Positions 1 through 64,000 of a stretch of 64,000 bases of DNA are shown here, one piece after another (within the stretch, counting starts at the first letter, position 1; each line of letters starts with the position of its first letter). The translations under genes and the position numbers were made by a program. The DNA is from a bacterium (lineage in GTDB: Bacteria; SZUA-79; Acidulodesulfobacterales; Acidulodesulfobacteraceae). The notes beneath the pieces are model-generated. The model was given only the letters and a program-made list of their open reading frames with translations, made no database searches and was not told where the DNA came from. The DNA is taken from contig DAHVNW010000003.1 in assembly GCA_027319095.1 (NCBI GenBank), positions 11,898 through 75,897 of the forward strand, read 5' to 3'.

Positions 1-1
1 T

Positions 2-655
2 TCCATTGTCAACTCTATAGAAGGAAAATACTGGATAGCAGGCTGGCTGATAATAGCTTCTATTTTTTTTGACGGGATAGACGGAAAAGTAGCAAGGCTT
101 ACCAATACAAGTTCTAAGTTCGGTATAGAATACGACTCGCTTTCGGATTTAATTGCTTTTGGGGCGGCCCCGTCCGTTATGCTTTTTAAATGGTTCCTTA
201 TCGGATATGGAAGAATAGGCTGGGCGGCCGTGTTCGTATATCTTCTCGGGGCGGCGCTAAGACTGGCCAGATTTAACGTTCAAGTTAATTCCGTCGAATA
301 TAATAAGTTTACCGGACTTCCTTCGCCGGCTGCGGCCGGAACGATCGTATCTTTTCTTTTTTTTATGACGGAGTTTTCCTTAAACCCCGCCCTTATAGGT
401 AAAATTATGCTTGTTTTAACTGTTGTTATGGGATTTTTAATGATAAGCAACATAGGATATTTTGCAATGAAAGATTTCAGCGTTTTCAGACGCAGGGCGT
501 TTGAGTCGCTTCTTCTGCTTTTATCGGCGTTAATTATAATTATAATAAAGCCCGTAGAATCGCTTTTTACAATTTTTTTTCTCTATTCTTTCGTTTCCCC
601 TCTATTGTATTTTTACTTAGTTAATGTTAAGATAAAAAAAGAAAAAAGAAATTAA
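2..655 (+). CDS. pssA: CDP-diacylglycerol-serine O-phosphatidyltransferase, 5'-truncated by the window edge
   Basis: The enzyme condenses CDP-diacylglycerol with serine to make phosphatidylserine, the precursor of phosphatidylethanolamine, at the inner membrane. The frame is open to the left edge, so the N-terminus is missing. The CDP-alcohol phosphatidyltransferase signature D-G-x2-A-R-x8-G-x3-D-x3-D is complete: DGKVAR begins about 27 codons in, followed by G and two Asp in FGIEYDSLSD. Several hydrophobic helices follow. The internal ATG at 179 lies after this motif and is not the start. Position next to leuA matches deltaproteobacterial gene order. PgsA is the main alternative family, but the size and context favour PssA. 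Confidence 0.88.
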   Translation, partial: SIVNSIEGKYWIAGWLIIASIFFDGIDGKVARLTNTSSKFGIEYDSLSDLIAFGAAPSVMLFKWFLIGYGRIGWAAVFVYLLGAALRLARFNVQVNSVEYNKFTGLPSPAAAGTIVSFLFFMTEFSLNPALIGKIMLVLTVVMGFLMISNIGYFAMKDFSVFRRRAFESLLLLLSALIIIIIKPVESLFTIFFLYSFVSPLLYFYLVNVKIKKEKRN

Positions 656-668
656 ATAGGCTTGGTTT

Positions 669-2228
669 ATGGAAGACAATAATTTTAAAAAAATTAAAAT
701 ATTCGATACCACTTTAAGGGACGGCGAACAATCCCCCGGCGCAAGCATGAATATCGAAGAAAAGCTTAATCTTGCGCGCCAGCTTGCCAGACTTGGCGTA
801 GACGTTATAGAAGCCGGTTTTCCAATAGCATCGGAAGGAGACTTCGAAGCCGTCAAAGCAATTGCCGCGGAGATTAAAGGCGTTGAAATAGCCGGACTTG
901 CAAGGGCAAACGAAAAAGATATATACAGGGCATATTCGGCCGTAAAATATGCCGAGAAGCCAGTTATACATACATTTATAGCCACCTCCGACATACACCT
1001 TAAATATAAGCTAAAATTGACTCGCGAAGAATTATACGAAAAAGCCGTCAATATGGTTAAATATGCCAAGTCGTTTATCGAAAACGTAGAGTTTTCCGCC
1101 GAAGACGCATTCCGCTCGGATTTAGATTTTTTATGCAGGGTTGTCGAAGGCGTAATAGATGCCGGGGCAACGACGGTAAATATTCCCGACACCGTCGGGT
1201 ATGCTACGCCGTTCGAGTTTTTTGATTTTATAAAAAATATAAAGAAAAGGATAGACGCCGGAGGAAACATTATATTGAGCGTGCATTGCCATAACGATTT
1301 AGGCCTTGGGACGGCAAATTCCCTGTCGGCTATTTTAGCCGGCGCAAATCAGGTAGAATGTACGGTTAACGGCATAGGAGAAAGAGCCGGAAATGCGGCT
1401 TTGGAAGAAATAGTCGCGGCTTTAAACGTCAGAAAAGACGTTTATAAAGCGGTTACGGGTATAAATATGTCCGAAATTTTCAGGTCGTCCCAGCTTTTGA
1501 CTCATATAACCGGCATATCGGTTCAGCCCAATAAAGCTATAGTAGGAAAAAACGCCTTTGCCCATGAAGCCGGTATCCATCAGGACGGTGTTTTAAAAGA
1601 AAAGACTACTTACGAAATTATGACTCCCGAATTGGTAGGAAGGCAGCATGATGAACTTGTTCTTGGCAAACATTCGGGAAAGCATGCTTTTAAAGAAAAA
1701 CTTATTTCCTTAGGCTATTTATTAAACGATGAAGAAATAGAAAAAGCGTTCGTCGAGTTTAAAAATCTTGCCGACAAAAAAAAAGAGATATACGACGAAG
1801 ATATAGATTCTTTAGTAGCAAAATCGCATCATCTCGAAAAATACGAGCTTAAATATGTGAATGTCGTATGCGGGGATACTGTTTCGCCGCTTTCTATGGT
1901 AAAGCTTCTTGTGGACGGAGAATTAAAACATGATTCTTCATGCGGCAATGGTCCGGTAGATGCGGCGATTAATGCCATAGAAAAGATAGTTAATTCCAAA
2001 GCCAAAGTCATAGCCTATGAAGTTAAATCCATAAGAGGTACTGCCGAAGCTCAAGGCGACGTTTCCATTACGGTGGAAGATAAAGAAAAACAAATAAGCA
2101 TTACGGGCAGAAGCGCTCATACCGATATAGTAGTCGCAAGCGCAAAAGCTTACGTCAACGCAATAAATAAGCTTTATATTTATGATAGTAATTTAAAAAA
2201 ATCGGTAGAAACGGAAGTTTACGGGTAA
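669..2228 (+). CDS. leuA: 2-isopropylmalate synthase
   Basis: First committed enzyme of leucine synthesis: condenses acetyl-CoA with 2-ketoisovalerate. The 519-aa length is that of full bacterial LeuA. The HMGL-like TIM barrel opens with DTTLRDGEQSPG at residues 13-24. The metal-binding HCHNDLG motif is at about residues 206-212. The C-terminal third (about 375-515) is the leucine-sensing LeuA dimer domain, so feedback inhibition is expected. It lies 13 nt after pssA and leads leuC-leuD-leuB. No clear Shine-Dalgarno precedes the ATG. A homocitrate or citramalate synthase is possible for the family, but the leuCDB context argues for LeuA. Confidence 0.95.
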   Translation: MEDNNFKKIKIFDTTLRDGEQSPGASMNIEEKLNLARQLARLGVDVIEAGFPIASEGDFEAVKAIAAEIKGVEIAGLARANEKDIYRAYSAVKYAEKPVIHTFIATSDIHLKYKLKLTREELYEKAVNMVKYAKSFIENVEFSAEDAFRSDLDFLCRVVEGVIDAGATTVNIPDTVGYATPFEFFDFIKNIKKRIDAGGNIILSVHCHNDLGLGTANSLSAILAGANQVECTVNGIGERAGNAALEEIVAALNVRKDVYKAVTGINMSEIFRSSQLLTHITGISVQPNKAIVGKNAFAHEAGIHQDGVLKEKTTYEIMTPELVGRQHDELVLGKHSGKHAFKEKLISLGYLLNDEEIEKAFVEFKNLADKKKEIYDEDIDSLVAKSHHLEKYELKYVNVVCGDTVSPLSMVKLLVDGELKHDSSCGNGPVDAAINAIEKIVNSKAKVIAYEVKSIRGTAEAQGDVSITVEDKEKQISITGRSAHTDIVVASAKAYVNAINKLYIYDSNLKKSVETEVYG

Positions 2229-2271
2229 ATTTGATAAATTAATTAATTTTTAAAGTAAAAAAGAGGACTAA

Positions 2272-3546
2272 ATGGCCAGACCTTTAACTATAACGGAAAA
2301 AATAATTCAAAACCATACTGATTTGGATACGGTCGCTCCCGGCGATATTATAAGCGCGCGGGTGGATATTGCGCTGGGAAACGATATAACCGCTCCTATA
2401 TCCATAAAAGAATTTGAAGCTATAGGAGTAGATGCGGTATTCGACAAAAAGAAAATAGCCCTTGTACCAGATCACTTTGTTCCCAATAAAGATATTTTAA
2501 GCGCCAAACAGGCTAAAATGATGAGGGAGTTTGCAAAAAAGTTCGATATAGAAAATTATTTCGAATGCGGGGAGGCCGGCGTCGAGCATGCCCTTCTTCC
2601 AGAAAAAGGCATAGTACTGCCGGGCGATCTCGTTATAGGCGCGGATTCCCATACCTGCACTTACGGCGCTCTCGGCGCTTTTGCGACCGGCGTAGGTTCG
2701 ACCGATTTGGCATATGCTATGGCTTTTGGCGAATTGTGGTTTAAAGTTCCGGAATCTATAAAAGTGGTTTTTGAAGGAAAGCCCAAAAAATGGGTATCCG
2801 GTAAGGACCTTGTCCTTTATCTGATCGGCAGAATAGGTGTGGAAGGTGCAAACTATGCGGCTTTAGAGTTTACCGGAAGCGCTTTTAAACATCTCGGGAT
2901 GTCCGACAGGTTTACCATATCTAATATGGCGATAGAAGCCGGAGCAAAAAGCGGCATATTCGAACCGGACGAAATTACTGAAGAATACGTTAAAAATAGG
3001 GCTAAGAGGGATTATATATTTTATAAAAGCGATGAAGGCGCGGAATACGCAAAAATATTAAATTTTAACATGGAGTTTATAAATCCTCAGGTAGCTTTTC
3101 CTCATCTTCCCGAAAACAGCGTCGATATTAACGAGGCTTCGGCAAAAAATATTAAGATAGACCAATCCGTCATAGGTTCGTGCACTAACGGAAGAATAGA
3201 AGACTTGCGCATTGCCGCTTCCGTCCTAAAAGGGAAAAGAATAGCAAAATATGCAAGGCTTATAGTTATTCCCGCTACCCCGGATATTTACAGAATGGCT
3301 GAAAAAGAAGGCCTGATAGATATTTTTATGGATGCCGGAGCGGTAGTCAGCGCTCCGACCTGCGGACCGTGCCTTGGCGGATATATGGGTATATTGGCTG
3401 ACGGGGAAAGAGCCGTTTCTTCTACTAATAGAAACTTTAAGGGAAGAATGGGTGACGTTACAAGCGAGGTTTATCTTGCAAATCCAGCCGTTTGCGCGGC
3501 ATCGGCCATACTCGGCAAAATAGCCGGGCCGGATGAAGTAGCATAA
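2272..3546 (+). CDS. leuC: 3-isopropylmalate dehydratase, large subunit
   Basis: Aconitase-superfamily large subunit that isomerises 2- to 3-isopropylmalate with LeuD. At 424 aa it belongs to the shorter LeuC/HacA-like type rather than the roughly 470-aa enterobacterial form. The three 4Fe-4S ligands are visible: C304 in GSCTNG, and C364 and C367 in CGPCLGG. The [20 protein letters not shown] stretch is typical of the family. A GAGGA Shine-Dalgarno sits just upstream of the ATG. It follows leuA by 43 nt and is separated from leuD by a 187-nt gap carrying palindromes. Confidence 0.94.
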
Positions 3547-3582
3547 AATTATTTTTCGCGCATATGCGTCATTTCGGCCGGC

Positions 3583-3601
3583 ATAAAGGTTTTGCCTTTA
3601 T
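3583..3601 (+). repeat. Short hairpin in the leuC-leuD gap
   Basis: A 7-bp perfect stem, ATAAAGG paired with CCTTTAT around a TTTTG loop, lies in the 187-nt gap between leuC and leuD. There is no T-run, so it does not look like a good terminator. It resembles the larger ATAAAAGCC/GGCTTTTAT hairpin in the lpxD leader. Whether the two are related is inference. Confidence 0.4.
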
Positions 3602-3690
3602 AAATGCCTGCCCGCATATGTTTATATCCGCCATTCTTTGCCCGCGATGATTATCCGGGAAAATAATTTTCTATCGTCAAATAAAATAGG

Positions 3691-3718
3691 TTGGGGACAG
3701 ATTTTAATCTGCCCCCAA
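3691..3718 (+). repeat. 28-bp near-perfect palindrome upstream of leuD
   Basis: TTGGGG and CCCCAA arms flank CAGATT/AATCTG inner arms around a TT loop, with one mismatch (A3697/C3712). It ends 6 nt before the leuD Shine-Dalgarno (AAGGAG, about 3723-3728). No T-tract follows, so it is not a simple terminator. The GGGGACAGATT-type palindrome resembles REP elements that I recall being common in deltaproteobacterial and metagenomic genomes. It could also be an mRNA hairpin affecting leuD translation. Confidence 0.6.
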
Positions 3719-3733
3719 AATAAAGGAGCGATT

Positions 3734-4231
3734 ATGATATTTAGCGGAAAAGTTTTTAAATTTGGGGATAATATAGATACCGATGCAATAATACCGGCAA
3801 GGTATTTAAACGATTCGTCAGAAGAAAATTTAAGAAAACACTGTATGGAGGATGCCGACGAATCGTTTTCTTCCGGGGTATCCGACGGCGACTTAATCGT
3901 TGGGGGGAAAAATTTCGGTTGCGGTTCTTCCCGCGAACATGCTCCAAGGGCTATTAAAGCTTGCGGAGTGCATATAGTTATAGCCAAAAGTTTCGCAAGA
4001 ATTTTTTATCGCAATGCTTTTAATATAGGTTTGTTTATACTCGAAGCCGATACGGGCGGCATAGATAACGGAGATATGCTGGAAATTAACACCGACACCG
4101 GAGATATTAAAAATAGAACGAAAAACACCGAAATAAAAGCAAAGCCTATACCAAAATTTATGTCGGAGTTAGTCAATGCAGGCGGTTTAATTGCATATGC
4201 CAAAACAAAGATTAAGGAGGGTAGGAAATAA
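3734..4231 (+). CDS. leuD: 3-isopropylmalate dehydratase, small subunit
   Basis: Swivelling-domain subunit that pairs with LeuC. The start at 3734 is chosen because AAGGAG lies just upstream and the protein then begins MIFSGKVFKFGDNIDTD, the normal LeuD N-terminus. A longer open frame from 3638 would run through the upstream palindrome and is unlikely. The resulting 165 aa is the usual size for the short LeuD type. The GCGSSREHAPRA motif that contacts substrate is present. leuB starts 3 nt after its stop codon. Confidence 0.93.
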   Translation: MIFSGKVFKFGDNIDTDAIIPARYLNDSSEENLRKHCMEDADESFSSGVSDGDLIVGGKNFGCGSSREHAPRAIKACGVHIVIAKSFARIFYRNAFNIGLFILEADTGGIDNGDMLEINTDTGDIKNRTKNTEIKAKPIPKFMSELVNAGGLIAYAKTKIKEGRK

Positions 4232-4234
4232 ATT

Positions 4235-5326
4235 ATGATAAAATTGGCTCTTTTTGCCGGTGACGGCATAGGACCAGAGGTTGCGGGCGAAGCCGTCGAT
4301 GTTTTAAAGTTTTTATTCGATTATAGTTCAATAAGATATGAAATCGAAGAAGACCTTATAGGAGGCGCTTCTTACGACGAATATAAAAAACCGGTAACGG
4401 AAAGAGCCCTCAAAATAGCAAAAGAAGCGGATGCCGTTATTTTCGGCGCGGTAGGAGGGCCCAGATGGGAGTCTCTTCCGATAGAGCTAAGGCCCGAAAA
4501 AGCTCTTTTGACTTTAAGGTATGATTTAGAACTTTACGCGAATTTAAGACCCGCAAAGATTTACGAAGAACTTATCGATGCTTCCCCTCTTAAAAAAGAC
4601 ATAGTTCGTGGAACCGACATGATGATTGTCAGGGAACTCACCGGAGGCATTTACTTCGGCCAGCCGAGAGGAGTTTTTAATATGGAAGACGGACAGAGGA
4701 AGGGTATAAATACTTTAGTTTATACAACTAAAGAGATAGAAAGAATTGCTAAAATCGCTTTTGAAATAGCAAGAAAAAGGAGAAAAAAAGTTTTATCCGT
4801 AGATAAAGCTAACGTTCTTGAATGTACCGAGCTATGGAGGCAGACGGTATCGGAGGTTTCAAAGTCTTATCCCGACGTCGAACTTTCGAACATGTATGTC
4901 GATAACTGTTCCATGCAGTTAATTAAACAGCCTAAATCTTTCGACGTTATAGTTACCACAAATATGTTCGGCGATATACTAAGCGACGAATCCTCAATGG
5001 TCGCAGGTTCCATAGGTATGCTGCCGTCGGCAAGCCTAAACGGAAAAAAGGGAATGTACGAGCCTATACACGGAAGCGCGCCAGATATTGCAGGGCAGAA
5101 TAAAGCTAACCCGTTGGCGGCTATTTTGTCGGTAGCCATGATGCTTAGGTTTAGTTTAGATATGGATAATTTTGCCCAAGCTATAGAAAAAGCCGTAGAA
5201 AAAGTTATTCAAAACGGATTCAGGACCGCCGACATCTATTCTAACGCTTCAGGGACTAAACTCGTTGGGACTAAAGAAATTGGCGAAGCCGTAATAGAAG
5301 AGTTAAAAAACAATAAAAACAAATGA
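4235..5326 (+). CDS. leuB: 3-isopropylmalate dehydrogenase
   Basis: Oxidatively decarboxylates 3-isopropylmalate to 2-ketoisocaproate using NAD+. The 363-aa protein starts [16 protein letters not shown], the family N-terminus. It carries GAVGGPRWE, the substrate-binding [14 protein letters not shown] stretch, and [11 protein letters not shown] followed by [13 protein letters not shown] in the C-terminal half. An AAGGAGGG Shine-Dalgarno lies within the end of leuD. Its stop overlaps the asd start in an ATGA, which points to translational coupling. Confidence 0.96.
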
Positions 5327-6366
5327 AAAAAGAAAAATATAATATTGGCATAACGGGAGCTACCGGTCTTGTCGGAAGGGAATTTATAGAAATATTAGAG
5401 GAGAGAAATTTTCCGGTAAAAGAGATTTATCTTTTTGCTTCGGAGAATTCGTTCGGAGAAACCGTTGCGTTCAAGGGAAAAGATTATATAGTCGATGCCT
5501 TAAAAGAAGATTCTTTTAAGAAAAAAAATATCGACATAGTCTTGTCAAGTCCCGGAGGTTCGGTAAGCGCTAAATTTTCCCCCCTTGCCGCAAAAGAGGG
5601 AGCTGTAGTTATAGATAATACGTCTTATTTCAGGATGGATGAAAATATTCCATTAGTAGTTCCTGAAGTCAATCCCGAAGATATAAAATATTATTCCAAT
5701 AAAAATATCATTGCAAATCCTAATTGCTCCACTATACAGATGCTCGTTCCTCTTAAACCTATCCACGACAGGTATAAAATAAAAAGGATCCTGGTTTCGA
5801 CATACCAATCGACGTCAGGAGCAGGGAAAAAGGCAATGGATGAACTGTTTTATCAGACTACCGGAGTAATTAACGCAAAAAATGGTATATATCCCGAAAA
5901 ATTCCCTGTCCAGATTGCTTTTAACTGTATTCCCCAGATAGATGTTTTCGCAGATGAAGGATACACTAAAGAAGAAATTAAAATGCTTAAGGAAACGCAG
6001 AAGATAATGCACGATAAAAATATCGGCGTATCGGCGACGGCGGTACGCGTTCCGGTATTTTTTTCGCATGGAGAGTCGGTCAATATAGAAACCGAGAAAA
6101 CTTTCGATATTAAAGACATTAAGAAATTATTATCGGAAGCTAAAGGGGTCAAATTAATCGACGACGCTCTTAACGACAATCCGGACGAAAGATATCCTTA
6201 TCAAACGAACGTTGCAGGCAAAGACGAGGTTTTTGTGGGCAGGATAAGGAAGGATTTTTCCGTCGCAAACGGCATGAATTTGTGGATAGTTGCCGATAAC
6301 GTACGGAAAGGGGCGGCTCTTAATGCCGTTCAGATAGCGGAAATCCTTATTCAAAAATATCTTTAA
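5323..6366 (+). CDS. asd: Aspartate-semialdehyde dehydrogenase
   Basis: Reduces aspartyl phosphate to aspartate semialdehyde for lysine/diaminopimelate, threonine and methionine synthesis. The 347-aa protein begins with a [13 protein letters not shown] nucleotide-binding loop. The catalytic cysteine is C135 in NPNCSTIQM, and HGESVNIE carries family substrate-binding residues. It overlaps leuB by 4 nt and murJ by 1 nt (TAATG), so all three are probably one transcript. asd directly after leuB is common in deltaproteobacteria. Confidence 0.95.
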
Positions 6367-7886
6367 TGCGCGCGAACCTTGCAATAATTAAGAATCTGTC
6401 CGTCGTTTCTTTTTTTACTTTAATAAGCAGGATTTTGGGCTTGTTAAGAGATGTTTGCATCGCCTATTTTTTTGGAGCCGGCATTGAAACGGACGCTTTT
6501 TTCGTCGCATTCAGAATACCTAATTTATTCAGAAGACTTTTTGGAGAAGGCGGGATTTCGTCTTCTTTTATTCCGGTTTATTCGGAAAGCGTTGTTAAAA
6601 AAGACAAAAAAGAGTCCGAAGAACTATTTAAAACCGTTTTTACAGCTTTATTTTTCATTCTTTTATTTCTCTCCTTAGCCGGATTTTTATTTTCCTTTTT
6701 TTTCGTTACGATAACTGCGCCGGGTTTTTTATATAAGCCTTTGGAATTTGGTCTTGCCGTATTGCTGGCGAAAATTATGTTTCCTTATATATTTTTAATC
6801 GGGCTTACGGCATTTTTATCAGGGGTTTTGAACGTTCACGGCTCTTATGCCCCCGGGGCAATGTATCCCATAATCCTAAATGTTTTATTTATAATTTCGG
6901 CTGTTTTTTTAAGGCCGTTTTTTCATCCCGGCATATACGCTCTTGCCGTAGGAGTGATGATAGGCGGAGGATTGCAGCTTGTTTCGCAAATTTATTATAT
7001 TAAAAAAAAGAAAATAAATCTTGGCTTTAGTTTTAATTTTAAAAACAAAGGCGTTAGATCGGTTTTTAAACTGCTTACGCCTTCCCTTCTTGGAATGGCC
7101 GTAATTCAGCTCAACTTATTGTTCGATACCCTTCTTGCATCTTTTCTGCCGTTCGGAAGCATTTCTTTTTTATACTATGGCGACAGGCTTTATCAGTTTC
7201 CTCTCGGAGTTTTTGCGATAGCGATGCAGACGGCTATTTTTCCGGCGCTTTCTGCTTCGTTTGCAAAAAACGATATTGCAGAAGTCGGCAGGGCGTTTAA
7301 TTTTGCATCGTCGCTGATGTTTTTTATAATAATTCCTTCGAGCGTGGGATTAATTCTTTTAAAAAACAGGCTTGTCCAATTAATATACATGCACGGGGTG
7401 TTCAATGCGTTAGATGCACAAAAAACCGCAGGCGTACTTCTATTTTTCATAATAGGCTTATGGGCGTCTGCGCTCTTAAAAACGGTAGTTCCGGTTTTTT
7501 ATTCTATGAAAGACACAAAAACGCCAGTCAATGCCGCTATATTGTCTTTAATTGTTAACATTATATTTGCCGTTGCGCTTATGCAGTTTATCGGCGTATA
7601 CGGTCTTGCGCTGGCTTCCAGTATTTCGTTAATTTTTAACTATTTGTTTCTTTTAAGAAAGCTCCATTTAAAGAAAGGCATAAAATTAGGCGGCGGTTTT
7701 TTTAAATCTTTTACGAAAACTTTAATTGCGAGTCTGTTTATGGGAATATTCGTCGAATTTTTAATATTAGTTTTGATAAAATTAAATTACGGACCGCTGC
7801 CGGTTGTTTTAGCTTCGGTCTTCGCAGGCTTAGTAACTTATGTTCTTGCATCGTTTATCTTGAAAAATACCGTTATTCGCATCTAA
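6366..7886 (+). CDS. murJ: Lipid II flippase MurJ
   Basis: MOP-superfamily inner-membrane transporter that flips lipid II to the periplasmic side for peptidoglycan synthesis. It has 506 aa and about 14 hydrophobic segments. The N-terminal SRILGLLRD and GEGGISSSFIPVYSE stretches are typical of MurJ/MviN. The ATG overlaps the asd stop. A terminator-like hairpin follows in the next gap, suggesting the pssA-to-murJ block ends here. Confidence 0.94.
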   Translation: MRANLAIIKNLSVVSFFTLISRILGLLRDVCIAYFFGAGIETDAFFVAFRIPNLFRRLFGEGGISSSFIPVYSESVVKKDKKESEELFKTVFTALFFILLFLSLAGFLFSFFFVTITAPGFLYKPLEFGLAVLLAKIMFPYIFLIGLTAFLSGVLNVHGSYAPGAMYPIILNVLFIISAVFLRPFFHPGIYALAVGVMIGGGLQLVSQIYYIKKKKINLGFSFNFKNKGVRSVFKLLTPSLLGMAVIQLNLLFDTLLASFLPFGSISFLYYGDRLYQFPLGVFAIAMQTAIFPALSASFAKNDIAEVGRAFNFASSLMFFIIIPSSVGLILLKNRLVQLIYMHGVFNALDAQKTAGVLLFFIIGLWASALLKTVVPVFYSMKDTKTPVNAAILSLIVNIIFAVALMQFIGVYGLALASSISLIFNYLFLLRKLHLKKGIKLGGGFFKSFTKTLIASLFMGIFVEFLILVLIKLNYGPLPVVLASVFAGLVTYVLASFILKNTVIRI

Positions 7887-7983
7887 AACCCTATAACTAA
7901 GTTTTGTTATGCAAAATGATAATATCCTATATTAGCAGCGTGTCGAGGAAAAAGCCTTCATATTTATTGACCCCTCAGGTTAT

Positions 7984-8020
7984 CGCGGTGGGCGGCAACC
8001 CGCGTTTTGACTTTTTTTTT
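7984..8020 (+). terminator. Possible intrinsic terminator after murJ
   Basis: A CGCGG...CCGCG stem (7984-7988 with about 8000-8004) is followed by TTTTGAC and then nine T. The stem is short and the loop about 11 nt. The T-rich tail overlaps the -35 of the putative phoH promoter, a compact terminator-promoter arrangement. The rest of the 160-nt murJ-phoH gap shows nothing else I can name. Confidence 0.4.
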
Positions 8021-8034
8021 AATAATGTTATAAT
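8007..8034 (+). promoter_or_regulatory. Sigma-70-type promoter for phoH
   Basis: TTGACT at 8007-8012, a 16-nt spacer and TATAAT at 8029-8034. Transcription would be expected to start around 8041, only a few bases before the phoH ATG at 8047, so the message would be nearly leaderless. Confidence 0.6.
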
Positions 8035-8046
8035 CAAAAATATCAT

Positions 8047-9105
8047 ATGTATAAAATAAAAACGATTCCGAAAAATTCAGGACTTAAAAAAGGATTAAAA
8101 CCAGCAGCTGCAGAAAAGGCAGGGGCTGGAAATAATATAGAAATCGGAAAAATAGAACTCGAAGATATAGACCTCTTTAATAAATTTTCAAATCCGTCCG
8201 CCAATATAAAAGATATTATTGAAGCCGAATTCGGCGTCCATATATCGGTGAGGGGAAACGAATTACTTGTTAGAGGTGGCAGGCAAAATGTGGGAGTTTG
8301 CACCTCCTTTATCCGCGATTTGTTAAATTTATATAAAACAGGCGATGTTGTTAACGATAACGACTTAAAAAGACTATCAAAGTTAAAGATTGAAAATCCG
8401 CAAATCAATATAGCCTCCCAGATTTATTCGCCTATTTTATTAACTCCGAGAAAAAAAATTATAGCGCCGAGAACTCCTAACCAAAAAAAATATACCGATG
8501 CGATCTATAAAAGTGACGTAGTTATAGGCGTGGGTCCGGCAGGAACAGGCAAAACATACCTTGCGATGGCATGCGCAATATCTTTATTTCAGAAGAAAGT
8601 TTTTGACAGGATAATACTGACGCGTCCGGCTGTCGAAGCAGGGGAAAAATTAGGTTTCCTGCCCGGAGATATAGCGCAAAAAATTAACCCTTATCTAAGG
8701 CCTTTGTATGACGCGCTTTATGAAATGCTGGAATTTGAAAAGGCTATAAAACTTATAGAAACAGATGTTATTGAAGTAGCCCCTATCGCATTTATGAGAG
8801 GAAGAACCCTAAACAATTCCTTTATAATATTGGATGAAGCTCAAAATGCTACAAACGAACAGATGAAAATGATGCTTACGAGAATAGGTTCGGGCTCTAA
8901 AATCGTTGTAAACGGCGATATTACTCAAACCGACCTGCCTTCCGACAAAGAATCCGGACTAATAACCGCCGGCAGGATTTTAAGAAATATTGCCGGCATA
9001 GAAGTCGTTAATTTAGATAGAACCGACGTATTGAGGCATAAACTCGTCCAAAATATAATAAGAGCATATGAAACGAACGAAATTTCTAGAATTCCTAAAA
9101 AATAA
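8047..9105 (+). CDS. phoH: PhoH-family ATPase
   Basis: Cytoplasmic P-loop ATPase of the PhoH/YbeZ family, usually linked to YbeY and RNA/ribosome maintenance. The Walker A GVGPAGTGKT is at residues 161-170 and FIILDEAQNAT supplies the Walker B region. The N-terminal part looks like the KH-like region of the family. 352 aa is slightly long because of a basic N-terminus. The start sits directly behind a promoter with no visible Shine-Dalgarno, so a slightly later start is possible. It overlaps the HD-domain gene by 38 nt. Confidence 0.93.
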   Translation: MYKIKTIPKNSGLKKGLKPAAAEKAGAGNNIEIGKIELEDIDLFNKFSNPSANIKDIIEAEFGVHISVRGNELLVRGGRQNVGVCTSFIRDLLNLYKTGDVVNDNDLKRLSKLKIENPQINIASQIYSPILLTPRKKIIAPRTPNQKKYTDAIYKSDVVIGVGPAGTGKTYLAMACAISLFQKKVFDRIILTRPAVEAGEKLGFLPGDIAQKINPYLRPLYDALYEMLEFEKAIKLIETDVIEVAPIAFMRGRTLNNSFIILDEAQNATNEQMKMMLTRIGSGSKIVVNGDITQTDLPSDKESGLITAGRILRNIAGIEVVNLDRTDVLRHKLVQNIIRAYETNEISRIPKK

Positions 9106-11386
9106 CACCGTAGAAATTAAAAACCGTTATTCCCCTCTTTTAATCATTCTTTTAATATCCGCTATATTTTTAACTTTTTTACTTTATAATGGGTTGGAGT
9201 TTATTAAAAATAAGTATAAGGCAGGTGAAATATCGACAAAAACGATTATAGCCAAAAAAGGTTTTAGATACGTAAACGTAAAAGCTACGAATGCCTTTCT
9301 AAAAAATAAAATAGATAAAAGCCCGGCCGTATATCTGTACTATCCCGAAGTTAAAGAAACCCTTGCAAGAAAAATAAAAAGAGCTTTTGCCTTTGCCAGG
9401 TCGTATAAGGGCAGTCATGCGCTTAATAACCAAAATATGGAAATATCGGAAAATATATTTCTTTCTAAATTGGGTGTTAAATTGCACAGGACAGTTCTAA
9501 ATGAGTTTTATTATTTAAATTATAATAAAAATATCGAATCGTATATTTTGAAAATAGCTGCAAGTATTTACAATAAAGGAGTTTTATCCGCGCTACCGGC
9601 TGGAAATAAAAAAATCGAAATTAAAAACGTAATAACGAACAGGCGAAAAATTATTAGTTACCCGCAAATGTTTTTTACTTTAAGAAAAGAAAAAGGTTTT
9701 GCTTATTATTATACCAAAGAATATCTCGGTTTTTTGCCTTCCTATATGCAAAACGATATTTACGGTTTAGTTTACCGGATTATAAAACCCGACATAGTTT
9801 ATTCAAAATATCTTACGCTAAAAAAAATTGAAAGCATTAAAAAGGAAAACGAGCCTATTTATATAAAAGTAAATAAAGGAATGCTCCTTATAAAAGCTGG
9901 AGGACTAATAACTAAGTCGAAAGCACTCGAACTTAATACTTATTATGCCGAATTTAAACTAAAAAACAATATACCGTCGTTAATCGGACTATTTCTTATC
10001 ATAACCATGCTGTTGTCCTTATCTTATGCATTTCCTTATAAGTATATAAGAAAATTTAGGACTACTCTGGATTTTAAAAATATAGTTTTTATAATTTCCA
10101 TATTAATATTTTCAATATTTATGATTAAAGCCGGAATAATTTTTTCGGATGCCCTTTCGTTATATTTTCCTTTTATAAACAAGAGCGATATTTACTATTT
10201 AATCCCTTTTGCGTTTAGTCCTATGCTTGTAAGAATAATATTAAATTCCGAAGTGTCTATAGTTTATATAGCTCTTTTTTCTATACTTACCTCTATAATT
10301 TTTAAAAATTCTATATTTTTTATGATATATACTTTCGCGGGAAGTTTTATAGCTTCATATGAAGTTTTCGATTTTTCTTCCTGGGGGAGAGTGGTTAAGG
10401 CAGGAGTAATTACCGGATCTTTAAACTCTTTCATGGTTCTTGCTTTTGCGCTTATAAGACTCGATATTATAAGCGTCCAAAATATTTATGCTCTCTTTTT
10501 TGCGTTTCTATCCGGCATTACCGCTTCTATTACCGTTATAGGACTTATACCCCTACTTGAAAGAATATTCGATTTTACCACAGATTTTAAACTTTTAGAA
10601 CTTTCAAGTTCAGGCAATCCCCTATTGAGGCAATTTTCTATTGTCGCTCCGGGAACGTATCAACATTCCATAATGACGGCCACGCTTGCCGAGTCCGCTG
10701 CATCGGCGGTTGGAGCTAACCCGCTTTTGGCGAGGGTTGCAAGCCTTTACCACGATATAGGCAAGATAACTAAACCGAACTATTTTATAGAAAATATAGC
10801 TAATTCCGAGAATCCGCACGATAAACTTGCCCCCACTATGAGCAGTTTAATTATCGCTTCGCATGTAAAAGACGGGCAGGAACTTGCAAAAAAATATAAA
10901 CTCGGCAGTAAAATAGAAAGCATAATAAGCGAGCATCACGGTACGTCCATGATAGGCGCATTTTACGAAAAGGCTTTTAACGTTAATAAGGAAGCAAATA
11001 TTTCAAAAGATACTTTCAGGTATAGCGGAAAAAAGCCTCAGACGAAAGAAGCGGGTATAATTATGCTGGCGGATTCCGTAGAAGCGATATCGAGGTCTAT
11101 GGCCAATATATCTCCTTCGAGGCTCGAACTTATGGTTAGAAAAACTATTAATAGAATTTATACCGACGGCCAGCTCGATGAATGCCAACTCACATTGAAA
11201 GACCTTCATGTCATAGGAGATGCTTTCGTGAAAGTTTTAAATTCCATATTTCATCAGAGGGTTCCATATGCCGGAAGGAACGGGAAGGACGGCGATAAAA
11301 ATGAAGCGGACGAAATCGATAATAAATATAACGGATACGCAAAAAAAGCTGAAAATAGATCCAAAGTCAGTCCGCTATATCGTTAA
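9068..11386 (+). CDS. 7TM-7TMR-HD family membrane phosphodiesterase (PgpH-like)
   Basis: A 772-aa membrane protein with one N-terminal helix (about residues 24-42), a long extracytoplasmic region, a run of hydrophobic helices (about 305-490) and a cytoplasmic HD phosphohydrolase domain. The HD motif is H562-D563 in LYHDIGK, with further metal ligands such as ISEHHGT downstream. In Firmicutes the same architecture (PgpH) hydrolyses cyclic di-AMP. That substrate is inferred here from family only. The phoH-HD-ybeY-dgkA order matches the Firmicute and deltaproteobacterial cluster. Confidence 0.87.
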   Translation: MKRTKFLEFLKNNTVEIKNRYSPLLIILLISAIFLTFLLYNGLEFIKNKYKAGEISTKTIIAKKGFRYVNVKATNAFLKNKIDKSPAVYLYYPEVKETLARKIKRAFAFARSYKGSHALNNQNMEISENIFLSKLGVKLHRTVLNEFYYLNYNKNIESYILKIAASIYNKGVLSALPAGNKKIEIKNVITNRRKIISYPQMFFTLRKEKGFAYYYTKEYLGFLPSYMQNDIYGLVYRIIKPDIVYSKYLTLKKIESIKKENEPIYIKVNKGMLLIKAGGLITKSKALELNTYYAEFKLKNNIPSLIGLFLIITMLLSLSYAFPYKYIRKFRTTLDFKNIVFIISILIFSIFMIKAGIIFSDALSLYFPFINKSDIYYLIPFAFSPMLVRIILNSEVSIVYIALFSILTSIIFKNSIFFMIYTFAGSFIASYEVFDFSSWGRVVKAGVITGSLNSFMVLAFALIRLDIISVQNIYALFFAFLSGITASITVIGLIPLLERIFDFTTDFKLLELSSSGNPLLRQFSIVAPGTYQHSIMTATLAESAASAVGANPLLARVASLYHDIGKITKPNYFIENIANSENPHDKLAPTMSSLIIASHVKDGQELAKKYKLGSKIESIISEHHGTSMIGAFYEKAFNVNKEANISKDTFRYSGKKPQTKEAGIIMLADSVEAISRSMANISPSRLELMVRKTINRIYTDGQLDECQLTLKDLHVIGDAFVKVLNSIFHQRVPYAGRNGKDGDKNEADEIDNKYNGYAKKAENRSKVSPLYR

Positions 11387-11837
11387 AAATTCTATAAAAA
11401 ATCTCTATTGCGGCTCTTACGAAATAGATATAATTTTTTGTTCGGAAAGCTATATAAAAAAACTGAATAAAATTTATAGGGACCAAAATAAACCTACCGA
11501 CGTGCTTTCCTTTGAAATAAAGGAATGGCAAGGAATGATTTTCCATATAGGCGAGATTTACATATCTCCTTCGGTTGCGCGGAGAAATTTTATTTTTAAT
11601 AAAAATTTTTGGGAGAAAGCGGAATGGGTTATTTCCGGCGGGAAAGGCGTAAAGGGCGGCGGAATAACTCAATACGACAAAGAAGGTTTCGGCAAGGAGA
11701 TTGCACTTTTGCTAATACACGGTATTTTACATATTTTCGGTTATTCGCACGACGAAGAACATGTCTTTGGTTTGGACGATCCGGGTTACGATAAAGATAT
11801 GAAATATATGCAGAATTTTTTATATAAAAAATTATGA
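11301..11837 (+). CDS. ybeY: Endoribonuclease YbeY
   Basis: Single-strand-specific RNase that acts in 16S rRNA maturation and ribosome quality control. The zinc-binding H-x3-H-x5-H signature is intact in HGILHIFGYSHDEEH. NKPTDVLSFE is the conserved upstream block. I chose the ATG at 11301, giving 178 aa starting MKRTKSIINI. The ATG at 11268 would add 11 residues and lengthen the overlap with the HD gene. A glycine-rich insertion (WVISGGKGVKGGGI) before the metal motif is not typical. The stop overlaps the next ATG by 4 nt. Confidence 0.9.
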   Translation: MKRTKSIINITDTQKKLKIDPKSVRYIVKNSIKNLYCGSYEIDIIFCSESYIKKLNKIYRDQNKPTDVLSFEIKEWQGMIFHIGEIYISPSVARRNFIFNKNFWEKAEWVISGGKGVKGGGITQYDKEGFGKEIALLLIHGILHIFGYSHDEEHVFGLDDPGYDKDMKYMQNFLYKKL

Positions 11838-12580
11838 AATATAACGAAATAAAAGGGGATGGACTTAAGTCCATCCCCTTTCGGACGCAAAATCGTTTAG
11901 AATCTTTTAATGCGGCGATAGAAGGCATTCTATTGGTTACGAAGACCGAAAAAAACATGAGGATTCATTTCGCCATATCTATTGCCGCTATTTTCCTTGC
12001 CCTTTTTTTAAGAGTTTCCAAAACTGACATTATGCTGATATTCATTTCGGTTTTTTTTGTTTTATTTGCCGAAACTATTAATACTTCTATCGAATATCTT
12101 GCGGATTTCGTTTCCAAAGAACATTCCGCTAAAATTGCAGCCGTAAAAAATTTATCCGCCGGCGCAGTTCTTTTATCCGCATTCGGTTCATTTGTAGTGG
12201 GCTATATAATTTTTTCAAAATATCTTTATTATATGATATACTATACCACTAATATGATAAAAGCCGAAGGTTCCAATATCGCGATAGTAGTAATATCGAT
12301 CGTTTTTGTCGGCATAATTATTATTAAGGCCTTATTTAATAAAGGAACGCCGCTAAGGGGAGGGTTTCCAAGCGGACATTCGGCAGTCGCCTTTTCGATA
12401 TGGCTTACTATTTCTTTTTTGACTTTAAATCCCGTGGCGTCGCTTTTAACGTTTATACTCGCGTTTATTATTGCATTATCCCGCATAAGTAGCGGTATTC
12501 ATACAAAAACAGAAGTCTTGACGGGAAGCATTATAGGTATTTTAATAACTGCTTTAATATTCAAGCTGTTTTACTTTTAA
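11834..12580 (+). CDS. Diacylglycerol/undecaprenol kinase fused to PAP2 phosphatase
   Basis: Two membrane enzymes in one 248-aa chain. Residues about 20-130 are a prokaryotic DgkA domain, with KTEKNMRIH and the signature AETINTSIEYLAD. Residues about 140-248 are a PAP2 lipid phosphatase with PSGHSA and SRISSGIHTKTE (Arg and His present, the usual Asp replaced by Glu). The pair could phosphorylate and dephosphorylate undecaprenol or diacylglycerol, recycling lipid carrier. Substrate is inferred. It overlaps ybeY by 4 nt. A 30-bp palindrome lies in its first codons. Confidence 0.88.
   Translation: MKYNEIKGDGLKSIPFRTQNRLESFNAAIEGILLVTKTEKNMRIHFAISIAAIFLALFLRVSKTDIMLIFISVFFVLFAETINTSIEYLADFVSKEHSAKIAAVKNLSAGAVLLSAFGSFVVGYIIFSKYLYYMIYYTTNMIKAEGSNIAIVVISIVFVGIIIIKALFNKGTPLRGGFPSGHSAVAFSIWLTISFLTLNPVASLLTFILAFIIALSRISSGIHTKTEVLTGSIIGILITALIFKLFYF
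11852..11881 (+). repeat. 30-bp perfect palindrome inside the dgkA-PAP2 coding region
   Basis: All 15 base pairs match, with arms AAAGGGGATGGACTT and AAGTCCATCCCCTTT. It begins 18 nt after the ATG and is translated in frame as KGDGLKSIPF, upstream of the first conserved DgkA residues. No alternative ATG/GTG/TTG lies between it and the conserved domain, so it appears to be a genuine in-frame insertion. It may also fold in mRNA and limit expression. Confidence 0.75.
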
Positions 12581-12639
12581 TGCCAGATACTTCTAATAAG
12601 CCTGCTCAATAATAATTTTATTACTAAGGCGCCCAATCT

Positions 12640-13509
12640 ATGAAAAATGAAAAAATAGAGCTTAAAGAGTTTAAAGAATTAATAGAAATAGTCAAAAAAC
12701 TTCGCTCTAAGTGCGGTTGTCCATGGGACATGAAACAGACGGAGGAAACGCTTAAGCCTTATGTAATAGAAGAAGCGTACGAAGTTGCTGAGGCGATAAG
12801 TTCCGGAAATGAACATGAAATAATGGAAGAGCTTGGCGATTTACTTCTCCAGGTCGTATTTTTATCCGTTATATACCAAGAAAAAAATAAATTTTCGCTT
12901 GAAGACGTTATCAAAACCATAAATAAAAAAATGATAAGGAGGCATCCGCATGTTTTCGATAAAGACTTTAAGGTTAAAAAAGGCGAATGCCTAGAAGAAG
13001 TAATTTTACAAAATTGGGAAAGGATTAAAAAAGAAGAAAAGATCGAAAAGTCGAAAGGGATGCCTCAAATGCCGCAAAATCCTTCCGTTTACGTTTCAGA
13101 AACCATGCCTGCGCTCCACAGGGCATTTATGGTACAGGAAAAGGCCAAAAGAATAGGGTTAGATTTTGAAGACGCGGACGGTGCCCTAAATAAGGTTTAT
13201 GAGGAAATTGCCGAACTGGAATCGGAAATCAAAAATAAAGCGGAAAAAAACAAGGAAAGCAATCCGGCTGAAGACGCGCAAAACGGCATAGAAGAAGAGT
13301 ATGGCGATATATTGTTTTCCGCGGTGAATCTTGGGAGGCTATTGGGTATTCACCCTTGCGGCGCTTTAAATAAATCTTCTAATAAATTTATAAAAAGATT
13401 CGCTTATATTGAGGAGAATTTTTCCAAAAACGGAGACGGTGCTACGTTGGCGGAACTTGACTCAAAAAGCCTCGATAAATTATGGGAAGAATCAAAAAAA
13501 GCATTATAA
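12640..13509 (+). CDS. mazG: Nucleoside triphosphate pyrophosphohydrolase MazG
   Basis: House-cleaning all-alpha NTP pyrophosphatase that hydrolyses (d)NTPs to monophosphates. 289 aa holds two MazG domains. The first has CPWDMKQT, EEAYEVAEAI and EELGDLLLQVVF, giving the acidic Mg2+ site; the second has EEEYGDILFSAVNLGRLLGI. The region between them carries a charged stretch (about 200-215) that makes it slightly longer than E. coli MazG. It overlaps lnt by 28 nt. Confidence 0.93.
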   Translation: MKNEKIELKEFKELIEIVKKLRSKCGCPWDMKQTEETLKPYVIEEAYEVAEAISSGNEHEIMEELGDLLLQVVFLSVIYQEKNKFSLEDVIKTINKKMIRRHPHVFDKDFKVKKGECLEEVILQNWERIKKEEKIEKSKGMPQMPQNPSVYVSETMPALHRAFMVQEKAKRIGLDFEDADGALNKVYEEIAELESEIKNKAEKNKESNPAEDAQNGIEEEYGDILFSAVNLGRLLGIHPCGALNKSSNKFIKRFAYIEENFSKNGDGATLAELDSKSLDKLWEESKKAL

Positions 13510-15047
13510 TAAAAGCTTCATCGGCATGCGTTTCGGGGATATTGACCGCTTTTTTGTTTCCTAATTTTAATTTTGAATTTCTTGCATGGATTTCCTTAAT
13601 TCCTCTTTTGTATGCGGTTAAAAGCTCGAATAGTTTTAAAGAAGCTTTTTTTTACGGTTTTATATCCGGTATAGCTTCATATATAATAATATTGTATTGG
13701 ATAGTATATACCGTTCTGGTTTTCGGCAATCTTCCGTATTATGCAGCCGTTTTTGCCCTGCTTATCCTTTCTTCCTATCTGGCTTTATATTTTGCTTTGT
13801 TTGCCGGGTTCGGCAAAATTTTATTAAATAATTTTAATAAGCTAAATATAATTTTAATTCCTTCATGCTGGGTATTTTTTGAGTTTTTTAAGTCGAAATT
13901 ATTAACGGGCTTTCCGTGGGAAAATTTAGGTTTTTCACAGTATTTAAATCTTCCTTTTATACAAATTTCCAACGTAATAGGGGTTTTAGGGTTATCTTTT
14001 ATCATAGTTCTTATAAATTATGCAGTATTTCATTTTATTTTTTATAAAGGTAAAATTTCGAGAAAGCAGGCTCTATTTGAATTAATTTTTGTTCTTTCGG
14101 TTTTTATTTTTATCGTTTCTTACGGATATTATAATATTTATTCCGTCCGCAAATTGCTTAAAAACAAAAAACCGGTAAAAGTCGCATTGATTCAAGGCAA
14201 TATAGGAATGTTTCAAAAATGGAAAATTACTAAAAAAAGGACAACGTCTATTTACCTGAATTTAACTAAAAAATCCTTAAAATATAAACCGCAATTAGTA
14301 CTTTGGCCCGAAACCGCCCTTCCTTACATAATATCTTTATATCCTTACTATTGGAATAAGGTAATGAGTTTTGCCGGGAAAAATAAAATTAATTTAATTT
14401 TAGGCGCTATAGGATTGAAATTTTTTGACGGAAAATACAGGTATTACAACAGGAGTTATATGTTTAGCAAATCCGGCTCTTATTCGTATTACGACAAACA
14501 CCATCTCGTGCCGTTCGGAGAATATATCCCTTTTAAAAAGCAGCTCCCTTTTTTAGCGCACATCTTAAGGGGTGCAGGCATAGGAAATTTTACTGCCGGC
14601 AAAAAATTCAGGATATTAAAAGGCGGCAATATAAGGGCCGGTTCGATGATTTGCTACGAGGCGTATTTCGACTCGTTAGTCAGACATTTTCCTCAAAACG
14701 GTGCTAATGTTTTAATTAGCATAACCGACGACGCATGGTATGGAAGGACTTCGGCGCCTTACCAGGATATGTCTATGACAGTTTTTCCTGCGGTAGAAAA
14801 CGAGAGATTCATAGCCAGAGCAGGAAATTCCGGAATTAGCGGGATAATATCTCCAACCGGAAAAATTTTGAAAGAAACTAAGATATTTAAAAGGACATAT
14901 ATAACTGGGCATATTAAATTAATTAGCAGAAAGACTTTTTTTTCTTTATATGGTAATATATTTGTTTATGCTGTAGATTATATTTTTGTTTTTTCGATAA
15001 TCTTTATTTTTGTGCGGCGGCAAGCCGGCAAGATTCATAAGTCATAA
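13482..15047 (+). CDS. lnt: Apolipoprotein N-acyltransferase
   Basis: Inner-membrane enzyme that adds the third acyl chain to lipoproteins, making them competent for Lol export. Several N-terminal transmembrane helices (to about residue 215) precede a nitrilase domain. The catalytic triad is visible: E277 in WPETALP, K339 in YDKHHLVPFGEY, and C391 in MICYEAYFD. 521 aa is the normal length. The start lies inside the end of mazG. It fits with the nearby lolCD genes. Confidence 0.94.
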   Translation: MGRIKKSIIIKASSACVSGILTAFLFPNFNFEFLAWISLIPLLYAVKSSNSFKEAFFYGFISGIASYIIILYWIVYTVLVFGNLPYYAAVFALLILSSYLALYFALFAGFGKILLNNFNKLNIILIPSCWVFFEFFKSKLLTGFPWENLGFSQYLNLPFIQISNVIGVLGLSFIIVLINYAVFHFIFYKGKISRKQALFELIFVLSVFIFIVSYGYYNIYSVRKLLKNKKPVKVALIQGNIGMFQKWKITKKRTTSIYLNLTKKSLKYKPQLVLWPETALPYIISLYPYYWNKVMSFAGKNKINLILGAIGLKFFDGKYRYYNRSYMFSKSGSYSYYDKHHLVPFGEYIPFKKQLPFLAHILRGAGIGNFTAGKKFRILKGGNIRAGSMICYEAYFDSLVRHFPQNGANVLISITDDAWYGRTSAPYQDMSMTVFPAVENERFIARAGNSGISGIISPTGKILKETKIFKRTYITGHIKLISRKTFFSLYGNIFVYAVDYIFVFSIIFIFVRRQAGKIHKS

Positions 15048-15088
15048 ATCTTAAATAGTTAAGATTCTTTATAATGCGGAGGTTTTTA

Positions 15089-16226
15089 ATGTCAAATGAA
15101 ATTACAAGTCAACTCTTAATAAATACCGCTTCTTTAGACAAAAGGTTAGAAGAACTCGAAGAAACATTAGAAAAGATGCGGAGGATGCTTTGAAGTATCA
15201 AAATTAGAATTGCGGCTTAAAGAAATAGAAGAAATTTCTTCAAAAGAAGATTTTTATAAAGATATTTCTTTTTCAAAAGGGATATTGATAGAAAAATCGG
15301 GGATAGAGAACAGGTTAAAGCCTTTTTACTCTGTGTACGAAGAATTTAAAAGCATTAAAGAATTATACCTTCTTTCCAAGGAAGAAAACGACGAAAATAT
15401 GCTCGCGGATATATCGGAAAGCATTAAATCTTTGGAAAAAGCCGTCAGTGATTTAGAAATAGATACCACGCTTTCAGGAAAAGACGATAAGCTGAACGCC
15501 ATAGTCGAAATTCATGCGGGTTCCGGCGGGACGGAATCTATGGATTTTGCGAATATGCTTTTGAGGATGTATTTAAGATGGGCGGAGCAGAAAAAATTCA
15601 AGGCTCGGATTATGGAATTTAATGCTGGGGAAGAAGCTGGAGTTAAGAGCGCTACATTCATTGTCGATGGAAAATATGCCTACGGTTATCTTAAAGCCGA
15701 AATCGGCGTTCACAGGCTCGTAAGAATTTCCCCTTTCGACGCAAATAAAAGGAGGCATACGTCTTTTGCTTCCGTTTTCGTTTATCCGGAAATAGACGAT
15801 AATATAGATATCGTTATAGATGAAAAGGACGTAAAAATAGATACGTACCGTTCCAGCGGCGCTGGCGGACAACATGTTAACACTACCGATTCAGCCGTCA
15901 GGCTGACCCATATTCCGACTGGAATAGTAGTCGCCTGTCAAAACGAACGGTCTCAGCATAAAAATAAAGAGGCTGCCTATAAACTTTTAAGAGCAAGACT
16001 TTACGATTATTACAAAAAGAAAAAGGAAGATGAGGAAGATAAAATCAATAAAACCAAAAAAGAAATATCGTGGGGTTCCCAGATAAGGTCTTATACGCTT
16101 AACCCGAACCGCTTAATAAAAGACCACAGAACCGGGGTAACAATTTACGACGATAAGAGCGTTTTTGACGGCGGCATAGACGAGTTTATAAGCGCTTATC
16201 TGCTTGGCGTTAGAGCTAAAGAATAA
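15089..16226 (+). CDS. prfB: Peptide chain release factor 2, with programmed +1 frameshift
   Basis: Releases peptides at UGA and UAA. The gene begins at the ATG at 15089 (GGAGG Shine-Dalgarno just upstream), runs 34 codons to an in-frame UGA at 15191-15193, and continues in the +1 frame, giving about 378 aa. The downstream part contains the SPF stop-codon recognition tripeptide (RISPFDANKRRHTSF) and the GGQ peptidyl-transfer motif (SGAGGQHVNTTD). The frameshift signal is the classic RF2 autoregulatory one. Confidence 0.95.
15180..15193 (+). promoter_or_regulatory. RF2 programmed +1 frameshift site
   Basis: GGAGG (an internal Shine-Dalgarno), three bases (ATG), then CTT TGA. The same layout in E. 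coli prfB makes the ribosome slip on CUU when RF2 is scarce. After skipping one T, the frame continues GAA GTA TCA into the RF2 body. Confidence 0.93.
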
Positions 16227-16289
16227 TAAATAATAGTAATATCGCCTTTAAACGTTCCCATAGGTAATTTTGGGCAAAAGGAGGATGAA

Positions 16290-17777
16290 TTGGATCAGGA
16301 ATTAAACATTATAGAAAAAAACAGGATAGATAAATTAAAAAAATTAAGGGAAAACGGCATTAATCCTTTTTCCAATAAATTTGAAAAAAAAGAAAATATA
16401 AAAAACATTAAAGAAAAATACGGTAGCAAGGATAAGGATTTTTTTGAGAATAACAGGACGGAAGTAGAAACGGCAGGCAGGATTATAATTATAAGAAGCT
16501 TCGGCAAAGCTTCTTTTTTCAGGCTTAGAGACGGTTTTGGAGAATTGCAGTGTTATATTCAAAAAGACGGATTAGAAGCAAAAGACTTCGAACTTTTTAG
16601 CGAATATGTAGACGCCGGCGATATATGCGCCGTAAAAGGGCATCTTTTTAGAACAAAAACAAACGAATTAACTATAAAAGTCGAGCATTTAGAAATATTA
16701 ACGAAATCCGTTTTGCCCCTGCCCGAAAAATGGCACGGACTTAAAGACATAGAATCGCGTTTCCGCAAAAGATACGTCGATTTGATAGCTAATTCGGAAG
16801 TTAGGGAAATTTTTAAGAAAAGAGCCGAAATTATTAATTTTATCCGTTCTTTTTTAAATTCTTACGACTTTCTGGAAGTAGAAACGCCTATTATGCAGGC
16901 AAACCCCGGCGGAGCGTCGGCAAAACCTTTTAAAACCCATCATAATGCTTTAAATTTAGACCTTTATATGAGAATAGCGCCTGAATTATATTTAAAAAGA
17001 TTAGTTACGGGCGGCTTTGACAGGGTTTACGAAATAGGAAGAAATTTTAGAAACGAAGGAATTTCGATAAAGCATAATCCTGAATTTACCATGCTTGAAT
17101 TTTATATGGCGTATACGGATTATAAATATTTGATGAGTTTCGTCGAAAAGATGCTTTCTGAATTATCCATGCACATCTGTGGCTCTTATACTATCGATTA
17201 TGGAGAAGAGAAGTTAAATTTCGAACCTCCGTTTAAAAGAATTAAGTTAAAAGACAGCCTCGTCGAAATAGGAGGATTTAAGCCGGACGAAATCGATTCC
17301 GCCGATAAAGTTTTTGGACTTCTATCAGCGAGAAATACGCAGGGAATTAGTAAAACAGACGCCCTTGGGGAACTCTTGACAATCTTATTCGACGAGATAG
17401 TCGAACCAAAACTGATTAACCCGGTTTTTATTACCGATTACCCTATAGAAAGCTCTCCTCTTGCAAGAAGGAACGATATTGACGAAACCGTCGCCGACCG
17501 GTTCGAGCTTTTTATTGCAGGAAGGGAAATAGGAAATGCATTTTCCGAACTTAACGACCCGCTAGAGCAGGAAGAGCGTTTTAAATCGCAGGTGGAAGCA
17601 AAAATTAAAGAGGGTTTGCCGGCGGAAACGGACAATGATTATATAGAGGCTTTGAAACAGGGGCTGCCTCCAACCGCGGGATGCGGAATAGGCATAGACA
17701 GGGCGGTTATGCTTCTCACTAATTCCTATTCCATAAGGGACGTTATATTATTTCCTTTGCTTAAACCTATAAAATAA
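16290..17777 (+). CDS. lysS: Lysyl-tRNA synthetase, class II
   Basis: Charges tRNA-Lys. The 495-aa protein has an OB-fold anticodon-binding domain (about 55-150) and a class II catalytic core, with RFRKRYVDL, motif 2 FRNEGIS and C-terminal motif 3 GCGIGIDRAVML. A TTG start at 16290 is preferred because AGGAGG (16279-16284) is spaced 5 nt upstream. An ATG at 16285 is in another frame and stops after six codons. prfB-lysS-lolC adjacency is common in deltaproteobacteria. Confidence 0.95.
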   Translation: MDQELNIIEKNRIDKLKKLRENGINPFSNKFEKKENIKNIKEKYGSKDKDFFENNRTEVETAGRIIIIRSFGKASFFRLRDGFGELQCYIQKDGLEAKDFELFSEYVDAGDICAVKGHLFRTKTNELTIKVEHLEILTKSVLPLPEKWHGLKDIESRFRKRYVDLIANSEVREIFKKRAEIINFIRSFLNSYDFLEVETPIMQANPGGASAKPFKTHHNALNLDLYMRIAPELYLKRLVTGGFDRVYEIGRNFRNEGISIKHNPEFTMLEFYMAYTDYKYLMSFVEKMLSELSMHICGSYTIDYGEEKLNFEPPFKRIKLKDSLVEIGGFKPDEIDSADKVFGLLSARNTQGISKTDALGELLTILFDEIVEPKLINPVFITDYPIESSPLARRNDIDETVADRFELFIAGREIGNAFSELNDPLEQEERFKSQVEAKIKEGLPAETDNDYIEALKQGLPPTAGCGIGIDRAVMLLTNSYSIRDVILFPLLKPIK

Positions 17778-17792
17778 ATAAAATACCCACAT

Positions 17793-19028
17793 ATGAGTTT
17801 TCATACTAAAATTGCCCTTCATTATTTAAGGCCGAAAAGTAACTCTTTTATTTCTTTGTTGAGTTTTATTTCGATAATTGGTATAATGATTGGCGTAATG
17901 GCTTTAATAGTCGTTATCTCGGTTATGAGCGGCTTTGACCATGCCTTAGAAAAAAAAGTAATAGGAATAGAATCGCAAATTATAGTTTTAAATTATAGCG
18001 GCTTTTTAAATAATTATAAAAAATCCGTTAAAAGGATATATTCCGTTAAAGGCGTAAAAAGCGCTTCCCCGTTTATATATACGGATGTTATGATTTCTTC
18101 GGCATCAACTTCTACTGGAAGCGTTTTAAGAGGAATAGACGTAAAAACCGAAGAGAAAGTTACCGATTTAAAAAAATATCTAATTCATGGAAATTTATCC
18201 GGTTTAAATTATAAAAATAAAAACAAAATAGTTCTCGGCAAAGTTTTGGCTCAAAATCTGGGAGTTTCCGTCGGGGGCAAGGTAACGATTATTTCTCCTG
18301 AAGGACAAGTAACTCCCTTCGGGGTTATGCCTAAAACGGAAAAGTTTACCGTATGCGGAATAATAGACAGCGGAATGTATAATTACGATTCGACCTTTTC
18401 TTTTATTTCCATAAAAAATGCGCAGACTTTTCTCGGCTTATCCCATAAAACCGCTACAGGCATCGAAGTTAAACTCGATAATCCAAGCTTTGCAAATAAA
18501 TTTGCAAAAAAGATAGCGAGTAAGCTGAATAATATAAAAACTTCCCCGTCTTATTATGCGTTGAGTTGGGAAGAACTAAATAAAAATCTGTTTTCCGCTA
18601 TAAGATTAGAAAAACTTACGATGTTCGTAATATTATCCCTTATAGTCTTGGTGGCTGCGTTTAATATTATTTCGACACTTATAATGGTCGTTATGGAAAA
18701 GAGAAAAGATATAGCTATATTAAAATCTATCGGGGCAAGCTCCAAGGATATAATGGTTATTTTTATTGCGCAAGGAGTTACGATAGGTTTCATCGGAACA
18801 ATTTTAGGTTTGGCTTCCGGCTTTTTAATAGGATATTTAGAAAAAACTTACCATATAATAAGCCTTCCGCCTTCGGTTTATTATATAACCGCGCTTCCAA
18901 TCAGAATGACTCCCGAAGAGTTTATAGTTATAGGTTCGTCATCGATTTTTCTTAGTTTTGCGGCGACCCTTTACCCTTCTTTTAAAGCCAGCAAAATAGA
19001 TCCTGCGGAGGGTGTCAGATACGAGTGA
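17793..19028 (+). CDS. lolC: Lipoprotein-releasing ABC transporter permease (LolC/LolE)
   Basis: Membrane part of the LolCDE complex, which extracts lipoproteins from the inner membrane for transfer to LolA. 411 aa with four transmembrane segments: one near the N-terminus, then a periplasmic MacB-like domain (about 45-250), then three C-terminal helices in an FtsX-like region (VVMEKRKDIAILKSIGAS). Only one permease gene is present, so it probably acts as a homodimer. The stop overlaps the lolD GTG in a GTGA. Confidence 0.9.
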   Translation: MSFHTKIALHYLRPKSNSFISLLSFISIIGIMIGVMALIVVISVMSGFDHALEKKVIGIESQIIVLNYSGFLNNYKKSVKRIYSVKGVKSASPFIYTDVMISSASTSTGSVLRGIDVKTEEKVTDLKKYLIHGNLSGLNYKNKNKIVLGKVLAQNLGVSVGGKVTIISPEGQVTPFGVMPKTEKFTVCGIIDSGMYNYDSTFSFISIKNAQTFLGLSHKTATGIEVKLDNPSFANKFAKKIASKLNNIKTSPSYYALSWEELNKNLFSAIRLEKLTMFVILSLIVLVAAFNIISTLIMVVMEKRKDIAILKSIGASSKDIMVIFIAQGVTIGFIGTILGLASGFLIGYLEKTYHIISLPPSVYYITALPIRMTPEEFIVIGSSSIFLSFAATLYPSFKASKIDPAEGVRYE

Positions 19029-19732
19029 AAAATATGGCCGAAAAAAATAACGGTATTGCCGTTTCTTTAAAAAAAGTCGTCAAAACATTCAAAACAGGCG
19101 AGGAAACCGTTAATATCTTAAATGAAGCCGATCTTGAAGTCAAAGCCGGAGATACGCTTGCGGTAACCGGGGAGTCCGGCACAGGCAAGAGCACGCTTCT
19201 TCATATTATAGGCACTCTCCTTAAACCGGATTTGGGCAGCGTAGGATACTTCGGTATTCCGGATATATACAATTTTTCAGACTCCAATCTTGCGCGTTTT
19301 AGAAATAAAAATATAGGCTTTGTTTTTCAGTTTCATTATCTGTTGAATGAATTCAGCTGTATAGAAAATGTAGCGATGCCTTTATTTATAAGAAAAGAGA
19401 AAAAAGACGATGCTCTTAAAACCGCCAGGGATTATCTTTGCGAAATGGGACTAGAGAAAAGGCTTAACTTCAAACCTTATATGCTTTCCGGCGGCGAACA
19501 GCAGAGGGCTGCCGTGGCCAGGGCATTAGTATGTTCTCCCGAAGTTATATTAATGGACGAGCCTACTGGGAACTTAGACCCTGCGCATGCCGGAAAACTG
19601 CATAATATTATCATAGACCTTAATAAAAAATACGGCAAGACTTTAGTCGTAGTTACGCATGACAAGGATTTTTCGGACATGATGCGCCATAAAATTAAAA
19701 TTACCGGCGGAATGATCGAACATATAAATTGA
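19025..19732 (+). CDS. lolD: Lipoprotein-releasing ABC transporter ATPase
   Basis: Cytoplasmic ATPase of the Lol export system. Walker A is GESGTGKST, the signature is LSGGEQQR, and Walker B is VILMDEPTGNLD followed by the switch region VVVTHD. The start is either the GTG at 19025, which overlaps the lolC stop, or the ATG at 19034. Both are in frame and the overlap slightly favours GTG. 235 aa is the normal size. Confidence 0.93.
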   Translation: MKNMAEKNNGIAVSLKKVVKTFKTGEETVNILNEADLEVKAGDTLAVTGESGTGKSTLLHIIGTLLKPDLGSVGYFGIPDIYNFSDSNLARFRNKNIGFVFQFHYLLNEFSCIENVAMPLFIRKEKKDDALKTARDYLCEMGLEKRLNFKPYMLSGGEQQRAAVARALVCSPEVILMDEPTGNLDPAHAGKLHNIIIDLNKKYGKTLVVVTHDKDFSDMMRHKIKITGGMIEHIN

Positions 19733-19763
19733 CATAAGATTTAATATTTGATAGTTTATTAAA

Positions 19764-22559
19764 ATGAAAATTTTGAAAAAACTTCACGAGGCCGAAGGCC
19801 GAGAGCGAAGCGGTAACGTTTTAAAGCCGATATTTTTAGTAATTGCAGTCTCGTGCATTTTGATTTTTAATGCCATAAACGTTTATGCCGCATTAAACAA
19901 CAAAAACATCTGGACAGGTTTTTTTTATCAAAAAGGCTCCCCTTCTTTTGTTAGCATAAAAAATTCTTTTTCGCTCGCTTTGAAAAAATATTTAAATTCC
20001 GGAAAGCCGTATTTCCTTTTTGCTTATGCGCCGCTTAAAAAAAACGTTTATTTTAATTTTAATAAAAAAATAAATTTAGTCCGGATAAAAAAGCTAGGTT
20101 TGGCCTATCATTCAAACTATATAATTACCGGAAGCATCTCAAAAATAGGGTCGAGCTTCACTATGCATGCAATGGCGATAGACATTGCCGACGTTTATAA
20201 ATCCAAAACCTTCAACTATTCCGGCAACGGAATATCAGGTTTAAAAAAAGACGCAAATTTATTATCCAGAAGGGTTGCAGGTTTTATCTATAGATATATA
20301 AGCAAAAAGCGGTTGCCTACGCGCCGTCAGAAGGTTAATAAGATTATATATGCCGTCAGGGTCAAAGGCAATATAAGGGTCGGAGCCGGATATATAAGGA
20401 ACCGCATTAAAATAAAAAAAGGCGGACGCTACTCTATCGAAAAAATTAACGAAAGCATTAAAACGCTTTATAAAACCGGATATTTTAAGAATATTTTAGT
20501 AAGCGTTTCTCCGCATAACAATAAACTTATCGTTACTTTCATAGTTTCCGAAAGGCCGTTTATTAAATCGGTTAAATACGCCGGAAACGGCTCTGTTCCG
20601 ATTAAAAAAATTAAAAAAATTATCAATCTTAAAGCTAACGAACCTTACAGTTCGTATGAAACGAGCAAAGCCGTTAAGATTTTAAAATATATATATTCCG
20701 CAGAGGGCTACTATAACGCAAAAATTAGGGTAAAGAAAAAAACTTTAACCGGAAATTATGTTTACGTTAATTTTATAATAAGCGAAAATTCGCCGGTAAT
20801 GGTTAGAAAAGTTGAATTCAGGGGAAATGAATCTTTTCCTTCAGGTAAACTTGCCGGAATAGTCGGAATTAAAACTATAAATATTTTAACATGGATAACA
20901 GGCGCCGGAAAATTTAAAAAAGCGAAATTGAATAACCAGATTATTAAATTATTGAGTTTCTATTATAATCACGGATATATAGACGTCAGCGTTAAAAAGC
21001 CGGAATTTATATTTTCAAAAAATAAAAAATTCGTTACTATCGTAATAAGAATAGTTCAAGGTCGCCAATACAGGATTTCCAAAGTAAATCTTATTATAAA
21101 AGGGGTAAAACAAAATTCTAATGAATATCTTGAAACGCGCAAATTTATAATAACGAAAGCTGGTTCTATTTTTAACAGGAAAAATATCGAAAAAGAAATC
21201 TTAGGCATAACGAAATTTTTTACCGATAAAGGCTATGCGTTCGCTAACGTGGAGCCTTCAATTAGAATCAATCGTAAAACCAGCGCGGTTAAAGTATCGT
21301 TGATAGTTTACAGGGGCAAAATAGCAAAGTTCGGGAAAATTACTATTGTCGGTAACGATATTACATACAGTTATGTTATATTGCGGGCTCTTGTTATATA
21401 TCCCGGCGAAAAATATAATCCCAGGCTGATAAAAATATCGAGGCAGAATTTAAAAAACCTGAGTTATTTTAAACATGTAACTATAACCACGGAAAAAGTT
21501 TCAGGGAAAAACATATTAAACTTAATAGTTCACGTTAAAGAGCAAAACACGGGAAAATTTACGATAGGCGGCGGTTACAGCTCCGCGACGTCTTTTATGG
21601 CGATAACGTCTATTTCCGAATCAAATATCTTTGGAACGGGAATTTCTGCCTCCATAAACGTTCAGGCAGGCGGACCGTATCAATCATATAGCTTTAACAT
21701 CCTGCAGCCTTATCTTACTTATCTTTTTGCCAGGCCTTTATCGTTTAATCTTTCCATGTACGACACTTTTAATTCGCTGTATTACGAGTTTGCCTATCGT
21801 TCCGTCGGCAGTTCGGTGACTTTTGGTTATCCTTTGTACGGAAATATATTAACGGAGTATTTCCGCTATCTTATAGAACAGGACAATTCGGTCATAATAC
21901 CCGGACTTACGAATATACTGCCTCAGGGAAAAGTGACTACGAGCGAGGTTTCTTTAACGACGGTTTACGATACTTTAAATAATCCTATAGTTCCTACCTC
22001 TGGCAACATGGATAGTTTTAGAATAAGTTACGCCGGTCCTCCTATCGGCGGAGACGACGATTTCGTTAAATACGTGGCGCAGGCTAACCATTATATACCG
22101 TTGTGGTGGGGCACATCTTTTATGCAGGGTGCTCAGTTAGGCTATATTACTGGAACTAATTCCTCTTATCCCTTGCCTATTTATCAGCGTTTTTTCGTAG
22201 GAGGCATAATGAATAACTATCCTCTTATGGGTTTTATGTACGATTCCGTCGGTCCTTCAGAAAACGGCAATCTGATAGGAGGAACTAAAATGTTTACCGT
22301 TCAGGCAAAATATTTTATACCTATACTTAAAAAAATGAAGTTTTACGGATTTTTATGGTGGAATGCTGGTAACGCATGGCTTCAAAGCGAACCTGTATTT
22401 CCTATAAGTCTTGTACAGGCAGCCGGAATAGGTTTTAACTGGTATTCTCCTTTTGGTCCTATTACCATTACTTATGGAGAAATTCTCGGCTCTTCTATTA
22501 ACGGAAATAACAAAACAAGAATTCAGTTTAGTCTTGGCGCGGGATTGCCAGGAATTTAA
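19764..22559 (+). CDS. bamA: Outer membrane protein assembly factor BamA with extra N-terminal domain
   Basis: Omp85-family protein that inserts beta-barrels into the outer membrane. 931 aa is longer than typical BamA (about 760-810). A hydrophobic export segment (about 22-42) is preceded by a charged N-terminus. Residues about 50-180 look like the TolB/CsgG-like extra domain found on Geobacter-type BamA. Five POTRA-like repeats follow (about 190-610), then the C-terminal beta-barrel. The first codons contain a GGCCGAAGGCC hairpin. The lolCD-bamA-skp-lpxD order is conserved among diderms. Confidence 0.92.
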   Translation: MKILKKLHEAEGRERSGNVLKPIFLVIAVSCILIFNAINVYAALNNKNIWTGFFYQKGSPSFVSIKNSFSLALKKYLNSGKPYFLFAYAPLKKNVYFNFNKKINLVRIKKLGLAYHSNYIITGSISKIGSSFTMHAMAIDIADVYKSKTFNYSGNGISGLKKDANLLSRRVAGFIYRYISKKRLPTRRQKVNKIIYAVRVKGNIRVGAGYIRNRIKIKKGGRYSIEKINESIKTLYKTGYFKNILVSVSPHNNKLIVTFIVSERPFIKSVKYAGNGSVPIKKIKKIINLKANEPYSSYETSKAVKILKYIYSAEGYYNAKIRVKKKTLTGNYVYVNFIISENSPVMVRKVEFRGNESFPSGKLAGIVGIKTINILTWITGAGKFKKAKLNNQIIKLLSFYYNHGYIDVSVKKPEFIFSKNKKFVTIVIRIVQGRQYRISKVNLIIKGVKQNSNEYLETRKFIITKAGSIFNRKNIEKEILGITKFFTDKGYAFANVEPSIRINRKTSAVKVSLIVYRGKIAKFGKITIVGNDITYSYVILRALVIYPGEKYNPRLIKISRQNLKNLSYFKHVTITTEKVSGKNILNLIVHVKEQNTGKFTIGGGYSSATSFMAITSISESNIFGTGISASINVQAGGPYQSYSFNILQPYLTYLFARPLSFNLSMYDTFNSLYYEFAYRSVGSSVTFGYPLYGNILTEYFRYLIEQDNSVIIPGLTNILPQGKVTTSEVSLTTVYDTLNNPIVPTSGNMDSFRISYAGPPIGGDDDFVKYVAQANHYIPLWWGTSFMQGAQLGYITGTNSSYPLPIYQRFFVGGIMNNYPLMGFMYDSVGPSENGNLIGGTKMFTVQAKYFIPILKKMKFYGFLWWNAGNAWLQSEPVFPISLVQAAGIGFNWYSPFGPITITYGEILGSSINGNNKTRIQFSLGAGLPGI

Positions 22560-22637
22560 AGGTTGGACGATATTTATACAAAATAAATAAACGTTTTAGG
22601 TAGTAAAACATTAAATAAAAATTAAGGAGACTTGTGT

Positions 22638-23159
22638 ATGAAAAAATTTATTTTTAATCTTAGCCTTGCGGTTTTTTTAGTATTAACGGCATCCGTAATT
22701 TTAGGCTCAGCCCGCGCTAACGCTGCCGGTTCGGATATTGCCGTCGTCAATATGCAAAAGGTAATTGCTACCTCAAATCAGGGAAAAGCGGCGCAAAGCA
22801 AATTGAAGGGATTGGTTTCAAAATATAACGCAAAACTGCTTGCAATGAGAAAAAAAATTTCGGCTGTTCAGGCAGATTTGAAAAATAACGGTTCGATTAT
22901 GTCTGCAAGCGAAAAGGCTAAAAAAACAAAAGAGTTTGAAACGGATATTTCAAATTTCAGAACTGAAGAAAGTCACGTTCAGGGAGTTATTTCGCAAAAA
23001 AGGTTTGAATTGCTGAAAGGAATAGTAGATAAAGCTACTTCTATTGTTGGCGCTATCGCCAAAAAAAATGGTTATATTCTTGTAATTGACAGCTCTGGCG
23101 TTATATATAGGGTAGAATCGGTAGATATTACCAGTGAAGTATTAAAACAAATGAATTAA
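22638..23159 (+). CDS. skp: Periplasmic chaperone Skp/OmpH family
   Basis: Holdase that escorts unfolded outer-membrane proteins to BamA. The ATG at 22638 is preferred: GGAGA lies 7 nt upstream and the protein then starts MKKFIFNL with a signal peptide ending near ANAAGS (about residues 27-32). A TTG six bases earlier is in frame but poorly placed. The rest is mostly charged helix predicted to form a coiled coil (about 50-130). 173 aa matches the family. Confidence 0.9.
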   Translation: MKKFIFNLSLAVFLVLTASVILGSARANAAGSDIAVVNMQKVIATSNQGKAAQSKLKGLVSKYNAKLLAMRKKISAVQADLKNNGSIMSASEKAKKTKEFETDISNFRTEESHVQGVISQKRFELLKGIVDKATSIVGAIAKKNGYILVIDSSGVIYRVESVDITSEVLKQMN

Positions 23160-23188
23160 AAATAATTAAAAAATACGAAATTATGCAC

Positions 23189-23216
23189 TTGACAAAGCAA
23201 TAGTATTTTTTATAAG
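23189..23216 (+). promoter_or_regulatory. Sigma-70-type promoter upstream of lpxD
   Basis: TTGACA at 23189-23194, a 16-nt spacer, TATAAG at 23211-23216. A transcript from here would have a leader of roughly 180 nt filled by the repeat element that follows. This would give the lipid A genes a promoter separate from skp. Confidence 0.55.
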
Positions 23217-23220
23217 AAAC

Positions 23221-23372
23221 ATGGATTGTTTCCGTCTTTGCCTGCATAAAAGCCGTTGGCTTTTATAAACTCAGTCAAAAATATATTCGCAAGTCGGCTT
23301 TATAAACGCAGTAAAATATATTTTCGCAATGACGGCCTGTTTCGTCGTCGTAAGCGAAGCCAAGCAATCTAT
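23221..23372 (+). repeat. Composite repeat element in the lpxD leader
   Basis: The ends are inverted (ATGGATTG at 23221-23228; CAATCTAT at 23365-23372, 7 of 8 matching). Inside is a 9-bp hairpin, ATAAAAGCC-GTT-GGCTTTTAT (23246-23266), and two adjacent imperfect 38-bp direct repeats (23258-23295 and 23296-23333) that both start GGCTTT and end in TTCGCAA-GAC-like sequence. It looks like a REP/MITE-type non-coding element; the CGCAATGACGG and AAGCAATCT pieces resemble widespread bacterial repeats. Confidence 0.6.
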
Positions 23373-23406
23373 CGTCAAGTTAATAATTCCAAAATAAGCT
23401 TTATTT

Positions 23407-24435
23407 ATGCTGCTTAAAGATATTATTTCGAAACTGTCGTTAAAAGCATTGAGTCCGTTTCCCGAAGATTTGCAAGTTTCGGGAATTGGCTCCCTTAACG
23501 CGGCCGAAGCCGGTCAGATTTCATTTATAACAAGCCGCAAATACAAAGGGGCTCTTGCCGGGACTAAAGCCTGCGCAGTTATAATGGATTACGAATCCTT
23601 AAAATCCGAACTGCCTGAAGGGATAAAATTTATTATACTAGATGCTAAAAATCCTTATTTAGCTTTTGCACGGGCATCGCAAATTTTTTATAAGCAAAAT
23701 AAATACGGCGTTCATAAATTTGACGGCCTGTTTTTCATCGATGAAACTGCCGTTAGAGGCGAAAATACGGTTCTTTTTCCCGGTGTTTTTATCGACTCAG
23801 GCGTTAAAATGGGCGATAACTGCATAATAATGAGCAATACCGTTATCGGTAAAAACGTCGTAATAGGAAATAACGTTAAAATATATCCCAACGTTACCGT
23901 TTACGACGGTTCTAAAATCGGAAACGGCTGCATCATACATGCCGGTTCGGTTATAGGCAGCGACGGTTTCGGATATGCAAGGGGCGCAGACGGTTATGTG
24001 AAAATAATTCATTCAGGTTATGCCGAACTCGAAGATAACGTCGAAATAGGGGCAGGCGTGACTATAGACAGAGGGGCGGTCGATTTCACGAAAATAGGAG
24101 AAGGAACTAAAATAGATAATCTTGTTCAGGTTGCCCATAACGTAATAATAGGAAAAAATTGCGCGATTGCGGCGCAGACCGGAATAGCCGGCAGTTCCAG
24201 AATCGGAGACGGCGTTACGATGGGAGGTCAGGTGGGCATCGCCGGACATATTTCTATAGGAAACAACGTTATGATTGCCGCGCAGTCCGGAGCAGCTCAC
24301 GACATAAAAGACAATGAAATAATATCCGGCTCCCCGGCTTTTCCCATAAAAGAATGGCGGAATTCGGTCGTGCTTTTTAAAAAGCTTCCGGAACTTTTTA
24401 AAAAAGTTAGGGATATTTCTAAAGTAAAGGATTAA
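23407..24435 (+). CDS. lpxD: UDP-3-O-(3-hydroxyacyl)glucosamine N-acyltransferase
   Basis: Third step of lipid A synthesis; adds an N-linked hydroxyacyl chain from ACP. A short N-terminal uridine-binding domain (about 1-100) precedes a left-handed beta-helix of hexapeptide repeats (about 105-310), with the expected His in VAHNVIIGKN. A C-terminal helix (about 318-340) follows. 342 aa is normal. No Shine-Dalgarno is seen before the ATG. fabZ starts 4 nt after the stop. Confidence 0.95.
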   Translation: MLLKDIISKLSLKALSPFPEDLQVSGIGSLNAAEAGQISFITSRKYKGALAGTKACAVIMDYESLKSELPEGIKFIILDAKNPYLAFARASQIFYKQNKYGVHKFDGLFFIDETAVRGENTVLFPGVFIDSGVKMGDNCIIMSNTVIGKNVVIGNNVKIYPNVTVYDGSKIGNGCIIHAGSVIGSDGFGYARGADGYVKIIHSGYAELEDNVEIGAGVTIDRGAVDFTKIGEGTKIDNLVQVAHNVIIGKNCAIAAQTGIAGSSRIGDGVTMGGQVGIAGHISIGNNVMIAAQSGAAHDIKDNEIISGSPAFPIKEWRNSVVLFKKLPELFKKVRDISKVKD

Positions 24436-24439
24436 AAAA

Positions 24440-24916
24440 ATGAATAGAGAAGAGAGAGAAAATTCAAAAGACGGCGAAATAATAGATATAAAAGAAATAT
24501 TAAATCTACTTCCCCATAGGTATCCTTTTCTCATGATAGACAAAGTAATATCTTTGCAACAAGGAAAATCTATCGTAGCCGTTAAGAATACCACGATAAA
24601 CGAACCGTTTTTTCAAGGACATTTTCCAAGTTATCCGGTTATGCCGGGAGTTCTTATTTTAGAGGCTCTTGCCCAAGCCGGAGGCATTCTTGCTTATAAA
24701 ACCGAAGGAGACGACGATTTAAAAGATAAATTAACGTATTTTATGGGTATAGATAAAGCAAGGTTCAGGAAGCCGATTTTTCCGGGAAGTACGATAATTC
24801 TCAACGTTGAACTTATTAAGAAAAAGCAGTTCGTCTGGGTTTTCGGCGGCAAGGCTGAAGTGGAAGGAAAACTTTGCGCTGAGGCCGAGCTTATGGCGAC
24901 TTTTATTTCCAAATAA
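24440..24916 (+). CDS. fabZ: 3-hydroxyacyl-ACP dehydratase FabZ
   Basis: Dehydrates 3-hydroxyacyl-ACP in fatty acid elongation, competing with the Lpx acyltransferases for the same substrate. Hot-dog fold with HRYPFLMIDKV and the catalytic block GHFPSYPVMPGVLILEALAQ (His and Glu present). The 158-aa length includes a short charged N-terminal extension. Its location between lpxD and lpxA is classic. Confidence 0.95.
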   Translation: MNREERENSKDGEIIDIKEILNLLPHRYPFLMIDKVISLQQGKSIVAVKNTTINEPFFQGHFPSYPVMPGVLILEALAQAGGILAYKTEGDDDLKDKLTYFMGIDKARFRKPIFPGSTIILNVELIKKKQFVWVFGGKAEVEGKLCAEAELMATFISK

Positions 24917-25013
24917 ACTTCAGGAAAGAAATAAAATTTATAAATGTATATTATATTAACAGTATTATATATAATCCAAAAATTTAGTTAACCTTAATAA
25001 AATATAAAATTTT

Positions 25014-25784
25014 ATGTTCGATAAAACTGCGATTATTTATCCCGGGGCTGAAATCGACGAATCTACGGAAATTGGCCCTTTTTGCGTAATCAAAGACCGC
25101 GTCAAGATTGGAAGAAACAATAAAATTGCTTCTCATGTCGTTATCGAGGGAAATACCGAGATAGGCGACGGCAATAAAATTTTTCAATTTGCTTCTATAG
25201 GTTCGGTTCCGCAGGATTTAAAATATAAAGGGGAAGACACAAAGCTCATTATAGGCAACAATAATATTATCAGGGAATATGTTACAATGAATCCTGGAAC
25301 CGTCACGGGAAATGAGGTAACTACCATAGGAAGCGATAATTTGTTTATGATGCATGTTCATGTGGCTCATGACTGCATTATAGGAAATAAAAATATATTA
25401 GCTAATAATGCTACTTTAGCCGGACACATAGAGATTCAGGATTATGTCATTCTCGGAGGTCTTTGCGCTGTTCATCAGTTTGTTAGAATCGGCGAGTCTG
25501 CGCTTATCGCCGGAGGTTCCATGGTGGTCCAAGACATTCCGCCTTATCTTGTCGCATCTGGAGACAGGGCTAAAATCTACGGTATTAACAGAATAGGCTT
25601 GGAAAGAAGAGGGTTTCCGAAAGAAGATATAGAAAAAATAAAAAATGCCTATAAGATTTTATACAGGTCTAAAGTTACCGCTAAAGTTGCGGTTGATCGA
25701 ATAAACGAGGAACTGGGCAAAACCGATAAAATCGAAAAATTTACTACTTTTATTGTAAAATCCAAAAGAGGCATTACAAGATAA
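25014..25784 (+). CDS. lpxA: UDP-N-acetylglucosamine acyltransferase
   Basis: First step of lipid A synthesis: transfers 3-hydroxyacyl from ACP to UDP-GlcNAc. Hexapeptide beta-helix (about 5-185) with the catalytic His in HVAHDCIIGN, the GGLCAVHQFVRIG stretch, and a helical C-terminal domain. 256 aa is normal. The 97-nt gap upstream is very AT-rich with no clear Shine-Dalgarno or -35 box. Confidence 0.95.
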   Translation: MFDKTAIIYPGAEIDESTEIGPFCVIKDRVKIGRNNKIASHVVIEGNTEIGDGNKIFQFASIGSVPQDLKYKGEDTKLIIGNNNIIREYVTMNPGTVTGNEVTTIGSDNLFMMHVHVAHDCIIGNKNILANNATLAGHIEIQDYVILGGLCAVHQFVRIGESALIAGGSMVVQDIPPYLVASGDRAKIYGINRIGLERRGFPKEDIEKIKNAYKILYRSKVTAKVAVDRINEELGKTDKIEKFTTFIVKSKRGITR

Positions 25785-25854
25785 GGAGCGCCTTCATAAA
25801 CCGCTTTTGAGAAATGTAACCGGTTTCAAATCGGCTGCAGGCAAAATTTGAATT

Positions 25855-26658
25855 ATGGAAAATAAAAATATAGGTATAATCGCCGGTTATGGAGAGTTTC
25901 CGTTAATATGCATAGATGAATTAAAAGCTGCAGGGTATTCCGTAAAAGTCTGCGCTATAGAAGAGGAAGCTGATAAATCGCTTGCCGGACGAACCGGCTC
26001 GATTATATACATAAGCGTAGGGCAGCTTGGAAAGTTGGTAAATTTTTTTAAATCGGAAGGCGTAAGCGAAGTGATAATGGCCGGGAAAGTGCGCAAAACC
26101 CTGATGTTTAAAAAAATAAAACCGGACATAAAGGCCATAACTCTTTTTTTGTCCCTCAAAGACAAAAAAGACGACACTATTTTAAACGCAATTTGTAATT
26201 TTTTAGAGAAGGAAAACATTACGATAGTTCCGCAAACGCAGTATATTTCATCCGTTTTTTTAACTAAAGGCGTTCCGTCTAAAAGGAAGCCTGCAAAAAA
26301 AGAGATGGAAGACATAGAGTTTGGAAAAAATGCCGCGCGGCTGATTGCAGGCGCTGATATCGGCCAGACAGCCGTAATTAAAGACAATTCTGTTATGGCC
26401 TTAGAAGCTATCGAAGGAACGGACGAAGCTATAATTAGAGGGGGAAAGCTTGCAAACGGAGGAGCGGTAGTCGTTAAAGTCAATAAGCCAAATCAGGATT
26501 TAAGGTTCGATGTTCCGGCCGTGGGGCAGGATACCTTAGATGCTCTTATTGCCGTAAACGCTTCCTGTATAGCTTTTGAGTCCAATACGATAGTTTTACG
26601 AAAAGAAGAATTTATTAAAAAAGCCGACCAGGCTAATATTGCCGTTTATGTTTTTTAA
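25855..26658 (+). CDS. lpxI: UDP-2,3-diacylglucosamine diphosphatase LpxI
   Basis: Hydrolyses UDP-2,3-diacylglucosamine to lipid X; the analogue of LpxH in many deltaproteobacteria and alphaproteobacteria. 267 aa of the DUF1009/LpxI family, with the N-terminal GIIAGYGEFP and the C-terminal metal-site region EGTDEAIIRGG...KVNKPNQDLRFDVP. Position between lpxA and lpxB supports the call; no lpxH is seen here. Confidence 0.93.
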   Translation: MENKNIGIIAGYGEFPLICIDELKAAGYSVKVCAIEEEADKSLAGRTGSIIYISVGQLGKLVNFFKSEGVSEVIMAGKVRKTLMFKKIKPDIKAITLFLSLKDKKDDTILNAICNFLEKENITIVPQTQYISSVFLTKGVPSKRKPAKKEMEDIEFGKNAARLIAGADIGQTAVIKDNSVMALEAIEGTDEAIIRGGKLANGGAVVVKVNKPNQDLRFDVPAVGQDTLDALIAVNASCIAFESNTIVLRKEEFIKKADQANIAVYVF

Positions 26659-26678
26659 TACGGTTCTAACCTTTTAAT

Positions 26679-27872
26679 ATGTCCAAAATACTTGTAGTTT
26701 CAGGAGAGCCTTCCGGAGATGCATTTGCTTCCGGCTTAATATCGTCATTAAAAAAGACAGGCGAAAACATAAGTATTTATGCAATGGGAGGAGAAAATTG
26801 CAGGAAAGCGGGCGCAGAGTTAATAGCCGATATTAAAGAATTGTCCGTAATGGGCTTTGTCGAAGTTCTTTTTAAATTAAAAGATATAAAAAAGATATTA
26901 AACAGGCTTTTTGAATGGATTAAATTAAATGAGCCTGCCGCAATTATTCTAACCGATTTTCCGTCTTTTAATTTTAAAATAGCAAAATTTGCAAATCAAT
27001 TTAATATTCCAGTCGTTTATTATATCCCGCCTAAGATATGGGCATCCAGATACGGCAGAATAAAATTCATTAAAAAATATGTAAAGTTAGTTATAACTAT
27101 TTTTCCATTCGAGCAAAATATTTATGAAAAAGAAGGCGTGAAATCTTATTATTTTGGAAATCCATTATATGTTTTGCATAACGAAGACATGAAAGCATCT
27201 AAAATTAAAGAAGGAAAAAAAGAAAATAAAGAAGAAGGCGAAAAAGAAATAAATTTAAAAGGCAAATATCCAGTAATTACGATTTTGCCGGGTTCGAGAA
27301 AAACCGAGCTTAAATATCATTCAAAGCGCATAATAAAATCTATTATTTTAATAAAGAAATTTTATAAAGACGCTTTTTTTATTTTTCCTTTTAGAAAAGA
27401 AATAGATTCGTCGTATTTCGGGTCGGCTTTAAAAAATAGCGGCAAAATATCCGGTAATTGGTATGCTTTTACGGATTCCGTCGGTTTTGCGTTTTCTTCG
27501 AGCGATTTAATAATCGCCGCCAGCGGAACGGCTTCCTTAGAAGCTTGTTTTTATGAAAAGCCGGTTATAATATTTTATTATTTGAACTATTTAACCTATA
27601 TTTTAGCTAAAATATTGGTTAAAATAAAATATGCAGGGCTCATAAATATATTGGCCGGGGATTTTGTGGTCCCCGAACTTATTGAATCTAAATTTAAGCC
27701 TAAAAATGTTTTTAAAGAAGCCGATAAATTTTTAAAAGAAGAAGATTATAGGAAATCCGTCGTGAATAAAGTATCATTGGTAGTTTCGACGCTCGATAAA
27801 GGCGTCGACCCTTTCGATTCCGCCGCCTCGGTTATTTACGATAATATATTAAAAAATTTAAAAAATGTTTAA
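26679..27872 (+). CDS. lpxB: Lipid-A-disaccharide synthase
   Basis: GT19 glycosyltransferase that joins lipid X to UDP-diacylglucosamine. The N-terminus has VVSGEPSGDAFAS and GGENCRKAGAE; the C-terminal half has ITILPGSRKTE and the nucleotide-binding ASGTASLEACFYEKP. A Lys/Glu-rich insertion at about residues 170-190 is unusual but probably a surface loop. It overlaps msbA by 8 nt. Confidence 0.94.
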   Translation: MSKILVVSGEPSGDAFASGLISSLKKTGENISIYAMGGENCRKAGAELIADIKELSVMGFVEVLFKLKDIKKILNRLFEWIKLNEPAAIILTDFPSFNFKIAKFANQFNIPVVYYIPPKIWASRYGRIKFIKKYVKLVITIFPFEQNIYEKEGVKSYYFGNPLYVLHNEDMKASKIKEGKKENKEEGEKEINLKGKYPVITILPGSRKTELKYHSKRIIKSIILIKKFYKDAFFIFPFRKEIDSSYFGSALKNSGKISGNWYAFTDSVGFAFSSSDLIIAASGTASLEACFYEKPVIIFYYLNYLTYILAKILVKIKYAGLINILAGDFVVPELIESKFKPKNVFKEADKFLKEEDYRKSVVNKVSLVVSTLDKGVDPFDSAASVIYDNILKNLKNV

Positions 27873-29652
27873 AAAAGAAAATTTTAAAAAAGATTCGGCG
27901 GTTTTAAGAAGGTTTTTGCCGTATATAATGCCGTATAAAAAGAAGCTTATTTTAGCGGTAATAAGCATGGCCGTCGTTTCGGCTTTGACCGGAGCGCTTG
28001 CATATATAGTAAAACCGCTTATAAACAATATATTTATAACCAAAAGCTATACCGAGCTTATACTTATACCTCTTCTTGTAATTTTAATATTCGTCGTTAA
28101 AAATATTTTTTATTATGCCGAATTTTATTATATCGGCTCGGTGGGGCAAAGCATTATAATGAGGCTAAGAGACGAAGCATATTCGGCTATAGTCAAATTT
28201 CCCGTGGCAAAATTAAATAAGCTTCCCACGGGCGTATTGATTGCCCGAATTACGTACGACATAAATATAATCCAAAGGACGGTATCCGATTCCGTAAGCG
28301 CGCTAATGAAAGACGTCCTGACTATAATCGTGCTTTTGGCGGTTGTTATATATATGGATTTTCAACTTGCGGTTGCCGTATTAGTTCTGTTTCCAGTCGT
28401 TATCTTACCTGTAACCCTGCTCGGCAAAAAAGCCAGAAAAACAAGCGCAGACACGCAAAACGAGATGGGCAGCATAACCAAGTTTTTAGACGAAACCGTA
28501 TCTAACCTTCGCACCGTCAAAGCTTATAACATGGAAGAGTTTGAAATTTCGAGGTTTAAAAAATTGTCGGACAACCTCTACAGATTTTTTATGAGAATGA
28601 CGAAAATCAGAGGACTCACGGTGCCTTTCGTAGAACTTATAGGCGGAATTTCCGTCGCCGTTATTATTTTTATCGGCGGACTTCAGGTTATAAAATTCGG
28701 ATATACGCCCGGCAGTTTCTTTTCTTTTTTGACCGCTATTCTTTTGCTTTACGAACCGGTAAAGAGTTTGTCGCGTTTAAACAACAGCCTTCAGGAAGGC
28801 ATTGCAGCGGGAACCAGAATTTTTAGCATTTTGGACGAAATACCGGAAACTCAGGGCGGCAAATTATCTATGCCTTCCGAAATTCAATCCCTTGAAATAA
28901 ACGGCCTTTATTTTAGTTACGATAAATATAAAGATGAAAATAAAGAATCTTTACATTTCGACCTGAAAAACATAAATATAAAAATTAACAAGGGAGAAAT
29001 AGTAGCCGTAGTCGGATATTCCGGGACGGGAAAAACGACTTTATCCATGTTGATTCCACGTTTTTACGAACCGGACGCCGGAGAGATAAAAATTAACGGA
29101 ATAAACATTAAGGAATTCAATTTAAAAGAATTACGCGGCTCCGTTTCTTACGTTTCCCAAAACGTTGTCCTGTTTAACGAGACCATAAGGTTTAATATAG
29201 AATACGGAAGCCGGAATAAGACGTTAGGCGATATAATAAGCGCGGCTAAATCGGCATTTGCCCACGATTTTATAACTAGCCTTCCAAACGGATACGATAC
29301 GATAGTCGATGAAGCCGGCTTAAGATTATCCGGCGGTGAAAAGCAAAGAATCTTAATCGCAAGGGCTTTTTTGAAAAATTCGCCTATTTTAATACTCGAC
29401 GAGGCGACGTCGTCATTAGACGGCGATTCCGAAAAGAAAATACAAGAAGCCTTATTCGGTTCGGAAGAAAACCGAGCGTGGTTGTGTAAAGATAAAATAG
29501 TTTTATTAATAGCGCACAGGCTTTCGACGGTAAAACATGCTAGCGTAATCTATGCCTTCGAAAAAGGAGAAATATCCGAAAGCGGAACGCATGAAGAGTT
29601 AATAAAAAGGGGCGGGCTATATAAAAGTCTTTTAGCCCGACAGAACGAATAA
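27865..29652 (+). CDS. msbA: Lipid A ABC exporter, MsbA type
   Basis: Flips core-lipid A across the inner membrane. A six-helix transmembrane domain (about 20-320) is fused to an ATPase with Walker A GYSGTGKTT, signature LSGGEKQR and Walker B ILILDEATSSLD, followed by LIAHRLSTV. 595 aa is the normal half-transporter size. The lpxB-msbA-waaA context favours MsbA over a generic exporter. Confidence 0.9.
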   Translation: MFKKENFKKDSAVLRRFLPYIMPYKKKLILAVISMAVVSALTGALAYIVKPLINNIFITKSYTELILIPLLVILIFVVKNIFYYAEFYYIGSVGQSIIMRLRDEAYSAIVKFPVAKLNKLPTGVLIARITYDINIIQRTVSDSVSALMKDVLTIIVLLAVVIYMDFQLAVAVLVLFPVVILPVTLLGKKARKTSADTQNEMGSITKFLDETVSNLRTVKAYNMEEFEISRFKKLSDNLYRFFMRMTKIRGLTVPFVELIGGISVAVIIFIGGLQVIKFGYTPGSFFSFLTAILLLYEPVKSLSRLNNSLQEGIAAGTRIFSILDEIPETQGGKLSMPSEIQSLEINGLYFSYDKYKDENKESLHFDLKNINIKINKGEIVAVVGYSGTGKTTLSMLIPRFYEPDAGEIKINGINIKEFNLKELRGSVSYVSQNVVLFNETIRFNIEYGSRNKTLGDIISAAKSAFAHDFITSLPNGYDTIVDEAGLRLSGGEKQRILIARAFLKNSPILILDEATSSLDGDSEKKIQEALFGSEENRAWLCKDKIVLLIAHRLSTVKHASVIYAFEKGEISESGTHEELIKRGGLYKSLLARQNE

Positions 29653-29672
29653 AATCGAATAAATTTTTTGGT

Positions 29673-31148
29673 ATGGAAAAAGTTTTATTTATCATTTATA
29701 ACCTTCTTTTGTTGTTTTTATTTCCTTTTTTTTTCATCGCAATGCTTATTCTTGCGTTAACGAAAAATAAAAAAAGCGAAGGTTTCGTTTATAAGTTTTT
29801 CCCGTCTTTATTCAAGCCGCTTAAGAACGTTTCTTTTAAAGGCGGGGTATGGATTCATGCGGTATCTTTGGGAGAAATCAGAGCTTCCGTTTATTTTATA
29901 GAATTGTTGCAGTCCTCCCGCTTTAAAAAAGTATTTTTATCGGCCACTACTAAAACAGGCTACGAATTCGCAAAAAATAAATATAAGAATGACGGCGGCG
30001 TTTCGGTATTTTATTTTCCTTACGATTTTTATTTTTCTATTAAAAACATCTTAAAAATCATAAGCCCGTCTTTATTTGTTTCTATGGAAACGGAAATTTG
30101 GCCTAATTTATTTAGCGCTTTAAATGAAAAAAAAATTCCTATCGCTATCATAAATGCAAGAATTTCCGATAAATCGTATAAGCATTACTTAAAATTAAGC
30201 TTTTTTTTTAGGCGCATTTTTAAAAAAATTAATTTAGTCTTATGCATGTCCGAAAATTATAAGGATAAATTTATAAATCTCGGCGTACCGGAAGAAAATG
30301 TTAAGGCGACCGGAAATATGAAATTCGATTTAAATATAGGATTAGTCTCAAAGGACATTGAAGAAAAAAGCGAAAAATTAAAAAAAATATTCAATAAAGG
30401 AAAGATTGTAGCTGCCGGAAGCACCCATGCCGGAGAAGAAGAATTAATTATAAGTGCCGTATCGAAAATAAACGAAAAATATAAAGAAAATAAAGCATAT
30501 CTTTTTATAGCCCCAAGGCATCCAGAAAGATTTGGCGAGGTTTCGGCCCTTTTAGAAAGAAGAGGTTTTAAGCACGCAAGGCTTTCTTCCATATATTCGG
30601 GAGAATTTTGTGGCAAGGCCGGTGCCTGTAGCGGCGGCGTAATGCCCGAAGAAAACGTGGGCGCCGTTAACTTTGGCAGCGGGCACGGCGGGCAATTCGA
30701 GGAAAACGGAGGCGAAGTAAATTTTAGCGGCGGCGGCGGCGATAGCATACCCGGTTTAAAATTGGGAACGCATATCGTTTTAGTGGATTTAATGGGGGAA
30801 CTACTTACCGTCTATAGTATATGCAATGCAGCCTTTGTCGGCGGAAGCATGGTAAACGCCGGAGGGCATAATATCCTTGAGCCGCTATTTTTCGGCAAAC
30901 CAGTAATTTTTGGAAATTACATTCAAAATTTTTCGGAAATAGCTCAGGAAATCGTTGACGTTAAAGCTGGAAGAATAGTAAGCTCCCCGCAGGAATTATA
31001 CGACGCTTTAGTTTATTACATCTATGACGAAAACGCTTCGGAAGAAGCGTCTAAAAACGGAACAGCGCTTTTATCCCAAAATAAAGGCATAACCCGCAAA
31101 AATTTAGATTTTTTAGCCCGATACTTTGGTAACGGCAATCATGCTTAA
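29673..31148 (+). CDS. waaA: Kdo transferase with glycine-rich insertion
   Basis: Transfers Kdo residues from CMP-Kdo to lipid IVA at the inner membrane. A membrane anchor (about 5-28) is followed by WIHAVSLGE, then ETEIWPN, NARISDKS and a C-terminal DLMGELLTVYSICNAAFVGGS and GGHNILEP block of GT30 enzymes. 491 aa exceeds the usual 420-430. The extra length is a Gly-rich loop at about residues 305-365 that contains a two-copy repeat of about 17 residues. Confidence 0.92.
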   Translation: MEKVLFIIYNLLLLFLFPFFFIAMLILALTKNKKSEGFVYKFFPSLFKPLKNVSFKGGVWIHAVSLGEIRASVYFIELLQSSRFKKVFLSATTKTGYEFAKNKYKNDGGVSVFYFPYDFYFSIKNILKIISPSLFVSMETEIWPNLFSALNEKKIPIAIINARISDKSYKHYLKLSFFFRRIFKKINLVLCMSENYKDKFINLGVPEENVKATGNMKFDLNIGLVSKDIEEKSEKLKKIFNKGKIVAAGSTHAGEEELIISAVSKINEKYKENKAYLFIAPRHPERFGEVSALLERRGFKHARLSSIYSGEFCGKAGACSGGVMPEENVGAVNFGSGHGGQFEENGGEVNFSGGGGDSIPGLKLGTHIVLVDLMGELLTVYSICNAAFVGGSMVNAGGHNILEPLFFGKPVIFGNYIQNFSEIAQEIVDVKAGRIVSSPQELYDALVYYIYDENASEEASKNGTALLSQNKGITRKNLDFLARYFGNGNHA

Positions 31149-31183
31149 AGCAGGGGTTTTTCGCAAAAGACGCAATAGCAGTT

Positions 31184-31216
31184 AAAAAATAAAAAAAGCC
31201 GGGCTATTTATTTTTT
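31184..31216 (+). terminator. Intrinsic terminator after waaA
   Basis: An AT-rich stem with AGC/GCT at its tip (loop CGG), A-rich on the 5' side, is followed by a T-rich tail (TATTTATTTTTT). It lies about 35 nt after the waaA stop and would close the envelope operon. The core is GC-poor, so strength is uncertain. Confidence 0.5.
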
Positions 31217-31278
31217 AATTAAATATGTGATAAAATTAATTGTAATGAATTTTGCAATTTTTTGAGAGTATTTTTTAG

Positions 31279-31533
31279 CTGGGAAATGCAATTTACGATA
31301 CGCTTGCATATGTAAAAAAATTAAAAAAGGCCGGTTTTACCGATGAGCAGGCTGAAGTTCAGGCCGAAGAAATAGCGCGTGTTTTGAATGAAAATATAGC
31401 GACGAAAAAAGATTTGGAAAAGGGGTTAAAAGAGCTCGAATATAAGCTTAAATATCAAATAATTACCGCCGTGGGAGGTATGCTTGCAGGTGCGGTAATT
31501 ATTATCGGCGTTTTAATAAAAATACTGCATTAA
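31279..31533 (+). CDS. DUF1640-like small coiled-coil membrane protein with non-canonical start
   Basis: Directly after a TAG at 31276, an 84-codon frame reads (CTG)GNAIYDTLAYVKKLKKAG, then a charged coiled coil (about residues 25-55) with IATKKDLEKGLKELE, and a C-terminal transmembrane helix (about 60-82). This layout matches the DUF1640/CCDC90-like family of small bacterial proteins. No ATG, GTG or TTG lies before the conserved N-terminus, so it either starts at CTG or has lost its start. Function is unknown. It sits alone between waaA and rplU. Confidence 0.65.
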   Translation: MGNAIYDTLAYVKKLKKAGFTDEQAEVQAEEIARVLNENIATKKDLEKGLKELEYKLKYQIITAVGGMLAGAVIIIGVLIKILH

Positions 31534-31553
31534 ACTCTAAAATCAAAAAAATG

Positions 31554-31582
31554 TTGACAATAATGTCAAAACCTATTAAAAT
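31554..31582 (+). promoter_or_regulatory. Sigma-70-type promoter for rplU-rpmA
   Basis: TTGACA at 31554-31559, a 17-nt spacer and TAAAAT at 31577-31582. The transcript would start near 31589 and leave a leader of about 80 nt before rplU, in which I see no named RNA motif. Confidence 0.7.
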
Positions 31583-31668
31583 CATTTATTCAATTATTTT
31601 AAGTATCTCACAATCTTGAAATATGTTATTTTGCATAATAAAGTAAAGGAAAATAAAGGGGAATATCG

Positions 31669-31980
31669 ATGGAAAATTACGCTATTATAACTTCGGGTTC
31701 AAAACAATACGTCGTTGCTTCGGGGGACGTCGTAAGAATAGAAACCTTAGGCAAGGAAAAAGGGGAAGAGGTAACGTTTACTCCAATAGCCGTTAAGGAT
31801 AATAACGGACTTTTGACCGATAAGGAAGCATTAAAAGATAAAACCGTTACCGGCGCGGTCGTTAGAAACGGAAGGGCTAAAAAAATAGTCGTATTTAAAA
31901 TGAAGCGCCGTAAAGACGAAAGGAAAAAAAGGGGACACAGGCAAAATTTTACGGAAGTCAGAATAACCGGTATTTCATAA
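31669..31980 (+). CDS. rplU: 50S ribosomal protein L21
   Basis: 103-aa large-subunit protein that binds 23S rRNA. The N-terminus YAIITSGSKQYVV and the basic KMKRRKDERKKRGHRQ followed by FTEVRITGI are diagnostic. An AAAGGGG Shine-Dalgarno precedes the ATG. It is followed by rpmA and obgE, the standard order. Confidence 0.97.
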   Translation: MENYAIITSGSKQYVVASGDVVRIETLGKEKGEEVTFTPIAVKDNNGLLTDKEALKDKTVTGAVVRNGRAKKIVVFKMKRRKDERKKRGHRQNFTEVRITGIS

Positions 31981-32035
31981 GTATTTTTGGAAAAATATTA
32001 TTTTGTTTCAATTTTAACGTTTAAAAGGTGATACT

Positions 32036-32299
32036 ATGGCACATAAAAAAGCCGGCGGCAGTTCGAGAAACGGAAGAGACAGCAAGGGCCAAAGAAGAGG
32101 AGTTAAAAGATTTGGAGGTCAATTAGTTAAGCCGGGAGAAATTATCGTCCGTCAGGTAGGCTCTTCTTTTCATCCCGGAAAATATGTTAAATCCGGCAAG
32201 GACTACACGCTCTATTCCATAATAAAAGGCTTCGTTAAATTTCATGCCGGAAAAAGCAACCGGAAATTCGTTAGCGTTATCCCCGCGGAAGAGCAATAA
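32036..32299 (+). CDS. rpmA: 50S ribosomal protein L27
   Basis: 87-aa protein whose N-terminal tail reaches the peptidyl transferase centre. [26 protein letters not shown] and IVRQVG are diagnostic. It starts directly at MAHKK, without the cleaved N-terminal extension of Firmicute L27. A GGTG Shine-Dalgarno lies upstream. Confidence 0.97.
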
Positions 32300-32396
32300 T
32301 TCCTTAATATAATAAGATTGTTAGAATTGCATATATTATATGTATAACAATTCGCTTAGAAATAATTAGAAAATAAGGAATAAGCTAAAAAAAAAT

Positions 32397-32424
32397 CGGC
32401 AATATCTCATTAATATTATTGCCG
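32397..32424 (-). terminator. Intrinsic-terminator-like hairpin facing the minus strand
   Basis: CGGCAATA (32397-32404) pairs with TATTGCCG (32417-32424). Read on the minus strand the hairpin is followed by ATTTTTTTTTAGC, a good U-tract; on the + strand only GATTTATGG follows. It lies in the 227-nt rpmA-obgE gap, which otherwise holds only AT-rich sequence and a weak inverted repeat around 32330. No minus-strand gene is visible nearby. Confidence 0.5.
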
Positions 32425-32526
32425 GATTTATGGCTTATTATGCGTTTAGCATTTTAAAGTTTTATTTTCCCGCCGTTAACTTTATAAATATCAAAATTAA
32501 TGTCAAGGCAAACTTAAAAATTTCCG

Positions 32527-33549
32527 ATGAAATTCGTCGATAATGCCGTTATAACGATTGCTTCCGGTGACGGAGGCAGAGGCGCCGTCAGCTTCAGGAG
32601 GGAGAAATTTATCCCTAAAGGCGGGCCGGACGGAGGCGACGGAGGCGACGGAGGCGACGTAGTATTTGCAACATCCCACAACATAAGCAGCCTTCTAGAT
32701 TTCAGGTATAAGCCGAGGTACTTAGCGGAAAACGGGGGCCACGGCTCTGGAAACAATAAAAAAGGCGGGGATGGAGAAGATATTATTATAAACGTGCCGG
32801 TAGGCACCATGGTTTTTGATTTGGAGTCCGGCGAAATTATTGCCGATCTTGCCTTAGACGGCGAAAAAGCAGTTTTGTTAAAAGGCGGTATAGGAGGTAA
32901 AGGCAACGCTTTCTTTAAGACTTCGACTAACAGAATACCCCGCTTTGCCCAGCCAGGAACAAAAGGCGTTACTAAAAAAGTAAGGTTAGTTCTTAAAAGC
33001 ATCGGCGATATCGGCATAATAGGACTTCCAAATGCCGGGAAGTCCGCCCTTATTTCTAAATTGACAGGTTCGCGCCCAAAAATAGCGCCTTATCCGTTTA
33101 CGACAAAAGCCCCGAATCTCGGCGTTTTTTTCGACGAGGAATCCAATAAAACTGTAACTTTGGTTGATATACCCGGCATAATCTCCGGCGCTTCCGAAGG
33201 CGCCGGCCTGGGCTTGAGATTTTTGAGCCATATCGAAAGGTCGGACTTATTGCTACATTTGATAGAAATAGGCACTATCGAAGAAATTAAACGCTCTTAC
33301 GAAACCGTCGTTAAGGAAATAGCTGAATATAACCAAAAAATACTCGATAAAAAACGGATAGCGGCAATAAATAAAATCGATTTAATATCCGACGATAAAA
33401 AATTAAATAGCATAACAAAAGAAACCAAAAAGTTTTTCCTTAAGGAAAATATTAACGTATATTTCATATCCGCATATAACGGTACGGGGATAGACGAACT
33501 TACTGGCGGTTTAAATTTGCTTTTAAACAAAAAAGATATTGAGACATAA
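32527..33549 (+). CDS. obgE: GTPase Obg
   Basis: Ribosome-associated GTPase involved in 50S assembly and stringent control. The Gly-rich Obg fold (about 1-158) contains the GGDGGDGGDGG-type repeats. The G domain has GLPNAGKSAL, the switch I segment APYPFTTKAPNLG, DIPGII, and NKIDL. 340 aa, without a long C-terminal OCT extension. No Shine-Dalgarno is visible. Confidence 0.95.
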   Translation: MKFVDNAVITIASGDGGRGAVSFRREKFIPKGGPDGGDGGDGGDVVFATSHNISSLLDFRYKPRYLAENGGHGSGNNKKGGDGEDIIINVPVGTMVFDLESGEIIADLALDGEKAVLLKGGIGGKGNAFFKTSTNRIPRFAQPGTKGVTKKVRLVLKSIGDIGIIGLPNAGKSALISKLTGSRPKIAPYPFTTKAPNLGVFFDEESNKTVTLVDIPGIISGASEGAGLGLRFLSHIERSDLLLHLIEIGTIEEIKRSYETVVKEIAEYNQKILDKKRIAAINKIDLISDDKKLNSITKETKKFFLKENINVYFISAYNGTGIDELTGGLNLLLNKKDIET

Positions 33550-33612
33550 TATAAAAATAAAATATAATAGAAATACGATGCGGCGGTTAACAAGATATTA
33601 TTTGGAAATTAA

Positions 33613-34764
33613 GTGAAAAAGCTGACTGACTTTAAAAATTATTTAGATTCTAAAAAAAGAATAGTAATAAAAATAGGCACGCAGGTTCTTTTGAATGAAA
33701 GAGGAAAACCGTCTATTTATTCTTTTAGAAATATTTGCGCTTTCGCTTTCTCGTTGATTAATCAAAAAAAAGAAGTTATACTTGTTTCTTCCGGCGCTAT
33801 AGCCGCGGGAAAGGATTTACTCGGCATAAATTCAGAATCCAATAATTTTTCTATTCCGCAGAAACAGGCGTTTGCCGCCTGCGGGCAACCCATTTTAATG
33901 GGACATTACGATTCGTGTTTCAAGCGTTACGGTATTAAAACGGCGCAAGTACTTTTAACCAAGGAAGATATATCCGTAAGAAAGAGGTTTACCAACGCCC
34001 GCAATACCATATATGAACTGTTGAATAACGGCGTTGTTCCGATAATAAACGAAAACGATACCGTTTCTTACGAAGAAATAAGATTTTCCGACAACGACCA
34101 TCTGTCCGCGCTTATTTTAAATTTAGTTTGCGCAGATTTATTTATAATTCTTTCGAACGTTAAGGGGGTTTTCGATAAAAATCCTAATATTTATAAGGAT
34201 GCAAAACCAGTAAGGGTAATAAGCGACATAAAAAGCTATATTAAAAATTTTAAAGATATTACCAAAAGTCCGTACGGCACCGGAGGTATGAACTCAAAGC
34301 TCTTTGCCTCTTTTATAGCTTCGAGCGCAGGCGTAGATACTGTTATCGCTTCGGGAAAAGACAAAAAAAGCCTCGGTGCATTGTCAGAAGGTAAATTAAG
34401 CGGTACTTTGGTGACTTCGTCCGAGTATAAAATAAACAAAAAGAAACACTGGCTTTTGTTCGGCATGGAAAAATACGGAGAGATAGTTATAGACGACGGA
34501 GCCGTCTCGGCTATATCCGGTAAGAACAAAAGCCTTCTTGCGAGTGGCATAACAGATGTAAAGGGCGATTTTAAAAAGGGGTGCGGAGTATATATAATAG
34601 ATAAAAAAGGCGGCATCGTGTCTAAAGGCATATCTAATCTTGATTCAGAAGATATTTTAAAGATAAAAGGCTTAAGTTCGGAAGAAATAAAAAAGAAATT
34701 CGGCAAAGACAAAAAAAAATCTTACTTGGTGGTCCATAAAGACAAGATGGTTTCAAATATATAA
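33613..34764 (+). CDS. proB: Glutamate 5-kinase
   Basis: First step of proline synthesis. A GTG start gives 383 aa: an amino-acid kinase domain (about 15-260; IVIKIGTQVL, SSGAIAAGKDLL, NENDTVSYEEIRFSDND, GTGGMNSKL) and a C-terminal PUA domain (about 280-375). It is followed 32 nt later by proA. Proline feedback inhibition is expected from the family. Confidence 0.94.
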   Translation: MKKLTDFKNYLDSKKRIVIKIGTQVLLNERGKPSIYSFRNICAFAFSLINQKKEVILVSSGAIAAGKDLLGINSESNNFSIPQKQAFAACGQPILMGHYDSCFKRYGIKTAQVLLTKEDISVRKRFTNARNTIYELLNNGVVPIINENDTVSYEEIRFSDNDHLSALILNLVCADLFIILSNVKGVFDKNPNIYKDAKPVRVISDIKSYIKNFKDITKSPYGTGGMNSKLFASFIASSAGVDTVIASGKDKKSLGALSEGKLSGTLVTSSEYKINKKKHWLLFGMEKYGEIVIDDGAVSAISGKNKSLLASGITDVKGDFKKGCGVYIIDKKGGIVSKGISNLDSEDILKIKGLSSEEIKKKFGKDKKKSYLVVHKDKMVSNI

Positions 34765-34796
34765 ATATAATTTTTTAAGGAGTAATTGCATATATT

Positions 34797-36101
34797 ATGA
34801 ATGCAGAAGAAAATAATGAAACCGTTGAAAATGCTACGGCTTCGCCTTCCATAAAGGAAATAGCCGAAAAGGCTTATGGAGCGAGCAGTTTAATCGCAAA
34901 CGCCGGCTCTTCCGTAAAATTAAATATTCTTAAAACGCTTAAAGACCTTTTAATAAAAAATAAAAAACCGGTAGAGACTGAAAACGCCAAAGATATCGAC
35001 AATGCAAGATTAAGCGGTTTAAGCAAAGCCATGATAGACAGGCTGACTATTTCGCAAAAGACATTTGATTCCATGGTTGATTCGATAGAAGACGTTATGA
35101 AAATTAAAGACCCGGTTGGAGAAATAGAAAATATAACGACGAGGCCAAACGGCCTTATGGTCGGCAAAATGAGGATTCCGCTGGGCGTCATAGGAATAAT
35201 TTACGAATCGAGGCCAAACGTTACGATAGACGCTTCTATCCTATGTCTTCTTTCCGGCAACGCCGTTATTTTAAGGGGCGGTTCGGAAGCTATTAATTCG
35301 AATAGGATACTTGCCTCTTTAGTTTCCGAAAGCCTTGAAATTAATGGGCTTCCGCGCGAAATAGTTTCGATAGTTCCTTATACCGGCAGGTCTGCGGTAA
35401 CCGAATTAATATCGCAGAAAAAATATATAGACCTTATAATTCCGAGAGGCGGAGAAGGCCTGATCTCATTCGTTACCGAAAATTCAAAGATTCCCGTCGT
35501 AAAACACGACAAAGGCGTCTGCCACATATACGTCGATAAATATGCAAATGTTAAGGAGTCCGTTGGCGTTGTCATAAACGCAAAAGTCCAGCGCCCTTCC
35601 GTATGCAATGCATTGGAAACTCTTTTGGTCCACGAGGAAATAGTAAATAATTTCATGCCGGAAATGCTTTCGGAACTTCGGAACAATAACGTGGAAACAA
35701 GGGTGAGCGGCGAAATTTTGCATATTTTTAAAAAAGATTTTAATTTTATAATCGAAGCGGCGGACGCCGACTGGGACTCCGAATATTTAAACCTTACTTT
35801 AGCGGTTAAAACGGTTAAAAATATGGAAGAGGCGATAAACCACATAAAACTCCACGGTTCTAACCATACCGAGTCGATTATGACGGAAAACTATTCACGT
35901 GCTTTGGAATTTATTAAAAAAGTAAACTCTTCCTGCGTCTTAGTAAACGCTTCCACGCGGTTTAACGACGGTTTTGAGCTTGGGCTCGGCGCCGAAATAG
36001 GCATATCCACTTCCAAGATTCACGCATTCGGACCTATGGGAGCAAAAGAGCTTACCACTGCAAAATTTATTGTCTTTGGGAATTACCAGAAGAGATTATA
36101 G
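34797..36101 (+). CDS. proA: Glutamate-5-semialdehyde dehydrogenase (gamma-glutamyl phosphate reductase)
   Basis: Second step of proline synthesis, reducing glutamyl phosphate. Aldehyde-dehydrogenase fold, 434 aa, with the catalytic Cys in KVQRPSVCNALETLLVH, PLGVIGIIYESRPNVT and RGGSEAINSN. The first 15-20 residues are acidic and not conserved in the family, so a slightly later start is possible. The best Shine-Dalgarno (AAGGAG) lies unusually far, about 16 nt, from this ATG. Confidence 0.94.
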   Translation: MNAEENNETVENATASPSIKEIAEKAYGASSLIANAGSSVKLNILKTLKDLLIKNKKPVETENAKDIDNARLSGLSKAMIDRLTISQKTFDSMVDSIEDVMKIKDPVGEIENITTRPNGLMVGKMRIPLGVIGIIYESRPNVTIDASILCLLSGNAVILRGGSEAINSNRILASLVSESLEINGLPREIVSIVPYTGRSAVTELISQKKYIDLIIPRGGEGLISFVTENSKIPVVKHDKGVCHIYVDKYANVKESVGVVINAKVQRPSVCNALETLLVHEEIVNNFMPEMLSELRNNNVETRVSGEILHIFKKDFNFIIEAADADWDSEYLNLTLAVKTVKNMEEAINHIKLHGSNHTESIMTENYSRALEFIKKVNSSCVLVNASTRFNDGFELGLGAEIGISTSKIHAFGPMGAKELTTAKFIVFGNYQKRL

Positions 36102-36170
36102 GTCATTAAGTCACCGTTAGAAATTTTAATTAATATAGTTTAGTTATAGATTATACGCAGGTTAAATGCT

Positions 36171-36818
36171 ATGAGGATAGGAATTTTCGGCGGAACATTT
36201 AATCCAGTTCATTACGGCCATTTAAGAGCAGCGGAAGAAGCCGCCGTGAAGTTTTTGGACAAAGTCGTATTTGTTCCCGCGCATATAACTTTGGATAAAG
36301 TTCCTGCGCAAGCCGTTAATTCTAAACTAAGATTGGAGATGATAAATATCGCTATAAAAGACAACCGTAAATTCGAATCGTCGGATATCGAAATAAAAAG
36401 GGGCGGAATCTCTTATTCTTACGATACCGTCGTCCAGTTCAAAAAAATGTATCCTGGAGACGAATTATATTTTATTGTCGGAGAAGATGCTTATAAACAC
36501 ATAAAAAGTTGGAAAAATGCTTCGGCTATCCTTAACGAAATCAATTTTATCGTGGTAAGCAGGTCAAAATTGGGATTTAAAAATTTAGCAAAGCTTGCCG
36601 GTTTTTTACCCGATAATTTAAAAGAAAACATCGTAATCGACTATAACGGGAATAGATTTGCCATGCATAGAAACATAGCCGTATATTTTTTAAAAATTAC
36701 CGTGCTGGATATTTCCTCAACGGATATAAGAAATAATTTTAAAAATAATATTTCTAATCTCTTTTTGTTGCCAAACGAAGTTATTAAATATATAATAAAT
36801 AATAAGCTATATTCATAA
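36171..36818 (+). CDS. nadD: Nicotinate-nucleotide adenylyltransferase
   Basis: Adenylates nicotinate mononucleotide in NAD+ synthesis. The nucleotidyltransferase motif GGTFNPVHYGHLRAAEE (HxGH type) is at residues 6-22, and the C-terminal ISSTDIRN motif is present. 215 aa is normal. nadD-rsfS adjacency is conserved across bacteria. Confidence 0.93.
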   Translation: MRIGIFGGTFNPVHYGHLRAAEEAAVKFLDKVVFVPAHITLDKVPAQAVNSKLRLEMINIAIKDNRKFESSDIEIKRGGISYSYDTVVQFKKMYPGDELYFIVGEDAYKHIKSWKNASAILNEINFIVVSRSKLGFKNLAKLAGFLPDNLKENIVIDYNGNRFAMHRNIAVYFLKITVLDISSTDIRNNFKNNISNLFLLPNEVIKYIINNKLYS

Positions 36819-36853
36819 TTCAAACGCAGGGCGTAAACTATCGAAACTTTAAA

Positions 36854-36872
36854 AAGCGGCAGAAAGCCGCTT
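36854..36872 (+). repeat. 7-bp hairpin between nadD and rsfS
   Basis: AAGCGGC-AGAAA-GCCGCTT is a perfect stem. Flanks are A-rich on the + strand with no U-tract, so it is not a + strand terminator. It lies within an open frame that runs into rsfS, and would encode LKSGRKPLK if that frame is translated. Confidence 0.5.
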
Positions 36873-36908
36873 AAAAGAACGAATGAAAATATAAGGTCCA
36901 TTATCGGC

Positions 36909-37226
36909 TTGCTTTTGGAAAAAAAGGCGCACGATATTTTAGTCTTAGACGTCCGAAAAATATCCGGAATAACCGATTTTATAATTATCGCGGGGGGTTC
37001 GTCCGACAGGCATCTTAACGCTATTGCGGAAAACTTGCTTTCTTCCTTTAAGCAGAAACCAATCGGACAAGAAGGTTTTTCTATTCCGGGCTCCCGCTGG
37101 ACAGTAATAGATTACGGAAGCATGGTGATACATTTAATCCATGACGATTTAAGGCCATATTATAATATCGAAGGCTTATGGCCGGAGGCTAAAGAATTAA
37201 TGGTCGAAGCCTCCCGAAAAAAATAA
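36909..37226 (+). CDS. rsfS: Ribosomal silencing factor RsfS
   Basis: Binds L14 and blocks subunit joining during starvation. ILVLDVRKISGITDFIIIAGGSSDRHLNAI and the C-terminal YYNIEGLWP are diagnostic. The assigned TTG at 36909 gives 105 aa but has poor ribosome binding. The frame is open back to a TAA at 36834, and IRSIIGLLLEKKAHDI suggests that the conserved region extends upstream of the TTG. No ATG/GTG is available there, so the true start may be a rare codon. Confidence 0.88.
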   Translation: MLLEKKAHDILVLDVRKISGITDFIIIAGGSSDRHLNAIAENLLSSFKQKPIGQEGFSIPGSRWTVIDYGSMVIHLIHDDLRPYYNIEGLWPEAKELMVEASRKK

Positions 37227-37261
37227 TAATGGGAAAAAATAATAATGCGGTTTAAATTTAT

Positions 37262-38635
37262 ATGTATATTATAACTATAATTATCGCTATACTTGTGCTC
37301 ATAGCATTTTTCGAGTATCTTTATGCGTTAAACCCCCAGATGGTACCTTTGCATTATGCTCCGGGTCAACATCACATATTAAACGGCTATCTTATAATTT
37401 ATATATTTTCCGCTTTCTTAATAGGCATAGCGCTTATTATAATAATCGATTTGTTGAAAGATTCAATCTCTGGAATTAAGAATTTAATATATAGAAGGTC
37501 GCAATATATAAAAACGGAATTGGATAATTCCGTCGCAAGGGCATTTGACGCCTATATTAAGGGACAATACGACAAAGGAATAGATTTAATTAAAAAATAT
37601 TTATCGAATTATCCCGACAGTATCTCCGCTTATCTTCTTCTTGCGAAAATTTATAAGCATAAGGGAAACCTTAAAGAGTCGGAAAATACTCTTGCAAAAG
37701 TATTGAATATAGAAGAAGATAACGTAACGGCGCTTAACGAAGCGGGCAATCTTTATAAGCTCGGCAATGATTACGAGAAGGCCGTTTTCTATTTTAATAA
37801 GGCTCTGGAATACATGCCGGACAACCTATACGCAATTACTCAGCTCAGGGATATATTTATTAAAAGAGGGGAATGGAAAAATGCTTACAGGATGTCTAAA
37901 TTATTTCTTTCTCAGTCGAAGGATAAAGAAATAAACAAAAAAGAAGAACAGTTAATGCTCGGGCTTAAATATGAATTCGGAAGATACCTTTTGGAATCGG
38001 AAAACGATACGGAGAGGTCTGAGAAAAGATTTAACCAGGTCTTAAGCCAAAATAAAAATTTTGTTCCGGCATATTTATCGCTCGGCGATGTGCTTATAAA
38101 AAAAGGAAAAATAAACGAATCTTTCGAATTATGGGAAAAAGCTTTTTTAAAAACAGGGAATTTAGCTTTAATTATAAAAATAGAAGATGTTTCCATTAAA
38201 GCGAATCATCCGGAGAATGTTATTAAATTCTATCAGGAGCTTATTCACGATAATCCTGAAAAATGGGAATACAGGCTATTCCTTGGAAAATTATATATAA
38301 GATTAGAAATGATAGACGACGCCCTTTCAAATTTGACCATTATTCCCGTATCCGTGTTTAAAGACGAATCCCTTAACTTGTTGCTCGCTGAATGTTATTT
38401 CAAAAGGGGAAAATATAATGACGCTTCGGTAAATTTTAGAAAAGCGCTCGAAAGCAGGTACCCTGTCAAACTGCCTTTTGTATGTTCGAACTGCGGCTTC
38501 ACCGCTTATAATTATTCTTCCATATGCCCGTCTTGCAATCAGTGGAATACGTTTGACATAAAAACATCCGGAACACTTTATGAAACCGGTTCTAAAGACT
38601 ATCTTAAAAATATAACTTCGGTAATTTCCCAATAG
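37262..38635 (+). CDS. LapA-like/LapB-like fusion: membrane-anchored TPR protein with C-terminal zinc ribbon
   Basis: Residues 1-75 hold two transmembrane helices around NPQMVPLHYAPG, resembling the small LapA (DUF1049) protein. Residues about 95-395 are TPR repeats. The C-terminus has C408-x2-C411 and C422-x2-C425, the rubredoxin-like metal site of LapB/YciM. In E. coli LapB works with FtsH to control LpxC and so LPS amount; a similar role here is inference. 457 aa is longer than E. coli LapB (about 390). Confidence 0.8.
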   Translation: MYIITIIIAILVLIAFFEYLYALNPQMVPLHYAPGQHHILNGYLIIYIFSAFLIGIALIIIIDLLKDSISGIKNLIYRRSQYIKTELDNSVARAFDAYIKGQYDKGIDLIKKYLSNYPDSISAYLLLAKIYKHKGNLKESENTLAKVLNIEEDNVTALNEAGNLYKLGNDYEKAVFYFNKALEYMPDNLYAITQLRDIFIKRGEWKNAYRMSKLFLSQSKDKEINKKEEQLMLGLKYEFGRYLLESENDTERSEKRFNQVLSQNKNFVPAYLSLGDVLIKKGKINESFELWEKAFLKTGNLALIIKIEDVSIKANHPENVIKFYQELIHDNPEKWEYRLFLGKLYIRLEMIDDALSNLTIIPVSVFKDESLNLLLAECYFKRGKYNDASVNFRKALESRYPVKLPFVCSNCGFTAYNYSSICPSCNQWNTFDIKTSGTLYETGSKDYLKNITSVISQ

Positions 38636-38648
38636 CAATAATAATAAA

Positions 38649-40295
38649 ATGAGCGTTTTCGAAGAAAATTTCACATATCGGAAGCACGCGCCGAAGGGCG
38701 CACGCCGCTCTTGCGTGCCGAAGATGAAGCAAAGCTTCCGGGAGCGAAGCAGTAAAAAACATAAAAGGGCCGTTTTAATTATCTTGGACGGTTTTGGAAT
38801 ATCTTCGAAAGTTGAAGGTAATGCCGTAATCAATGCAAAGCCTGAGTTTATTAACTCGCTTTTTAAAAAATATCCATATGCCGAATTAAAGGCTCACGGA
38901 TTAGACGTCGGGCTTCCCGAAAATACGATGGGAAATTCCGAAGTCGGTCATTCCAACACAGGCGCCGGGCGAGTGGTCATGCAGGATTTAACTAAAATAA
39001 ACATCCTTATAAAAGAAGACAAACTTAAAGAAAATAAAGTCTTAATCGGGTTTTTAAAAAAAGTCGAAAAAAGCGGTTCGGCAGTTCATCTCATGGGACT
39101 GCTATCGGAAAGCGGCGTTCATTCAGAATTGTCGCATTTATTATACTTAATAAATTTTTTTTATAATAGCGGGGTAAGAAATATATATATTCATCCATTT
39201 CTGGACGGCAGGGATTCCCCGCCTCAAAGCGCGCCGGTTTTCCTGGACAAATTGATAAATCATATAAAACCTTTCAGAAATAAAGTATTTATCTCTACTC
39301 TTTGCGGGAGGTTTTACGCTATGGACAGGGATACCCGGTGGGACAGGGTTGAAACGGCTTTCGACTTGCTGGTTAATCTAAAAGGCGAAAAATTTGACGA
39401 CCCCGTATCCGCCGTTAAAAGTTTTTATGAAAAAAACATAACCGACGAGTTCATGCCGGGAATAGTTATAAATAACGGATACGAAAATGGCGGCGGAATA
39501 CAGGAAGGCGACGGCGTTTTGTTTTTTAACTTCAGGTCGGACAGGGCAAAACAGCTGACCGAAACTTTTACTTTTAATAATTTTGATAAATTTAGCAGAA
39601 AAGATTTTAAGCCTGTTGAAAATTTCGTCACGATGACGAAATACGACGATTCTTTTGAAAATAAATATATAATAGAACCCCAAAATTACTTAAACATTCT
39701 TGGGGAAGTAATTTCTGATTACGGTTTTAACCAGTTCAGGATTGCCGAAACGGAGAAATACGCTCATGTAACTTATTTTTTTAACTGCGGCAGGGAAGAG
39801 CCGTTTAAAAACGAGGACAGGCTGCTTATACCTTCACCGAGGGAATTTAAAACTTACGACTTGATACCGGAAATGAGCGCATTTAAAATTAAAGATGCTC
39901 TAATCGACAGAATAAAATCTAGGAAAGACGAGTTGATAGTCTGTAATTTTGCGAACTGCGATATGGTCGGCCACACCGGAAATTACGATGCCGCCGTAAA
40001 GGCGGTTAAAGTGATTAATTCCGTTATAAGCGAAATAGTGCCGGCTGCTTTCGGTTCAGGCTGTTTTTGTTTGATTACGGCCGATCACGGCAACGCCGAA
40101 ACGATGATCTGCGAAAACGGAAAGCCTATGACCAACCATACGTTAAATCCGGTGCCGTTCGTCGCGGTATCTCAAGAAGCAAAAGAAATTCCAAAGCTTA
40201 AACCTGGCAGGCTTGCAGATATTGCTCCTACCGTTCTGAAACTGCTCGGATTAGATATACCGGCGGAGATGACCGGAAAAGTTTTATGGGAATAA
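38649..40295 (+). CDS. gpmI: 2,3-bisphosphoglycerate-independent phosphoglycerate mutase
   Basis: Interconverts 3- and 2-phosphoglycerate in glycolysis and gluconeogenesis with two Mn2+ ions. RAVLIILDGFG opens the conserved fold at about residue 40. The phosphoserine block MGNSEVGHSNTGAG and ITADHGNAETM are present. The roughly 38 residues before the fold are basic, not conserved in GpmI, and encoded by a hairpin array. The in-frame ATG at 38724 is an alternative start. It overlaps rluD by 10 nt. Confidence 0.93.
   Translation: MSVFEENFTYRKHAPKGARRSCVPKMKQSFRERSSKKHKRAVLIILDGFGISSKVEGNAVINAKPEFINSLFKKYPYAELKAHGLDVGLPENTMGNSEVGHSNTGAGRVVMQDLTKINILIKEDKLKENKVLIGFLKKVEKSGSAVHLMGLLSESGVHSELSHLLYLINFFYNSGVRNIYIHPFLDGRDSPPQSAPVFLDKLINHIKPFRNKVFISTLCGRFYAMDRDTRWDRVETAFDLLVNLKGEKFDDPVSAVKSFYEKNITDEFMPGIVINNGYENGGGIQEGDGVLFFNFRSDRAKQLTETFTFNNFDKFSRKDFKPVENFVTMTKYDDSFENKYIIEPQNYLNILGEVISDYGFNQFRIAETEKYAHVTYFFNCGREEPFKNEDRLLIPSPREFKTYDLIPEMSAFKIKDALIDRIKSRKDELIVCNFANCDMVGHTGNYDAAVKAVKVINSVISEIVPAAFGSGCFCLITADHGNAETMICENGKPMTNHTLNPVPFVAVSQEAKEIPKLKPGRLADIAPTVLKLLGLDIPAEMTGKVLWE
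38680..38739 (+). repeat. Hairpin array inside the 5' end of gpmI
   Basis: Three consecutive hairpins: GCGCC-GAAG-GGCGC (38688-38701), GCACGC...GCGTGC (38700-38718) and GAAGC-AAA-GCTTC (38726-38738), with outer arms GGAAGC/GCTTCC (38680-38685, 38734-38739). The sequence is visibly more GC-rich than its surroundings and is followed by GGGAGCGAAGCAGTAA. A related GGCCGAAGGCC...GAGCGAAGCGGTAA run occurs in the first codons of bamA. It looks like an inserted palindromic element. Confidence 0.6.
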
Positions 40296-41224
40296 TTTCG
40301 TTTTTATATAAAGGCAATGCAACAAGACTGGATATTTTTTTAACGGCGCGGTTTCCGGAAAAAACAAGGTCGTTTATTAAAAAACTAATACTGAGCGGGG
40401 AAGTCGAAATTAACGGTTCCTACGTAAAAAAACCGGCTTATTTATTAAAAGACGGATGTATAATTAAGTTTAAAAAACCGGAAATTTTAAAATCGGGCAT
40501 ACAACCTTTCGATTGGGATTTAGAAATTATTTATGAAGACGATTATATTGCGGCGGTAAATAAACCGGCAGGAATTTCCAGCCATCCCGGCAAAGGAAAT
40601 TACGACAATACTTTGGTAAATATTTTAATCGGAAAAATATCTGCGCTATCCGGAATCGGCGGCGTCGAAAGACCGGGCATAGTTCACAGGCTCGACAAAG
40701 ACACATCCGGAATAATGTTGATAGCGAAGAACGATTTTTCCCATAATATTCTTGCGGCGGGATTTAAGAACCGTGAAATTAAAAAAACTTATCTTGCCGT
40801 AGTTTACGGCTTAGTAACCCAAAAGAGCGGATGTATAGAAGGTTTTATAAAAAGAGATCCTAAAAGCAGGATTAGAATGGAAATTAATAAGAGCGAAGAG
40901 GGAAAGTATTGCATTACGCGGTTTGAAACCATCCGGCATATAGGGGGTGCGGCATCGCTTCTTAAGATAACGCCGGAAACCGGAAGAACCCATCAGATAA
41001 GGGTATCTTTTTTTAAAGAAGGATGGCCTATAGTCGGCGATAAACTTTATAAGAGAAAGGACATATTAAGCAAATACGGAAGCTTAGGCTTTGTTAAAAG
41101 GCAGATGCTTCACGCGTATTCCATAGAATTTTCACATCCTAAAACTAAAGAAAAAATTATTTTAAAGGCGGAAGTTCCTTCGGATATGCTTTGGGCGGCC
41201 GGTCCAAAAGATAGTTTTAATTAG
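40286..41224 (+). CDS. 23S rRNA pseudouridine synthase, RluD/RluA family
   Basis: Makes pseudouridines in 23S rRNA (or tRNA). An S4-like RNA-binding domain (about 15-65) precedes the catalytic domain with GIVHRLDKDTSGIMLIAKN (catalytic Asp present) and GRTHQIRVS. 312 aa fits RluD; the exact target base cannot be told from sequence alone. Confidence 0.9.
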   Translation: MGIISFLYKGNATRLDIFLTARFPEKTRSFIKKLILSGEVEINGSYVKKPAYLLKDGCIIKFKKPEILKSGIQPFDWDLEIIYEDDYIAAVNKPAGISSHPGKGNYDNTLVNILIGKISALSGIGGVERPGIVHRLDKDTSGIMLIAKNDFSHNILAAGFKNREIKKTYLAVVYGLVTQKSGCIEGFIKRDPKSRIRMEINKSEEGKYCITRFETIRHIGGAASLLKITPETGRTHQIRVSFFKEGWPIVGDKLYKRKDILSKYGSLGFVKRQMLHAYSIEFSHPKTKEKIILKAEVPSDMLWAAGPKDSFN

Positions 41225-41248
41225 AATGTTTATACTGAGTATAATATT

Positions 41249-42016
41249 ATGATATACCGCTATGAAGCGGATAAAGTTATAGACGATAACGCTATATACG
41301 GTTTCATGGACGGTTCGCTAGATTTTAATCCGGCGAATTTAACTGCAGGAAAAGAGCTGTTAAATATTATATCGAGGGATGTAAAAAAACCTGTATTTTA
41401 TTTTTGCGAGGTCAGGCAAAGCCACGGCAGCGGGATAATAGTTTTAGATAAGTATTTTAAAAAGAATTTTAGCGGCATGGAAAGCCGCAGCGTTTTTTAT
41501 TCGAGGAATGCGGACGGTATTTTTACCTGCGAATCCGGCATTGCGCTCTGCATCAGAACTGCTGATTGCGTCCCCGTGCTTTTTATCTCCTTAAGTCGCA
41601 GCGGCAGTCGCAAAAGCGTCATAGGAGCTGTTCATTGCGGCTGGAAAGGGGCATATGGCGGTATTTTAAAAAATGCTAAAAATGTTTTGGAAAATAAATT
41701 TAATGACAGCGCTGGCAATGTATCGGTTATAATAGGACCGTCGATTTGCGGGAGATGCTACGAGGTTAAGGAAGATTTTTTGAATTTATTTCTAACGAGA
41801 GATATTTCGTCCGAAAAATTTTTTATAAAGGATAAAAATAAAAATAAGATTTTTTTTGATTTGAAAGCCTTTATCAAAGATGAATTGGTTTTAATCGGAT
41901 TTAACGGTAAAAATATTTACGATTTGAATAAATGCAACTTCGAAGATGCAAAATTTTTTAGCTACAGGCGGAATAAAAACGACGGCAGGCAGGTTTCTTT
42001 TATAGCTCTTTTATAG
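41249..42016 (+). CDS. pgeF: Peptidoglycan editing factor PgeF / polyphenol oxidase family protein
   Basis: Multicopper-oxidase-like (DUF152/YfiH) family protein. CIRTADCVPVLF, VHCGWKGAYGGI and IGPSICGRCYEV carry the conserved His and Cys ligands. In E. coli YfiH/PgeF removes mis-incorporated L-Ser from peptidoglycan precursors. 255 aa is normal. rluD-pgeF adjacency matches E. coli and others. Confidence 0.9.
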   Translation: MIYRYEADKVIDDNAIYGFMDGSLDFNPANLTAGKELLNIISRDVKKPVFYFCEVRQSHGSGIIVLDKYFKKNFSGMESRSVFYSRNADGIFTCESGIALCIRTADCVPVLFISLSRSGSRKSVIGAVHCGWKGAYGGILKNAKNVLENKFNDSAGNVSVIIGPSICGRCYEVKEDFLNLFLTRDISSEKFFIKDKNKNKIFFDLKAFIKDELVLIGFNGKNIYDLNKCNFEDAKFFSYRRNKNDGRQVSFIALL

Positions 42017-42068
42017 CGGCAAAGAGCAATTCGGGCGTATTTATGGATTTCACGGGAGTTTTTTATAA

Positions 42069-42677
42069 ATGTTGAAAATTGGATTAGCCGGTTCGATAGG
42101 TTCTGGAAAAACCACCGTTCTTAATTTATTTAAAAATTACGGTTTTTTTACAGTTAATCTCGATGAAGAAGCAAAAAAAATAATAAAAAAAAATAGCCGG
42201 GAGTATAAAAAAATTGTTGATTTTTTCGGTAAAAACATTTTAAATAAAGATAATGAGATAGACCGCAAAATTCTTGCCGGCATAATCTTTTCGGATTCTT
42301 TTAAAAAAAAGGTTTTGGAAGATATAATTTATCCTTCTTTAACGGCTAACATAGACCTTATGCTTGCCGCAAGAGGGGAATATGCCGCGGTAATCGAGGG
42401 AGCCGTTATCATAGAATCGGGATATTATCTTAAGATGGATAAAACCGTTCTCGTTTCCTGCGATTTTTCCAAGAGGATTCAACGAGCATATAAAAAATTC
42501 GATTTAGAAGATTTTATTAAAAGAGATAAAAACCAATTAAGTCTTAAAAGAAAAATTAAAAAATCCAATTTTATAATAAATAATAATTACGGATTTAAAT
42601 TCTTAATCCCCCAAATCAATTTATTTTTACATATTTTAAATGAATTATACGGTATAAATTTTTCCGTTTCCAGCTAG
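42069..42677 (+). CDS. coaE: Dephospho-CoA kinase
   Basis: Last step of CoA synthesis: phosphorylates the 3'-hydroxyl of dephospho-CoA. Walker A GSIGSGKTT is at residues 9-17, followed by NLDEEAKKI. 202 aa is normal. The lid and substrate regions are AT-rich but recognisable (DNEIDRKILAGIIF). Confidence 0.92.
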   Translation: MLKIGLAGSIGSGKTTVLNLFKNYGFFTVNLDEEAKKIIKKNSREYKKIVDFFGKNILNKDNEIDRKILAGIIFSDSFKKKVLEDIIYPSLTANIDLMLAARGEYAAVIEGAVIIESGYYLKMDKTVLVSCDFSKRIQRAYKKFDLEDFIKRDKNQLSLKRKIKKSNFIINNNYGFKFLIPQINLFLHILNELYGINFSVSS

Positions 42678-42780
42678 ATATAAAAAATAAATAAATCAAA
42701 GATATAAGAATTGCGGCCCTGAAAATAAGGACTTTTTGGGCTCCAATACAAAATTAAGGCAGGAACAAAGGAGCAATGCC

Positions 42781-43785
42781 ATGGAGCAATATCAGGTATG
42801 CAAAGATTTAGGCTATAATTTTATAAGCGAGCTTTTAGAATTTGCATCGCAAAAGAAATCCGTCGAAGAAGTAATGCATTTTGTTAACGTTTCGTTTGAA
42901 TTTACTTTTGGAGCGACGGCAATATTGTTTATATACAAAAAATATAATGCCGAAGCAAAAGTAGAAATATCGAGAGGTTTTTCTCATGAGTTCGAAAAAA
43001 ATCTTAACGAAAATCCCCCATTGGAACTTCTCGGCGAATTAGCGTCTTTAAAAAAAGGATTATACGTTGATTTTAAAAAAGATAAAGATAAATACCCTAA
43101 TTATTCGTCGTTGCTCGAACACGGTAATGTTTCCGAATTTTATGCCTATGAATTAAAAACGGCTTATACCGATTCATATTCGGTAGTAACGTATTCGGTT
43201 GAGGGATTTAAAAATTGCGGCGGCAATAAAGCCGAAGTTTTTGATACCATTTTCTCCGTAATCGCTTATATCTTAAATTCAAACAAGTGCATACAGACCA
43301 TGAGGGATTGCTCCCAAATAGATTACGTATCGGGACTTAATAATTTTAAATATTTTCATGAAAAATTATTTCAGGAAATGCAAAAGTCGGCTTTAGATAG
43401 ATCCCGCTTATCTATCGCGTTAATTTCGATAAATCAATTAAATAAATTAAACTCTATTCATGGTCATCAGGCGGGCGATAAAAATATCGGAATTATAGCT
43501 AATATTATTAAAAAAAATATCAGGGCATTCGATGTCGCTTCGAGGTACGGGAACAAATTTATAATTTTATTTTCCAACATAGTAAAAGACGAGGCTAAAG
43601 AAATTTTAGGGGCCGTATTCTTGGAAACGCGCGAGGAATTTAAAAGAGACGACATGAATATATTATCTTTAAATGCCGGCATTTCGACGTTTCCAGACGA
43701 CGGCAACAATGAACGGACAATTTTGGATATAGCTGAAGGCCGCCGCATAGATGCGAAAAGGAAAGACAGATGGATGTATCTATAG
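42781..43785 (+). CDS. Degenerate GGDEF-domain protein with N-terminal GAF-like region
   Basis: Start 42781 is chosen because AAAGGAG lies 7 nt upstream. The TTG at 42736 would add 15 residues. Residues about 1-180 look GAF-like. Residues about 190-334 are a GGDEF fold (DYVSGLNNFKYFHEKL) in which the active-site RYGGDEF is reduced to RYGNKF, losing one residue and the catalytic acidics. The RxxD I-site (RAFD, five residues before the Gly) is kept. It is probably not a cyclase, but could bind c-di-GMP. Confidence 0.82.
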   Translation: MEQYQVCKDLGYNFISELLEFASQKKSVEEVMHFVNVSFEFTFGATAILFIYKKYNAEAKVEISRGFSHEFEKNLNENPPLELLGELASLKKGLYVDFKKDKDKYPNYSSLLEHGNVSEFYAYELKTAYTDSYSVVTYSVEGFKNCGGNKAEVFDTIFSVIAYILNSNKCIQTMRDCSQIDYVSGLNNFKYFHEKLFQEMQKSALDRSRLSIALISINQLNKLNSIHGHQAGDKNIGIIANIIKKNIRAFDVASRYGNKFIILFSNIVKDEAKEILGAVFLETREEFKRDDMNILSLNAGISTFPDDGNNERTILDIAEGRRIDAKRKDRWMYL

Positions 43786-43808
43786 TTTTATATAAAATTA
43801 AAGTTGTG

Positions 43809-43835
43809 AGGTGCCCGAATTAAATTCGGACGCCT
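43809..43835 (+). repeat. Palindrome upstream of rho (same family as the nuoM copy)
   Basis: CCGAATT pairs with AATTCGG around a single A, flanked by AGGTG...CGCCT arms with one mismatch and a G-T wobble. It ends just before TATTAAAAAAGGAGC, the rho Shine-Dalgarno region. A second copy of the same design lies upstream of nuoM at 62918-62947. Confidence 0.65.
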
Positions 43836-43853
43836 ATTAAAAAAGGAGCTTTT

Positions 43854-45119
43854 ATGAATCTTAAAGAATTATCTGTAAAAAAAATTAATGAATTACTGCA
43901 AATAGCAAAGGATTATAGTATAGAAGGAGCGTCAGGCATGCGGAAACAGGACTTGATATATGCCCTTCTGCAGGCGGAAACCGAAAAAAACCAGCAGACT
44001 GAAAAAAACGGATTGATATCCGGCGAAGGAGTGCTTGAAATTTTACCGGACCAGTACGGTTTCCTCAGGTCGCTCGAGGCAAATTATCTTCACGGTCCCG
44101 ACGACATTTACGTTTCCCCTTCCCAGATAAGAAAATTCGGCTTAAGGACGGGAGATACGATTCGCGGAATAATCAGGCCGCCTAAGGACAGCGAAAGATT
44201 TTATGCCCTTTTAAAAGTCGAAAGCATCAATTTCGAAGACCCTGAAAGCGCAAAAGAAAAGATTTTATTCGACAACTTGACGCCGTTATACCCTGATGAA
44301 AAAATTAAGCTGGAATTCGATAATAAAAATTTATCTACACGGCTTATGGACCTGCTTATTCCCATAGGCAAAGGTCAGAGGGGTTTAATAGTTGCCCCCC
44401 CCCGAACCGGAAAGACTATGCTTTTGAAGGATATAGCCCATGCTATTAATACCAACCATAAAGAGATATTTCTTATGGTTCTTTTAATAGACGAAAGGCC
44501 GGAGGAGGTTACGGATATGCAAAGGTCGGTTAACGGCGAAGTTATAAGTTCGACTTTCGACGAACCGCCGCAGAGACATATTCAGATTGCCGAAATAGTA
44601 ATCGAAAAAGCCAAGAGGTTAGTCGAAACCGGAAAAGACGTCGTTATTTTGTTGGATTCCATTACAAGGCTTGCAAGGGCATATAACGTTACTATACCTT
44701 CTTCGGGAAAAGTTTTATCGGGCGGAGTAGATTCAAATGCACTGCATAAACCCAAAAGATTTTTCGGAGCCGCAAGAAATATCGAGGAAGGGGGCAGTTT
44801 GACCATTATAGCTACCGCCTTGATAGATACCGGTTCAAGAATGGACGAAGTAATTTTTGAAGAGTTTAAGGGAACCGGAAATCTTGAAGTTAACTTGGAC
44901 AGAAAATTATCCGAAAAGAGAATTTTCCCAGCCATAGATATTAATAAATCCAGCACAAGAAAGGAAGAGCTTCTCTTAGATAAAGACCATTTGAAAAAAG
45001 TTTGGATATTGAGAAAAGTTTTATCGGGAATGGATACCGCGGAAGCAATGGAATTCTTAATAGAAAAAATCAAAAATACAAAATCTAACCACGATTTCTT
45101 AAACCTTATGAATCAGTGA
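43854..45119 (+). CDS. rho: Transcription termination factor Rho
   Basis: Hexameric RNA helicase for factor-dependent termination. An N-terminal helix bundle (about 1-45), a cold-shock-like RNA-binding domain ([15 protein letters not shown]), and an ATPase core with Walker [25 protein letters not shown], and the Q/R-loop regions [20 protein letters not shown]. 421 aa. AAGGAG precedes the ATG. Confidence 0.96.
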
Positions 45120-45144
45120 TTAGAAAATATGATATATTATATTC

Positions 45145-46365
45145 ATGTCAAACGAGAACATTAATTCGCCGCTTAACGCCTCCGAAATTTTAGATACTAT
45201 CGACGACGGCGTAATAGTTATTGACGAAAATTATAAAATAGTTTATGCGAATAAACGGTTTTTAAGCGATGCAGGCATTCCGCCTTCCGAAGTTATAGGA
45301 GGATATTGTTATAAAGTGAGCCATTTTAGGGAAGAACCATGCGATCCTTTGCTTGAATCCTGTTCGATAGAAGAAGTAATTAAAAAAGGCAAGACCGTCA
45401 AGGTTATTCACTGTCACTATGGCAGGCAAAACAAAGAAATTGCCGTCGAGATAAATTCTACGCCATTTTATGACGCTTCAACGGGCAAAAAATATGCCGT
45501 AGAAGTCCTGAGGCATCTTGGAAACGGTTCGAACTCGCATATAAAATTTAATCTTTCCCAAAGATTATCCGAAGTCGGTCTTTTAGCGGAAGGAGTTGCC
45601 CATGAAATAAATAATCCTTTAAATAACATACTTGCTTCTATCGATATGATAAAAATGTGTGCCGGCAACAGCGGTTTAATTGATAATGCCGGGATTTCCC
45701 GTATTATGATGGGAAACGGCTGTGATATAAAAAAATATTTTGATTTAATGAAGCAGGAAATAGAGAGATGTAAAGAAATTACAAGAAAACTCCTTATTTT
45801 ATCCCGTCCGATTTCAAGCTCTTCCGACATTGTGGATATAAACAAATCTGTCGAAGAAAGCTTAACCCTGATATCTTTTACCGCAGGCAAAAAAAATATA
45901 ATGATTAAAAAAAATCTTGCGCGGAATATTCCGCTTATCAGTTTTTCGGAAGCCGGGCTCAGGCAGGTTTTATTGAATATCGGGCTCAACGCCGTTCAGG
46001 CTGTCTCGGACGATTCCGGTATAGTTTATTTTATTACTAAAAAAACTAAAGATTATATTTATATAATCATAATAGATAACGGCTGCGGAATTGAGCAGGC
46101 TGACATTAAAAGAATTTTCGACCCTTTTTTTTCTAAAAACAAAAAATCGACAGGCACCGGGCTCGGCCTTCCTATTTCTATGAGTATTATAAAATCTCTC
46201 TACGGTTCTATAGAAGTCCGCTCGAAATTAGATTATGGAACAAAATTTACCATAAAAATTCCGATTAAAAGAAATTTCTCTGAAAATAAAGAACATAAGT
46301 ATGAATACGGCTATAGATGCGAACATGGATTCCGGGATAGCGGGCATGAGCATGGTTTAGCCTGA
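45145..46365 (+). CDS. PAS-domain sensor histidine kinase
   Basis: Cytoplasmic kinase of 406 aa with no transmembrane helix. A Cys-rich PAS domain (about 12-130; GGYCYKVSHFREEPC, ESC, HCHYG) precedes HisKA with the phospho-acceptor His in VAHEINNPLNN, and an HATPase with N box GLNAVQAV, G1 DNGCGI and G2 GTGLGLP. A His/Glu/Tyr/Gly-rich tail follows. The next gene is a NtrC-type response regulator, so they form a pair. The signal is unknown. Confidence 0.9.
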   Translation: MSNENINSPLNASEILDTIDDGVIVIDENYKIVYANKRFLSDAGIPPSEVIGGYCYKVSHFREEPCDPLLESCSIEEVIKKGKTVKVIHCHYGRQNKEIAVEINSTPFYDASTGKKYAVEVLRHLGNGSNSHIKFNLSQRLSEVGLLAEGVAHEINNPLNNILASIDMIKMCAGNSGLIDNAGISRIMMGNGCDIKKYFDLMKQEIERCKEITRKLLILSRPISSSSDIVDINKSVEESLTLISFTAGKKNIMIKKNLARNIPLISFSEAGLRQVLLNIGLNAVQAVSDDSGIVYFITKKTKDYIYIIIIDNGCGIEQADIKRIFDPFFSKNKKSTGTGLGLPISMSIIKSLYGSIEVRSKLDYGTKFTIKIPIKRNFSENKEHKYEYGYRCEHGFRDSGHEHGLA

Positions 46366-46397
46366 TTTACGGAAGATTACATTTAGATAAGTTTAAA

Positions 46398-47747
46398 ATG
46401 AATAACAAATCTGTTTCTATACTTATAGTGGACGACGATGCTAATTATAGGACCATTCTGTCCGATTTTTTAAAGAACGAAGGCTATGACGTCGTGACGG
46501 CTAATTCTGCCGAAGAAGCCGTGAACAGGCTTGGAAAAGACTTTTTTAATATTATAATTTCCGATTTGAAATTGCCAGGAAAATCTGGAATAGAATTGTT
46601 AAAGATAGTAAAATCAAAGTCTAACGATGTAGAAATCATTATACTTACGGCATTCGGAAGCGTGGATTCCGCGGTTTCGGCATTAAAAATAGGCGCGTGC
46701 GATTATTTGGTTAAGCCTCTAAGTTTGGAAGAATTAAGCATAACGGTAAAAAGGCTTATAGAAAAAATAAACTTAAAGAATTACGCGTCTTACTTTAAGC
46801 GCGAGATATTTAAAAAGTTTTTTATCGGAAAATCGAAAGCTGCCGCTAAAGTCGTTGACGATATTACGGTTGCCGCAAAATCGAATTTAAACGTTCTTAT
46901 ATCTGGAGAATCCGGGACGGGCAAGGAACTTAGCGCCAATTTACTGCACCGGCTTTCCGGGCGAAGGGACAATCCTTTTATAATAATCGATTCGTGTAAT
47001 TTGTCGGAAAATCTTTTCGAATCGGAGCTGTTCGGCCATGAACGAGGGTCGTTTACCGGGGCAGACGCGCTCAAGAAAGGACTTCTTGAATATGCGGATA
47101 AAGGAACGATTTTTATCGACGAAATAGGCGAGGCAAGCGGCATAATACAGGCGAAACTTTTAAGGATAATCGATACTAAGAGTTTCAGGAGAGTAGGGTC
47201 ATCCAAAAACCTTTCAATAGATACCAGAATTATAACGGCGACCAATAAAAATCTTAAAAAAATGGCGGAAAACGGCGCTTTCAGGGGAGATTTGTTTTAT
47301 AGGATTAGCGGTTTTACTATCGAACTGCCGCCCTTAAGGGAAAGGAAGGAAGATATACAGTATCTGGCGCATTATTTCATGACCAAGGAAAACAAGATTC
47401 AATTTTCTAAGCCGCTTTCACAATCGGCATTGGATAAGCTTATGAATTACGATTGGCCAGGGAACGTTAGAGAATTAAAAAATATCATAGAAAGGGCAAT
47501 AGTGCTATCCGAAGACAAAGACGAGATACTGCCAGGAGCCGTTCAGCTTGAAATACCTAACAGGAAGAACTGCTATCCTTTCGAAGAGTCGGCAATTTTC
47601 GAGAAGAAGCTGTCTTTAAAAGAAATAGAAGAAAAATATATAAGCTATCTAATCTCCAAGGGTCATACCAAAACTGAAATAGCACAAATTACAGGCGAAA
47701 GCGAAAGGTCTATTTATAGGAAATTATCGGCTATAAAAGTTAACTAA
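46398..47747 (+). CDS. NtrC-family sigma-54-dependent response regulator
   Basis: Three domains: receiver (about 5-120; acidic pocket DDD near the N-terminus, phospho-acceptor Asp in SDLKLPG), AAA+ ATPase (about 140-370; GESGTGKE and the sigma-54 loop GSFTGAD in place of GAFTGA), and a C-terminal Fis-type helix-turn-helix (TKTEIAQITGESERSIYRKL). 449 aa. Partner of the kinase 32 nt upstream. No -24/-12 promoter is obvious nearby, so the targets are probably elsewhere. Confidence 0.92.
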   Translation: MNNKSVSILIVDDDANYRTILSDFLKNEGYDVVTANSAEEAVNRLGKDFFNIIISDLKLPGKSGIELLKIVKSKSNDVEIIILTAFGSVDSAVSALKIGACDYLVKPLSLEELSITVKRLIEKINLKNYASYFKREIFKKFFIGKSKAAAKVVDDITVAAKSNLNVLISGESGTGKELSANLLHRLSGRRDNPFIIIDSCNLSENLFESELFGHERGSFTGADALKKGLLEYADKGTIFIDEIGEASGIIQAKLLRIIDTKSFRRVGSSKNLSIDTRIITATNKNLKKMAENGAFRGDLFYRISGFTIELPPLRERKEDIQYLAHYFMTKENKIQFSKPLSQSALDKLMNYDWPGNVRELKNIIERAIVLSEDKDEILPGAVQLEIPNRKNCYPFEESAIFEKKLSLKEIEEKYISYLISKGHTKTEIAQITGESERSIYRKLSAIKVN

Positions 47748-47866
47748 CCTAACTTTATTTATTGTTTTAAAATATAATTGCGACAGTTTTTTCCCTTGAT
47801 TTAAAATTAATAACGGATTATTTATATTTATATTAAATTCGATAAAAACGAAGGAGCGGGGGTTTA

Positions 47867-48012
47867 ATGAACATTTCTAATTTCAAAAAAGTTTCCATAA
47901 GAAGGAAATTTCTTACGGCTTTTTTATAATTATAGTTCTTACTATTTCTTTTTTAACTTATCACGGAGAGTTGGAAAAGCTTATAAGAATATTAAATAAA
48001 TTTAAATATTAA
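47867..48012 (+). pseudogene. Frameshifted remnant of a membrane sensor N-terminus
   Basis: AAGGAG at 47851-47856 and an ATG give MNISNFKKVSIRRKFLTAFL and then a stop at 47927. Restoring one T in the T-run at 47921-47925 continues IIIVLTISFLTYHGELEKL and ends at 48010-48012. A basic patch followed by a transmembrane helix is typical of sensor kinases and chemoreceptors. The rest of that gene is missing. The 119 nt before it (from 47748) is plain AT-rich sequence. Confidence 0.55.
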
Positions 48013-48066
48013 CCTGGAATTGCGGATAGAAAATTATTTTTTTGCGTAAATGCCATGCGGTTATAT

Positions 48067-48136
48067 CCGCCTGCGCTGGGATTGCATCAAGGGATTTTAA
48101 TTTTTCGCACATGCGGAGCCATTCCAGCGTAGGCGG
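48067..48136 (+). repeat. REP-like inverted repeat upstream of acs
   Basis: CCGCCTGCGCTGGGAT (48067-48082) and ATTCCAGCGTAGGCGG (48121-48136) are inverted copies with 14 of 16 bases matching, about 38 nt apart, and clearly more GC-rich than the surroundings. It resembles palindromic REP units of the kind that begin CCGCCTGCGC. The rest of the 48013-48253 stretch shows no gene and no clear promoter. Confidence 0.6.
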
Positions 48137-48253
48137 GGATTCGGTGTTTATATACTTTAAGAGCTATTTTAAACGTTTCTGCCTGCATTTTTGGAATTAA
48201 GCTTTATTTCCATTAAGTAATTTAATATAATGAATTCTAACGGGAGGGAGATT

Positions 48254-50200
48254 ATGAATTATTCGAAAAGCCGCGAGGCAAAACAAGAATCAAAAAATTC
48301 CACTTTCGACAGCTTTGCAAACGTAAAGGATATATATAATCCTTCTAAAGAAACCGTAAAAAACAGTTATGTGGACGATTATGAGAAGCTTTATAAATAT
48401 TCGATAAACGAAAACGAAAAATTTTGGGACGAAACGGCAAAGCAATTGGACTGGTTCAGGCATTACGATAAAGTTTTAGATTCGTCCGACCTTCCTTTTT
48501 TTAAATGGTTTACCGGAGGCAAAACTAATATAGTTTATAATGCGCTAGACAGGCATATAGCGACGTTCCGAAAAAACAAGCTTGCGATAATATGGGAAGG
48601 AGAAGACGGCGCCGAAAGAGTTTATACATATTTTTCTTTATACAAAGAAGTTAATAAATTTGCTAACGTTCTGAAGAGTTTCGGCATAAAAAAAGGCGAT
48701 ACCGTTACTATATATCTTCCAAATATACCAGAAATAGCGATAAGCATGCTTGCATGCGCAAAAATAGGAGCTATTCACAGCGTTGTATATGCCGGTTTTT
48801 CGGCGCTTGCATTAAAGGACAGGATACTCGACGCGCAAAGCAAACTCCTTATTACGGCCGACGGCGCTTATAGGGGCGGTAAAATAATAGAACTCAAAAA
48901 AATAGCCGACGAAGCCGTCGCTAAAGCTCCTGTAGTACAAACCTTAATAGTCGTTAAAAGAACCTGCAAAGAAATAGTTATGGATGGAAACAGGGATTTT
49001 TATTATGACGAACTCATGAAACTTCCTATTGCCAACCCGTATTTAAAAACCGAAGAATTAGATTCCGAGGATCCTCTTTTTATATTATATACTTCAGGGA
49101 CTACCGGGAAACCAAAAGGCATTCTCCACGTCCACGGGGGTTATTCCGTAGGGACTTATATAACTTCCAGGTATGTTTTTAATATAAAAGACAACGATAC
49201 ATACTGGTGTGCGGCCGACCCTGGCTGGATAACGGGGCATTCTTATATTATTTACGGTCCTTTAATTAACGGGGCTACTACCATTATGGTAGAAGGTTCC
49301 CCTTATTATCCGTATCCAGACAGGTGGTGGAGAATAGTGGAAAAACACGGCGTAAATATTTTTTATACTTCTCCAACCGCTATCAGGGGCGTTATGAGAT
49401 TCGGCGAAAATTGGGTAAACAGGCATAATCTGAGCTCACTTAAAATACTCGGCAGCGTGGGGGAGCCGATAAATCCCGAAGTTTGGCGCTGGTATTATAA
49501 GCATATAGGCAAGGAAAGATGTCCGATAATGGATACTTGGTGGCAGACCGAATCCGGCATGTTTTTGATATCGCCTATGCCTTCGATGGCTTTAAAGCCC
49601 GGTTCTTGCGGAAAACCGTTTTTAGGGATAGACGCCGATATTTTCGACGAAAACGGGAAAAGCGTGGAACCGGACAAAGGCGGTTATCTCGTCGTAAAAA
49701 AACCGTGGCCTTCGATGATGAGGACGATCTATAAAGACGAAGACAGATACAAAGAGACTTATTTTTCTAAATTTAAAGGAATATATCTTGCCGGAGATAC
49801 TGCTAAGCGCGACAAAGACGGATATTTTTACGTTATGGGAAGAATAGACGACGTAATAAAAGTTTCGGGGTACAGGCTTGGAACGGCGGAGATAGAAAGC
49901 GCTTTAATAACGCATAAATCGGTTGCCGAGTCTGCAGTTATAGGAAAACCTCACGAAATTAAAGGAAATTCCATCAAAGCTTTTGTAGTTTTAAGGCCAG
50001 GCATAGAAAAAAGCGATGCGCTGGCAGACGACATTAAGGCAAATGTCGCCAAAACATTGGGTCCTATTGCAAAACCCGACGAAATAGAATTTGTCGATTC
50101 TCTTCCAAAAACAAGGAGCGGAAAAATTATGAGAAGAGTCTTAAAGGCAAGAGAAACGGGTGCAGACGAAGGGGACTTATCCACCATAGAAGAAGATTGA
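48254..50200 (+). CDS. acs: Acetyl-CoA synthetase (AMP-forming)
   Basis: Activates acetate to acetyl-CoA via acetyl-AMP. The ATG at 48254 is chosen because GGGAGGGA lies 4 nt upstream; an ATG 24 nt earlier is possible. 648 aa with YTSGTTGKPKGILHVHGG (AMP-binding), DTWWQTESG, and the C-terminal VSGYRLGTAEIES and PKTRSGKIMRR, whose Lys is the conserved acetylation site. A propionyl-CoA specificity cannot be excluded. Confidence 0.93.
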   Translation: MNYSKSREAKQESKNSTFDSFANVKDIYNPSKETVKNSYVDDYEKLYKYSINENEKFWDETAKQLDWFRHYDKVLDSSDLPFFKWFTGGKTNIVYNALDRHIATFRKNKLAIIWEGEDGAERVYTYFSLYKEVNKFANVLKSFGIKKGDTVTIYLPNIPEIAISMLACAKIGAIHSVVYAGFSALALKDRILDAQSKLLITADGAYRGGKIIELKKIADEAVAKAPVVQTLIVVKRTCKEIVMDGNRDFYYDELMKLPIANPYLKTEELDSEDPLFILYTSGTTGKPKGILHVHGGYSVGTYITSRYVFNIKDNDTYWCAADPGWITGHSYIIYGPLINGATTIMVEGSPYYPYPDRWWRIVEKHGVNIFYTSPTAIRGVMRFGENWVNRHNLSSLKILGSVGEPINPEVWRWYYKHIGKERCPIMDTWWQTESGMFLISPMPSMALKPGSCGKPFLGIDADIFDENGKSVEPDKGGYLVVKKPWPSMMRTIYKDEDRYKETYFSKFKGIYLAGDTAKRDKDGYFYVMGRIDDVIKVSGYRLGTAEIESALITHKSVAESAVIGKPHEIKGNSIKAFVVLRPGIEKSDALADDIKANVAKTLGPIAKPDEIEFVDSLPKTRSGKIMRRVLKARETGADEGDLSTIEED

Positions 50201-50251
50201 TTTAAACTATTATTTTTAAATATAAATATTAACATGGCGGAGGGAGTTAAA

Positions 50252-51808
50252 TTGAATTTTAAATTATTAGATTCTATAGAAAAATCTTTGAAAGAAAAAA
50301 AAATAAAACAGTATGAACGAATTTTCGTTTTCGGGGTTTTTATAAAAGAAGAAAATAGTTTTTTAAAAAATAAAAGTCTTAAGGAATTCGATTTTATCGA
50401 TAAAAGAGTAAAACAGCTCGATTTTAAGGCAAAAAAAGGAAACAACATGCTCATAGAATCTCCTGTTTATAGTTTGGTTTATGGACTCGACAAGAAAGAA
50501 AAATTCGATTACGATTCTCTTAGAAGTTTTATTTCCGGTTCGTCCAGGATTGCCAGAACAAATAAAATAAAAGAAATGATTTTTATAATTCCTGAATTGG
50601 AACGCGAATATTATTTAAAAAGCGGACTGTTTTATATGGCTGCTTCCTCCGCCGAAGGCGCCGAACTCGGTTTGTACGAATTTAAAAAATACGTTACGAA
50701 AGACGGTGAAAAAGGAAATAATAACAATAAAATAAAATACCCCGAAACTATAAATATTTATTTTAATAATTTACAATTGAATAAAGATATGGTAAGTTCT
50801 TTCGAAAAAGGCATAGATTTCGGCAAAAAAACTTCTATGGCCGCTAATTTTGCCAGAGATATAGTCAACGAACCGGGAAATGTCGTTACCCCTCAATATT
50901 TAGCCGGCATTGCCCTTAAAATATCCAAGGAAGAAAATATCGAGTGCGAAATATTCGATGAGAAAGAGATACTAAAAAAGGGAATGAACGCTTTTTACGG
51001 CGTAGGACAGGGGTCTAAAAATCCTCCAAGATTTATACACTTAACTTATAAACCTAAGAATAAATCGAAAAATAAAAAAATTAAAAAAATCGCAATCGTC
51101 GGCAAGGGTATAACATTCGACAGCGGCGGCCTTTCTTTAAAGCCCGCGGATTATATGACTACCATGAAATCCGATAAATCGGGCGCATGCGCTGTTCTAG
51201 GCGTTATGAAATATATTAAAGAGTTTAATATTGACGTAGAAGTTCACGGAATCATAGCCGCATGCGAAAATATGCCTGACGGAGGCGCCCAGAGGCCTGA
51301 CGACGTCGTCAAGGCGTTTAACGGAAAAACAATCGAGATAGAAAATACGGATGCCGAAGGCAGATTAACTTTGGCGGATGCTTTCGGTTTTGCCTCAGGG
51401 CTTGAAATAGATGAAATTATAGACCTTGCGACATTGACCGGCGCCTGCGTCATAGCTCTCGGAGAATATACTTCCGGCGTTATGGGGAATAATAAAGATT
51501 TGATAAATAGTATAATATCTACGAGTCAAATTTCTGGAGAAAGAATGTGGGAACTGCCTTTCGATGATAATATGAAAGAAAAACTTTCAAGCCACATAGC
51601 CGATTTAAAAAACGTAGGGAACAGATACGGCGGAGCTATTACGGCGGGAATGTTTCTTGAAGAATTTGTTCCGGAAAAAATTAAATGGTGCCATATAGAC
51701 ATAGCAGGCCCTGCATTTACCAAGACCGGTTTTAATTATAATCCAAAAGGAGCTACAGGGGTGGGCGCCAGGACTTTGCTTTATTATTTAAATCAGCATA
51801 TTATTTAA
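50252..51808 (+). CDS. pepA: Leucyl aminopeptidase (cytosol aminopeptidase, M17)
   Basis: Di-metal aminopeptidase. The catalytic C-terminal domain has GKGITFDSGGLSLKP and NTDAEGRLTLADA with the metal ligands. The N-terminal domain (about 1-170) is macro-like and divergent. A TTG start at 50252 is preferred because GGAGGGAG is 5 nt upstream; the ATG at 50234 overlaps that signal. 518 aa is normal. Confidence 0.91.
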   Translation: MNFKLLDSIEKSLKEKKIKQYERIFVFGVFIKEENSFLKNKSLKEFDFIDKRVKQLDFKAKKGNNMLIESPVYSLVYGLDKKEKFDYDSLRSFISGSSRIARTNKIKEMIFIIPELEREYYLKSGLFYMAASSAEGAELGLYEFKKYVTKDGEKGNNNNKIKYPETINIYFNNLQLNKDMVSSFEKGIDFGKKTSMAANFARDIVNEPGNVVTPQYLAGIALKISKEENIECEIFDEKEILKKGMNAFYGVGQGSKNPPRFIHLTYKPKNKSKNKKIKKIAIVGKGITFDSGGLSLKPADYMTTMKSDKSGACAVLGVMKYIKEFNIDVEVHGIIAACENMPDGGAQRPDDVVKAFNGKTIEIENTDAEGRLTLADAFGFASGLEIDEIIDLATLTGACVIALGEYTSGVMGNNKDLINSIISTSQISGERMWELPFDDNMKEKLSSHIADLKNVGNRYGGAITAGMFLEEFVPEKIKWCHIDIAGPAFTKTGFNYNPKGATGVGARTLLYYLNQHII

Positions 51809-51840
51809 ATCAGTAATTAATTTTTTTAGATATTTTTTTG

Positions 51841-51869
51841 TTGACTTAATAAATTTGATATGATAAAAT
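51841..51869 (+). promoter_or_regulatory. Sigma-70-type promoter for the nuo operon
   Basis: TTGACT at 51841-51846, a 17-nt spacer and TAAAAT at 51864-51869, with a TG extension just before the -10. The transcript would start near 51876, about 44 nt before nuoA. The spacing and -10 are identical to those of the rplU promoter. Confidence 0.7.
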
Positions 51870-51919
51870 GTAAAAGTTTTGTTTTTTTTGGTGGATTAAT
51901 CGCTATTTAAGATAATAAA

Positions 51920-52288
51920 ATGGGGGACGTTTTATTGAAAGCTTTTATTCCTATCCTTATAATGCTTGTATTAGCAATTTTATTTGCCGTTTTTAACATA
52001 TTAGCTTCAAATTTTATCGGAAAGAAAACTTATGAATCCGGCAAATTAACGGCTTATGAATGCGGCATAGAACCGGCCGGCGAACCCCATGTCAGGTTCG
52101 ATATAAAATTTTACCTCATTGCCATTTTTTTTCTTCTTTTCGATATAGAAGCTCTTTTTTTATTTCCGTGGGCGGTAATATTTTCTAAGTTAGGTATCTT
52201 GGGTTTTGTCGAAATGTTTTTATTTATAGTAATATTAGTTTTAGGCTTGCTTTACGTATGGCTTAAAGGAGCTCTTAAATGGGAATAG
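51920..52288 (+). CDS. nuoA: NADH-quinone oxidoreductase subunit A
   Basis: Membrane subunit of complex I at the junction with the peripheral arm. 122 aa with three transmembrane helices and the conserved [20 protein letters not shown] loop and [11 protein letters not shown]. It starts the nuo operon and overlaps nuoB by 10 nt. Confidence 0.95.
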
Positions 52289-52773
52289 AAGAACACCTTG
52301 GAGACAATATTATTACCGCTTCTTTGGATAAGATAGTTTCTTGGGGGCGGAAATGGTCTATCTGGCCTGCAACTTTCGGTTTGGCATGTTGCGCGATAGA
52401 AATGATGACTACCGCTTCTTCGAGATACGATTTCGACAGGTTAGGATTAATATTCAGGTCAAGTCCAAGACAATCCGATTTAATTATAGTATCGGGAAGG
52501 GTTTCCTATAAAATGGCGCCCATGGTTAAAAGAATTTACGACCAGATGCCCAATCCAAAGTGGGTTATAGCAATGGGCGATTGCGCATGCTCCGGCGGAC
52601 TTTTTAATGTTTATAGCATTGTTCAGGGAGTCGATAGAATTATTCCGGTAGATGTTTATGTACCCGGGTGCCCTCCAAGACCGGAGGCTCTTATTTACGG
52701 CATAGTAAAACTTCAGGAAAAAATAGGAAAAGGCACTATTAAACATGAAGCTCCGCCGCAAATTATAAGATAA
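52279..52773 (+). CDS. nuoB: NADH-quinone oxidoreductase subunit B
   Basis: Carries the terminal 4Fe-4S cluster N2 next to the quinone site. Ligands are visible in [11 protein letters not shown] (double Cys), GDCACSGG and [10 protein letters not shown]. 164 aa is normal. It lies between nuoA and nuoC. Confidence 0.96.
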
Positions 52774-52819
52774 ATATACAAATAATGTACTTCTTTTAAA
52801 TTAAATAAAATTAGACGAT

Positions 52820-53335
52820 ATGGACGTAAATTTTGCATTGGCCGTTATAAAAGAATCTATGCAGAAAAAAATAGTAGCGGCCGGAAACGTTAACAGAGAT
52901 GCGTATATACAAATTCAAAAGGAAGACCTTCTTGAATTTGCAGATTTTTTTAAAAATGATCCGAGGTTAAAGTTCGATATGCTTTCCGATTTATTTGCCG
53001 TAGATTATCCTAAAAGACCCGAAAGAATAGAAGTTATATACAATTTTTATTCCGTCGTAAACAACTTTAGAATATTTATTAAAATAAGGAGTAAAATCGA
53101 CGAATCCGAATATCCCAGTTTAACTTCCTTTTATAATTCAGCCAATTGGTTTGAAAGGGAAGTTTACGATATGTTCGGATTAAAATTTAAAGGCCACCCC
53201 GATTTAAAAAGAATATTAAATCCGGACGACTGGGACGGACATCCGCTTCTTAAGGATTATCCGTTGAGAAAAAGGCCGGAACCCGAAGAAATAGAAATGG
53301 ATAGGCCAGGATATATAGAATTGGATAAAATATAA
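52820..53335 (+). CDS. nuoC: NADH-quinone oxidoreductase subunit C
   Basis: 30-kDa-type subunit of the peripheral arm. ANWFEREVYDMFGLKFKGHPDLKRIL and DGHPLLKDYPL are diagnostic. Separate from nuoD, unlike in E. coli where they are fused. 171 aa. Confidence 0.95.
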   Translation: MDVNFALAVIKESMQKKIVAAGNVNRDAYIQIQKEDLLEFADFFKNDPRLKFDMLSDLFAVDYPKRPERIEVIYNFYSVVNNFRIFIKIRSKIDESEYPSLTSFYNSANWFEREVYDMFGLKFKGHPDLKRILNPDDWDGHPLLKDYPLRKRPEPEEIEMDRPGYIELDKI

Positions 53336-53367
53336 TATTATCTAAAACTAATTAAATCTATTTTAAA

Positions 53368-54567
53368 ATGTTCGAATACAAAGATTTTCTTATAGAAACG
53401 GATAAATTCGCTTTAAACGTCGGACCTTCGCATCCGGCTACGCATGGAGTCTTAAGGGTTTTAGTAAAACTTGACGGAGAAACCGTTGTTCATGCGGAAC
53501 CTATGATAGGATATCTTCATACGAGCATGGAAAAACTTGCGGAACATAGAACATATCATCAGGCCGAAACTATTACGGACAGAATGGATTATGTTTCCGG
53601 AGCTTCGAATAATCTGGGATATATTCTTGCCGCAGAAAGACTTTGCGGCGTTAAAGCGTCTAAAAGAGCCGAATATGTCAGGGTTATTTTAGCGGAATTT
53701 ACAAGGATAAGTTCGCATCTTGTATGGCTTGCTACCCATGCAGTTGACCTTGGCGCCCTGACCGAGTTTTTATACTGTTTCCGTGAAAGAGAACTTGTCC
53801 TCGATATTATAGAAACGGTTACAGGACAGAGAATGACGCCTTCTTTTTTTCGTGTAGGAGGTCTTGCAATGGATTTTCACAAAGATTTTGTAAATAAAAC
53901 TAAAGATTTTATTAAAATTTTTCCTGAAAAAATCAATGAATACGAAGCTCTTTTAACAAAAAATAAGATATGGCTCGAAAGAACTAAAAATATCGGAGTA
54001 ATTTCTGCCGAAGATGCGATAAATTTTGCCCTGACCGGACCTTCGCTTAGAGGCAGCGGGGTTAAATATGACGTTAGAAAGGCAAGTCCTTATTCTAGAT
54101 ACGAGGACTTCGATTTCGAAATACCTATAGGAGAAATAGGAGACGTGTACGACAGATATTTGGTGAGAATCGAAGAAATGAGGCAGAGCCTTAAAATAAT
54201 TTCTCAGGCTATAGACAATATTCCTGAAGGCGAATACTCAAGTTATCACGAATATCCGGCTTATGTTATTCCTCCCAAAAAAAAAGCGTTAACGACCATG
54301 GAGGGAATGATATTTCTTTTTAAATACGGAATGGAAGGAATAAAGCCGCCCAAGGGAGAGGCATACGTTTCCATAGAAAATCCAAGGGGAGAATTAGGCT
54401 TTTATTTGGTATCCGACGGCTCTGCTTTTCCTTATAGAATGAGAGTTAGGCCGCCTTCTTTTTGCAATATCAGCGCTTTAAATAAAATGACCGCAGGTTA
54501 TATGGTAGCCGATCTAATAGCTATTATGGGAAGCGTGGATATATTGCTTGGAGAAGTCGATAGATAA
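53368..54567 (+). CDS. nuoD: NADH-quinone oxidoreductase subunit D
   Basis: 49-kDa-type subunit that forms the quinone-binding cavity with NuoB. NVGPSHPATHGVLR, the YLHTSMEKLAE loop with the quinone-site His, and the C-terminal DILLGEVDR are present. 399 aa. The next gene begins only 16 nt later, leaving no room for nuoE. Confidence 0.96.
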   Translation: MFEYKDFLIETDKFALNVGPSHPATHGVLRVLVKLDGETVVHAEPMIGYLHTSMEKLAEHRTYHQAETITDRMDYVSGASNNLGYILAAERLCGVKASKRAEYVRVILAEFTRISSHLVWLATHAVDLGALTEFLYCFRERELVLDIIETVTGQRMTPSFFRVGGLAMDFHKDFVNKTKDFIKIFPEKINEYEALLTKNKIWLERTKNIGVISAEDAINFALTGPSLRGSGVKYDVRKASPYSRYEDFDFEIPIGEIGDVYDRYLVRIEEMRQSLKIISQAIDNIPEGEYSSYHEYPAYVIPPKKKALTTMEGMIFLFKYGMEGIKPPKGEAYVSIENPRGELGFYLVSDGSAFPYRMRVRPPSFCNISALNKMTAGYMVADLIAIMGSVDILLGEVDR

Positions 54568-54583
54568 ATAAGAAAAGGAAAAT

Positions 54584-56494
54584 ATGAAAATTATCGATAA
54601 AATAGGTTCGAAATTAGACGTTTCGTTTTTTGAAAGATCGGGACACCGCGAAATTTCGTCCATACTCAGCTGGAAAGGAATAGTTTTACTAGATGAAGAG
54701 GACAATAAGGTTGATTTGGCGCGGTGCTATATGCAGGAACTCCAAAGAACATCCTGCGGAGTTTGCGTGCCTTGCACCGTCGGAACAGCCGTTGCTTCCG
54801 ATATTTTAGAACATATTTGTAACGGGAGGGCTATTTCGGAAGACATCGACAGGCTAAAAAAACAGTGCGAGTGGATCCTTTCTTCTTCTAAATGCGCCGT
54901 GGGAACGATAGGTCCCTCTGCAGTCATCGAGTTAATCGATAATTTTCGCGAAGATTTCGAAAAAACGATAACGGATAAAAAAGTTATACAAAAGGGCGAC
55001 TATATAACGAAAGTTACTGCTCCTTGTGTTAACGGATGTCCGTCAAAATTGGATATTCCAAATTGGATAGAAAGGGTCAGGGACGGAAGATTCGAGGACG
55101 CTTTGGAATTGGTTAGGAGAAATACTCCTTTTGCCGGCATTCTCGGTAGAACGTGTTTTCACCCATGTCAGGATAACTGCCGCCGGACAAATATAGACGA
55201 ATCTATAGAAATATGCTTGATAAGAAGATTTGCTGCCGATAACGAGTTCTACACCGGTATAAGGCCTAAGTTTTCTATTAAAAGCAACGGAATTAAAATA
55301 GGAATCGTCGGTTCCGGTCCTGCAGGCCTAAGTTGTGCCTATTATCTTAGGCTTATGGGCTATAAGCCCGTGATATTCGAAGCCTTGCCTGTACTTGGCG
55401 GAATGATGAATGTAGGCATTCCAAAATACAGGCTGCCGCAAGAATTCTTAGATAAAGAACTAGGCTATATACTTTCGACAGGCATCGATTATAAATTAAA
55501 TAAGCGTCTCGGCGTGGATTTTACTATAAAGGACCTTTTCGACCAAGATTTTAAAGCGGTTTTTCTTGCGGTAGGCGCTCATAAAGGACAGAACATAGGC
55601 TTGCCCGGCGAGAACGACAACCTTAATGGTTTTTATGAAGGCGTTAAGTTTTTAAGAGACGTTACTTTGGGGAATAAAATCGAAATTGGCAAAAAAGTTA
55701 TCATAGAAGGTGGCGGAAACGTAGCGATAGATTGCTGCAGGACGGCAATAAGATTAGGGTTTAAAGAAGTTATCGTGGTATATAGAAGGACTAGGCAGGA
55801 AATGCCGGCAGCGCAATATGAAATAGATACCGCAATAAAAGAGGGCGTTAAATTTGAATTTTTAACAAATCCCGTAAGCATTATTAATGAAAACGGCAAG
55901 GTTAGCGGCGTAAGATGCAGAGAAATGAAACTGGGAGAACCTGATGCGAGCGGCAGAAGAAGTCCCGTAGAGGTTAAGGATTCCGATTTCGATATCGGAT
56001 GCGATTCGTTTATTATGGCTGTCGGACAGGTTCCGGATTTGGATTTCTTAAAAGATACGCCTCAGATTAAAACGGATAAGGGCAAAATTATAATAGCCGA
56101 CAAGTTTACCCATATGACGGATATGCCTGGAGTTTTTGCCGGCGGCGACGTATTTACGGGGCCTATCAGCATTGTAGATTCCAACCGCGACGGAAAAAAT
56201 GCGGCAAGGAGGATAGACCAGTATATAAGAACAGGTTCTTTTGAGGCTACGGATGATTGCCTTTTTGAATATTTTTTGGAAGATATAGGCGTTTACGATA
56301 AAGACGAAATAATCGACTATACCGATTTTCCCGCCGGGAATCCCGCAGCCAAACAAATTGAGGAAGACCTCGGCAAACGGATAAAAAATTTCAAGGAAGT
56401 CGATAAAGGATTAACCGCCGACGACGTAATTTATGAAGCGACAAGGTGTATGAGATGTTATTTTCTTATGCTTATAAAGTTTAAAGGACAATAA
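54584..56494 (+). CDS. NuoF C-terminal 4Fe-4S domain fused to a GltD/SfrB-like FAD-NAD(P)H oxidoreductase
   Basis: Replaces NuoE and NuoF in the operon. Residues about 45-125 match only the C-terminal cluster domain of NuoF (SCGVCVPC with C58, C61, C64; then C104). Residues about 140-220 are a GltD-type ferredoxin region (C148, C152, C191, C195, C199). Two Rossmann parts follow: FAD loop GSGPAG (243-248) and NAD(P) loop GGGNVAID (376-383) with VVYRRTRQEMPA after it. The FMN- and NADH-binding body of NuoF is missing. Likely passes electrons from NAD(P)H through FAD and clusters to NuoG. SfrAB of Geobacter carries comparable modules on separate chains. Confidence 0.85.
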   Translation: MKIIDKIGSKLDVSFFERSGHREISSILSWKGIVLLDEEDNKVDLARCYMQELQRTSCGVCVPCTVGTAVASDILEHICNGRAISEDIDRLKKQCEWILSSSKCAVGTIGPSAVIELIDNFREDFEKTITDKKVIQKGDYITKVTAPCVNGCPSKLDIPNWIERVRDGRFEDALELVRRNTPFAGILGRTCFHPCQDNCRRTNIDESIEICLIRRFAADNEFYTGIRPKFSIKSNGIKIGIVGSGPAGLSCAYYLRLMGYKPVIFEALPVLGGMMNVGIPKYRLPQEFLDKELGYILSTGIDYKLNKRLGVDFTIKDLFDQDFKAVFLAVGAHKGQNIGLPGENDNLNGFYEGVKFLRDVTLGNKIEIGKKVIIEGGGNVAIDCCRTAIRLGFKEVIVVYRRTRQEMPAAQYEIDTAIKEGVKFEFLTNPVSIINENGKVSGVRCREMKLGEPDASGRRSPVEVKDSDFDIGCDSFIMAVGQVPDLDFLKDTPQIKTDKGKIIIADKFTHMTDMPGVFAGGDVFTGPISIVDSNRDGKNAARRIDQYIRTGSFEATDDCLFEYFLEDIGVYDKDEIIDYTDFPAGNPAAKQIEEDLGKRIKNFKEVDKGLTADDVIYEATRCMRCYFLMLIKFKGQ

Positions 56495-56503
56495 TTTACT
56501 AAA

Positions 56504-58612
56504 ATGGATATAGAGATTGCAATAAACGGAAGAAAAATAATGACCCAATCCGGTATAACTATACTGGAAGCAGCCTCTCAAAACGGGATAAGAATACCGG
56601 CGCTTTGTTATTTAAAAAGGTTGAGGCCTATCGGTTCCTGCAGGGTCTGCGTCGTCGAGGTCGAAGGAATAAAAAATCCTGTTCCGGCTTGCGTAGCTAA
56701 AATTAAAGAAGGCTATAAAATTTCGACTGAAACCGAAAGGGTTTGGCAGATAAGAAAAAAAGTCATTTCCCATCTTCTCTTGGATCATCCCTTAGATTGC
56801 CCCGTTTGCGATAAATCAGGGGAATGTCTTTTACAGGACCTTACTTTTGAATTTGGAATTACTACGCAGAAAAATGAAAAAGTATTTCCCGATAGGACTA
56901 AAATTTTTAAAAGCGACCTGATAGAATATAATGCCACGAGATGCGTTTTGTGTTCAAGGTGCATAAGGGTCTGCACGGATATGTACGGAAATCCTTTTTT
57001 GCAAATGAAAGATAAAGGCGATAAAGGTTATATAGGTTTGCGGCATGAAGATAAAATAGAATTAGGCGTAGTTCCTTCGGAACATTGCGGTTTTCAAGAA
57101 ATCAAACCTGTTGCCGAATATTTGAGCTGCTATTATTGCGGAAACTGCATTGAAGTTTGCCCCGTAGGAGCGCTTCTTTCCAAACCTTCTAAGTTTAAGG
57201 AAAGATACTGGATGGAGATCCCTTTTTCGTCGGTTTGCGATAAATGTTCCTCCGCATGCAGAATCGAGTACTATAGATATGCTAAAGAGGAATCTTTAGT
57301 AAGGACGGTTTCTCCGTTCGGGGGGTATTTGTGTAAAAAAGGCTTCTTTTACGAAGGCATTGGGAAAAATAACGGATACTATATTAATTCGCCATATATA
57401 AAAAAGAAATCAACCAATGAGGAAGCCCCTCTTGAAAGCGCATTAGACGAACTATCGTTCAGAATCAGAAACATTTTAGAAAAGGGCGGAGCCGAAAATA
57501 CGGCTGTTTTAGTTTCCCCCGGCGTTTCTAATGATGACGGCTTTGTTGTAGCAAAGTTTATAAAAAACATATTAAAGCCGGCATATTTCGATATTTCGGA
57601 GCCTGAATTTTATAGAACTAATTTCAATAAATTCAAATCCGAATTTAAAGGCGAAGAAATATTCGACATTAAAACTATCGAGAATTCCGATGTTATGCTT
57701 TATATTGGAAATATCGAGGACGAAATTCCTTATGCCGCATATAATATAATGAAAACACGAAGGGGGCAAGGAGGGAAGTTTTTATCCGTAAATGTAGGCA
57801 ATAATTCCAATAATGCGTTTAACAGGTTCGAAGATATCGCTTGCGTAAAAAAAGACCTCGGTTTATCTTCTTTGAAAGATTTTTTTAATACGCTTAAGGA
57901 AGGCTTAAGGGAAAGCGGTGTTGAAAAAGATGACGAAATAATCGAAAGCATGCTCTATGCCAATTGCATTTCCATTATACTGGGCGACGCTCTTTTATCT
58001 TCATACGATTTGAGCGCAGATATTTTAATTTTAAAGGAAATAGTAGCCTTTTTAAGGAATTCTGGTAAAATCACATATATCTATCCGCTTGCAAAGCCTT
58101 TTAATTATAGGGGGCTTATTAACGCGGGAGTAAATCCCGACGGCGGTATTTCAGGCTTTAACCTAATAAAATCCGGACTAAGCGGCGGAAAAATTAAAAA
58201 TCTTATTTATATAGGCGACATATCTAATGACGAGTCTTCCAAGGAAATATTAAAATACGCTTCCGATTTGGAATTTTTAGCCGTATTTTCGTCTAAGACT
58301 AGCATACTTTCCGCCATGGCGGATGTCGTCATACCCGTTAAGGACTTCCTTGAAAGCAAAGAGGCATTTTACGAAAATTTCGAAGGTAAGATTATACAGG
58401 TGAATAACGGGTTTAACTTTGGCGGATACAGGCGCGATATTTTGTCCTTATTGAAAGGAATTTCGGTAAGGCTGGGACATTCTTTTGATTATATCGACGA
58501 AGAATTATCGAGCCTGATAGATTCGTTTAAAGCGAAAAACGTAATTTATTACAATAAAATTAAAGCGCGGAGCAAATTTTATTATAACGATAAAACAAAG
58601 GTATATTATTAA
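56504..58612 (+). CDS. nuoG: NADH-quinone oxidoreductase subunit G
   Basis: Main cluster-carrying subunit of the peripheral arm. Clusters can be placed: 2Fe-2S (ALCYLKRLRPIGSCRVC then PACVAK), the His-Cys3 site (HPLDCPVCDKSGECLLQD), two 4Fe-4S sites (CVLCSRCIRVC and CYYCGNCIEVC), and an N7-like CDKCSSAC. The C-terminal half is a divergent molybdopterin-oxidoreductase-like domain without cofactor. 702 aa. It starts 9 nt after the fusion gene and so is its likely electron acceptor. Confidence 0.93.
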   Translation: MDIEIAINGRKIMTQSGITILEAASQNGIRIPALCYLKRLRPIGSCRVCVVEVEGIKNPVPACVAKIKEGYKISTETERVWQIRKKVISHLLLDHPLDCPVCDKSGECLLQDLTFEFGITTQKNEKVFPDRTKIFKSDLIEYNATRCVLCSRCIRVCTDMYGNPFLQMKDKGDKGYIGLRHEDKIELGVVPSEHCGFQEIKPVAEYLSCYYCGNCIEVCPVGALLSKPSKFKERYWMEIPFSSVCDKCSSACRIEYYRYAKEESLVRTVSPFGGYLCKKGFFYEGIGKNNGYYINSPYIKKKSTNEEAPLESALDELSFRIRNILEKGGAENTAVLVSPGVSNDDGFVVAKFIKNILKPAYFDISEPEFYRTNFNKFKSEFKGEEIFDIKTIENSDVMLYIGNIEDEIPYAAYNIMKTRRGQGGKFLSVNVGNNSNNAFNRFEDIACVKKDLGLSSLKDFFNTLKEGLRESGVEKDDEIIESMLYANCISIILGDALLSSYDLSADILILKEIVAFLRNSGKITYIYPLAKPFNYRGLINAGVNPDGGISGFNLIKSGLSGGKIKNLIYIGDISNDESSKEILKYASDLEFLAVFSSKTSILSAMADVVIPVKDFLESKEAFYENFEGKIIQVNNGFNFGGYRRDILSLLKGISVRLGHSFDYIDEELSSLIDSFKAKNVIYYNKIKARSKFYYNDKTKVYY

Positions 58613-58649
58613 GGTAACTATAAAATTATAAAACAAGGGTATCGTAAAT

Positions 58650-59636
58650 ATGTTATTCTGGCTTATTGCCGAAATTATTAAGATATTAATCGTTTTTGCC
58701 GGACTGCTTTTGTCGGCCGCTTACCTTACGCTTTTAGAGCGTAAAATAGCCGCCAGGATACAGAACAGGATGGGTCCCATGGAAGCTGGTTTTCACGGTT
58801 TGCTTCAGCCTATAGCGGACGGTATAAAACTATTTTTCAAAGAAGATATTATTCCGACCGAAGCAAATAAGTTTTTATTTATTTTAGCTCCGATAATTGT
58901 GGTTATACCTGCTTTAAGCACTTTTGCAGTCATTCCTTTCGGAGCGCCGGTAAAAATTTTAGGACATATAGTCCCCCTTCAAATAACCGATGTAAATATA
59001 GGCGTGCTTTTTATTCTTGCGCTGACGTCGCTGGGCGTTTACGGCGTAGTTATAGGAGGGTGGGCTTCCAACAGCAAATATTCTCTCTTAGGAGGCATAA
59101 GGACCGCCGCCCAGATGGTCAGTTATGAGATCCCGCTCGTTCTTTCCATAATAGGAGTAATTATGATTGCCGGAGATTTGAGCCTCTCTAAAATTGTATC
59201 CGAGCAATCGCATATTTGGTTTGTAGTATATCAGCCCGTAGGATTTATAATTTATTTAATAGCCTCTACAGCCGAAATGAACAGGGTCCCTTTTGACATA
59301 GGAGAGGCGGAAGGAGAATTAGTGGCAGGATTTCATACGGAATACTCGAGTATGGAATTTGCGTTTTATTTTATCGGCGAATACGCTCAAATGGTGGTAA
59401 ATAGCGCCGTAATAGTCACCCTGTTTCTGGGCGGATGGCAGGGGCCGTTACTTCCCTCTTTCGTATGGTTTATAATAAAAGTATTTTTTGTTATACTTAT
59501 TTATTTATGGCTGAGATGGACATATCCTAGACTTAGATACGACGAACTCATGGATTTCGGATGGAAATTTTTACTTCCATTAGCTTTAGCAAATATTATA
59601 GTAACCGGTTTTATAATGATTATTCTCAAGGGATAA
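58650..59636 (+). CDS. nuoH: NADH-quinone oxidoreductase subunit H
   Basis: Membrane subunit forming the quinone tunnel with NuoB/NuoD. Eight or so helices; RIQNRMGPMEAGFHGLLQP and the EMNRVPFDIGEAEGELVAGF loop are diagnostic. 328 aa. Confidence 0.96.
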   Translation: MLFWLIAEIIKILIVFAGLLLSAAYLTLLERKIAARIQNRMGPMEAGFHGLLQPIADGIKLFFKEDIIPTEANKFLFILAPIIVVIPALSTFAVIPFGAPVKILGHIVPLQITDVNIGVLFILALTSLGVYGVVIGGWASNSKYSLLGGIRTAAQMVSYEIPLVLSIIGVIMIAGDLSLSKIVSEQSHIWFVVYQPVGFIIYLIASTAEMNRVPFDIGEAEGELVAGFHTEYSSMEFAFYFIGEYAQMVVNSAVIVTLFLGGWQGPLLPSFVWFIIKVFFVILIYLWLRWTYPRLRYDELMDFGWKFLLPLALANIIVTGFIMIILKG

Positions 59637-59659
59637 AGATAAAAACTAAAATATAATAT

Positions 59660-60175
59660 ATGAATACGGAAAAACAAGAAAATTCCATCGTAGAAATTTC
59701 GAAAAATTTATTGATAGGGCTTAAAACCACGATTAGTACTTTTTTTAAAAAGCCGGTGACCTTTCAATACCCTAAAGAAAAAAGACAGATAGCGGACAGA
59801 TACAGGGCTTTTCCGCATCTTAACGTAAATGGAGACGCTTCCTTAAGATGCGTCGCATGTTTTCTATGCCAGACCGTATGTCCTTCGGAAGCGATTAAAA
59901 TAAGGTCGGGTTACGTCGATTACGGCACCGAACACGAGCTTACGGAAAGGCAGGCGCATAATCACAGTTTAGACGCTTCAAAACAAGGGGTTCTTAACGA
60001 CGGAAGAAGGCATCCGTCGTCTTTCGAAATAGATTTATTAAGATGCATAGGATGCGGCTACTGCGAGGAGATTTGTCCGGAAGAAGCAATAAGCATGGGC
60101 AGCGATTACGAAGTAGCTTTTTATACGCGCGAGGAAGGAATTTACGGCATAGATAAATTAATAAAATCAAAATAA
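59660..60175 (+). CDS. nuoI: NADH-quinone oxidoreductase subunit I
   Basis: Carries clusters N6a and N6b between NuoG and NuoB. Two 4Fe-4S motifs: CVACFLCQTVCP and CIGCGYCEEICP. RYRAFPHLNVNGDASLRC is the family N-terminal block. 171 aa. Confidence 0.95.
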   Translation: MNTEKQENSIVEISKNLLIGLKTTISTFFKKPVTFQYPKEKRQIADRYRAFPHLNVNGDASLRCVACFLCQTVCPSEAIKIRSGYVDYGTEHELTERQAHNHSLDASKQGVLNDGRRHPSSFEIDLLRCIGCGYCEEICPEEAISMGSDYEVAFYTREEGIYGIDKLIKSK

Positions 60176-60188
60176 AGGGTGGTATGTT

Positions 60189-60692
60189 TTGGAAGCGCTT
60201 TTTTATATTTTTTCGTTTATAGCAATTTTTTCGGCGTTAATGGTAATATCAATGAAAAATCCGTTGACGTCGGCGCTATATTTAATATTATGTTTTTTTG
60301 CGTTTTCGGGTTTCTACGTAATGCTCGATATGCAGTTTCTTGCCGTTATGCAGATTCTGGTTTATGCCGGAGCCATAATGGTTCTTGTAGTTTTAGTTAT
60401 AATGATATTAAACATTTCTAAGATTAAACGAGTCGAAACCGATTTTCACCAGAAATTTATCGGAATTTTAATTTCTCTAATTATTTTTGTAGAAATTATT
60501 TTTTATATAATAAACGGCAGCCAAAAAAAATCCACCGGTATTTTTACCGGCGCTGTAATAAAAAAAATAGGCAATACGCAGATAATAGGAGAATTTTTAT
60601 TTACAAAATACACGCTGTCTTTCGAAATTGCGTCCGTTCTATTATTTGTAGCCATAATAGGCGCTTATATATTCGCAAAGAAAAAATTTTAA
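60189..60692 (+). CDS. nuoJ: NADH-quinone oxidoreductase subunit J
   Basis: Membrane subunit with five helices. MKNPLTSALYLILCFFAFSGFYVMLD-like block and QILVYAGAIMVLVVLVIMI are diagnostic. A TTG start with a GGGTGG signal just upstream is used; an ATG at 60184 is out of frame. 167 aa. Confidence 0.93.
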   Translation: MEALFYIFSFIAIFSALMVISMKNPLTSALYLILCFFAFSGFYVMLDMQFLAVMQILVYAGAIMVLVVLVIMILNISKIKRVETDFHQKFIGILISLIIFVEIIFYIINGSQKKSTGIFTGAVIKKIGNTQIIGEFLFTKYTLSFEIASVLLFVAIIGAYIFAKKKF

Positions 60693-60710
60693 CGGCAAGC
60701 AGGATAAATT

Positions 60711-61004
60711 ATGAGTAATTATTTAATATTAGCTACTATTATTTTTACTATAGGCGCGGCAGGAGTTATAATACGCAAAAATTTAATCGTAGTATTCATG
60801 AGTTTAGAGCTTATGTTTAATTCCGCCAATTTGGGATTTGTGGCGGTATCCAATGCATTAAATCTTGTTTCAGGCGACATATTCGTTATTTTCGTCATGG
60901 TAGTAGCGGCGGCAGAAGCGGCTGTCGCTTTGGGTATAGCTATAGCGTTTTACAGGGAAAAAGGAACCGCTGATATAGACGAAGCATCGGAATTAAAAAA
61001 TTAA
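60711..61004 (+). CDS. nuoK: NADH-quinone oxidoreductase subunit K
   Basis: Small antiporter-like membrane subunit with three helices. LIVVFMSLELMFNSANLGFVA carries the conserved Glu in the helix, and VMVVAAAEAAVALGIAI the second one. 97 aa is normal. Confidence 0.95.
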   Translation: MSNYLILATIIFTIGAAGVIIRKNLIVVFMSLELMFNSANLGFVAVSNALNLVSGDIFVIFVMVVAAAEAAVALGIAIAFYREKGTADIDEASELKN

Positions 61005-61023
61005 AATTTAAATTGGATTTAAA

Positions 61024-62907
61024 ATGGATTTTAAAGAACTTATAACTTGGCTCATTCCGGCATTCCCGCTTGCAGGATGGTTTTTATGGGGGCTGTTCGG
61101 AAAATATTTTAAAGGAATCTCGGGGTATTTAGCCAGCGCTTTTGTCGGCATATCTTTTATTTTGTCGGTAATTCTCTTTATTATAGTAGCTTATTCTCAT
61201 GGTTTTACCGATACTCTTTATCCATGGATACATGCCGGCATATTTAAAGCAGGGGTTACGGCGGTAATAGACAGGCTTTCGATAATTATGCTCGTTATGG
61301 TTACCGGGGTCAGTACGTTAGTCCATATATATTCTATCGGATATATGCAAGGCGATAAAGGTTTTTCGCGTTATTTTTCATTTTTGAATCTCTTTGTTTT
61401 TTCCATGATAATGCTCGTTATTTCCGACAATCTCTTGCTCCTTTATGTTTTTTGGGAAGCCGTCGGATTCTGTTCTTATATATTAATAGGATTCTGGTAT
61501 GAAAAAAAGTCTGCCTCCGATGCAGGCAAAAAAGCGTTTATAGTTAATAGAATCGGAGACTTCGGTTTTGCCGTCGGGATTTTTCTTTTGTTCCTTACTA
61601 CCAAAACTTTAAATTATCAAGCCGTATTTTCTATGATACCGTCGATTCCGGCATATACCGTTACCGCTATAGCTTTGCTTTTATTTGCCGGAGCCGTAGG
61701 AAAATCGGCCCAATTCCCTTTACACGTCTGGCTGCCCGATGCCATGGAAGGACCTACTCCGGTTAGCGCGTTGATACATGCGGCGACTATGGTTACTGCT
61801 GGAGTTTATATGGTTGCAAGATTTCACGTTATATTCTCTTATTCCCCTGCTGCATCCGAAGTAGTTCTTATAGTAGGGACATTTACCGCATTTTTTGCGG
61901 CGTTTATAGCATTAACCCAGTTTGACATAAAGAGAATAGTGGCATATTCGACGCTTAGCCAGCTCGGATATATGTTTATGGCTGTAGGAATAGGCTCTTA
62001 TACGGCGGGTATTTTTCACCTTATATCGCACGCAATTTTCAAAGGGCTTCTGTTTCTAACTGCAGGAAGCGTTATGCACGGACTTTCAGGAGAGCTTGAT
62101 TTAAGAAAAATGGGCGGGTTATACAAAAAAATGAAAACAACTGCTATTACGTTTATAATAGGAGGACTCGCATTGTCCGGAATACCGCCTTTTTCCGGGT
62201 TTTTCTCTAAAGATGCCATACTTGCCGATGTTTATAATAAAGGTTTTTATTTTGCATGGGCGGTAGGGGAAATAACGGCGCTAATGACCGCTTTTTATAT
62301 TTTTAGATTAATCTTTCTTGCCTTTTTTTCAGAATCGAAGCTCGATCCGAAATTGCACGTTCACGAGTCTCCCGGAATTATGACTGTCCCAATGATAATT
62401 TTAGCTTTGGTTGCTCTAATAATAGGCTTTTTGGGAATACCGCCATTTAACGATTCTATATTTTACGGTTTTTTACATGTAGATTTTCAAAATGCGCACA
62501 TTTTCGACCCAATCGCGAATAACGCTCCATGGTATTTTTTAAGCCTCATTTCGGTCTTGATGGGATTGTCCGGAATATACATCGCATATATCCTGTATAT
62601 TAAAAAGGCGGTAAGTCCGGAAAAAATTAAATCGATGTTTAAACCTGTTTATTTATTATCGTATAATAAAGTTTATATCGATGAAATATATGATTTTTTA
62701 ATCATTAAGCCGCTGTTGGCCTTTTTTAATTTTCTATGGAAAGTTATGGACGTTAAGATTATCGATGGCGCGGTTAACGGCATAGCGTCTGCATTTGCCG
62801 GTTTTTCGGTAAAAGCGAGAAAAATGCAAAACGGTTTATTGATGAGCTATATTTTAACGCTTTCTGTAGGCGTAGCCGCTCTCCTTTTTTATTATTTTGT
62901 AAGATAA
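61024..62907 (+). CDS. nuoL: NADH-quinone oxidoreductase subunit L
   Basis: Distal Mrp-antiporter-like proton-pumping subunit, 627 aa with about 16 helices, including the long lateral helix near the C-terminus. YVFWEAVGFCSYILIGFWY, the Lys/His helix KSAQFPLHVWLPDAMEGPTP and SALIHAATMVTAGVY are diagnostic. Confidence 0.95.
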   Translation: MDFKELITWLIPAFPLAGWFLWGLFGKYFKGISGYLASAFVGISFILSVILFIIVAYSHGFTDTLYPWIHAGIFKAGVTAVIDRLSIIMLVMVTGVSTLVHIYSIGYMQGDKGFSRYFSFLNLFVFSMIMLVISDNLLLLYVFWEAVGFCSYILIGFWYEKKSASDAGKKAFIVNRIGDFGFAVGIFLLFLTTKTLNYQAVFSMIPSIPAYTVTAIALLLFAGAVGKSAQFPLHVWLPDAMEGPTPVSALIHAATMVTAGVYMVARFHVIFSYSPAASEVVLIVGTFTAFFAAFIALTQFDIKRIVAYSTLSQLGYMFMAVGIGSYTAGIFHLISHAIFKGLLFLTAGSVMHGLSGELDLRKMGGLYKKMKTTAITFIIGGLALSGIPPFSGFFSKDAILADVYNKGFYFAWAVGEITALMTAFYIFRLIFLAFFSESKLDPKLHVHESPGIMTVPMIILALVALIIGFLGIPPFNDSIFYGFLHVDFQNAHIFDPIANNAPWYFLSLISVLMGLSGIYIAYILYIKKAVSPEKIKSMFKPVYLLSYNKVYIDEIYDFLIIKPLLAFFNFLWKVMDVKIIDGAVNGIASAFAGFSVKARKMQNGLLMSYILTLSVGVAALLFYYFVR

Positions 62908-62917
62908 CAAAAAAAGG

Positions 62918-62947
62918 AAGGTTGCCCGATTTGAAATCGGTCGCCTT
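62918..62947 (+). repeat. Palindrome upstream of nuoM (same family as the rho copy)
   Basis: CCGATTT pairs with AAATCGG around a single G, flanked by AAGG...CCTT outer arms with one bulge and a mismatch. It shares the AGGT-GCCCGA(A)TT design and the CGCCT(T)ATTAAA end with the copy at 43809-43835. The minus strand has a T-run a few bases after the hairpin. Confidence 0.65.
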
Positions 62948-62980
62948 ATTAAATAAAAAAATAAGCATAAGGATGTAACG

Positions 62981-64000
62981 ATGACATTTTTTATAAGATA
63001 TTTATTGACTATTTTGATTTTTTTTCCGACCGCATCCGTTTTGTTATTGCTTCTAATAAATAAAAAGAACGAAGGGCTGTTAAGAAACCTTTCAACGTTT
63101 CTCGCTTTAGTTGAGTTTATTTTATCGCTGTATCTTTTCGTTTATTTTAAGCCTGATACTTATAAATTTCAGTTCGTAGAAAAATTTAATTGGATTCCGT
63201 CTTTCGGAGCATCATATTTTCTCGGCATAGACGGTTTAAGCCTGTTTTTAATACTGCTGACTACCCTCTTAACCTTTATTTCATTATTATCCAGTTATAA
63301 ATACATAAAAGAAAATGTTAAAGAATTCGTTATCCTTATGCTTTTGCTGGAAACTTTTATGATAGGAACTTTTGCAGCTTTAGATATCCTGCTGTTCTAT
63401 CTTTTTTGGGAATTTATGTTAATACCTATGTATTTTATAATAGGTATGTGGGGAACCGGCAGAAGGGTTTATTCTGCCGTAAAGTTTGTCCTTTATACCC
63501 TTTCGGGATCGCTGATAATGCTTTTCGGGTTTATTTATATTTTTATGATGCATTATAATCAGACGGGAAATTTCACTTTTAATTTATTAAGGTTATATCA
63601 CACCCATATTCCAGAGGGACTCCAGATTCTTTTATTTATTGCTTTATTTTTAGGTTTTGCAGTTAAGATTCCTCTTTTTCCCTTTCACACTTGGCTTCCG
63701 GACGCGCATACCGAAGCTCCGACCGCTGGCAGCGTTATTCTTGCCGGCGTTTTATTGAAATTCGGAGTTTACGGATTTTTTAGATTTGCTATTCCTTTAT
63801 TGCCGCGGGCGTCTTTTGCAGTTGCCCCTTATATTATTCTTCTAGGCGTTATAGGTATTCTTTACGGAGCGTTTGTTTCTATAGTGCAGAAAGATTTAAA
63901 AAGATTAGTCGCATTTTCCAGCGTTTCGCATATGGGTTTTATAATACTCGGTCTTTTTGCGATGTCGGCTATAAGTATAAGCGGTTCTATAATCCAGCTT
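62981..64000 (+). CDS. nuoM: NADH-quinone oxidoreductase subunit M, 3'-truncated by the window edge
   Basis: Middle antiporter-like proton-pumping subunit. The open frame begins MTFFIRYLLTILIFFP after an AAGGA Shine-Dalgarno and is still open at 64000 (340 codons seen of the usual 480-530). FYLFWEFMLIPMYFIIG, VKIPLFPFHTWLPDAHTEAP and SVILAGVLLKFGVYGFFRF are diagnostic of NuoM. Confidence 0.95.
   Translation, partial: MTFFIRYLLTILIFFPTASVLLLLLINKKNEGLLRNLSTFLALVEFILSLYLFVYFKPDTYKFQFVEKFNWIPSFGASYFLGIDGLSLFLILLTTLLTFISLLSSYKYIKENVKEFVILMLLLETFMIGTFAALDILLFYLFWEFMLIPMYFIIGMWGTGRRVYSAVKFVLYTLSGSLIMLFGFIYIFMMHYNQTGNFTFNLLRLYHTHIPEGLQILLFIALFLGFAVKIPLFPFHTWLPDAHTEAPTAGSVILAGVLLKFGVYGFFRFAIPLLPRASFAVAPYIILLGVIGILYGAFVSIVQKDLKRLVAFSSVSHMGFIILGLFAMSAISISGSIIQL

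Follow-up and report, generated by a model that had tools for sequence, protein, structure and literature searches.

A NuoF-tail/GltD fusion in the place of NuoE and NuoF: a probable NADPH-fed complex I in Acidulodesulfobacterales

Our analysis suggests that a complex I operon of the Acidulodesulfobacterales, a lineage whose habitat is acid mine drainage, probably encodes a proton-translocating NADPH:quinone oxidoreductase in which a single fusion protein, here called X, replaces both NuoE and NuoF. No respiratory proton pump is larger than complex I, whose textbook form is fed by NADH via FMN. The gene of X lies in a stretch of 64,000 nucleotides, called the window below, from a metagenome-assembled genome of approximately 1.78 Mb that is 97% complete. 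We take X to be the input subunit of the complex because of its domain architecture, the lack of any other NuoE or NuoF for complex I, the conserved and recurrent nuo context of its gene, and its almost entirely invariant iron-sulfur ligands.

An earlier note on this DNA, made from the letters alone, had proposed the gene order nuoABCD-X-GHIJKLM, with 16 nt between nuoD and X and 9 nt between X and nuoG. Both the order and the spacings match the coordinates of the open reading frames (Table 1), and nuoN lies just past the window, making the full operon nuoABCD-X-GHIJKLMN. Open reading frames, Pfam and NCBIfam show that the Q and P modules (NuoABCDHIJKLMN) are encoded together in this operon, in which we found no NfnA-like gene. 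The match of NuoG to TIGR01973 falls below the equivalog cut-off, and the ligands of its clusters N1b, N5 and N7 and of its eight-Cys dicluster are invariant (52 of 52 rows). Eight Cys are also found at the dicluster of the closest solved NuoG (7q5y_A), so that this detail is not new. Contamination or mis-assembly is ruled out by the order being common to 28 relatives. Two other observations concern the nuo-type genes of this genome: the nuoI of the window encodes about 30 extra residues between the two cluster motifs, and a second NuoD homologue, resembling those of group 4 hydrogenases, is encoded elsewhere in the genome (G000:C87:12619-13368).

Table 1. Features of the operon. Positions are counted from the first letter of the window.
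Feature	Position	Strand	Evidence
nuoA	51920..52288	+	ORF; 70-87% identity in family genomes
nuoB (N2 cluster subunit)	52279..52773	+	ORF; 88-96% identity in family genomes
nuoC	52820..53335	+	Pfam Complex1_30kDa, E 2e-44
nuoD	53368..54567	+	Pfam Complex1_49kDa, E 4e-115
X: NuoF-tail/GltD fusion, predicted NADPH-oxidising input subunit in place of NuoE and NuoF	54584..56494	+	
X residues 44-127: NuoF C-terminal N3 [4Fe-4S] domain (C58, C61, C64, C104)	54713..54964	+	Pfam NADH_4Fe-4S PF10589, E 1e-18
X residues 127-222: GltD-type double cluster domain (C148, C152, C191, C195, C199, R214)	54962..55249	+	Fer4_20 PF14691, E 1e-21
X residues 239-530: FAD and NAD(P)H Rossmann domains	55298..56173	+	Pyr_redox_2 PF07992, E 2e-29
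YRR motif, X residues 400-402 (Y400-R401-R402), predicted 2'-phosphate binder of NADPH	55781..55789	+	
C-terminal CxxC of X (C622, C625)	56447..56458	+	alignment with 4ylf_B and 5jca_L, second segment
nuoG, predicted first acceptor of electrons from X	56504..58612	+	TIGR01973 NuoG, E 1e-82, below the equivalog cut-off
nuoH	58650..59636	+	ORF; 83-92% identity in family genomes
nuoI (N6a/N6b clusters)	59660..60175	+	TIGR01971, above cut-off
nuoJ, TTG start	60189..60692	+	ORF; conserved in family operons
nuoK	60711..61004	+	ORF; family operons
nuoL	61024..62907	+	ORF; family operons
nuoM, runs past the window edge	62981..64000	+	nuoM end and nuoN read in L177

X is an open reading frame of 636 aa with an ATG start. 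The earlier note described it as the C-terminal cluster domain of NuoF joined to a GltD ferredoxin region and Rossmann domains, a description that the Pfam and NCBIfam profiles bear out. Residues 21-129 align to positions 302-410 of the 410 of NuoF, i.e., its final 109 residues, and the remainder aligns with GltD-type families. The PF10589 match is above the Pfam cut-off, and the N3 domain that hands electrons to NuoG is thus present, including the four cysteines that had been named for it, whereas Pfam identified no NuoF FMN domain in X. Among 59 X proteins, C58, C61 and C104 of this domain are invariant, as are C148, C152, C191, C195 and C199 of the GltD part, and C622 and C625 are kept in every alignment row that reaches the C-terminus. 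C64 is replaced by Gly in four Nitrospinota proteins that keep the other N3 cysteines; the Nitrospinota X proteins of complex I operons L090, L092, L094 and L095 have CxxCxxG, not CxxCxxC, at this place. Judging by the alignment, the predicted N3 cluster of X is therefore not universally a four-Cys one.

The ligands of the two GltD-type clusters can be predicted from the alignment with NfnB and the ligand list published for the latter (PMC7596348). The proximal cluster would be held by C152, C191, C195 and position 214, and the distal one by C148, C199, C622 and C625. The last two form a C-terminal CxxC which, like the YRR motif at residues 400-402, was absent from the earlier note and is added here; in the alignment it corresponds to the C39/C42 segment that NfnB has at its N-terminus, shifted to the C-terminus as in StnC. 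The predicted structure of X superposes on the NADP(H)-bound NfnI (5jca_L) with an rmsd of 1.9 Angstrom over 430 columns in Foldseek. That X docks on NuoG is a prediction based on gene context and on the N3 domain that X has kept. An AlphaFold model of X read through into residues 1-300 of NuoG is confident for X, and NuoG past its first domain mostly has pLDDT <50. Open frames of approximately 1361 aa in three relatives raised the possibility that X and NuoG are fused, which we rejected because the two genes are separated by a TAG, and TAG serves as a normal stop for other genes of these operons (nuoA, acs).

If X is the input subunit, no NuoE and NuoF should be found serving this complex from elsewhere. 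The absence from the operon of NuoE and of the FMN/NADH part of NuoF, noted earlier, was confirmed, and the search for a separate nuoEF matching the operon returned a single NuoEF, in a formate dehydrogenase locus. The host genome has genome-wide only one match to PF01512 (NuoF FMN/NADH domain) and one to PF01257 (NuoE); both belong to one NuoE-NuoF fusion, on another contig, adjoining an FdhA-type gene. PF01512 is missing in 12 of 30 family genomes, including assemblies that are 95-100% complete (G017, G018, G020, G005), and in the other 18 the NuoF-type gene adjoins an fdhA-type gene wherever its neighbour falls inside the fetched stretch. A canonical NuoEF serving complex I from elsewhere was thus rejected for the family genomes searched, the host's own among them. 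Many PF01512 matches in more distant X-bearing genomes have little or no NuoF-like alignment, and these are presumably RnfC.

Of the 30 family genomes searched, 28 carry the gene of X (the host's own being one of them), at 70-86% identity. The order nuoD-X-nuoG, whose conservation had been proposed as a check, holds in all 28, and the assemblies of the two genomes without X (G007 and G009) also lack the nuoD of complex I. X might still be a soluble NADPH oxidoreductase of the SfrB type, perhaps paired with NuoG, while complex I would be fed at NuoI by ferredoxin or some other donor. Related X-like proteins are indeed paired with soluble NuoG/FdhA-like partners or stand alone, and 11-subunit complexes lacking the N-module function in other organisms (PMC11238625). 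Yet, X occupies the exact slot of nuoEF in the 28 family genomes, it retains, of NuoF, the single domain that is turned towards NuoG in the ordinary enzyme, its gene appears to have joined complex I operons at least twice (see below), and NuoG keeps its full cluster chain, all of which makes a separate soluble role improbable.

The nucleotide that X uses can be predicted from its YRR motif. This motif is invariant in the 59 X proteins, and in NfnB of T. maritima the same motif holds the 2'-phosphate of NADPH (PMC7596348). In the DsrL family, the tested YRR-bearing DsrL-2 is strictly NADP(H)-dependent and inactive with NAD(H), whereas the enzymes without YRR prefer or require NAD(H) (PMC7596348). 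X thus probably uses NADPH, to the extent that a motif calibrated outside its own subfamily is a guide. The structural match of X to the NADP(H)-bound NfnI points the same way. The swap might alternatively have concerned the flavin module and not the fuel, with X using NADH, or both nucleotides equally, since NADH is what feeds the canonical complex and NADH specificity occurs in some flavoproteins of the GltD type, such as DsrL-1 (PMC7596348). We find this unlikely: the NADH-specific DsrL-1 has no YRR, a motif that every X protein carries at the 2'-phosphate site, and the co-occurrence in one genome of X-type and canonical NuoEF complexes I suggests that the X type has a different donor. The host genome itself has two DsrL paralogues (L042 5863-7554 and L043 4035-5747), one with YRR and the other with YNK at the NADPH site; a published survey gives YNK for the DsrL of the host's group.

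With NADPH as the favoured donor, we propose the following path. NADPH would bind the second Rossmann domain of X and pass a hydride to FAD, from which electrons would move one by one to the proximal [4Fe-4S] cluster (C152, C191, C195, R214), then to the distal one (C148, C199, C622, C625) and on to the NuoF-derived N3 cluster (C58, C61, C64, C104). The onward route from N3 would be that of the ordinary enzyme, into NuoG and then by way of NuoI and NuoB to quinone. The enzyme would be reversible, and a high proton-motive force could drive the formation of NADPH from quinol. The FAD of X is probably non-bifurcating, as in the enzyme Stn, whose StnC has a Lys ligand at the site matching position 214 of X and a non-bifurcating FAD (PMC10482914). 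Position 214 is Arg in the Acidulodesulfobacterales family and Lys in the other X proteins, where NfnB has Glu117. That X might instead bifurcate or confurcate like NfnB, e.g., from NADPH to quinone and ferredoxin in a three-substrate complex, is suggested by its homology to NfnB, by the retention of R283, the counterpart of the R201 discussed for bifurcation, and by the precedent of Nuo-Bfu, a proposed confurcating complex I (PMC9304861). Stn, however, also keeps this Arg, and its FAD is non-bifurcating (PMC10482914). X shares with Stn the Arg/Lys at the Glu ligand site, and Pfam identified in it neither a second flavin domain nor extra ferredoxin-type clusters, so that bifurcation appears very unlikely.

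X also occurs in complex I operons outside the Acidulodesulfobacterales. In a scan of the genome collection, Nitrospinota, Nitrospirota, Desulfobacteria and a spirochaete (Spirochaetota) were found to have X in operons of the order X-nuoG-nuoABCDHIJK, and Abyssobacteria and Poribacteria in X-nuoG-nuoJKLM clusters, with an identity of about 40% in both cases. The gene order of the complex I operons with X in other phyla differs from that of the Acidulodesulfobacterales. In one sampled Nitrospinota-type phylum, full-length X was present in 16 of 24 genomes. Some genomes with an X-type complex also hold a canonical NuoEF complex I; one of them (G052) has such a separate nuoEF complex beside an X-type set split over two contigs, with nuoABCDHI on one and X-nuoGJKLMN on the other. 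Some X genes stand alone, with no nuo neighbour (L091, L093). At two loci (L248 of G148, 3309-10597, and L075, 6246-12753), X lies directly upstream of nuoABCDHI(JK) and nuoG is found neither between nor beside them; here, X may donate electrons to a complex of 11 subunits that has no NuoG. One genome (G081, labelled Desulfosudis oleivorans) has an 11-subunit nuo operon (L249) with no N-module nearby and a lone X gene elsewhere (L093 8881-10848). Finally, a 1019-aa NuoF-GltD fusion that keeps the FMN domain lies just upstream of nuoABCD and nuoG in G049 (L027 1-6268), and may represent a stage on the way from NuoF to X.

The phylogenies of NuoD and X tell different histories. In the NuoD tree, the X-type complexes fall with strong support into two clades: that of the Acidulodesulfobacterales groups with nuoEF-type complexes, whilst the second contains the remaining phyla that have X. 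A single origin of X-type complex I was rejected on NuoD (AU p = 0.0023). In the X protein tree, a single clade (97/91) holds both sets; outside it are the related Desulfobacteria proteins, the Abyssobacteria/Poribacteria set and the 1000-aa NuoF-GltD fusions. Because the complexes are split on the NuoD tree and the X proteins are in one clade, it is simplest to assume that two different complex I lineages took up X from a single lineage and that the module was grafted at least twice; given the long branches, we regard the trees as evidence for this, not as proof. On balance, we favour the existence of a widespread and unreported class of NADPH:quinone complex I, formed by at least two grafts of one NuoF-tail/GltD subunit, in which X may also be the donor of some of the NuoG-less 11-subunit complexes (G148, L075, Desulfosudis).

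A complex I fed by NADPH via FAD would tap a pool that is more reduced, or would make NADPH directly by reverse electron flow, in lineages without an ion-driven transhydrogenase. The formation of NADPH from quinol would be useful to a sulfur/iron acidophile such as the host, since neither PntB above cut-off nor Rnf/Nqr was found in any of the 30 family genomes. A 2024 study considered the donor to complexes without N-module unresolved (PMC11238625), and an NADPH-fed form would provide an answer for part of the bacteria. Surveys that call such complexes incomplete, or plain NADH dehydrogenases, would then need correction, as the 2019 description of the order gives nuo complexes without nuoE, nuoF and nuoG (PMC6776010). 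In the literature that we searched, no paper links an NADPH subunit of the SfrB/GltD type with a true complex I, though an earlier mention may exist elsewhere. The related X-swapped pumps of several phyla seem to be undescribed so far.

Compared with the canonical 14-subunit Nuo/Nqo enzyme, the X-type complex shares NuoABCD and NuoGHIJKLMN, with the NuoG cluster chain, and of NuoF the N3 domain. It lacks NuoE, cluster N1a and the FMN/NADH part of NuoF, and has an FAD/NADPH-type GltD module instead. X itself has the features of GltD/NfnB-type proteins, i.e., Fer4_20 and two Rossmann domains, two sets of [4Fe-4S] ligands and YRR; it differs from bifurcating NfnB by R214 or Lys at the Glu117 site and by an operon without an NfnA-like gene. 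The best structural and sequence matches to X are Stn (StnABC) and the NfnABC of Caldicellulosiruptor and Thermococcus (PDB 8oh5, 9bov, 9n5u), which share with it the GltD module, the C-terminal CxxC and the Lys/Arg at the proximal ligand position. The Stn structure indicates that the GltD module passes electrons of NADPH through NuoG-type clusters (PMC10482914). Yet, in Stn/NfnABC this module is fused into a NuoG-like subunit, a full NuoEF bifurcates, and the enzyme is soluble with no membrane arm, whereas in the X type the module is joined to the NuoF tail, next to a separate NuoG and with no NuoEF, and serves a proton pump.

Other relatives use GltD-type modules in different settings. In the SfrB-type enzymes (SfrAB of Geobacter and the NADPH formate dehydrogenase of Moorella), set against X here by description only, a GltD-type beta subunit is the NADPH module of a NuoG/Fdh-like partner (PMC13040438, PMC7483475); these enzymes are soluble in those reports and have no link to complex I. 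DsrL is likewise a GltD-type NAD(P)H flavoprotein with YRR/non-YRR specificity, but it serves sulfite reductase, has C-terminal ferredoxin clusters and lacks the NuoF tail. GltD is also coupled to a complex-I-like enzyme in an Mbx-like operon (L247 5541-13745, G041), the last gene of which is a 609-aa NuoI-GltD fusion; there, in contrast to X, the fusion is to NuoI with no NuoF tail, and the NuoD is only 33% identical to that of the window. An exchanged N-module also characterizes Nuo-Bfu, the proposed complex I of Geobacter, but that enzyme keeps a full FMN-containing NuoF-type BfuB with extra clusters and is proposed to confurcate NADH and ferredoxin (PMC9304861), whereas X lacks the FMN domain. 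Further inputs to complex I relatives include F420 in Fpo (PMC9012536) and ferredoxin in the cyanobacterial NDH-1 (cited in PMC11238625). Exchanged input modules of complex I relatives are thus already known or proposed; an NADPH-fed class with a module of the GltD type would be a further one, and gene context gives good support to its predicted wide occurrence.
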